Under the pieces are notes generated by a model. It ran no database searches. It was given only the letters and a program-made list of their open reading frames with translations, and had not been told where the DNA came from. Made by a program: the position numbers and the translations under genes. This document shows positions 1 through 32,750 of a stretch of DNA of 32,750 nucleotides, piece by piece (the first letter of the stretch is position 1; each line of letters starts with the position of its first letter). The stretch spans positions 1 to 32,750 of the forward strand of contig JAEETK010000011.1 in the NCBI GenBank assembly GCA_016290315.1, read 5' to 3'. This DNA comes from Candidatus Saccharimonadota bacterium (GTDB taxonomy: Bacteria > Patescibacteriota > Saccharimonadia > Saccharimonadales > Saccharimonadaceae).

Positions 1-1
1 A

Positions 2-298
2 GAAACTAGAACTATTTGTGAGAGGTACAAGAATGGCGCTTCAAGCTATGAACTCGCCAAAGAATTCGGATGCCACCATAGAACTATCTGTGATGCACTC
101 AAGCGAAATGGCGTAGAGGTATCCCATCAAGCATCAAAGAAGCCAGAACTCACCAAGAGGATTATTGAACTATATGCAGAATATAAGACGCCGAAGGAAA
201 TAGGTGCCATAGTCGGAATTGGATGCGATACCGTCCGCAAAGTACTCAAAGATAACGGAATATATATCCGGAAGAGTTGGGAATATCCAAAAGAATAA
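2..298 (+). CDS. C-terminal tail of a large serine recombinase (5' partial)
   Basis: The reading frame is open from base 2 to the TAA at 296-298 and enters from outside the window, so only the last 98 codons are seen. They contain two helix-turn-helix-like segments. The first reads YELAKEFGCHHRTICDALKR and the second is built around PKEIGAIVGIGCDTVRKVLK. The segment is nearly identical in protein and DNA to the end of the broken recombinase ending at 11979, where the same tail follows a recognisable serine-recombinase C-terminus. That is the basis for the call. On its own the fragment would only be an HTH domain protein. The catalytic Ser domain is not visible. Confidence 0.6.
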   Translation, partial: ETRTICERYKNGASSYELAKEFGCHHRTICDALKRNGVEVSHQASKKPELTKRIIELYAEYKTPKEIGAIVGIGCDTVRKVLKDNGIYIRKSWEYPKE

Positions 299-364
299 CA
301 CGATAGTACTCACGCCATAACGATAAGCGGATGATCGCACTAGTATTCATCCAAGCAAAAAACA

Positions 365-395
365 TGCTACAATATCGCTAACGTTTATTAACGTT
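365..395 (+). promoter_or_regulatory. Extended -10 promoter and AACGTT inverted repeat upstream of the giant surface protein
   Basis: TGCTACAAT at 365-373 is an extended -10 box. AACGTT occurs twice (380-385 and 390-395) separated by TATT, giving a short palindromic operator-like site at the expected transcription start. A Shine-Dalgarno AAAGGA follows at about 413-418, 7-8 nt before the ATG at 426. No clear -35 box was seen. Confidence 0.45.
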
Positions 396-425
396 TGGGA
401 AAACTAAATAGCTAAAGGAATACTC

Positions 426-3400
426 ATGTCTTTATGGAGACCCTTCTTTAAACCAGAAGAAAGAACGCGACAAACGAAGGCTCAGAGAAAAAAGCATCAT
501 CTTATTATTTTAACAGCACTCATTTTGGGTGCTTTTTCTATTTTTACGGTAATTAAAACATTTGCAGGTATTATTACGGACAATGACGTCCGCGTAGATG
601 TAGATTCAGAACTCACATATTATCTCAACGTTAAAGAAGATGGCGTAGATGCTTCTGGCATAGAATCTAGCGACAGTCAAGTAGCAGAAGTACGCGGTGG
701 TCGCATTAATATCACAGATAAACTTCCCGAAGGTCTTATCTTCCAAGGTTTCGTCACCACATCCGATGGCACGTTTGGTGCAGTCTCGCGTTCAGATAGT
801 TCGATTCAATGTCCGGGTAAAGTAATTGACGACACTAATGAAACTACACTAGATACTGGTACTTGGAATAATACCCATACCGAATACTATTACCACGGCC
901 TCCACTACAATGACGCTACGCGCACGGTTTCTTTCGTGGCCGAGAAGATTAAAGCTGGCTGTCAGCTCACCATTGGCATTATTACAAAAACCCCTCCTAC
1001 CGTGGATGATCCGAATACCACACCGGTAGAAACGCGTCGAGATTTCTACAACACCGCCTTTGCTGCCGAGAAAGGCATTACGGCTATCTCCAATACGGTC
1101 CATGCCTGGATTGGCAGTTCTAGCGCCAGAGTGTACAAAGTCATGTATAGATATACAGGCACTGTTCCGACCGGTGCGCCAACTACGCCAACCGAGCAAT
1201 CTTATCCAGCCAACAATGAAGTGGCTGTGAGCATGAATCCAACCCTCGAAGGCTATACCTTCTCTGGCTGGACTACGACTGACGCCACGGTTACGGACGG
1301 CTCTTTCACAATGCCGAGTCAAGACGTAGAGCTAGTCGGTATTTGGACTAAGAACACTGAAGCGACTAAATATACCGTAACCTATGTCATTAATGGCGAC
1401 AAACCAGCAGACTTTATGCCGCCAACTCAGAAAGAATACGAAGCTGGAGTGAGTGTACCCTTGGATTCTACGGAAGCCAATGCTGTCATTGATGGCTACC
1501 GTTTTAGTGGCTGGAGCACAACCGATGCGGACATATCCGAAACAGGCTTCATTATGCCAGAAAGAAACGTCACTATTGTGGGTAGCTTTACTCGTATCTC
1601 TTATACGGTTTGTTATGCCTTTGAGGGCGCCGTTATTCCACCAAACTCCGCGTCTATTCTTCCGCCATGCGAAACCCATTATCCAGGTGAAACAGTCACA
1701 AGAGCTGCTGATCCGCAAGCTAATGGCTACGACTTCCTTGGCTGGTATAAGAATGCTAGCTTCACGATGCCAGAAGAGAACATTACCATCTACGGCGAGT
1801 GGATGCGTACGATGGGCAAGTTTGCTCCGACCATCACTAAGACCATTGTGAGCCCTCAAGACGAATATATGTATGGTGAAACTGTAAAGTTTAAGATTAC
1901 CGTTACTAACCCAGAATCCTTTGCTATTACCGACGTTTACCTCCAAGAAGAACTAGACGGCGCAGTCTTTACGGCGCCAACCGACAGCAGCTACACGGTC
2001 AAAACAAGCACTATAGCTGTCATTCCAGCTATCGCTGCAGGTGCAAGTATTGACGTCTATGCCGAATACAAAGTAACCGAGAACGCCGCCCAGACTCTCA
2101 CGAACATCGTTGAACTTACTGGCGCTTTGGCGGAAGACCATATTCTAGATACCGACCAAGAATACAAAGCTACTGTAGATTTTGACACTATTCCTGAACC
2201 TGTGCCATTTACGGGTATCATCTTCAATGCTTTGCCATATATAGGGATGGTAGTACTAGGAATTGTTATTATCTTTATTGGAGTTATCTTATCTCGCAAA
2301 GCTACAAACCCAATCGTAAAACTAACGCGCGTCTATAACTTTGAGATAAATAGGGTGCTTAAATACTCCATTCCATGTTTTGCCATTATTGGCATAATAT
2401 TTGGCGGCATTATTGCCAGGAGTGTCTCCGCGACAAACTATACGGAAGTAATTAAGTCTATAGAGCTCGCCTCCCAGCACGTCAGTTATGCCAACGGCGA
2501 TCCGGGAGCTTGGAACGTAACTAAGAGCGCCGAATGGGTAGAGCAAAATAGGGCCAGAATAACCTTTAATGTAGACACTGTTGCTAAAGTTCCAGGCAAT
2601 ACCTATCTAGACCTCGTAATGGTCATAGATAACTCAGGCTCGATGAGTGGTGAGAAGATTACACAGGTCAAGCATGATGCTACAGAACTAATTGAAAGCG
2701 TTCTTTCCGACAGTAATAACCGCATTGGTCTTGTAAGCTTTAACTCGAATGCGACTAAACTTAGCGATTTCACTTCGGACTCGGCCGCTCTCGTAAGTTT
2801 AATAAATAATCTAGACACGCCTGGTTGCACCAATTATTACGATGGTTTCAAAAAAGCCGAGGAAGTCCTTGAAGGCTACCAGAAACAAAACAACCGCGAA
2901 CTTATTATGTTGTTCTTGACTGACGGCTTTCCGAATGAGCAAACACCAAATGAGATTCCCGAATACCAAGCCCTCAAGGCAAAATACCCGTATATGACCA
3001 TTAATGGTATTCAATACGAAATGGGCAATGAAATACTTGATCCAATTAAGGATGTTTCAGAAAACCAATTCATTGCCAATATGGACTCATTGAATAACGT
3101 GCTCTTTGAAGCCTCCATTGCGCCATATGTTTACAATAACTTCACATTAGTAGATTACATTAATGACGAATATTGGGATGTAGATAGCATAGATAATATT
3201 GAAGCAACAATAGGCGAAACTGCTCTAACCCATAATGGCAATACGCCAGTCGTAACTTGGACAATGAATGAAGTACTCATATCTGGTCAATCCGCAAAAC
3301 TTACCATAGACATTACACTTAAGAATGCTGGCGCTATAGCAGAAAACACTTTCTTGCCGACCAATGATCATGAAACTATCCAAAGTAGTCTACCTGAAAC

Positions 3401-5108
3401 ACCAGACGAAAACATCACAAGCGAACTAACGCCGGTACTAAAGTCTAGCTACAAAGTAACCTATGAACCAAACCTGCCAAGCGATTGCTCTGCTTATGGG
3501 GGAACACTACCAGCAGAGCAGAACTATCTACCACTTTCCATAATCCAGAAGTCTAGCAACACTATTTCCTGTGACGGCTACAACTTTAATGGCTGGGAAA
3601 TAGCCGAGGGTGGCCCGAAGATTCTAAATGATGACTATTTCAAGATCATTGACGATGATGTAGTTCTTCGCGCCACTTGGACCAAGCCTTCTATTTCTAA
3701 AAGCATGGATGGGGAAGTAAAGGAAGAAGTAGCGGCAGTGCTGGATACTGGACAGAATATTAATGTGGCCTTGAAGAAACTATCTGGTCAATCTGATCCA
3801 AGCTATTCTACAATCAACATGACCATTAAGGCCATAAAGACGGCAACTTCGATGTCTGCAGCTCAGCCGTCCAATGCAGCAATTATCTCGACGACCAATT
3901 CAGCAGTGCCAATTTATGCTTGGTTTGATGATACTGATGGATCAATTTATGTCTATTCTGAGGCTGATGTTATCCAGGGTAATAGTGATATGCGCTATAT
4001 GTTCTATGGTACCTCCAGTCTCATCAATATCGATGCCTTAGCTAACTGGGATACTTCAAAGGTAACGAGTATGCAATCGATGTTCTCTGGCGCCTCTAGC
4101 CTCACAAATATAGACGCACTAGCTGGTTGGGATACTTCTAGCGTGACGAGTATGGACTTTATGTTCTATGGCGCTACTAGCCTCGCGAATATAGACGGCG
4201 CAAGTAATTGGGATACTTCTAAAGTGACAAATATGAGCTATATGTTCTATAGCTCCCGTAACCTCACGAATATAGACGGGGCTAGCAATTGGGACACCTC
4301 TAAAGTGACGTATATGAGCAATATGTTCTATAGCTCCCGTAACCTCACGAATATAGACGGGGCTAGCAATTGGGATACTTCAAAAGTGACAACTATGAAC
4401 AATATGTTCCAAAACGCCTCTAGTCTAGCCAATATAGACGGGGCGAGCAATTGGGACACCTCTAAAGTGACGAATATGAACAATATGTTCTCTAACGCCT
4501 CTAGTCTTACCAATATAGACGGGGCGAGCGGTTGGGATACTTCAAGTGTGACGGGTATGAGCTACATGTTCTATAGCGCCCGTAACCTCACGAATATAGA
4601 CGGCGCCAGCGACTGGGATACTTCAAGTGTGACGATTATGAGTTCTATGTTCCAAAACGCCTCCAGTCTTACCGACATTGATGCCTTAGCTAATTGGAAC
4701 ACCTCTAAAGTGACAAATATGAGCTCTATGTTCGCTAACGCCTCTAGTCTTGCCAATATAGACGGGGCGAGCGGTTGGGATACTTCAAAAGTGACGAATA
4801 TGGGCTCTACGTTCTATGGCGCCTCGGCTCTCACGAATATAGACGGCGCCAGCGACTGGGATACCTCAAGTGTGACAAATATGAGCTATATGTTCCGTGG
4901 CGCCTCTAGTTTGGCGAATATAGACGGGGCGAGCGGTTGGGATACTTCAAGTGTGACGAGTATGAGCTACATGTTCTATAGCGACGCTCATATTACCTCT
5001 CTCAAACCTATCTTCGGCTGGACTGTCCAAAGTTCTACTACTAAGACCAGCATGTTCAATGGTATTCCGACATCCGTAGTGCTACCAGGTTGGTATATGG
5101 GAGGTTAG
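426..5108 (+). CDS. Giant multidomain surface protein: InlB-type repeats, DUF11-like domain, internal sorting-like signal, VWA and BspA-type repeats
   Basis: 1560 aa, probable adhesin. The basic N-terminus and a hydrophobic helix (about 25-47) act as an export signal. About 235-465 holds three InlB/Flg_new-type repeats ending in GYxFxGW. About 465-585 is DUF11-like. VPFTG at 593-597, a hydrophobic stretch (about 603-624) and then RK form a classical sorting-signal shape, here in the middle of the protein. A second helix (about 644-665) looks like a fresh signal anchor. It is followed by a VWA domain with the MIDAS motif DNSGS (735-739) and TDG near 833, a fourth InlB-like repeat (about 1009-1090), and twelve 27-aa BspA/DUF285 repeats (about 1203-1526). 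The layout suggests two surface-protein genes fused in frame. Start at ATG 426 is supported by the AAAGGA site. The substrate or partner is unknown. Confidence 0.8.
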   Translation: MSLWRPFFKPEERTRQTKAQRKKHHLIILTALILGAFSIFTVIKTFAGIITDNDVRVDVDSELTYYLNVKEDGVDASGIESSDSQVAEVRGGRINITDKLPEGLIFQGFVTTSDGTFGAVSRSDSSIQCPGKVIDDTNETTLDTGTWNNTHTEYYYHGLHYNDATRTVSFVAEKIKAGCQLTIGIITKTPPTVDDPNTTPVETRRDFYNTAFAAEKGITAISNTVHAWIGSSSARVYKVMYRYTGTVPTGAPTTPTEQSYPANNEVAVSMNPTLEGYTFSGWTTTDATVTDGSFTMPSQDVELVGIWTKNTEATKYTVTYVINGDKPADFMPPTQKEYEAGVSVPLDSTEANAVIDGYRFSGWSTTDADISETGFIMPERNVTIVGSFTRISYTVCYAFEGAVIPPNSASILPPCETHYPGETVTRAADPQANGYDFLGWYKNASFTMPEENITIYGEWMRTMGKFAPTITKTIVSPQDEYMYGETVKFKITVTNPESFAITDVYLQEELDGAVFTAPTDSSYTVKTSTIAVIPAIAAGASIDVYAEYKVTENAAQTLTNIVELTGALAEDHILDTDQEYKATVDFDTIPEPVPFTGIIFNALPYIGMVVLGIVIIFIGVILSRKATNPIVKLTRVYNFEINRVLKYSIPCFAIIGIIFGGIIARSVSATNYTEVIKSIELASQHVSYANGDPGAWNVTKSAEWVEQNRARITFNVDTVAKVPGNTYLDLVMVIDNSGSMSGEKITQVKHDATELIESVLSDSNNRIGLVSFNSNATKLSDFTSDSAALVSLINNLDTPGCTNYYDGFKKAEEVLEGYQKQNNRELIMLFLTDGFPNEQTPNEIPEYQALKAKYPYMTINGIQYEMGNEILDPIKDVSENQFIANMDSLNNVLFEASIAPYVYNNFTLVDYINDEYWDVDSIDNIEATIGETALTHNGNTPVVTWTMNEVLISGQSAKLTIDITLKNAGAIAENTFLPTNDHETIQSSLPETPDENITSELTPVLKSSYKVTYEPNLPSDCSAYGGTLPAEQNYLPLSIIQKSSNTISCDGYNFNGWEIAEGGPKILNDDYFKIIDDDVVLRATWTKPSISKSMDGEVKEEVAAVLDTGQNINVALKKLSGQSDPSYSTINMTIKAIKTATSMSAAQPSNAAIISTTNSAVPIYAWFDDTDGSIYVYSEADVIQGNSDMRYMFYGTSSLINIDALANWDTSKVTSMQSMFSGASSLTNIDALAGWDTSSVTSMDFMFYGATSLANIDGASNWDTSKVTNMSYMFYSSRNLTNIDGASNWDTSKVTYMSNMFYSSRNLTNIDGASNWDTSKVTTMNNMFQNASSLANIDGASNWDTSKVTNMNNMFSNASSLTNIDGASGWDTSSVTGMSYMFYSARNLTNIDGASDWDTSSVTIMSSMFQNASSLTDIDALANWNTSKVTNMSSMFANASSLANIDGASGWDTSKVTNMGSTFYGASALTNIDGASDWDTSSVTNMSYMFRGASSLANIDGASGWDTSSVTSMSYMFYSDAHITSLKPIFGWTVQSSTTKTSMFNGIPTSVVLPGWYMGG
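4032..5003 (+). repeat. Twelve tandem 81-bp units encoding BspA/DUF285 repeats
   Basis: The period is exactly 81 bp, for example GAC/GAT of successive units at 4032, 4113 and so on to 4923. Each unit encodes a 27-aa repeat of the form D-A/G-x-x-W-DTS-K/S-VT-x-M-x-x-MF. Several neighbouring units are almost identical in DNA (those spanning about 4240-4360), so recent duplication is likely. Confidence 0.92.
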
Positions 5109-5191
5109 CATGGCAAAATGAGAAAGGAAAAAGCAGGAAAACTAATTAGATCGGTCAAAATAAAGTAATAAAAAACAGGGGAGAACCCAGA

Positions 5192-6218
5192 ATGAAAAAA
5201 TCTAACAAAATCATCGTCGCAGCTGCAACCGTAGCCGTCGCCGCCATGCCATTTGGCAATGTCTTTGCGGCCTACTCCAACTTGGGACGGTAGCTCATCT
5301 GCCACTATTCAGCGCCAGATTGCCAATGCCTATGGTACTATCAATAATACTTTTACCTATACCATTACAGCAGATTCTAATAACCCAGCCGGTGCTACTG
5401 GCGCCCCAACTACGGCTAGCATCGCTTTTGCCGATAGCTATACCACTCAGGGCACTGCCACTAAGACCACTACGCTAGACTTCAGCGCCATGCAGTTTAC
5501 TGCTGTGGGCGACTATACCTATGCTATTGCGGAAACTGCTTCCACCAATGCTAGTGTCTACCCAGTCGATAGCGCTAACACCTACACGGCCATCGTATCC
5601 GTCCGTAATAACGCTGACCTTACTGGCTATGTAGCTAGCCTCTACATCAAGGACAAGAATGGCGACAAGCTCACGGTCTTTAGTGGCAACAGCTCGCAGT
5701 TCCTCTTCGCCAGAACGCCGGCTTATACGAATATTCAGGTGTCTCATACGGTTTCTGGCAACGCGGCGGATCCAAACAAGTGCTTTAGCTATACTTTTGC
5801 GGCCAGTACTAATGATAGCTATGTTTTAAGTACAGAGTCTACCTGCGGTAACGGAGGCACTATTAAGAATGGAGATGTATCAAGTTAAAACATCAGGATA
5901 CCGCTACGATTGGTCTCGTAAGGGCTGGCTCGCAGATTCCGGTTGGTACCACCTATTCGTTTACGCGGGTTGGTAGCGATGCCTACACTACATCTATGGA
6001 TGGGGTGGAACGGACTAGCACCGGTACTAAGACTATGGTCGCTACGGATGCGCCAACATTCAACGCGGCTAATAAGACCGCTATCGACCGACGAGAAGCT
6101 TGATTCAACTGTCGATACCGGTATTGCTATGAATATAGCGATTTATATCCTATTAGCACTTGCAGGTGCGGCTGGCATTTATTATGTAGGACATAGGAAA
6201 GCCGACAACGAAGCTTAA
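5192..6218 (+). pseudogene. Spy0128/FctA-type pilin or surface protein, broken by three single-base indels
   Basis: ATG 5192 follows the site AGGGGAG and encodes a signal peptide ending ...FGNVFAA. One extra base near 5270 (GCC-T-ACTCC) then shifts the frame to the main part (to 5888). A missing base near 5885 (AGTTAAAAC) shifts it again, and an extra C near 6089 (GACCGACGAG) restores the frame of the C-terminus. Correcting these gives about 341 aa: signal peptide, two Spy0128-like isopeptide pilin domains (one with F..VGDYTYAIAE, the other with CFSYTFAAS), and a C-terminal sorting-signal-like end: VDTG, a hydrophobic helix, then GHRK. The intact ancestor would be a wall-anchored pilin or adhesin beside the giant adhesin. 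Whether the indels are real decay or assembly errors cannot be told from one sequence. Confidence 0.72.
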
Positions 6219-6227
6219 TGATAGACG

Positions 6228-6264
6228 AAAAAAGACTGGGAGTAGATATCCCCCAGTCTTTTTT
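6228..6264 (+). terminator. Rho-independent terminator
   Basis: AAAAAAGACTGGG (6228-6240) pairs perfectly with CCCAGTCTTTTTT (6252-6264) around an 11-nt loop, directly after the pilin-like gene. Confidence 0.9.
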
Positions 6265-6444
6265 AGGCAAAAATCATAAAATGCGGTTTGGCTACTCATA
6301 TTGAGCATTGATATCATCAACTCCATGTTTACTCTAGTGGTCTATACCTTAGTAGTTTTTATTTGTTCTCGTGAATGCTTTTAGTTATCTTCAATGTTAT
6401 GATTATGTAGACAACTATATGTTGCTTCTGGGGGGTTGCTCACA

Positions 6445-6768
6445 ATGATCGATAATAATGACATTGCATCTATAGACACTGAGTATTTTGACATAAAAGA
6501 AAAAAGGGCCTACTCTCTCGTCTTACAATCGAGAAACACCGGACATTACTGGTATCTATTGGAACGGATATATAACGGCAAGCAGTCCTTCTCGATTTAC
6601 CATAAACACAACGTTGGAAACGCCTATCACCCTCAAAAGAGCAGACCGAGCATTTCTGCCTGTTGCGAATATATAAAGGAGCATGATGCTTTCCACTTAG
6701 AAAGAGTCAAAAAGAAGAACGAGCGCAGAGAAAGACGCATCCATATCAAGCAGCAAACGCATACTTGA
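6445..6768 (+). CDS. Hypothetical protein, 107 aa
   Basis: I do not recognise this family. ATG 6445 is preferred over the upstream TTG 6436 because a G-rich ribosome-binding site (6428-6434) lies at useful spacing. The protein is soluble, with aromatic segments in the middle (GHYWYLLERIYNG) and a strongly basic C-terminus (KKKNERRERRIHIK) that could bind nucleic acid. It stands alone between a terminator and the NERD gene. No signal peptide or membrane helix is visible. Confidence 0.5.
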   Translation: MIDNNDIASIDTEYFDIKEKRAYSLVLQSRNTGHYWYLLERIYNGKQSFSIYHKHNVGNAYHPQKSRPSISACCEYIKEHDAFHLERVKKKNERRERRIHIKQQTHT

Positions 6769-6834
6769 GTATTAATAAGCAAATCTACTATCATGGTCCA
6801 AATGCTCCTAGATGATATACTTTATTCATAATCT

Positions 6835-7524
6835 ATGAACGAATTTATCGCCCAGTTCACTCTCCCACTCTCAATCATCGCAGTCGTCCTGTTTATTATC
6901 GCCGGTCTCATATGGCTATTCTTTTGCCACGGCATAGATAAACTAAGGTATCCCGAAGAATGGAAAGATGAGGGAAAATCCGGAGAACAAATCATCTACC
7001 GCTTACTGGTAGATAAAATTCATGTTCCAGAAAGCCAAATTCTTAGAAACGTATACGTTCCGACGGAAGACGGAAAGACGTCCGAAATAGACATACTGGC
7101 GGTATCAAAGAAGGGCTTATTGGTTTTTGAATGCAAAAACTATGCTGGGAATATCTATGGTGATGCAAAAAGAAATAAATGGATTCAATATCTCGGAAAG
7201 AAGAAAAGCTACTTCTATAATCCATTCATGCAGAATAGAACCCACGTCAAACATCTTAAAAAATACCTAGAGGCTTATGGTGACGTTCCAGCTATTCCGA
7301 TGGTATCCACTATTTCGCGAGGGAAGTGGAAAGTAAAGAATTGCTCACCAGAAGACTATCTACTCGGCTATAATTCACACTTAAAAGATATCCTCTCAAA
7401 CACTCCAGATTCAGACTTAATTGGTCGACATTTCAAGGCTCTTATGGCAAAACTTCAGCCACTATCGCGCCCGGGAGATTCCATTAGAGAAGAGCATATT
7501 AAGCAAATTAAACTCAATAAGTAG
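6835..7524 (+). CDS. Membrane-anchored NERD-domain (nuclease-related) protein
   Basis: 229 aa. An N-terminal hydrophobic helix (about 8-30) is followed by a NERD domain at about 45-160. The family's nuclease-like core is visible: GKSGEQIIYRLL, then EIDILAVSKKGLLVFECKNY, which contains the ExD...ExK pattern of restriction-endonuclease-like folds. NERD proteins are thought to process DNA, often in plasmid- or defence-linked settings; the substrate here is unknown. The gene ends immediately before an IS3 remnant, so its last residues may have been altered by the insertion. The N-terminal helix would place the domain on the cytoplasmic face. Confidence 0.75.
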   Translation: MNEFIAQFTLPLSIIAVVLFIIAGLIWLFFCHGIDKLRYPEEWKDEGKSGEQIIYRLLVDKIHVPESQILRNVYVPTEDGKTSEIDILAVSKKGLLVFECKNYAGNIYGDAKRNKWIQYLGKKKSYFYNPFMQNRTHVKHLKKYLEAYGDVPAIPMVSTISRGKWKVKNCSPEDYLLGYNSHLKDILSNTPDSDLIGRHFKALMAKLQPLSRPGDSIREEHIKQIKLNK

Positions 7525-7526
7525 TA

Positions 7527-7972
7527 CGACCCACATCTGCATATATTTAGATATCTACTCCCGGAAGGTTGTTTCATGCAATATCGGAAGATCCGCCAGT
7601 ACACACCTCGTTAAAATGCCACCCATTCGAGCTTGCGCTCTACGTAGACCAAAACAAGGCCTCATTGTCCATACAGACGGCGGCGCCCAATACGATTCCT
7701 GGAGTATGCGCCGAGAATACCTCAAAAGACATATTCAGCACTCAGTTTCTCGTCCCGGTACGCCTACAGACAATCCACTAATCGAATCGTTCTTCTCTAG
7801 GCTAAAAGAAGAATTCCTGAACGTGCATTTCTTTCGCAGTGAAGCAGAATTATTCGAGAGATTAGCCGAACATATAGATTTCTACAACGACCAACGCATC
7901 CATGAAGACTTGAACGACCTTTCTCCAACCGAATTCGAGCAAAAGGTTGTTTCGGTAAAAAGTCCAGTTTAA
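7527..7972 (+). pseudogene. IS3-family transposase, C-terminal fragment
   Basis: In frame 2 the fragment matches the second half of the intact transposase at 13251-14393. It keeps the second catalytic Asp in VHTDGGAQY and the Glu in LIESFFSRLKEEF, but lacks the N-terminal HTH part and the first Asp (the WVADITE region). A one-codon shortfall relative to the intact copy lies around LVKMPPIRACAL. It cannot be active alone. Identity to the intact copy is only moderate, so it is a different IS3 lineage rather than a recent duplicate. Confidence 0.85.
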
Positions 7973-7987
7973 CAGGGAAGGATAGAA

Positions 7988-8016
7988 AAAACGAGGGGTT
8001 CGAAACTCTTCGTTTT
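7988..8016 (+). terminator. Hairpin in the IS remnant tail, terminator-like
   Basis: AAAACG (7988-7993) pairs with CGTTTT (8011-8016) and the inner GAGGGG/CTCTT arms extend it to about 11 pairs with some G-T wobble. The loop is TTCGAAA. A T run lies inside the stem rather than after it, so termination is plausible but not certain. A similar hairpin lies behind the intact IS copy. Confidence 0.5.
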
Positions 8017-8100
8017 AGAAAATCTCACATTAGTTTTCAGCTTTTTCCGCATATATGTAATTCGTACTTTTACCTCTGTAAAAATGGACTAATTCTGACA

Positions 8101-8547
8101 GCAAGTGGTCAAAAGTCCGAACCATATCATTTGGTGGACCTATCGCAACTTTATTCAAACCCGTTTTTACAGATAAGAAGTTTCAAGCAACGAATTGACC
8201 CACAAATTAGCGCTCATAGTTCCGAACCCCTCACATCGGAGGATAAACTCGAAGCTATTGAAAACATATCACCAAAACGCCTAAATGTCTATGGCGAGAC
8301 CGAAGTATGTCGCATACGACAAAAGCAAAAAGTATTGTCTGACATAGAAATCCAAACCGTATGCAAGAGATATCGGTCTGGAGACTCCGTATATAAGTTA
8401 GCCAAAGACTTCGAGTGCCACAGAAGCACTATAAGCGCAGTATTGAAACGTAATGGCGTAGAGGTAACTCATCTGGCATCTAAGAAACCAGAGCTCGTCA
8501 AGAAGGTCATAGAACTATACGCTGAAAGAAAAGATAGTATTTTTTAA
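8101..8547 (+). pseudogene. Serine-recombinase C-terminal tail, truncated at both ends
   Basis: The frame is open from the IS end at 8101 and shares the block VDLSQLYSN (from 8131 on) with the recombinase remnant ending at 11979 (VDLSQTYSN). It also shares the HTH segment around YKLAKDFECHRSTISAVLKRNGVEV and the following KKPELVKKVIELYAE. The last HTH (PKEIGAIVGIGC...) is missing: after ELYAE the sequence switches to unrelated DNA and stops. The left edge is cut by the IS, the right edge by the foreign segment. It is a relic, not a functional protein. Confidence 0.65.
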
Positions 8548-8785
8548 GAAGAAATGGCTGCACGAACATATTTCAACTATCGTCCTGTGCGTTGTAGCGT
8601 GGATAGGTATTATAATATGGACTGCGCTGAAATTACGAGGCAGCGACTCTTATGCGCTTTTGGGTGCAATAGGCAGTATGCTTGCTATACTTTTCTATGT
8701 GGTACTGTATAACCGTATGATGGTATATGTGGAGAACCACGCATATCGGGCAACGCCAGACAAGGAAACCGAAACGAAAAACTAA
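8537..8785 (+). pseudogene. Beheaded small membrane protein from foreign DNA
   Basis: In frame 2 the sequence encodes a two-helix membrane protein: a first helix (from ISTIVLCVVAWIGIIIW), a short loop, a second helix (ALLGAIGSMLAILFYVVLYN) and an acidic-basic tail ending KETETKN. No start codon lies in frame between the upstream stop (8510-8512) and the first helix, so the N-terminus is missing. The junction with the recombinase relic falls at about 8530-8545. Style and context (upstream of blaI/M56) point to Firmicutes-type DNA. The family was not identified. Confidence 0.55.
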
Positions 8786-8860
8786 CCTTGATAAATCCAA
8801 AGTAGTTGAATGCTGTCTGAGTAGTGGCGGCAACGAGTTTGTGAACTTTTTGTTTTCCTC

Positions 8861-8917
8861 TTGACAAAACGGGTCTACAAGTGTTAGACTATAAGCGGTG
8901 GTCTAATAGTTATAGAC
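8861..8917 (+). promoter_or_regulatory. blaI-type promoter with two palindromic operators
   Basis: The -35 TTGACA (8861-8866) and -10 TAGACT (8885-8890) are 18 nt apart. Two 17-bp palindromes share the arms GTCTA-N7-TAGAC: GTCTACAAGTGTTAGAC at 8873-8889, overlapping the -10, and GTCTAATAGTTATAGAC at 8901-8917 just downstream. The first contains ACAAGTGT, resembling the BlaI/MecI core. They are probably autoregulatory sites. Confidence 0.75.
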
Positions 8918-8934
8918 CCGCAAGGAGGATTATA

Positions 8935-9297
8935 ATGAAAAATTACAAACTTGGAGATATGGAGTTGGAGTTTGCCAACTTAATCTGGGAGAATGAGCCG
9001 ATTTCCTCTGGAGGATTGGTACAGCTCTGTGAGCAGAAATTCTCTTGGAAAAAATCCACCACATATACGATGCTGAAGCGTCTTTGTGATAAGGGCATTT
9101 TTCAAAACAATTCGGGCAATGTCGTTTCTGTCCTTTCAAAACAGGAGTGGTTTACGAAGCAAAGTGAGGGCTTCGTGGAAGAAACATTCAACGGTTCTTT
9201 GCCGCAATTCTTAGTGGCGTTTACCCGCCGCAAAAAGCTCTCAAAGCAGGAAATCGCTGAAATACAGAAAATCATCGACCAAAATGCAGAGGAATGA
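8935..9297 (+). CDS. blaI: BlaI/MecI/CopY-family repressor
   Basis: 120 aa starting at ATG 8935, which has an excellent ribosome-binding site (AAGGAGG, 8922-8928); the frame opens further upstream but without one. The winged-helix DNA-binding domain shows the family pattern: LGDMELEFANLIWENEPISSG, then WKKSTTYTMLKRLCDKGIF for the recognition helix region. BlaI-type repressors sit as dimers on the palindromic operators upstream and are cleaved when the partner M56 sensor is activated. The stop overlaps the next gene (ATGA), as in bla/mec-type pairs. Promoter, operators and strong ribosome-binding site are Firmicutes-like and differ from the neighbouring genes, so horizontal transfer is likely. 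What signal is sensed here is unknown. Confidence 0.88.
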   Translation: MKNYKLGDMELEFANLIWENEPISSGGLVQLCEQKFSWKKSTTYTMLKRLCDKGIFQNNSGNVVSVLSKQEWFTKQSEGFVEETFNGSLPQFLVAFTRRKKLSKQEIAEIQKIIDQNAEE

Positions 9298-9299
9298 CT

Positions 9300-10607
9300 A
9301 TGAGCGACAAAGTATTTCTCGATATTGTAAATATGAGTATTACGGGCAGCTTCGCCATCTTAATTATTATACTGGCACGGCTGCTGCTGAAAAAAGCTCC
9401 AAAGGTTTTCTCCTACGCAATATGGTTTGTTGCCTTTTTCCGTCTGCTTGTCCCCGTTTCCTTTGAAAGCGTTTTGAGTATATTACCGTTCAACACAACG
9501 CCGCTTTCTACGGATATGCTTTACATTGAAACCCCTTATGTGGAAACGGGCGTAAAAGCGATAGACAGCGTAATCAACCCTGTTGTAGCAACTGAGGTTT
9601 TCGGTTCTACCGCAAATGTATATCAGATATTTGCCTTTTGGGGGAAGATTATCTGGTTCATCGGCGTTTTGGCATTTTGCCTGTATAGCATACGCTCATA
9701 TTCCAAACTCAAAAAGAAATTACAGAGTGCCGTCCTTCTTCGGGATAATATTTATATTTCGCAAGTAATCAGTACGCCCTTTGCGCTTGGATTGCGAAAT
9801 CCAAAAATATACTTGCCGAGCAATTTGGCTGACGCACAGGAATATGTAATTGCCCACGAACAGACGCATCTCGCTCGGCGTGATAACCTTGCGAAAATAT
9901 TAGGATATGTCGTTCTTATCCTGCATTGGTTTAACCCTCTTGTGTGGCTTGCGTTCAAGCTGTTCGTTACCGATATGGAAATGTCCTGCGATGAAAGCGT
10001 AATCAGAAATTCAAAGGAGGATATTCGCAAAGAATACAGCCAGTCGCTTTTAGAGCTTTCTATTGAAAAAAGCACACTTGGCGTACCGATGGCGTTTGCC
10101 GAGGGAAATCCCAAAGAAAGGATAAAAAATGTTATGAAATCAAACACGAAAAAAATCATTGGATTTGCAGGTTTAGGAGCGGTAATTTTAATTGCGGTCA
10201 TTGCAATATGCCTTATTCCTAACCGCCCGCAGTATGCGACGGCAAAGGATGCTATTACAGGCATCCCCGCAATAGCTACGCAGTCTGCAACTCATGCTGC
10301 AATAAAGACTGCCGATGGAAATACGACCATTACAGATAGTGAAGGCTTCAATCAACTGCTGACCTTTATAGAAAATATTGAGGTCAACACGAAAGAAGTC
10401 AAGAGAGGCTCTTGGAATGACAGCGAGGGAAATAATAAAATTACATTTTACCGAGCAGACAATTCTATGGACTCCGTAATCAGCTTCACTTCTGATTATT
10501 CTAAGATTTGGATTGAAACAAACGCAACGCTTTCTTTCACATATAGCGTGAAAGACTCAGCAGAAGTGCAAAAGGGACTTGCGGCTTTCCTTGGCAGCAA
10601 TAGCTAA
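9300..10607 (+). CDS. BlaR1-like M56-family membrane sensor metallopeptidase
   Basis: 435 aa from ATG 9300, which is 7 nt behind GAGG; an alternative ATG at 9294 overlaps the blaI stop. Membrane helices lie near the N-terminus (from SITGSFAILIIILARLLL), around residues 110-130, and again in the middle. The M56 zinc site reads HEQTHLARRDNL (HExxH) with a downstream helix LVWLAFKLFVTDMEMSCDESV that holds the third ligand Glu. A helix (IIGFAGLGAVILIAVIAICL) then leads to an extracellular domain of about 130 aa that is not a penicillin-binding sensor domain. No beta-lactamase gene is nearby, so the regulated target is unknown. Together with blaI it forms a complete regulatory pair on a foreign segment. 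Confidence 0.85.
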   Translation: MSDKVFLDIVNMSITGSFAILIIILARLLLKKAPKVFSYAIWFVAFFRLLVPVSFESVLSILPFNTTPLSTDMLYIETPYVETGVKAIDSVINPVVATEVFGSTANVYQIFAFWGKIIWFIGVLAFCLYSIRSYSKLKKKLQSAVLLRDNIYISQVISTPFALGLRNPKIYLPSNLADAQEYVIAHEQTHLARRDNLAKILGYVVLILHWFNPLVWLAFKLFVTDMEMSCDESVIRNSKEDIRKEYSQSLLELSIEKSTLGVPMAFAEGNPKERIKNVMKSNTKKIIGFAGLGAVILIAVIAICLIPNRPQYATAKDAITGIPAIATQSATHAAIKTADGNTTITDSEGFNQLLTFIENIEVNTKEVKRGSWNDSEGNNKITFYRADNSMDSVISFTSDYSKIWIETNATLSFTYSVKDSAEVQKGLAAFLGSNS

Positions 10608-10686
10608 GGTAATCTTGCGTTTGTGATTTTGCCATAAGTCGGAGGAAATATGCCTAATGCAAAAAGAAAAGTTCATACTATGCCCT

Positions 10687-11034
10687 ATCAAAGAAAACCG
10701 TCTTTTGTTTCCTAAAGACGGAAAAGGCCAAGTGCGTATGAAGGAATTCTATAACGAATTTACCAACTCGAATACGCCAATCAAATCATCGCTTGGACTT
10801 TATGATGCGCAATGGAACACTGAAATGCTTTCAAATCTGATGGGAGGAAAGTACTTTCAGAATCCTAAACATCTGAAGTTAATTCAAGATCTAATTGCTT
10901 ATACGACTACGACGTCAGATACTGTTCTAGATTTCTTTTCCGGTTCGGCAACTACTGCACATGCCGTCATGGCACTAAATGCCATTGATCAGGGGCATAG
11001 GAAATATATAATGGTACAAATACCAGAACAATGC
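10687..11034 (+). pseudogene. C-terminal fragment of a type III-like (Mod) adenine DNA methyltransferase
   Basis: The reading frame shows the end of a Mod-type methyltransferase: ENRLLFPKDGKG, then NPKHLKLIQDLI, the SAM-binding motif DFFSGSATTAHAVM, and KYIMVQIPEQC. The catalytic DPPY part and all earlier sequence are missing. Just upstream, an ATG at 10650 with the site GGAGG starts a different short frame that stops at 10715. It looks like the start of the next gene on the foreign segment, cut off at the junction (about 10680-10695). After PEQC the frame runs directly into recombinase sequence, so both ends are recombination junctions. Confidence 0.7.
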
Positions 11035-11979
11035 GCTTCGTCGAGAGAAGGAAAAATTGAGCATAAGCAGGAAAAACTACTTGAAGCACATTTCAACGAT
11101 GCAATCCCCCTCAGTTTAATGAAGCGAGAACAGCAATCATTATCAAAAACAGCTCTCAGCTATTGAACATGAAATCAGCGTCCGCAGCACTACGTTCGAT
11201 GATATCCTCAAGAATCTGTCTCTTGCCTTCGATCTAATCGAGGATTGCGGCAGAACTTATCGAAAAGCGAACGATAATATTAAAAACTCATGTGCCAAGC
11301 TATATTCAAGAGAATCTGGATACATGAGGACGGGACAGTAACTACAGATTTTACTGACATATATAAGAATATCGTCGGCCCAATTGAGCATGATTTGATT
11401 AATCAGAACACGAAATCAGCGTCTGCCGAAGCAGACGCTGATTCTATCCACAAGTTACTCAAATCCTACTCAAATTTTTTTGGGCAGGGTTTGAATAACG
11501 AACTTTTGGTGGACCTATCGCAAACCTACTCGAACAATTACCAAATAATTCGCGATTACGTCAAGAATCACGCTTCTACCCCTGTTAATACTGATGTAGA
11601 TCCAGCTATAGTAGACCAGTCCTACAATTCAGATTGTATAGTAAAATCCATCAAACGACAGCAAAAGACACTTACCGAGCTAGAAACTAGAACTATTTGT
11701 GAGAGGTACAAGAATGGCGCTTCAAGCTATGAACTCGCCAAAGAATTCGGATGCCACCATAGAACTATCTGTGATGCACTCAAGCGAAATGGTGTAGAGG
11801 TATCTCATCAAGCAGCAAAGAAGCCGGAGCTCACCAAGAGGATTATTGAACTATATGCAGAATATAAGACGCCGAAGGAAATAGGTGCCATAGTCGGAAT
11901 TGGCTGCGATACGGTCCGCAAGGTCCTCAAGGAGAACGAAATCTATATCCGCAAGAGCTGGGAGTATCCGAAGCAATAA
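11035..11979 (+). pseudogene. Large serine recombinase, C-terminal part, with two opposite single-base indels
   Basis: Frame 1 gives REGKIEHKQEKLLEAHFNDAIPL, frame 2 (about 11150-11284) gives AIEHEISVRSTTFDD...LIEDCGRTYRKANDNIK, and frame 1 again from about 11287 gives MCQAIFKRIWIHEDGTV. Joined, these form the coiled-coil and end region of large serine recombinases. The first shift is one extra A in the five-A run at 11145-11149; the second is one missing A in the five-A run at 11282-11286. The tail contains VDLSQTYSN and two HTH-like segments, identical in design to 2-298. The catalytic Ser domain is absent; the sequence upstream is methyltransferase. Only the last 229 codons (from ATG 11290) form one open frame. 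Confidence 0.72.
11682..11979 (+). repeat. Direct repeat of bases 1-298
   Basis: Base 1 aligns with 11682, and the two segments differ at only scattered positions through the common stop codon (for example GCATCAAAG versus GCAGCAAAG). They are in the same orientation about 11.7 kb apart, so recombination between them could delete or circularise the intervening surface-protein and mobile DNA. The first copy continues beyond the window start. Confidence 0.9.
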
Positions 11980-12006
11980 AAGAACGCCGAGCAATCAAGC
12001 CCGGCG
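11977..12006 (-). terminator. Rho-independent terminator of the minus-strand pair
   Basis: On the minus strand CGCCGGGC (12006-11999) pairs with GCTCGGCG (11992-11985) across a six-base loop, followed by TTCTTTT. It serves the two minus-strand genes to its right and lies at the end of the converging recombinase relic. Confidence 0.7.
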
Positions 12007-12033
12007 CACATTGGTAGAAAAGCGATAGAAATA

Positions 12034-12321
12034 TTAAGCTCTGAAGTTATTCCCGCAATCGTGGCAATAGTATATTTTCGAGTTATTCTGAATAATGCGC
12101 TTGCTTAACCATACATAGCCTTTATTCTGCGACTTCTTAATTAGCGCATACCACCAGTCGAAATATATCAAGACAATCAAGGCTATCATGGCTTTACACA
12201 TCCACCAACATACATAGTAGACGCCAAACAAGATGAGCCATAATATGCCATGCTTACTTCGCTCACTAGAAAGCTGAACTTTTGTGCTGCCACATTTTGG
12301 GCATTTGCGATTTATGCTCAT
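12034..12321 (-). CDS. Zinc-ribbon membrane protein, 95 aa
   Basis: The N-terminus carries CPKCG and the C-terminus CHDCGNNF, which together can form a four-Cys zinc ribbon. Between them lies a long hydrophobic stretch (about 27-62) with many Trp/Tyr, enough for one or two membrane helices. The protein is second in a minus-strand pair, 12 nt after the stop of the PASTA/Ltp-like gene, so co-transcription is likely. Family and function are not recognised beyond this architecture. Confidence 0.55.
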   Translation of the reverse strand: MSINRKCPKCGSTKVQLSSERSKHGILWLILFGVYYVCWWMCKAMIALIVLIYFDWWYALIKKSQNKGYVWLSKRIIQNNSKIYYCHDCGNNFRA

Positions 12322-12333
12322 ACGGACGCCTGA

Positions 12334-13029
12334 CTAATTAGGAAGATTATCAATGGCATATTGAGCTTCTTCGGCCGTGAATCCCTCGCCGTATTCTGAT
12401 GTTAATTGGTCATAAATTTTTGATTTCGACATATGCATATTTTCTTGGTAGGATTTTGCTTTCGCTAGGGCATTCGCCTTGTAGTCGGCAACTAAATTAT
12501 CTATAGCGTACTGGGCTTCTTCTTTGGAAAATCCCTCGCCGTATTCTGATGTTAACTGATCGTAGATCTTCGATTTTGACATGTGCATACTTTCTGAGTA
12601 AGATTTTGCTTTCGCAAGGGCATTTTTCTGTCCCATAGTAGGCTCTTTACCTAGAGAATAGGAAACTGTTAGCGTAGCACCTTTACAGACTTTCTCTCCG
12701 GCTTTAATACTTTGAGAAATAACAGATTCTCGTTTTATAGTATCCGAATATTTAGCATCCCCAACCTTATAGCTGAGTCCCTTATCCTTGGCCCACTTAG
12801 CAATATCGTTAGCTCCCATTGAGCTTAGGTCAATCATTTCTATTTTTTCATCGTCTGAGCAAGCGGAGGACTCGGCGGTCGTATTGTCGTCGGTAGAATC
12901 GTTGCTATCTTTATTCGCAGAGCCGCTAGCTCCTATTATTAATACTAAGACGATAATTACCCAGAACCACCATTGTTTATAGAATGGCTTCTTATCGGAG
13001 CTCTTTACTTTAGTATTCTTTTCGCTCAT
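12334..13029 (-). CDS. PASTA plus Ltp-like repeat membrane protein (superinfection-exclusion-type domain)
   Basis: 231 aa. ATG 13029 is chosen because GGAGA lies 7-8 nt upstream; the frame extends to 13089 without such a site. The order is: a cytoplasmic basic tail, one membrane helix (WWFWVIIVLVLIIGA), a Ser/Asp/Thr-rich linker, one PASTA-like domain (about 85-145), and two Ltp-type repeats of about 45 aa. Each repeat has the form ALAKAKSY.E.MHMSKSKIYDQL followed by SEYGEGF..EEAQYAIDNL. In phage TP-J34 a lipoprotein built of such repeats blocks DNA injection by other phages; actinobacterial homologues exist as surface proteins. There is no lipobox here, so the protein is helix-anchored. A role in phage exclusion is inference. 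PASTA domains bind peptidoglycan or beta-lactam-like ligands. Confidence 0.75.
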   Translation of the reverse strand: MSEKNTKVKSSDKKPFYKQWWFWVIIVLVLIIGASGSANKDSNDSTDDNTTAESSACSDDEKIEMIDLSSMGANDIAKWAKDKGLSYKVGDAKYSDTIKRESVISQSIKAGEKVCKGATLTVSYSLGKEPTMGQKNALAKAKSYSESMHMSKSKIYDQLTSEYGEGFSKEEAQYAIDNLVADYKANALAKAKSYQENMHMSKSKIYDQLTSEYGEGFTAEEAQYAIDNLPN

Positions 13030-13250
13030 GCTAATTCTCCGCGCGTTACTAATATTTACGGCATCGTATAGCGCAAATAAAAACGACACCGCAGGGTGTC
13101 TATATCCATATCACAATCCGGTGTTGCCGTCTTGCTTAGCGGTGCCGTTTTAATACGACAACCGCCAAATTATTAGCCCCGGATTGCTCAGATTGTTATA
13201 TGAATATAGACATCTTCATTATATCACGCTCACTTCTTTACAATATAAGC

Positions 13251-14393
13251 ATGAGCAAGCATATATCTAAAGCCAAGAAAAAGAAAATCGTAAACAAATA
13301 TTACAAAGGTGCGAAAATACCAGACTTAAGCAAACAATACCGTATTCCTATCAGCACTATATATACATGGATAAAGAAATATTCTCCAGCACACCTCAAG
13401 CACAAGTTCCTCGCACAAGCTACAGACTACCGAAACCTCGAGAAACGCGCCACTAAATTCGGAAACGAGTTGAACCTATTACAGAGCTTCCTTGAATACA
13501 AAGGAATAGAGAATAAAGAGCGCTACGAATTCATGGACCTCCTCTACGGAAAATTCACCATCCATGAACTATGTGGAGCCTTTAATATCGATCGCGGCAC
13601 CTACTACAATCATCTGCGCAGCAAAGATAAATACACTCACTTCAAAGACCGCAATGCTCGGATTGACCCCATCATATATAAAATACATAACGACTTTAGA
13701 GAATATGGCGCCGAAAGAATCGCCATTGCTATCAGGGAAGAGACCGGCGAAGCTGTAAGTCCAGACTATATCAGAAAACGTATGAGATACCTTGGAATCG
13801 AGAGCAGTCTCACAAAAAAGCCGAAACCAAGATTTCTCCGATGGAATACACGCAAACAAACATTACTCGTTAAAAAATACGAAGTAACAGACATAAATCA
13901 GGTCTGGGTAGCAGACATTACGGAATGCCAGATTAAAGGAATAAAAAGATACATTAGCATCTACGAGGATTTATGCTCAAGAAAAATCATTGCATATAAT
14001 GTAGGATACAATCAAACAACGCAACTTGTTCGGCTTGGGCTCGATCACGCAATGAAGACCAGGCATCCAAAACCCGGTCTTTTTATTGTTCATACAGATG
14101 GCGGAGCTCAATATAACTCATGGACTATGCGTAGGCTCTACGCTAAATATAAAATCAATCACTCCGTCTCCCGCCCGGCTATGCCAACGGACAATGCAAA
14201 TGTCGAATCATTTAACAGAACTTTAAAGTCCGATTTCATTAAAGGAGGCGATCAGTTCCATAGCGATTTCGAATTCAGGGAGAAATTAGATGAATTTATC
14301 GAGAAATATAACAGCACCCGTGTTCATACTGCTCTAGGCACCTCACCGGATAAGTTCGAAGAAAAGCTCAAAAATAGGTCAAAAGAGTCATAA
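13251..14393 (+). CDS. IS3-family transposase, single-frame OrfA-OrfB type
   Basis: 380 aa from ATG 13251; an in-frame ATG at 13200 would add a hydrophobic leader with no ribosome-binding site. The N-terminus has an HTH (IPDLSKQYRIPISTIYTWIKK), followed by a HTH_21-like region (YGAERIAIAIREETGEAVSPDYIRKRM) and an rve integrase core. The catalytic triad is visible: Asp in VWVADITE, Asp in VHTDGGAQY and Glu in NVESFNRTLK, with exactly 35 residues between the second Asp and the Glu. IS3 elements usually need a -1 frameshift to fuse OrfA and OrfB; here both parts are already in one frame. A -10 TACAAT (13239-13244) ends 6 nt before the ATG. Confidence 0.9.
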   Translation: MSKHISKAKKKKIVNKYYKGAKIPDLSKQYRIPISTIYTWIKKYSPAHLKHKFLAQATDYRNLEKRATKFGNELNLLQSFLEYKGIENKERYEFMDLLYGKFTIHELCGAFNIDRGTYYNHLRSKDKYTHFKDRNARIDPIIYKIHNDFREYGAERIAIAIREETGEAVSPDYIRKRMRYLGIESSLTKKPKPRFLRWNTRKQTLLVKKYEVTDINQVWVADITECQIKGIKRYISIYEDLCSRKIIAYNVGYNQTTQLVRLGLDHAMKTRHPKPGLFIVHTDGGAQYNSWTMRRLYAKYKINHSVSRPAMPTDNANVESFNRTLKSDFIKGGDQFHSDFEFREKLDEFIEKYNSTRVHTALGTSPDKFEEKLKNRSKES

Positions 14394-14552
14394 TCCTGGC
14401 AAAATTCTAAAAATAACAGATATAAATTTCAAAAAGGTGGGGTTCGAATCTTCTACTTTTTGAATTTTATGGAAAAAAAATTAGGAAATTCCGCATTTCC
14501 TAATTCTCAAATCTACCTCTGTTATTATTAGAATATTCTAGAATTTCTGTCA
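14394..14552 (+). other. Non-coding 3' tail of the IS with two hairpins
   Basis: The first hairpin (14424-14467) pairs AAATTTCAAAAAG with CTTTTTGAATTT (one bulge) and has the loop region GGTTCGAATC, resembling a tRNA T-arm. The second is perfect: AATTAGGAAAT (14479-14489) with ATTTCCTAATT (14495-14505). They probably terminate or insulate transposase transcription. The remnant's tail at 7973-8100 shares the first hairpin's design and the TTCCGCAT/ACCTCTGT blocks. Confidence 0.55.
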
Positions 14553-14574
14553 CGGAAGTCGCTGGTGTTGCATT

Positions 14575-14650
14575 TGGTGGAGCACAGGAGATTCGAACTC
14601 CTCACCTCTTCCATGCCATGGAAGCGCTCTACCAAATGAGCTAGTGCCCC
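14575..14650 (-). tRNA. tRNA-Ala (anticodon GGC)
   Basis: Read on the minus strand from 14650. The acceptor GGGGCAC pairs with GTGCTCC and includes the G3-T70 wobble that marks tRNA-Ala. The D arm reads GCTCATTTGGTAGAGC and the anticodon arm CTTCC-ATGGCAT-GGAAG carries GGC. The T arm contains AGTTCGAATCT, and CCA is encoded (14577-14575). It marks the edge between accessory DNA and the conserved genes. Confidence 0.95.
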
Positions 14651-14712
14651 AGATTTTTACAACACAATTATACACCATCGGCGCCAAAAAACCAATGTGT
14701 TAATATATACCT

Positions 14713-16284
14713 ATGAGGAGAGGTATATTCAAGAAGTCAAGAAATTGGCTCAAAGCATTTATTCGCAGTGATAGCTTTAAGCATTTCTTATGTTTTCTAG
14801 CGCTACTTACTGTTGCTTATATGGGCTTCCTTAATCAAACTATCATATCTGACAATATTACCGGCCGCATGGAGCGATACGACTCCGAAAACATCATAGA
14901 GTTTATGAACGAGGGCGCCACCGCAATCAATGGCCGTTGGGGCAATATTACTTATTACTTGGTTCACAAACCACTATCGCTACTCGGTTTTAATTACATA
15001 CACAATCAATGGGTCTATTTCGCCATCGATATTACCGTATTCGCTATTGCACTCACGGTAACTTACGAAGTCTTCCAGAAGCTAATCAACCGCAAAAAAG
15101 CAAAACTACCGCTGTTCTTCGCAATTGCGCTAATGGCCGTCAATGCCTTTATGGTCGACGGCGCCTCGTTCCTGATTCCCAGCCACCCGCAAGCCATGCT
15201 ATGCGCGGCATTAGTTCTATACTTCATTACTTCAAAACGGCGCTACCGTTACTTAACCGCTAGTATTTTCGCATTAGGCGCAATCGTGACTTATCAGAGT
15301 TATTACGCGCCTATTTTAATTCTAGGAACTCTAGCAATCTATATCCAAAATAAAGAAAAACTAAACAAACAATTTGCAGTCAATCTCGCAAAGCTCTTTG
15401 GCATAACTGGCGCCAGCGTCATTATTCAATTACTGTCCACAAAAATTTACTGCAAACTTGCAGGAATAGGTGAGGCAAAATCTACATCATTCACTTTATC
15501 AATTAGTAAAAACTTGCAAAAGCTCTACAAAGCATGGGAAAGCGCCAGCGGTTACCTCGCGCGCGGCTTCGGTATATATCATCTGCAAAACATTTTGATC
15601 ATAGTGCTTGTATTACTACTTGTATTCATAGCAATCGCCATAATTCATCAGCACAGCTACTCCAAGATCCCATTCAATATAATCTTTATTTGCGCTGCAA
15701 TTATTATTCCAATCCTATACACAATAGCCGCAGACAATGTTTACTTTGCGGCCCGCATACTTGTGGGGTACTTCACAGTCATCGCCGCAATAGCCATCCT
15801 CGCAATCTATCAGATTCCAAAAGATTGGAATTTTTCAATATTGGCATACGGCCTTGCCATCTTCGTTGCCATAAACGTATTTCATATTGCCGGCCTAATC
15901 ACCGATATTCAAATATCAAACCGCGTCGAAATGGCAGAGTTACGCCTAATTCAAAATAGAATCGAAAACTACGAATTGCAATCCGAGCAAGAAATCACAA
16001 AAGTCTATGTCTATAATGCCGACTATGGCATACGCAACTTTTCCGAGCTAAACACTAACCACCCAAATAATACCTACTACAGCTCCCATCAGCTACTAGC
16101 CGCACCTTGGAGCGACGTTAATTCGCTGAATCGGGTCATGGGGCGCAATTTCGAGCGTATCCAAATGAGCGAAGCCACATTTAAAGAAAAATTTCCAAAT
16201 CATGAGCAGACAGACATGAAATACTTCGACCCAGACGAAAGGCTCGCCTTCGACAAGGGCGTTCTCTACTGGATAGCATATTAA
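14713..16284 (+). CDS. Polytopic membrane protein, GtrII-type glycosyltransferase candidate
   Basis: 523 aa. After a short basic N-terminus there are about ten hydrophobic helices up to about residue 400, then a soluble tail of about 120 aa. An extracytoplasmic loop after the first helix carries acidic residues (YDSENIIEF) and the sequence NGRWGNITYYL. This agrees with GtrII (Glucos_trans_II) membrane glucosyltransferases, which move a lipid-linked sugar onto surface polysaccharide. The family call is by overall layout and is not certain; another GT-C-type enzyme is possible. TGTTAATAT ends 6 nt before the ATG, so the mRNA may be leaderless. Confidence 0.55.
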   Translation: MRRGIFKKSRNWLKAFIRSDSFKHFLCFLALLTVAYMGFLNQTIISDNITGRMERYDSENIIEFMNEGATAINGRWGNITYYLVHKPLSLLGFNYIHNQWVYFAIDITVFAIALTVTYEVFQKLINRKKAKLPLFFAIALMAVNAFMVDGASFLIPSHPQAMLCAALVLYFITSKRRYRYLTASIFALGAIVTYQSYYAPILILGTLAIYIQNKEKLNKQFAVNLAKLFGITGASVIIQLLSTKIYCKLAGIGEAKSTSFTLSISKNLQKLYKAWESASGYLARGFGIYHLQNILIIVLVLLLVFIAIAIIHQHSYSKIPFNIIFICAAIIIPILYTIAADNVYFAARILVGYFTVIAAIAILAIYQIPKDWNFSILAYGLAIFVAINVFHIAGLITDIQISNRVEMAELRLIQNRIENYELQSEQEITKVYVYNADYGIRNFSELNTNHPNNTYYSSHQLLAAPWSDVNSLNRVMGRNFERIQMSEATFKEKFPNHEQTDMKYFDPDERLAFDKGVLYWIAY

Positions 16285-16289
16285 ACTCA

Positions 16290-16367
16290 TGTTATAATAA
16301 AGACATGTTTTACCTTTCAGCATTTATACCATATTGGCCTTGCGCCTGCCGTACTGCTTTAGCTTGA
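16290..16367 (+). promoter_or_regulatory. Extended -10 box and 20-codon Trp-containing leader ORF before trpS
   Basis: TGTTATAAT (16290-16298) ends 6 nt before an ATG at 16305 that opens a 20-codon frame closing with TGA at 16365-16367. The peptide has one Trp (codon 11) followed closely by two Cys. Its stop lies within the -35 region of the trpS promoter. It may be a leader peptide tied to Trp supply, or chance. No attenuator hairpin pair was recognised. Confidence 0.35.
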
Positions 16368-16392
16368 TTTTTAATGCATTTTATGATATAAT
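16364..16392 (+). promoter_or_regulatory. trpS promoter
   Basis: TTGATT (16364-16369), a 17-nt spacer and TATAAT (16387-16392), with an extended TGA before the -10. The expected start is about 13 nt before the trpS ATG, and AAGGA lies at about 16395-16399. Confidence 0.75.
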
Positions 16393-16411
16393 GAAAGGAC
16401 AATATCGCTTT

Positions 16412-17437
16412 ATGAACACAATTCTTACAGGGGTACGAGTAAACGAAGAGCCGACTTTGGGAAATTTTCTTGGCGCCTACGTACCAATGGTTAACCTTTC
16501 GCACGAACATGCAAAAGATAGTCAGATTAATTTCTTCGTGCCAGATCTACATTCTTTCACAACTCCAGTCGAGCATTCCAAACTATACGATCTAACCATT
16601 AAGGGCGTCAAATATTACATTGCTGCAGGCCTAGACGTCGATAACCCAAACGTACACTTCTACCGCCAATCTCGCGTTCCTGCCCATGCACAACTCTGCT
16701 GGATTTTAGATTGCTTTACTCCATTCGGAGAAGCGTCACGAATGACACAGTTCAAAGAAAAAAGCGCTGAACACCCAGACGCTATCACGGTGGGACTATT
16801 TAATTACCCAATCCTAATGGCCGCCGACATTCTACTCTACGATGCCAAATATGTACCAGTCGGCGAGGATCAACTTCAACATCTAGAACTTGCTCGCAAT
16901 ATCGCCATCCGCATGAATAATAAATTCAATCAGGAGTTATTCACGTTGCCAGCGCCAGAGCAAGAACAAATAAAATTCATGCATCTTAAGAAAGCACTCC
17001 GCATCCGCTCTCTCACCGACCCAACTAAAAAAATGTCCAAATCGGCCGAAAATGAAAAGTCAAAGATCTTATTGAGCGACGACCCTAAACAAGCCGCAAA
17101 AAAGATTATGTCCGCCACTACCGATTCCGAAGGCGTAATTCGTTTTGATATGATTAATCAACCAGGTATTAGCAATCTTCTTACTATCGAAAGCCTTCTC
17201 ACCAATCGTGATATCCAGGACGTAATATCCGACTGGGCAGGGCAAACCAGCTACGGCGATCTCAAGCGAAAAGTTGCAGATAGCGTTATGCATTTTCTGT
17301 CCGGTTTCCAGGAACGCGTTAACGCAATAACAGACGACGACGTCAAGGCTATTCTCGAAAAAGGTGAGTTATACGCAAACGAAATTGCAAACAACAAACT
17401 ACTACAAGTAGAGAAGGCAGTAGGACTCTATAAATAA
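16412..17437 (+). CDS. trpS: Tryptophan--tRNA ligase (class I)
   Basis: 341 aa, usual length for bacterial TrpS. Charges tRNA-Trp with tryptophan using ATP in the cytoplasm. The HIGH-type motif appears as PTLGNFLGAY near the N-terminus (the family usually has xxGN) and the KMSKS loop as KKMSKSAEN around residue 210. The block LMAADILLYDAKYVPVGEDQLQHLELAR is highly typical of TrpS. ATG 16412 is chosen over the ATG at 16334 because it gives the normal N-terminus (MNTILTGVRVNE) and lies behind the promoter. The next gene starts 1 nt after the stop, so at least three genes are probably co-transcribed. Confidence 0.96.
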   Translation: MNTILTGVRVNEEPTLGNFLGAYVPMVNLSHEHAKDSQINFFVPDLHSFTTPVEHSKLYDLTIKGVKYYIAAGLDVDNPNVHFYRQSRVPAHAQLCWILDCFTPFGEASRMTQFKEKSAEHPDAITVGLFNYPILMAADILLYDAKYVPVGEDQLQHLELARNIAIRMNNKFNQELFTLPAPEQEQIKFMHLKKALRIRSLTDPTKKMSKSAENEKSKILLSDDPKQAAKKIMSATTDSEGVIRFDMINQPGISNLLTIESLLTNRDIQDVISDWAGQTSYGDLKRKVADSVMHFLSGFQERVNAITDDDVKAILEKGELYANEIANNKLLQVEKAVGLYK

Positions 17438-17438
17438 C

Positions 17439-17951
17439 ATGCGCAATAATCGCAAACGAATCTCCAGGAAGACAACAAATCAGCGCGCCGTCGCACACTA
17501 CGGTGCCGATATTTTGTGCTCCAAGGAGCATAAGGAATGCGATAAGTTTATCCAACATGGAGATACTACGGTACGCGAGCACACTACCTCGGTTGCCTGC
17601 ATGGCGGTCGCAATAGCACGCAAAACGCACCTAAAATTCGACTACCAAGCTATGATTCGTGGCGCACTGCTACACGATTATTTCCTCTATGACTGGCACG
17701 AGCCGCATCATGGCCTACATGGATACACACACGCCAGCCTTGCATTAAGGAATGCTGCGCAAGATTTTGCAATTTCACCAATTGAGGCTGACGTTATTAA
17801 GAAACATATGTGGCCGCTAAACATCAGACCACCACGCTACCGCGAGGCCATGATAGTTACAATTGCCGACAAAATTTGCTCCGCAAAAGAAGTATTCGGT
17901 AAGCCCATCTACAACAAAAAAGTAGAGGAAATTCTAAATGAATATAAATAA
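17439..17951 (+). CDS. HD-domain phosphohydrolase
   Basis: 170 aa. The metal-binding HD pattern is present: H in VREHTTSVACMAVAIA, the HD pair in GALLHDYFLYDWHE, a later H in IKKHMWPLN and the D in IVTIADKICSAKE. Such proteins hydrolyse phosphate esters, often nucleotides; the substrate here is unknown. The basic N-terminus (RNNRKRISRKT) is not a membrane segment. It starts 1 nt after trpS and its last 14 nt overlap the following gene, so it is in the trpS operon. Confidence 0.8.
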   Translation: MRNNRKRISRKTTNQRAVAHYGADILCSKEHKECDKFIQHGDTTVREHTTSVACMAVAIARKTHLKFDYQAMIRGALLHDYFLYDWHEPHHGLHGYTHASLALRNAAQDFAISPIEADVIKKHMWPLNIRPPRYREAMIVTIADKICSAKEVFGKPIYNKKVEEILNEYK

Positions 17952-18792
17952 TATTCCAGAATATTTTATTTGGTTCATTATTTATTCATTCCTGGGCTGG
18001 GCCTGGGAGACGCTCATAACATCAATCCCGCAACGTCGCTTCGTGAACCGCGGTTTCCTAAACGGCCCATATTGTCCCATCTATGGGGCAGGAGCTTTGT
18101 TATTCATCTTTTTCACAAATAACATAGACAGTATAGCCGTCCGCTTTATCTCAGGCGCCGTCATCGCCTGCACACTCGAATATCTCACATCATGGGTACT
18201 AGAATTAATATTTCATGCACGTTGGTGGGATTACGCACCCCGCCGTTTCAATCTAAACGGTCGCATCTGTTTGGAAGGTTTTTTCGTCTTCGGTCTAGGA
18301 GCGGTAGTGGCACCATATTTCCATCAAAACATCGCAAATATCACAGCGCAGCTGTCGCCCGCAACGTTAAATTCTATATTCTCAATCATACTCATCGCCT
18401 TTATTGTTGACGTCGTTATCACTAATCGTGCACTATCGAAATTCAACCGCATCTTGCGTGAGTATCAAAAAGCCATCGATAAACGCAGGCTCGACTTTCT
18501 GGAGTTTATACGCCGTGGCCGCCGCGTATTTGAAATGAGAATCGGCAAGAACAATCGCATTCGCGATGTCTTGAGTTTCCAGCAGCGCCGTATTCTCGAC
18601 GCATTCCCGCACTTTGATTCAACGTTATATGAAGAAGCGCTCAGTCGCCTGCGTAAGCTCAATTCCGATTCGCGTCGCAATATAATCATCGAAAGAAAAA
18701 CCCAGGTACCCGAGAAACAAAAATCTCGCTCGGCCCGCAAAAAAGCACGCCAAAAAGCCACGGAGCGCGCCAGAGCCAAGCGTCGCAATTAG
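17938..18792 (+). CDS. CmpB/DUF1113-family membrane protein (putative ABC-transporter type IV)
   Basis: 284 aa. The N-terminal two thirds carry about five hydrophobic helices with the family motifs GFLNGPYCPIYGAGAL, LEYLTSWVLELIFHARWWDY and LNGRICLEGFFVFGLGA. The C-terminal third is soluble and very basic, ending in a Lys/Arg/Ala-rich tail (from about residue 260) that could bind RNA or the membrane. The family's role is not established; homologues are sometimes annotated as ABC-transporter permeases. It overlaps the HD gene by 14 nt. Confidence 0.78.
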   Translation: MNINNIPEYFIWFIIYSFLGWAWETLITSIPQRRFVNRGFLNGPYCPIYGAGALLFIFFTNNIDSIAVRFISGAVIACTLEYLTSWVLELIFHARWWDYAPRRFNLNGRICLEGFFVFGLGAVVAPYFHQNIANITAQLSPATLNSIFSIILIAFIVDVVITNRALSKFNRILREYQKAIDKRRLDFLEFIRRGRRVFEMRIGKNNRIRDVLSFQQRRILDAFPHFDSTLYEEALSRLRKLNSDSRRNIIIERKTQVPEKQKSRSARKKARQKATERARAKRRN

Positions 18793-18809
18793 CCAACATC
18801 GCAAAAAGA

Positions 18810-18818
18810 TGTTAAAAT
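18810..18818 (+). promoter_or_regulatory. Extended -10 box, possible leaderless start of the RluA-family gene
   Basis: TGTTAAAAT ends 7 nt before ATG 18826, with no Shine-Dalgarno site between them. Confidence 0.5.
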
Positions 18819-18825
18819 ATAAGAT

Positions 18826-19719
18826 ATGGGTAAAAAATTCAGCAAGCCAGAATTGTCTCGCAAAATCAACGGCGATATTCCTTTTGACGATAAAAATTCT
18901 ACCTCACAAGACGAAAAATCACTACAAAGACTAGACGTTGCCACGCTAGAACAGTATCCTCGCTATAGCCGATCTACTATTCAAAAATTCATCAAAGACG
19001 GACGCGTAACAGTAAATGGCGACGTACAAGACAAGCCAAACTATCTAATAGACGAAGACGCCCAAATTGAGCTAACCGCTCCAGAACCTATAGAATCTCA
19101 AAAACCACCCGTTATCTACGAAGACGAAAATGTCATCGTTTTTAACAAACCGAACGGCATGCTCTCTATTAAAAAGGGTGATTATTCGCCAGAATCAGCT
19201 ATCGAGGATTGGGGCGAAATCGTTCATCGCCTTGATCGTGATACGTCTGGCGTAATTATAGTAGCCAAGAATTTCGCAACCAAAGCCAAGCTGCAAAAAC
19301 AATTTCAAGAACGCAAGACTCACAAGACGTACTATGCAATCGTCGAGGGAATTCCAAAACAGCCACACGCCATCATTAATGTCCCGCTTGCACGTAATCT
19401 AAAAAAACCAACTACTTTCATACCAGACGCCAAAGGGCGCGAAGCAATTACGGAATACCGAGTTATCCAGCAAGGGCAAAAGCGCGCCCTAGTAGAACTA
19501 AAACCAAAAACCGGACGCACTCATCAACTCCGTATCCATATGGCCCATATTGGCACGCCTATACTTGGCGACCCAGTTTATAATCCAAACGGCACAAAAG
19601 CCGACCGGATGTATCTCCATGCACAATCTCTAGAGATAACTATCCCCGGCAAGGAGCACGGAGAGCGCAAAACCTTTACGGCAGAGCTACCAGAAGATTT
19701 CGAAAATGCAATTAAGTAG
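18826..19719 (+). CDS. RluA-family pseudouridine synthase
   Basis: 297 aa. It converts specific uridines in rRNA or tRNA to pseudouridine. An S4 RNA-binding domain (about 45-90, with SRSTIQKFIKDGRVTVNGD) precedes the catalytic domain. The catalytic motif EIVHRLDRDTSGVIIVAK includes the essential Asp, and the second motif is KTGRTHQLRIHMAHIGTPILGDPVY. The first 35 residues are acidic and poorly conserved. Which subfamily member (RluC, RluD or TruC type) cannot be told here. Its last 14 nt overlap the HolB-like gene. Confidence 0.92.
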   Translation: MGKKFSKPELSRKINGDIPFDDKNSTSQDEKSLQRLDVATLEQYPRYSRSTIQKFIKDGRVTVNGDVQDKPNYLIDEDAQIELTAPEPIESQKPPVIYEDENVIVFNKPNGMLSIKKGDYSPESAIEDWGEIVHRLDRDTSGVIIVAKNFATKAKLQKQFQERKTHKTYYAIVEGIPKQPHAIINVPLARNLKKPTTFIPDAKGREAITEYRVIQQGQKRALVELKPKTGRTHQLRIHMAHIGTPILGDPVYNPNGTKADRMYLHAQSLEITIPGKEHGERKTFTAELPEDFENAIK

Positions 19720-20371
19720 CGATTCCGAAGCGGAAAAAATCAGCCAAAAAACGAACTTCGCGATAATCGAGTTGCCAGAAAGCAGCTTCAACCTTATTCT
19801 GCCAAAAGCTAACCACTTCAAGCCGAACGAGAAGGGGATATACTCAAAAGATGATATCGATAATATATCCAGCCTAGTACATAACAAACAAACCAACGAA
19901 TTAACCTTAGTTCTGGAAAACGCCGAGAAAATGAATGAATCGGCAGCAAATACATTTCTTAAGACTCTCGAAGAGCCAGGCGATCATGTGCATTTTATTT
20001 TTCTAGTCAAAAACGCCAGCGAAATCCTGCCAACCATTAAATCACGCGCCCAAAACTACTACTTGCCAAAAATAGATAAGATTAATAATCCACCCCAAGT
20101 TTCGCCAGAAATTCTCGACTTGGCAAAAAAGTACATATCGTGCAAACCTAAAGATCTGCCAAAATTCTGCGATACCATCGCGAAGGACAAGAAAGACGCA
20201 CGCGCCAAAGCACTAGCAGTAGTCGACGCATCCATCCAACTAGTTTACAAATCATACTTCATTACAAGCAACCAACAATTTATCGATAAACTAAACAGCC
20301 TTCTCGAAACATACGATGCCATTCGCTCAAACGGTCATATTAAACTGCAGTTGATAGCCGGAATGGCTTAA
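19706..20371 (+). CDS. DNA polymerase III delta'-like protein lacking the nucleotide-binding part
   Basis: 221 aa, clearly shorter than a usual delta' subunit. The middle contains the AAA+ signature LTLVLENAEKMNESAANTFLKTLEEP, followed by HFIFLVKNASEILPTIKSRAQ, the region of sensor 1 and the conserved SRxQ. There is no Walker A motif and the N-terminal ATPase lobe is truncated. In clamp loaders delta' is a non-ATPase stator, so loss of the P-loop may be tolerated. Short delta' versions in CPR genomes are plausible, but this could also be a divergent paralogue. It overlaps the RluA-family gene by 14 nt. Confidence 0.7.
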   Translation: MQLSSDSEAEKISQKTNFAIIELPESSFNLILPKANHFKPNEKGIYSKDDIDNISSLVHNKQTNELTLVLENAEKMNESAANTFLKTLEEPGDHVHFIFLVKNASEILPTIKSRAQNYYLPKIDKINNPPQVSPEILDLAKKYISCKPKDLPKFCDTIAKDKKDARAKALAVVDASIQLVYKSYFITSNQQFIDKLNSLLETYDAIRSNGHIKLQLIAGMA

Positions 20372-20393
20372 AGCCTTTCTTAAATAGCGCTTG

Positions 20394-20402
20394 TGTTATA
20401 AA
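20394..20402 (+). promoter_or_regulatory. Extended -10 box of the first enzyme-pilin gene
   Basis: TGTTATAAA ends 8 nt before ATG 20411. No ribosome-binding site is present, so a leaderless or near-leaderless transcript is likely. Confidence 0.5.
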
Positions 20403-20410
20403 CTATAAAT

Positions 20411-22168
20411 ATGGGAAAAATCAAAGCGATATTGTTCGCTATCTTGCTAGCAACGGCTTCAATGCTATTTGCCGTCACCAATACTTACGCTAATGAGGTC
20501 TGCGTCGCAGCCGGCGTCAGTGATCCAATCTTATGCGGGAATCACAACTCAAATGAAGAGAGAGAGCTAATAAACCGCACAAGCAACGTTCTCAGCGTCG
20601 TATATACATTCATCGGCATAGCGGCTGTGGTGGTAATTATTATCGGCTCCATAATCCTAATGACATCCAGTGGCTCGCCCGAAAAAGTCCAAACAGCAAA
20701 AAGAGCCATCTTGTACGCCGTTCTTGGCCTCGTAGTTACACTTTCAGCATTCGCCGCGACAACATTAACCATAAACGCACTAGAAGGCAACACGCAAACC
20801 TCAGCTGCCGACGATGAAAAAATAAGGCAGCGAAACACCGAGCACGCTAAGGTTAAAGCTATTTCGGCCGTTAACGAGACGACGATACTTATCGATCAAA
20901 GCATAACACTTAAGCCAGTAGTAATCCCAGATTATGCAGAAAATAAGAGCCTATCATACAAGACCAGCGACGCCAGCATTGCAACCGTAGACGAAAATGG
21001 AAAAGTTACCCCGAAAAAAGTTGGCGATGTGACTATAACAATCATATCCGCAGATGGCCCAACAAAAGACGTAAAAATACACGTCGTTAAACCAATTTCC
21101 GTCGAAAAAATCAATATCAACCCCACAGCCCTCACCTTGAGCATTGGCAAAACCGCCACAATAAGAGCCGAGGCATTGCCGCGAAACGCCCTAGACAGGA
21201 CCATTACTTGGACTAGCAGTAACCCGCAATCCGTCACGGTTACTCAAACCGGAGAGGTAAAAGCAGTTGGATCCGGAAAAGCCACAATCATTGTCGCCTC
21301 AAAGGATAAATCTGTCACAGCTACCGCATTAGTAACCGTACAGGGCGGCGCGGACGGCTCTCTAGAAACCGAACCTGCACCAGTAGGCAAAAAAGCACCC
21401 AAAAGCCTTGATTTTAGAGCCGCCACACGTAAAATTATCAACCAACACAGGAAAGATTTTGACTGGTGTAACTACGAATCAAAAATTAAAGAGCTTGGCG
21501 GATACACGGCCTATGTCAAGAGTCTTGGCGGAATCTTTGCGGATAATGTAAATAAGAAGTTCAAAGTGAAAACCGCCGCAGAGCTACAATATGCAGCAGA
21601 GTACGTCTGGGGACTCTGGACAATTTGGGGGCCAGATTACGACAATGGCAAGACATACCACAAGTGGGGTCTTGGCGCGGCCGACGGCTTCCATAATTGC
21701 CATGGTGACCGTCATGCTGGCTCTGGCTACTCGCAGGCAGAAATTAATAACTTGTTATCCAAAAAGAAAAAAGTGCGCACAAACTGTAACGCATCCCAAA
21801 CAACATTCAATAGTACAACTGACTTGTTCCAAATCGACTCTACGAAGTTTAAAACCCAAACAAAGATGAGCCCAGTCGGTAGAATTACTAAGACTAACCA
21901 ACTTCAGGTTGGTGACTGGGTGCACTTCTTCAGGCAACCAGGCCATAAAAAATGGGGGCACGTTGCTATGGTAGGTGAAGTATACGATGATTACGTCATA
22001 ATTTACGAAGGCGGGGGGCGCTTCGTAGAATCAACTTACTTTAAGCACAAACTCAAACGCACGGGCGACGGCAGACTTAGCGATAGCTACTCCCACTTTA
22101 AATCGTGGTTCGGCGTTAGGCCGTTCAAGATCGATCAAAGCGTATATCTAAAAGGCATGAACCCATGA
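20411..22168 (+). CDS. Secreted T4SS-pilin-like / Big_2 / NlpC-P60- or CHAP-like hydrolase fusion (paralogue 1)
   Basis: 585 aa. The signal peptide runs to about residue 27. Residues 28-125 form a VirB2/TrbC-like pilin module with two Cys (31, 42) and two helices (about 60-84 and 98-120) split by a polar turn (SGSPEKVQTAK). Two Big_2 Ig-like domains follow (about 146-225 and 228-310). The C-terminal 250 residues end in a region resembling NlpC/P60 or CHAP hydrolases: Cys459 in TNCNAS, the strand GDWVHFF, His517 in WGHVAMVGEVY and Glu533 in YEGGGRF. The expected activity is peptidoglycan amide or peptide cleavage, inferred from fold pattern only. Paralogue of 24078-25997. The stop overlaps the next ATG (ATGA). 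Confidence 0.75.
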   Translation: MGKIKAILFAILLATASMLFAVTNTYANEVCVAAGVSDPILCGNHNSNEERELINRTSNVLSVVYTFIGIAAVVVIIIGSIILMTSSGSPEKVQTAKRAILYAVLGLVVTLSAFAATTLTINALEGNTQTSAADDEKIRQRNTEHAKVKAISAVNETTILIDQSITLKPVVIPDYAENKSLSYKTSDASIATVDENGKVTPKKVGDVTITIISADGPTKDVKIHVVKPISVEKININPTALTLSIGKTATIRAEALPRNALDRTITWTSSNPQSVTVTQTGEVKAVGSGKATIIVASKDKSVTATALVTVQGGADGSLETEPAPVGKKAPKSLDFRAATRKIINQHRKDFDWCNYESKIKELGGYTAYVKSLGGIFADNVNKKFKVKTAAELQYAAEYVWGLWTIWGPDYDNGKTYHKWGLGAADGFHNCHGDRHAGSGYSQAEINNLLSKKKKVRTNCNASQTTFNSTTDLFQIDSTKFKTQTKMSPVGRITKTNQLQVGDWVHFFRQPGHKKWGHVAMVGEVYDDYVIIYEGGGRFVESTYFKHKLKRTGDGRLSDSYSHFKSWFGVRPFKIDQSVYLKGMNP

Positions 22169-22689
22169 AAACAAATACAAATAATAAGATTAATCTAATA
22201 GCACCAATCATTGTTAGCGCCGTCGCAATCGCCGTCATAATAGTTACCTGCATTATCCTAGTAAATGTTAATTCAAAGAATATAGAGGCCGAGATTCGCG
22301 AAGCTATCAACTCAGGGGTTCTCGAAAAAGACTATTCACCCTTAATGAAGCTCAGTGAAGAACTAATCGGACAAAAAGTATTTCTAGACGACGCCGAAGA
22401 AAAGTTTTCAAACGAAGAAGACTTGTACGACTTCTATGTCGCAGAGAACAATGGCTATATTGCAGATAAAAGTTCGAGCGAAAGAATTACGTTCGACATT
22501 ATTATCGAAGAAGCGGACGCGCCACCTACCTTAATTGATTTCGTTTATCACGAGACTATCGGAGACAATGACTCTTTCGTCATGAAATCAAGCGAAAACA
22601 CTTTCCAACATTTTAATGGTTACGTTACCAATGAGTTCAGTAATATAGACGAAGCCCTAAGGGATCATCTAATCGTAAGGGAGGATTAG
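22165..22689 (+). CDS. Small one-pass membrane protein, FNG-motif family (member A)
   Basis: 174 aa. One N-terminal helix (about 11-36) follows a short cytoplasmic segment, and the rest is an exported acidic domain. The C-terminus carries FQHFNGYVTNEFSNIDEALRDHL, a pattern shared with the proteins at 25999 and, more loosely, 22695 and 29744. I know no family for it. The start ATG overlaps the stop of the enzyme-pilin gene, which strongly suggests translational coupling and a shared role, for example as chaperone, pilus accessory or immunity factor. That role is inference. Confidence 0.65.
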   Translation: MKTNTNNKINLIAPIIVSAVAIAVIIVTCIILVNVNSKNIEAEIREAINSGVLEKDYSPLMKLSEELIGQKVFLDDAEEKFSNEEDLYDFYVAENNGYIADKSSSERITFDIIIEEADAPPTLIDFVYHETIGDNDSFVMKSSENTFQHFNGYVTNEFSNIDEALRDHLIVRED

Positions 22690-22694
22690 CAAAC

Positions 22695-23285
22695 ATGCAA
22701 AATCAAAATCAAATACTAAGCCCAATGCCACCAATTAACCAGACGTCACAGACCCCTGCGCCAGCGCCACAACAATTCAGCAAAAAATCCACCATTATTA
22801 TCATTGCTTCAGCCATCGTAGTAGCAGCAATTATAATCGCAGCCACAATCGTCATCCTGAATATTCAAAAAACTCCGCCCGATGGCCAAAAGCCAGGAGG
22901 CGCAGACGGGACCGTCAAAGAAATAAACGAATTTAACGAAAAAGAAGACGGCACTAAAAATACACAGACACTTATACAATATTCGTCTCTCCCCAGCACA
23001 ATCAGCCTTACCGAACTAAAGAGTACAATCGGAAATTCTGGAAAAATAGAAATAGTCGACAATTCGGGTAGCATCGATCTTGGTGACGTTGACGAGTATA
23101 TCTCGTTCGATATTGATGGCGACCAGGTAAGTAATTTTATATACACTAAGGATCAAGGCGACTACGCAATTTTCATCCAGGAAACCGATACGGGGACATT
23201 CGAATATTATAGCGGCATAGGTACATATGCCGTAGAAACGAAGCAAGAGGCAATCTCCCTATATCTCAAGACAAAGCAAGAATAA
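22695..23285 (+). CDS. Small one-pass membrane protein, FNG-related family (member B)
   Basis: 196 aa. A Pro/Gln-rich N-terminal tail (about 1-30) is followed by a helix (about 33-57) and an exported domain. The C-terminal half aligns with member A at the pattern ISFDIDGDQVSNFIY...F...FEYYSGIGTY....EAISLYL, with the FNG core changed to YSG. The family is unknown. It begins 5 nt after member A and ends just before a promoter at 23290, so it probably closes the first transcription unit. Confidence 0.6.
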   Translation: MQNQNQILSPMPPINQTSQTPAPAPQQFSKKSTIIIIASAIVVAAIIIAATIVILNIQKTPPDGQKPGGADGTVKEINEFNEKEDGTKNTQTLIQYSSLPSTISLTELKSTIGNSGKIEIVDNSGSIDLGDVDEYISFDIDGDQVSNFIYTKDQGDYAIFIQETDTGTFEYYSGIGTYAVETKQEAISLYLKTKQE

Positions 23286-23289
23286 GGCG

Positions 23290-23298
23290 TGATATAAT
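23290..23298 (+). promoter_or_regulatory. Extended -10 box inside the enzyme-pilin locus
   Basis: TGATATAAT, followed by a leader of about 40 nt with a GGGG ribosome-binding site before ATG 23344. It would allow the second half of the locus to be transcribed separately. Confidence 0.55.
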
Positions 23299-23343
23299 CA
23301 TAACAGCATAACGCTTATGTAAAAACTAATACGGGGTCAATCA

Positions 23344-24081
23344 ATGCAAGAGCAAAACTATATACAACTTCAACCAGCCTCAACAGTTAACGCCGCCAAA
23401 CAGAGTAGGCTAAAATTGGTGTTTATTATAGTCTCAATCGTAATTATCATCTTAGCCATAATTGCCGCCTGCATTGTGATTTTTAAAGAAAACAACACCA
23501 TTTTCGTCACTAACCACGGTTGGACCATCACGAGGGACGAAAGAAGTAATGAAAACATCATCACTTTAGCTCTAGAAGTCGAAAACACTTCAAAAAACAA
23601 ATACGCAAGCGACATAACGGTAGCTGCAGAAGTATACGATAACGGCAAGGAAGTCGCAAGCATCATGGACGCATGCTATATCGAATATTTAGCCCCAAAC
23701 GATAAGGCCTACTGCGCAAGCAACATAATTCAAGAGAGCGACTATAATATTACAGATATGGCGTTCACGATTAATGGTAAGACCTTAAAATATAGCAATT
23801 ACAATGCTAACGAGCAAACAAATAGCAACTCATTTGAGGTTGCCGATATTGACGACGAGGATAAGGAGAACATATCCTGCACAATCAGAAATAATAGCAG
23901 CGTCGCCGTAAACAATCCAATTGCGACCATAGTGTTTTATAAAGACGGGAAGATTATTGGTGGCGCTAGTGGCGAAATAGAGGAAGAAACGCTTCCATCA
24001 AAAGGGGAAACATCAATCCAATTCTACGGAAACCGCATACAGGAATACGATGAATACAAAATAGGCGTAACTGGCATATGA
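23344..24081 (+). CDS. Membrane-anchored protein with tandem FxLYD-like beta domains
   Basis: 245 aa. An N-terminal cytoplasmic tail and one helix (about 25-48) lead to an exported region with two similar beta domains. The first contains ITLALEVENTSKNKYASDITVAAEVYDNGKEV (about 70-100). The second contains ISCTIRNNSSVAVNNPIATIVFYKDGKII. This pattern (N-T-S/S-S then A.V.FYD.G) is typical of FxLYD and related adhesion or accessory domains. Function unknown; the gene is coupled to the second enzyme-pilin by an ATGA overlap at 24078-24081, so it is probably an accessory of that protein. Confidence 0.6.
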   Translation: MQEQNYIQLQPASTVNAAKQSRLKLVFIIVSIVIIILAIIAACIVIFKENNTIFVTNHGWTITRDERSNENIITLALEVENTSKNKYASDITVAAEVYDNGKEVASIMDACYIEYLAPNDKAYCASNIIQESDYNITDMAFTINGKTLKYSNYNANEQTNSNSFEVADIDDEDKENISCTIRNNSSVAVNNPIATIVFYKDGKIIGGASGEIEEETLPSKGETSIQFYGNRIQEYDEYKIGVTGI

Positions 24082-25997
24082 AAAACAAGCTCCCAACCAT
24101 ACTGGCCGTACTTGCGCTCATACTTACGCTAACACTTGCTATTACGCCAAAAGCATATGTATTCGCAGGCGGCGATGCATGCTCGATAGCTGGAAATTCA
24201 GATCCGCTGCTTTGCGGCAATCAACATAGCGACGAAGAATTAGCATTGATGAAACGCATCAAAGATGTTTTGCACGTTGTATTTACAGCAATTGGCATTA
24301 TCGCTGTCATAGTTATCATTATCGCAGGCATACGCCTGATGCTATCGAAAGGCGAGGCGCAGAAAATATCCCAAGCAAAAATGGCAATATTTTACTCCAT
24401 TAGTGGTCTAGTGGTGACATTTTGTGCTTTCGCATTCACGGATCTAGTAATCGGCGCCATTTATGGACAACTACCAGGCGAAACCGTAGCAACAACTCCA
24501 GACAAAAGCCACACTGAAGTTAAGGCAATCAGTTTAATGCGCAAAATCGCCATGACTGTTGGTCAAACTTTACAGATTAACCCAAGAGTTATTCCAGATT
24601 ACGCCACAGACCAAAGTCTCACTTACAAGTCAAATAATGCATCTATTGCTAACGTAAATAATGCGGGCGAAGTTACAGCGGTTAAAAAGGGCGAAACGGA
24701 TATCGTCGTGTCGTCAAAAAACGGCGTCAAGAACCAAACCACAATCGTAGTCTACGATAAAACACTAGCTGAAAGGATAGTAGTCAGCCCCACCACCGTA
24801 TCGTTACAAGTGGGCCGAACTACTCAGGCAACAGCAATAGTGTATCCAACGAACACGACCGATAAAACCCTAAAATGGACAAGCGCCAACGAAAATATAG
24901 CTAAAGTAAACATAGCTGGCCTCATTTCAGCAGTTAAGCCAGGCGATACCATAATCACAGCCAAGACAAAGAACCCTGACGCCTCACAGCCAGGAGTCCA
25001 GGGAATTATCAAAGTGCACGTAGAGAGCCCAGATAGAGGCTACGTCGTCAATCCTTACAATCCGGATGACGGTGGCAATGCCGGAAGCGGCAAAGAAACT
25101 ACAGGAGCCACAACAAACGTAAAGTATTCCGGATGGCTAGATTTTCGCGAAGAGACCAGACAAATCGTCAAAAAGAACATGGACGGCATTAATTGGCAAA
25201 ATCACGATTCTTTCCTAAAATCGCACGGTGGATACGCCAACTATGTCAATAGCCTAGGGGGAGTGTTCTCAAAATTTGGCGGCAAAGATGAAAAAATCCC
25301 GATCAAAACTGCAGCCGATCTACAAGAGGCAGCAGAGTATTTCTTCGGCATTTTCTCAATTTACGGGCCAGACTATAGCGCCGGCGGCCGTTGGCCAGTC
25401 TGGGGAGAAAATCAAAATAATCACGGCGTTGCCAAAAAGGGAACACCTGACGGATTCTATTATGGCTATGACGACCGACCATACAAGAAATCAAGTGCCG
25501 CAAGGCCATGCGGAAGACATGTTCAGATGGCTATAGATTACGAGTTTGGTAAAGGCTACAAGGGCGAGAGTTGTATCAAGAAACGCGTCCGCGGCAACTG
25601 CAATTATAGCCAAGACAGTTTTATCCGCCAAACGAACCTACAACTACCATCATCTAGCAATAGCTGGACATCTGAAAACACACACCACAATAAATCTAAA
25701 ATTAAACACGCCAATGAGCTACAGGTTGGCGACTGGGTACATTATTATTCGGGCGGAGAATGGAAACATATCGCTATAGTCGGAGAAGTATATCAAGATA
25801 TAGTAGTACTTTATGATGGCGGAGGACGTTTTAATAGAAGCATGCACTACAAAAAAATTATGTACCGCGACACAGATTCGCTCAAAGGCACCGAATATAG
25901 CGGCTATAGTAAATGGGACGCCGTACGCTTATGGGACATCGACCAAAACGTAACACTCAAAGGAATAAACGATAAACCAAAAAACTGGATTTGGTAA
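24078..25997 (+). CDS. Secreted T4SS-pilin-like / Big_2 / NlpC-P60- or CHAP-like hydrolase fusion (paralogue 2)
   Basis: 639 aa, same order as paralogue 1: signal peptide to about residue 30, pilin module with Cys35 and Cys46 and helices at about 63-89 and 101-128, Big_2 domains (about 146-226 and 230-316), a Gly-rich linker (about 330-345), then the hydrolase-like domain. Conserved with paralogue 1 are AADLQEAAEY..G...IYGPDY, Cys508 in GNCNYS, GDWVHYY, His564 in KHIAIVGEVY, Asp580 in YDGGGRF, and the closing DIDQNVTLKG. The conservation of the Cys/His/acidic set while the Ig part drifts argues for selection on activity. The gene is flanked by coupled small membrane proteins on both sides. 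Confidence 0.75.
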   Translation: MKNKLPTILAVLALILTLTLAITPKAYVFAGGDACSIAGNSDPLLCGNQHSDEELALMKRIKDVLHVVFTAIGIIAVIVIIIAGIRLMLSKGEAQKISQAKMAIFYSISGLVVTFCAFAFTDLVIGAIYGQLPGETVATTPDKSHTEVKAISLMRKIAMTVGQTLQINPRVIPDYATDQSLTYKSNNASIANVNNAGEVTAVKKGETDIVVSSKNGVKNQTTIVVYDKTLAERIVVSPTTVSLQVGRTTQATAIVYPTNTTDKTLKWTSANENIAKVNIAGLISAVKPGDTIITAKTKNPDASQPGVQGIIKVHVESPDRGYVVNPYNPDDGGNAGSGKETTGATTNVKYSGWLDFREETRQIVKKNMDGINWQNHDSFLKSHGGYANYVNSLGGVFSKFGGKDEKIPIKTAADLQEAAEYFFGIFSIYGPDYSAGGRWPVWGENQNNHGVAKKGTPDGFYYGYDDRPYKKSSAARPCGRHVQMAIDYEFGKGYKGESCIKKRVRGNCNYSQDSFIRQTNLQLPSSSNSWTSENTHHNKSKIKHANELQVGDWVHYYSGGEWKHIAIVGEVYQDIVVLYDGGGRFNRSMHYKKIMYRDTDSLKGTEYSGYSKWDAVRLWDIDQNVTLKGINDKPKNWIW

Positions 25998-25998
25998 A

Positions 25999-26493
25999 AT
26001 GAAGAAAAAGAGCATCATTATAACATCGTCAGTAGTGCTACTGTTTATAGCAATCACAATCACTACGGCAGCAATCGTCTTTGTCAATAAGACTCAAACC
26101 GGCCAACAAACAGAAGACGATCAGCCCTTCGATATTGATTACACCGATATGCAAAAAGTATACTACAACTTCGAAACAGAGATGCAGCTTGACGAAATTA
26201 AGCAATTCGCAAAAGAAATCAACGAAAAGATTGAAGTGCAAACCGGAGAAGATTGGGGTAAAATTTTGCTCGAAGATTCTCGCGAATTTATTGATTTCAG
26301 GCCAGTTACATACGATGGAAATACATATGCGGAAGACATAATATACTACGACAGGAGCGAAGGTGTTACGACCTATATCCTCAAGAGTAACTATTCCAAA
26401 TATACCCATTTTAATGGCGTTTCAGCGACCGAATTCGACACCATAGAGGAAGCGATCAGCGACCACATCCAATACACAAAGTATCAAGAGTAA
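25999..26493 (+). CDS. Small one-pass membrane protein, FNG-motif family (member C)
   Basis: 164 aa. A basic start (MKKKS) and one helix (about 6-28) are followed by an acidic exported domain. The end reads YTHFNGVSATEFDTIEEAISDHI, the same block as member A. It begins 1 nt after paralogue 2 and is followed by a strong terminator. Thus both hydrolase-bearing proteins are directly followed by an FNG protein. Function unknown. Confidence 0.65.
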   Translation: MKKKSIIITSSVVLLFIAITITTAAIVFVNKTQTGQQTEDDQPFDIDYTDMQKVYYNFETEMQLDEIKQFAKEINEKIEVQTGEDWGKILLEDSREFIDFRPVTYDGNTYAEDIIYYDRSEGVTTYILKSNYSKYTHFNGVSATEFDTIEEAISDHIQYTKYQE

Positions 26494-26512
26494 AAACCAA
26501 TAAATAATAAAT

Positions 26513-26546
26513 AAATACCCACCAGCTAACTGGCGGGTATTTTTTT
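26513..26546 (+). terminator. Rho-independent terminator
   Basis: ATACCC-A-CCAG pairs with CTGG-C-GGGTAT around the loop CTAA, followed by TTTTTT. It ends the plus-strand enzyme-pilin operon. Confidence 0.9.
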
Positions 26547-26692
26547 GTATTAGACATTTTCCTATTCTATGAATATACCAAGCGAATAGGGTAGCTCCAC
26601 CTCATTCTCAAACATCAATAGGCAATAACTTATTAAATCGCCGTATAAAGCCTTTGCCTGCGAAGTTACGCGTCGCAATGACGCCCTAAGCC

Positions 26693-29149
26693 CTATATAA
26701 GCTCCTTGAATGGTTTTCTACTTGAATAATAGTAGCCAAAACCGTTAAGGTTACAATAGCTCTTTATCGTTTTTTCTCTATCTTTATTATCTCCGTACTC
26801 TAGAAGATACACGAAGAGGTTTGCCGCCTTTACTTTCTTGAGATACTTCTTTAGATACTCGGTATCTTCTGAATTTTGCTTATGGCCATCGTTATCCGAG
26901 AAAACCTCCTCCTGATTTACGCCGTCAAACAATTCCTTATACGAACCGTCCTGAATCGATCTAGTCACAAAATCATCAGCACCATTTATCATAACTTCCA
27001 CACCTCTGCTATGGATTTTCCTTAAAATATTTTGCAGACCCGCATATAGTCCAGTCTTTTTACTTTTGTAATAATAATATACATCCAAGTTATCGATATA
27101 GTAGCCATCGGCGCCCTTAGCTCTAAGTTTAGGCTCAAGCTCTTCCGTAATAAAATCTTGCCATACCTTACTAGACGCATCCACCCACTGTTCTGCATCC
27201 CAACCCTCGTATTTCCCCAAAAGAAGCTTCTTAAAACGTTTGTCGCCACTGTAATACCGAGAGCCATCCGACCATTCGATAGCGCCAACATTAAGGTAAG
27301 AATATACCTTTATACCTTTGGCATGAAGCTCATCGATAAACGCTTTCGGAAATCCTTCTTGGAAGTCTATTACTACGTGATCGTGCGCATATAGCCTGCT
27401 TAATTTATTTCTATCCTTGTTGTAATCAAGCCCAAGATATACTCCGTATTTTTTACCAATCTTTGCCGAAGACTTACCAGTCACGGTAACTTTTACTTTC
27501 GCAGATTTACCGTTCGCCGTTCGTGCTGTAATAGTCGTTTCGCCAACTTTCACGCCTTTCACTTTGCCGGCTGATACGGTCGCAATTTTTTCGTCATCGG
27601 ACGTCCACGTCACACCTATATTAGTCGCATTTGCAGGGTATATCGTATAACCTATCGTTTTCGAATCACCGACGCCCACCTTTATGTCTGTCATATTTAA
27701 CTTGATACAAGTCGGCTGCACACCGCTAGTTACAGTCGTACCGCCACCAGAAGAGCCACCATTGCCACCACCAGAAGCAGAATCAGAATTATTCCCAGTA
27801 TCCACAACCGGCGAAAAATTTCCTATCGGCATAATCAGTAAGTCTAATACAATAGACATGCCGCACCAAAGCACGAGCCCAATTACGATCGCATAGAAAC
27901 GATTCTTAGCTGACACAAGTTTACCAGAATCGCCCGCCGCCGTCATTACAATATAGCCAGTAAAAAGAACGCCCAATGTGCCAGCCATCCCCGCAGAAAT
28001 AGTCAAGAAGTCAATTACTCCGTTAATAATGCTACCAATTGATGCTGTAGAGTTCGTTGGCGAGCATAAGCTACCTGGCAAAATCGAGGTACATTGGATT
28101 TGACGAGTAGGCGCAACCGTTACGGGCGGATTGTCTTTAGGGTCTAAATGCTTGCGCGTCGATGCAATCCCGCATTCGCAATTTACATCCGACGGGTCGC
28201 AGCCACCTTTCGGATCAGAAACAATTAACGGATTATTAATATCGACATTTGTAGATTCGCTAATGCCCAAAGTCTTACCGCTAACAGCATAAATAGCGGT
28301 GCCATGCCCCCAGCCAGTGCGATCATTATTCGTCGGAACCATCATGAATAGGCCGCCATCGCTACCAAAGGCCAACCCCTCAATTAGTCCCGTCTTTACG
28401 GCACTTTCAGCAATCTCAATATCCTTTACGTGCTTGTTTTCTTTATGGTTGTAAAAACGTAAAATTGCGCCACGCCCAGGGACCAAGTCGTTTACCACTA
28501 AGTAATTCCCCCAAGTAGCAGGACCTTCCTCATACTCTGTGCCAGTATAATTATCAGTTTTAGTGTCCTTAATGGTCTTAAGGTTTCCATCCTTAATCTT
28601 GTGACCCTCATTTCCAGTCCAATACCAGTCGTATGTTTGGTTATATGCAAGTTTAGCGCTACCAACACCGTCTATCCTTTTTTCATACTTCATCGTCACA
28701 TCATCAAACACAAACGTCCCCGCCTGAGTTGCTAATAGCAATTTACCAGAAGTGTAATTATACGCAAAAGAACTGGCATGACCGTAGCAGCCGGGGTCGC
28801 CATATCTACTACATGAAAAATGTCTCTTTTCCGGTATTGTCTTAACAACCTTAAAAGTCTTACGATCTATAAAATAAATTCTGCTTCTCGTCGTTGGCTT
28901 ATAGCCACCTTCATCGATTAAGTATGAAATTACAATATGCGTTGGCGTTAAAGTAAAGCCTTGCACCTCACCGCCGCCATTATTGACGAAACAATCGCTT
29001 CCAGCACCGCAATTTTCTCCGACTTTAAAGTGCTTCACGAGTTTTATACCGCTACTTATTTTAGTTAGGGCTGCGGCATTATTTGAAAAAGATAATACCC
29101 CAATCGTCATAAATGCAAAAGCCAACAGCCAATAGAGTTTATTCTTCAT
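26693..29149 (-). CDS. Secreted beta-rich / T4SS-pilin-like / Big_2 / GH114 glycoside hydrolase fusion
   Basis: 818 aa. The signal peptide (to about 28) precedes a beta-rich domain of about 280 residues, possibly a beta-propeller. A Cys-rich stretch (about 317-362) leads to a pilin-like module with two helices (about 375-403 and 416-440) and a polar turn between them, then a Gly/Ser linker (456-470) and one Big_2 domain (about 480-557). The C-terminus (567-818) is a GH114 barrel of the endo-alpha-1,4-polygalactosaminidase type: HVVIDFQ, IKVYSYLNVGAIE, WDAEQWVDASS..WQDFI, GADGYYIDNLDVYY and VMINGAD. Likely acidic catalytic residues are Asp595 and Asp686. GH114 enzymes cut galactosamine-rich exopolysaccharides such as biofilm matrix. 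The start overlaps the stop of the small membrane protein upstream by 11 nt. Confidence 0.8.
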   Translation of the reverse strand: MKNKLYWLLAFAFMTIGVLSFSNNAAALTKISSGIKLVKHFKVGENCGAGSDCFVNNGGGEVQGFTLTPTHIVISYLIDEGGYKPTTRSRIYFIDRKTFKVVKTIPEKRHFSCSRYGDPGCYGHASSFAYNYTSGKLLLATQAGTFVFDDVTMKYEKRIDGVGSAKLAYNQTYDWYWTGNEGHKIKDGNLKTIKDTKTDNYTGTEYEEGPATWGNYLVVNDLVPGRGAILRFYNHKENKHVKDIEIAESAVKTGLIEGLAFGSDGGLFMMVPTNNDRTGWGHGTAIYAVSGKTLGISESTNVDINNPLIVSDPKGGCDPSDVNCECGIASTRKHLDPKDNPPVTVAPTRQIQCTSILPGSLCSPTNSTASIGSIINGVIDFLTISAGMAGTLGVLFTGYIVMTAAGDSGKLVSAKNRFYAIVIGLVLWCGMSIVLDLLIMPIGNFSPVVDTGNNSDSASGGGNGGSSGGGTTVTSGVQPTCIKLNMTDIKVGVGDSKTIGYTIYPANATNIGVTWTSDDEKIATVSAGKVKGVKVGETTITARTANGKSAKVKVTVTGKSSAKIGKKYGVYLGLDYNKDRNKLSRLYAHDHVVIDFQEGFPKAFIDELHAKGIKVYSYLNVGAIEWSDGSRYYSGDKRFKKLLLGKYEGWDAEQWVDASSKVWQDFITEELEPKLRAKGADGYYIDNLDVYYYYKSKKTGLYAGLQNILRKIHSRGVEVMINGADDFVTRSIQDGSYKELFDGVNQEEVFSDNDGHKQNSEDTEYLKKYLKKVKAANLFVYLLEYGDNKDREKTIKSYCNLNGFGYYYSSRKPFKELI

Positions 29150-29603
29150 AATTCTCCCTCATGTAGCAATTCAATATAGCATACGTAGTTGAATCAGTCA
29201 TTCTCAGTAAAGCGCCGTTTGTAGAAAGCATATATTCCAAATTAGGGCCAGTTCCACCAGACACATTTAAGTACCCGTCCACGCTATCGTAGAGATATTT
29301 TCGACTATTATTTTCGGTTAAGTCTATAAAGTTGCCCGCTCCATCAATCCGTATCATTTTACTATCATCATTACACCCCCATACGCCAATAATGCGGGCA
29401 AGAGAAGGCACTTCGAAATCGTCTTCATCAACATATTCAACTATACCGGTATTCTGATAGTCGTCATCGTCAGAGGCCTTATTGCCGACGTAATTATTAA
29501 TTGAAACGGTCTTTATAATCATCATCACTATTGACAAGATTACAGCGCCAATCGCCACACATATAATAATCAAAAATTTACGCTTATCGACATCTGGATA
29601 CAT
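29139..29603 (-). CDS. Small one-pass membrane protein coupled to the GH114 fusion
   Basis: 154 aa. A short N-terminal tail (MYPDVDKRK), one helix (about 9-32), an acidic linker (DDDDY, VDEDDFEV) and a small exported beta domain that begins IIGVWGCNDDSKMIRIDGAGNF. This is reminiscent of lipocalin-like or META-like folds. It lacks the FNG motif. GAGG lies before ATG 29603. The stop overlaps the start of the GH114 gene, so the two proteins are made together. Function unknown; accessory or protective roles are possible. Confidence 0.6.
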   Translation of the reverse strand: MYPDVDKRKFLIIICVAIGAVILSIVMMIIKTVSINNYVGNKASDDDDYQNTGIVEYVDEDDFEVPSLARIIGVWGCNDDSKMIRIDGAGNFIDLTENNSRKYLYDSVDGYLNVSGGTGPNLEYMLSTNGALLRMTDSTTYAILNCYMRENYEE

Positions 29604-29743
29604 TAAAATACCTCAACCATCATTAAATTCAATTATAAACAATTTTTATGTTTTTTGTATATTCTTATGCTAAAATTATAAACAATTAGGGAGAACAAAA
29701 AGAGAGAGGTAACACGCTTTTTATATATCTAAAAGGGAAGAAT
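29604..29743. promoter_or_regulatory. Divergent promoter region with two 14-bp direct repeats
   Basis: AATTATAAACAATT occurs at 29631-29644 and again at 29674-29687, 43 bp apart. Each copy contains TATAAT on the minus strand. The plus strand has TGCTAAAAT (29668-29676), an extended -10 for the gene starting at 29744, which also has GGGA before its ATG. The pair could be a shared regulator site coordinating both directions. Confidence 0.5.
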
Positions 29744-30634
29744 ATGGGCAAAGATAGCGAAGATGATAATAAGGTAGAAATAGAGCGAATAACCGACTCG
29801 CCAAATATTGACACTGACTCGAATGACATTGATGGTTTACGGGATGCAATATCTTCTAGCTCGCAACAATCAAAAATAGATAAAAAGCCGATTAGACAAG
29901 AAGACATCAAATTCGATTCCGCAAATATTAGCCGCCCAGACGGAAAAGAGCTAATGGTCAACGTCGAGGGTTCTCAAAAGCGCAAAATCGAAGAAGCAAA
30001 ACAAAAAAAGAAAGATCAACAAGAAGCCGAAAAACGCAAAAAAACCGAAGAACGTAAGCGTAAACACGACGCGCAAGTAATCAAGCGCAACAAACGCATC
30101 AATAATTTAAGAACTATTGCCCAAAAGATTTGGAAACTGAAATTCGTATTCCTTGGCGTAATTATAATAACAGCTATCGTTATCCTGCTAGTAAAAGTAA
30201 TAAACCCGACCGTTAGCAAGATTAAAACCGAAACTAAGAAAATAGCCGAAGAAAAAATCGTCGAGGAGAATAAGACCACTATAATAAAAATCTATCAGGA
30301 GTTGGCTGGGAAAAAATTCACAAAGGAAGAGCTTGAACAAATCGTCAATTCAAAAAATGCAAACATATCCATAACATACGAAGACAGTAGCGGCGATATT
30401 GGCACCGCCAATGGCGGAGCTGAGTCAATCATCTTTAGTATCAGCCAAGACGGCCAAAATACAATATCGAACTTCTACTACTATAATTGCATTGACGACA
30501 AAGACGTCGAGATTTTCGGAGCAGACGGCAATTATCAATACAATTACGACAATCAGCTCAAAAACTTCGACAATATAAATGAAGCTATAAGTGCGTATAT
30601 TCTCGAGATGCACGAAGCAGGGAATGAAATCTAA
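29744..30634 (+). CDS. FNG-related membrane protein with long charged cytoplasmic tail (member D)
   Basis: 296 aa. A long hydrophilic N-terminal part (about 1-130), rich in Ser/Asp first and then in Lys/Glu/Arg (about 75-110, likely coiled coil), precedes one helix (about 132-152). The exported part has KIYQELAGKKFTKEELEQIV, similar in position to LSEELIGQKVF of member A. It ends with the block IIFSISQ..QNTISNFYYYNC...NFDNINEAISAYI. Compared with members A-C it has gained a cytoplasmic tail that could contact ribosomes, DNA or a secretion ATPase. It is directly joined (0 nt) to the large surface protein gene. Confidence 0.6.
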   Translation: MGKDSEDDNKVEIERITDSPNIDTDSNDIDGLRDAISSSSQQSKIDKKPIRQEDIKFDSANISRPDGKELMVNVEGSQKRKIEEAKQKKKDQQEAEKRKKTEERKRKHDAQVIKRNKRINNLRTIAQKIWKLKFVFLGVIIITAIVILLVKVINPTVSKIKTETKKIAEEKIVEENKTTIIKIYQELAGKKFTKEELEQIVNSKNANISITYEDSSGDIGTANGGAESIIFSISQDGQNTISNFYYYNCIDDKDVEIFGADGNYQYNYDNQLKNFDNINEAISAYILEMHEAGNEI

Positions 30635-32750
30635 ATGAATAGGAAAATAATGTCCATATTTATAAAACGCCAAAAATATACAATTAGTAAACCTCTTAGC
30701 TTTTACTTAATAGCAATCTTTTTATTCAGCTTCATTATGGCACTCGCCCAAGCAAAGCTAGTTGCGGCTGTTTCATGTCCTGCCGACTACTGCAAATACA
30801 ACAAGCCGGACAAAACTAGCATTGAAAAATGGAACCTAAAAGGCGTGACCAATACGAACGTCATCTTGATTGCTAATAATATGGGCCTAGCGGACGCGTC
30901 CATAAGTTACGACATAGATAACGGCACTGGCGTTCATCAAATGACGGGTAGCACCGTAACTTTTAGTACAAGAAGCATGGATGGCGTTTATAATATTAGT
31001 CCAACCACCCTTGACGAAAGTGGCGGCAATATGTCTATCTCGTGGAATGAAGAAATCACTTCAGGAAAAGGCGACATACCGGGCACAATCTACCTAAAAT
31101 TCGCTAAAGCCGCCAAATCAATCCAAGGCGAAGAATACGATATACTCATGACCATCTCAAACATGAGCTATAAATCGACCGGAGAGAGAGAATATGGCAT
31201 ACCATTAGTTTGGGGCACTAAATCAATGCTCAAGTTCGGCTCTTTCCCATACGACGGAGATGCGGGTAAAAGCGGAAACCACGGAGTTAGGTATGATATT
31301 AATATTCAACTTTTTAAGTCGGGGACTAATTATCAAACACACATAGACGCCACCGGCAAATCAATGGTCTGGGGCTTTGACGATGTAGACGTGCCAGATA
31401 GGACTAACGGAAATGAAAAATATGATAGCAAGCACGAATGGGCCGAGCATGTAGAAATTTATAAAGACAACTATAAAACCCCATTCTATCTATCCAAAAA
31501 TACCAAGTTGGATGTTAGCAAAAGCGGAAATACGGTTTATATATACAATTCAACAACAAACGACGAAGAGACCGGAAAAGAAGACGTTCTATATAGAGTT
31601 AACCCCTATAGCTTTAGCTATACTTGGCAAGGCTCAAACTGCGGAACAACTGCAGCTCCAATTACTGGCACCATATATACTGGCGAATCGTGGGTAGACA
31701 TCGGCGGCCACTTTGGAGCCGACTATAAAGGAAACGGGGTCAATAATAATACACGAAGGGTTATACACAATAACTCCGAAACGGTCGCATTTTGGCACAG
31801 GATTACACACCAAAACGTTGGACCAAGTTCAGATAACGAAGAATACTGGGTAGAGGTCGAGATGAATGGCAATAACCCCAAATATAACGACACGCTCGCT
31901 AGACAAAATCTATCTTCAGGAAGTACGTGTCTCGAAAATCGGCACTGTGCATATACGTCAGAAAAAAATACGTATCTAGATGTGTATCAGCCAGACTCAC
32001 CAAAAAACAAACCTGGCGGCAACCCAATGACAGTACCTGTTGCGCCAGGGCAAACAGTCGATGTATGGCAAAGGCTATGGTTCCAAATGTCAAATGCACA
32101 TACAGCTTTAGGCGCATTATCGTATCCGCATGGAGGTGGTGAGTGCTCAACTGTTACAAAGCACAAAAGCAGCACAATCTGCGTCCACCTCTACCGCCCA
32201 CCTGCAACATTCACTGGAAGCGTAGGCGCTAAGGTTGACGAAAAGAATAATGGCACCTATGTTAATAAAAAGACCAACGGTAACAAGATTACGTCAAGCG
32301 ACGGAAGCTTTAAAGTGAAATTCAACGGAAAGATTACCCGTATCAAGCGCAATAATAAAGACGACGACGATGCCGGAGGTACGGTTGAAACATTCTACGT
32401 CACTAACATTTACGAAAATGGCAATAGGATTACATCGCTTAGGAATCCAAGCACGAAAAATATCGGAACTGGCGAAATGGAAGTAGGTGACGATAAAAGC
32501 ATATTTACTAGCAAAAACGTCTACAGTGGCAAACTTAAGTACGAAGAATCGAGAACTATTTGCGGAATCCTAACATACCGTGACCTAATAGACTACGCAA
32601 AACCAGGCGGTTACACTGACGCCAATGCCGAACAGTGCGTCACCGTCTACCGCGACCCGAAACCATGCGACATCAATACGGGCGTCAAGTTTGGCATCCA
32701 TAATGGTGAAAACCTTGGCCGCATCGGTGCCGTCAACTACAGCGTAAGCG
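30635..32750 (+). CDS. Large secreted surface protein (3' partial)
   Basis: ATG 30635 immediately follows the stop of the previous gene, with AGGGA upstream. The frame stays open for 705 codons to the window edge. A basic N-terminus and a hydrophobic segment (about 24-46, with SFYLIAIFLFSFIMALAQ) form a signal sequence. The exported part is rich in Asn, Gly, Thr and Tyr, with spaced Cys (CPADYCKY near the start, several later), fitting an extracellular beta-rich protein with disulfides. No enzyme motif was recognised. Candidates are an adhesin or a tip/host-contact protein of the neighbouring pilus-like system. The C-terminus, and so any anchor or pilin module, lies outside the window. Confidence 0.7.
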   Translation, partial: MNRKIMSIFIKRQKYTISKPLSFYLIAIFLFSFIMALAQAKLVAAVSCPADYCKYNKPDKTSIEKWNLKGVTNTNVILIANNMGLADASISYDIDNGTGVHQMTGSTVTFSTRSMDGVYNISPTTLDESGGNMSISWNEEITSGKGDIPGTIYLKFAKAAKSIQGEEYDILMTISNMSYKSTGEREYGIPLVWGTKSMLKFGSFPYDGDAGKSGNHGVRYDINIQLFKSGTNYQTHIDATGKSMVWGFDDVDVPDRTNGNEKYDSKHEWAEHVEIYKDNYKTPFYLSKNTKLDVSKSGNTVYIYNSTTNDEETGKEDVLYRVNPYSFSYTWQGSNCGTTAAPITGTIYTGESWVDIGGHFGADYKGNGVNNNTRRVIHNNSETVAFWHRITHQNVGPSSDNEEYWVEVEMNGNNPKYNDTLARQNLSSGSTCLENRHCAYTSEKNTYLDVYQPDSPKNKPGGNPMTVPVAPGQTVDVWQRLWFQMSNAHTALGALSYPHGGGECSTVTKHKSSTICVHLYRPPATFTGSVGAKVDEKNNGTYVNKKTNGNKITSSDGSFKVKFNGKITRIKRNNKDDDDAGGTVETFYVTNIYENGNRITSLRNPSTKNIGTGEMEVGDDKSIFTSKNVYSGKLKYEESRTICGILTYRDLIDYAKPGGYTDANAEQCVTVYRDPKPCDINTGVKFGIHNGENLGRIGAVNYSVS

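Follow-up and report, generated by a model that had tools for sequence, protein, structure and literature searches.

Pilin modules of the type IV secretion system family fused to Ig-like domains and exchangeable enzymes in Saccharibacteria

Patescibacteria carry type IV secretion system (T4SS) loci with arrays of VirB2-like pilins, and the two reports describing them put the arrays at 2–11 divergent pilins (Quinonero-Coronel 2025, PMC12102498; Wang 2023, PMC10633639). The passages retrieved from them by term search say nothing of enzyme-fused pilins. According to the second report, Southlakia epibionticum, a relative of the organism considered here, cannot grow as an epibiont without its T4SS and pilin array (PMC10633639), yet the part that the T4SS plays in Saccharibacteria is described as "completely unknown" in a review from 2024 (PMC11665869). 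The VirB1-type hydrolases of Gram-positive T4SS (PrgK, TgaA, the 89K hydrolase) resemble the proteins described below in being T4SS-associated wall hydrolases, but they are separate proteins with no pilin fusion, and their presumed task is to open the wall of the donor itself. VirB5 tip proteins and minor pilins offer a likeness as low-copy specialised subunits expected at the T4SS contact structure; VirB5, unlike our proteins, has neither a pilin fusion nor a hydrolase. GH114 enzymes, the endo-alpha-1,4-polygalactosaminidase family, are usually secreted and stand-alone.

The window analysed here, 32,750 nucleotides long, comes from a contig in a Candidatus Saccharibacteria genome, the named relatives of which are mostly ruminant-gut MAGs. 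It encodes three secreted pilin-Big_2-enzyme fusions, two with CHAP-like cysteine-peptidase ends and one with a GH114 barrel, which we call enzyme-pilins 1 to 3 (Table 1). All three open reading frames were recovered where an earlier, sequence-only reading had placed them. Chance or broken reading frames were rejected, because every one of the frames stays open in several genomes, at dN/dS of 0.05–0.12. Contamination (8.4% in this bin) was rejected as the source of the window genes because the same three genes and their neighbours are present in two genomes with about 1% contamination (G005 and G052), and because tetranucleotide usage of the window matches that of the T4SS contig.

Table 1. 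Features of the window and the evidence or remarks attached to them
Feature	Position	Strand	Evidence or remark
Enzyme-pilin 1, 585 aa	20411..22168	+	Pfam, alignment, model, purifying selection
Partner protein, 174 aa, N-terminal TM and ectodomain	22165..22689	+	Overlaps enzyme-pilin 1 stop by 4 nt
Second partner-family paralogue, 196 aa	22695..23285	+	
Bitopic 245-aa protein with FxLYD domain	23344..24081	+	NCBIfam NF038353, 31 bits; overlaps enzyme-pilin 2 start by 4 nt
Enzyme-pilin 2, 639 aa	24078..25997	+	Pfam, alignments
Partner of enzyme-pilin 2, 164 aa, N-terminal TM and ectodomain	25999..26493	+	Gap of 1 nt
13-pair hairpin, T tail on minus strand	26513..26542	.	Separates two convergent transcription units; consensus match only
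Enzyme-pilin 3, 818 aa	26693..29149	-	Pfam, slot-1 profile, 9ep5 alignment, own-genome matches
Bitopic 154-aa protein	29139..29603	-	Lies directly upstream of enzyme-pilin 3; 11-nt overlap with its start

Enzyme-pilins 1 and 2 share one order of parts: a signal peptide, a Cys pair (C31/C42 in enzyme-pilin 1), the T4SS pilin hairpin, two Big_2 domains (~147–311 in enzyme-pilin 1) and a CHAP-like (enzyme-pilin 1, ~330–585) or CHAP/NlpC-like domain (enzyme-pilin 2). The architecture that the sequence-only reading had ascribed to all three proteins holds for this pair, but enzyme-pilin 3 is built differently, with an extra N-terminal domain, one Big_2 and another pilin paralogue. Both members of the pair exceed the cut-off of the Pfam T4SS_pilin model (38.6 and 30.5 bits, respectively; cut-off 26.6), enzyme-pilin 1 also passes that of NF045849, and the pair of Big_2 domains scores 85 bits in enzyme-pilin 1 and 80 bits in enzyme-pilin 2. 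For the C-terminal ends, described earlier as NlpC/P60-CHAP-like, the Cys-His-acid order is retained, but no curated Pfam cut-off is reached: CHAP scores 19.4 bits in enzyme-pilin 1 (cut-off 26), NLPC_P60 18.8 bits (cut-off 23) and CHAP 17 bits in enzyme-pilin 2. In a 9-row alignment of the CHAP-like domains the Cys and His are invariant, D or E occupies the third position and the order is constant, with C459/H517/E533 and C508/H564/D580 as the triad residues of the two proteins. The CHAP-like profile gave no match to the NlpC/P60 fusions in a profile comparison, and only chance matches to antibodies among PDB sequences. The structure model of enzyme-pilin 1 places the hairpin helices at 49–84 and 90–124, at low confidence for the pilin part (pLDDT 45–50). 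Foldseek and VIA-align searches with this model returned only Ig domains because its Big_2 part dominates, and these searches bear hardly at all on the CHAP-like and pilin parts.

Enzyme-pilin 3 starts with a signal peptide and a ~340-residue uncharacterised N-terminal domain, followed by the pilin module (343–445), one Big_2 (488–553; 36 bits) and the GH114 barrel (590–796). The barrel, already recognised in the sequence-only reading, matches PF03537 with 65.1 bits (Pfam cut-off 27), and its two catalytic acids are placed at D686 and E747 by alignment with the acids of 9ep5; the protein departs from the family norm in that GH114 here terminates a pilin-Big_2 chain. Across the C-terminal domains of the window, alignments find active-site residues kept, contrary to the possibility that these ends lack active-site geometry. 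The pilin module remains below the cut-offs of T4SS_pilin (15.5 bits) and NF045849. This weak score is resolved by a profile built from slot-1 pilins of T4SS operons in other genomes, which matches residues 343–445 with 62.6 bits (E 3e-18). The module derives from a slot-1-type paralogue, other than that of enzyme-pilins 1 and 2. A structure prediction from a 3-row alignment (pLDDT 42.6) served solely to register two paired helices where the pilin lies.

The two-helix modules proved homologous to T4SS-operon pilins by Pfam, the slot-1 profile and the tree, as opposed to being an unrelated anchor. The cut-off of the strict VirB2/TrbC family (PF04956, 27.9) is not reached by the window proteins, enzyme-pilin 2 scoring only 8.6 bits; one operon pilin of the same genome passes it at 30.2 bits. 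A profile of 19 pilin modules matched no solved conjugative or VirB2 pilin among PDB sequences, a sequence-only comparison whose negative outcome is hence no counter-evidence. The modules have the topology of T4SS pilins, with a signal peptide (by inspection), two TM helices and a short positive loop. Among 39 fusions the hairpin loop is net positive and the flanks are net negative, and both termini of the module are therefore predicted to lie outside. pN/pS is 0.047 in fused pilin modules and 0.044 in free operon pilins, against 0.20 in the membrane anchors that neighbouring proteins carry (Fisher p 0.002); the fused modules are under constraint equal to that of free operon pilins and stronger than that of membrane anchors. 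Some weak PF18895 matches elsewhere in the genome (C49 and a site near C10:14.7 kb) were rejected as fusions.

The genome's own T4SS locus belongs to the published type (VirB4, PrgI, VirB6, tandem pilins) and its pilins to the same PF18895 family; it comprises VirB4 (P-loop_TraG, 104 bits), PrgI (43 bits), a VirB6-like protein and seven free pilins. The sequence-only reading had proposed a genome-wide search for VirB4, VirB6 and VirD4 genes and for further pilin fusions. VirB4 and the VirB6-like gene were located together at this locus, while VirD4-like coupling genes are weakly indicated. More fusions were found, including one within the array itself: slot 3, between pilin genes, encodes a 554-aa pilin-Big_2-Big_2-SGNH-like protein. 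In most congeners this slot holds a plain pilin of ~130 aa, and it is fused in at least 6 genomes. In the tree, a single clade with support unites enzyme-pilins 1 and 2 with the operon fusions, and two fusions from another genome cluster with plain slot-3 pilins. Together, the slot-3 fusion and the tree placement argue for derivation of the fused modules from the T4SS pilin array. In a second operon (L236), a VanY fusion adjoins the slot-1 pilin.

The exchange of enzymes on an unchanging stalk, proposed from three proteins, extends far beyond the window. Counted over 45 genomes of the genus, no fewer than 10 kinds of C-terminal domain occur on the stalk, including CHAP-like, NlpC/P60, C39, SGNH-like, esterase and GDPD-like; VanY and GH114 sit on slot-1-type pilins. 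Most of these kinds plausibly have envelope targets. A 332-aa open reading frame that seemed to consist of pilin and Big_2 only (G006, L106) was rejected, because an assembly gap truncates what is a CHAP-like fusion. A distant Patescibacteria genome offers an independent case, with pilin-SLT-GDSL and pilin-SLT-Amidase_2 proteins. None of the papers retrieved reports pilin-enzyme fusions or, more broadly, an architecture in which a pilin serves as chassis for exchangeable enzymes.

These results support the earlier interpretation of enzyme-bearing pilin modules. At a probability of roughly 0.55, we favor the reading that the window fusions are enzyme-carrying minor pilins of the Saccharibacteria T4SS, displaying envelope hydrolases where the host is contacted. 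The enzyme-pilins would be exported by Sec, and the hairpin would span the membrane as free T4SS pilins do, its loop on the inner side and its two ends on the outer side. The T4SS (VirB4/VirB6/PrgI) would then treat the fused module as its own pilin and position it in the contact structure, whether at base, shaft or tip, with the Big_2 domains as spacers keeping the hydrolase off the cell. There the head enzyme (cysteine peptidase, D,D-carboxypeptidase, esterase, phosphodiesterase or glycosidase) might cut the envelope or matrix of the epibiont's host bacterium and clear the way for the T4SS or for feeding. Co-assembly, catalysis, target and benefit are what we infer here, and the earlier words "weapon or feeding device" would apply in the same conditional sense as pilus assembly, enzymatic activity and the identity of the target cell. 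A C-terminal extension of 450 residues may be incompatible with packing into a filament, and enzyme-pilins would therefore be minor or tip subunits at most. We know of no Saccharibacteria T4SS for which a pilus has been demonstrated, which counts against assembly of the enzyme-pilins. The favored reading is also weakened by the distance of most enzyme-pilin genes from the T4SS locus, by the missing sequence match to a solved VirB2 pilin, by the low confidence of the pilin part of the model, and by the sub-cut-off scores of the CHAP-like assignment together with its failure to match the NlpC/P60 fusions.

Reuse of the hairpin purely as a membrane anchor, with ectoenzymes all over the parasite surface cutting nearby host wall or rumen matrix independently of T4SS assembly, is a less likely explanation that nevertheless deserves weight. 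Most enzyme-pilin genes, those of the window included, lie far from the T4SS locus, PF18895 modules in Patescibacteria also bear large Ig-type ectodomains, and a two-helix hairpin with Big_2 spacers would be enough for display. A mere anchor, however, fits poorly with a constraint matching that of free operon pilins and exceeding that of ordinary anchors, with the retention of G69, K97 and G106 across free and fused pilins, and with the occupation of pilin slots inside the T4SS array by fusions.

Two further explanations keep the T4SS involved. Extraction of pilins from the membrane is an established activity of VirB4-type ATPases, and the T4SS could pull the whole protein out and hand it over as an effector to the surface or envelope of the host, with no filament being built. 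The constant N-terminus with swappable enzymes resembles an effector set, and the coupled partner genes of some cysteine-peptidase fusions resemble toxin-immunity pairs. We consider this improbable, as no signal for delivery came to light, the Cys pair and the two Big_2 domains look like surface architecture, and the VirD4-like coupling genes have only the faint indication given above. Most improbable, in our judgment, is a VirB1-type role in which the enzymes would reshape the cell wall of the parasite itself to let the T4SS or pilus pass. Gram-positive T4SS normally include VirB1-like hydrolases, and the T4SS locus also encodes a separate 623-aa lysozyme/SGNH/NlpC-like protein, but that protein could already do the job. 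Moreover, the number and variety of the enzymes (GH114 and GDPD among them) exceed the need of local wall opening, the Big_2 spacers point away from the parasite's own wall, and stalk fusions are absent from most congeners.

Under the minor-pilin reading, wall hydrolases on pilin paralogues suggest a concrete role for the T4SS, in which the host envelope is opened or digested at the contact site. From the enzyme kinds one could predict the host polymers under attack, which might help to pair parasites with hosts. A broader proposal, which we regard as doubtful, is that the genus builds a T4SS contact pilus with exchangeable wall-degrading heads on minor subunits, some with coupled membrane-anchored self-protection proteins, making the essential T4SS a host-fitted wall-breaching organelle. 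The 174-aa partner protein after enzyme-pilin 1 is a candidate immunity protein, inhibitor or chaperone. The relation seen between partner genes and enzyme-pilins is linkage, their toxin-immunity pairing being putative, and orphan genes of the partner family exist as well.

Proteins 1, 2 and 3 (585, 639 and 818 aa), which the sequence-only reading had described as T4SS pilin modules joined to Big_2 domains and exchangeable C-terminal hydrolases, were all found where it had placed them. The shared build it gave them holds for proteins 1 and 2, which run from a signal peptide through a Cys pair (CxxAGxxDPxxCG) and a two-helix T4SS pilin (Pfam T4SS_pilin, 38.6 and 30.5 bits; cut-off 26.6) to two Big_2 domains (at least 80 bits, Pfam) and a C-terminal domain of ~250 residues. 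It does not extend to protein 3, in which ~340 uncharacterised residues precede the pilin module and a single Big_2 separates that module from a GH114 barrel (65 bits, Pfam); D686 and E747 of the barrel line up with the acids of 9ep5, a GH114 protein of known structure. The pilin identity of this module, at risk from a score under the T4SS_pilin cut-off, was upheld by a profile made solely from slot-1 pilins (the first array position) of T4SS operons in other genomes, which matches residues 343-445 with 62.6 bits (E 3e-18). The C-terminal domains of proteins 1 and 2 score under both the CHAP and NlpC/P60 cut-offs. The Cys-His-acid order previously noticed there is conserved in an alignment of nine CHAP-like family members (C459/H517/E533 in protein 1, C508/H564/D580 in protein 2), and this supports their reading as putative CHAP-like cysteine peptidases, in type rather than as formal family members.

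The source genome (1.2 Mb, 74 contigs, 98% complete, 8.4% contamination), of which the window is one entire contig, C50, has Candidatus Saccharibacteria metagenome assemblies as closest named relatives, several labelled yak rumen, goat omasum or sheep rumen. The proposed genome-wide search for secretion genes and further fusions turned up contig C10, which encodes VirB4 (P-loop_TraG, 104 bits), PrgI, a VirB4 N-terminal partner, a 623-aa lysozyme/SGNH/NlpC-like protein and a pilin array, plus a VirB6-like protein that lacks a Pfam match and owes its name to its position and membrane character. One array pilin exceeds the TrbC/VIRB2 cut-off, and the product of the third gene (554 aa) joins a pilin and two Big_2 domains to an SGNH/DUF4886-like C-terminus, its DUF4886 score lying under the cut-off. 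Array order (slot 1, double pilin, slot 3, short pilins) is largely kept across the genus; at least six genomes have this SGNH-like fusion in slot 3, and most have a plain pilin of ~120-160 aa there. The lysozyme/SGNH/NlpC-like protein of this T4SS locus is a candidate VirB1-like protein, although VirB1 is absent from most pilin-bearing Patescibacteria according to a published survey.

The best-supported account, drawing on homology, operon position, enzyme swapping, conserved active sites and constraint, is that the fusions would be minor T4SS pilins showing envelope hydrolases at the contact with a host bacterium; we infer co-assembly, enzyme activity and target. Its main rival holds that the pilin hairpin is a reused membrane anchor. 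Across 39 fusions, net charge is positive in the inter-helix loop and negative in the two flanks, indicating that both module ends face outward. In orthologue comparisons, the window proteins have pilin modules as constrained (pN/pS 0.047) as free operon pilins (0.044), against ratios of 0.20 for membrane anchors of neighbouring bitopic proteins and 0.45 for signal peptides. The p-value for pilin module against anchor (Fisher p 0.002) is optimistic, since counts were pooled over pairs with a common reference. Judged by these substitutions, the fusion module is conserved as a pilin is. Patescibacteria T4SS loci with VirB2-like pilin arrays are already published (PMC12102498), the T4SS and its pilins are described as essential in S. 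epibionticum (PMC10633639), and PMC11665869 termed the T4SS role completely unknown in 2024. We found no report of enzyme fusions of PF18895/T4SS_pilin in the portion of the literature searched by term.

The predicted swapping of enzymes on a constant stalk is borne out by the many C-terminal classes across the genus, where stalk fusions occur in ~13 of 45 genomes, with up to ~ten in one. By rows, these are CHAP-like (15), SGNH-like (8), alpha/beta hydrolase (5), C39-like (clusters of 4 and 3 plus a singleton), small CHAP/NlpC-like (3), GDPD-like (2, by motif) and NlpC/P60 (2; 34 bits), with singletons including a metallo-beta-lactamase-like domain; the domain at locus L087 looks SleB-like by inspection. 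Slot-1-type pilins bear GH114, VanY (three cases, 38-43 bits) or an esterase (35 bits), and one VanY fusion adjoins the slot-1 pilin within a T4SS operon. Among 393 genomes of the order, the Big_2 stalk was matched in 12 at a strict threshold (4 of the 12 in the pilin part only); all belong to this genus except one genome from a second genus of the same family, whose protein carries C39. Outside this family, the order also has a stalkless pilin-GDPD protein. Elsewhere in the phylum, one genome encodes pilin-SLT-GDSL near pilin-SLT-Amidase_2, with pilin, GDSL, SLT (first protein only) and amidase above Pfam cut-offs, and the same module bears Ig-type ectodomains in other Patescibacteria. The gene for a domain-reversed ELLD-pilin protein adjoins an 842-aa GH114 enzyme-pilin homologue.

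A tree of 138 pilin domains, built on 102 columns and with many forks open, gathers proteins 1 and 2, the operon fusions and almost every other stalk fusion into a single supported group (97/93) and places two fusions of genome G006 with plain slot-3 pilins. The simplest reading is that the stalk arose from slot-3 pilins, probably more than once, and that a second set of fusions would derive from slot-1 pilins.

In seven of eight orthologue groups, a partner gene lies -7 to +9 nt downstream of the CHAP-like fusion; its small product (174 aa behind protein 1, 164 aa behind protein 2) combines a single TM helix with an ectodomain. The C39-like fusions at L094, L085, L098 and L218 each abut one partner gene, the last three convergently; no partner was seen among the examined neighbours of SGNH-like, esterase, GDPD, NlpC/P60 or GH114 fusions. 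Close family members were found solely in fusion-bearing genomes, more distant ones elsewhere too, with orphans on G000:C17 (L261) and G046:C3 (L262). A role in self-protection or folding is our guess. The starts of slot-1-type proteins (818 and 460 aa) are overlapped by genes for GxWxCxxD-like bitopic proteins, apparently a second kind of coupled partner.

Coordinates of fusions, partners and other features
Feature	Location	Strand
Protein 1	window 20411-22168	+
Protein 2	window 24078-25997	+
Protein 3	window 26693-29149	-
Partner family, small single-TM proteins, no Pfam match	window 22165-22689, 22695-23285, 25999-26493, 29744-30634	
GxWxCxxD-like bitopic proteins	window 29139-29603; L023 upstream of 4731	
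Phage-lysozyme + SGNH + NlpC-like protein, 623 aa, T4SS locus	L018:1403-3274	-
ELLD endolysin-like domain (43 bits) N-terminal to pilin	L138:7287-8237	+
Homologue of protein 3 N-terminal domain + slot-1 pilin, 460 aa, no Big_2 or enzyme	L023:4731-6113	+
Surface protein, 1560 aa	window 426-5108	+
BlaI-like, then BlaR1/M56-like	window 8881-10607	+
Near-identical helix-turn-helix ORF ends	window 2-298, 11290-11979	+
Transposase fragments	window 7421-7972, 13200-14393	

By inspection, the window also encodes a surface protein that combines a von Willebrand-like region with many BspA-like repeats. Inspection further suggests a gene for a BlaI-like repressor and, directly after it, one for a BlaR1/M56-like sensor protease, a pair unusual for a reduced genome. 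The repeated helix-turn-helix ORF ends, with transposase fragments nearby, suggest recent element activity.
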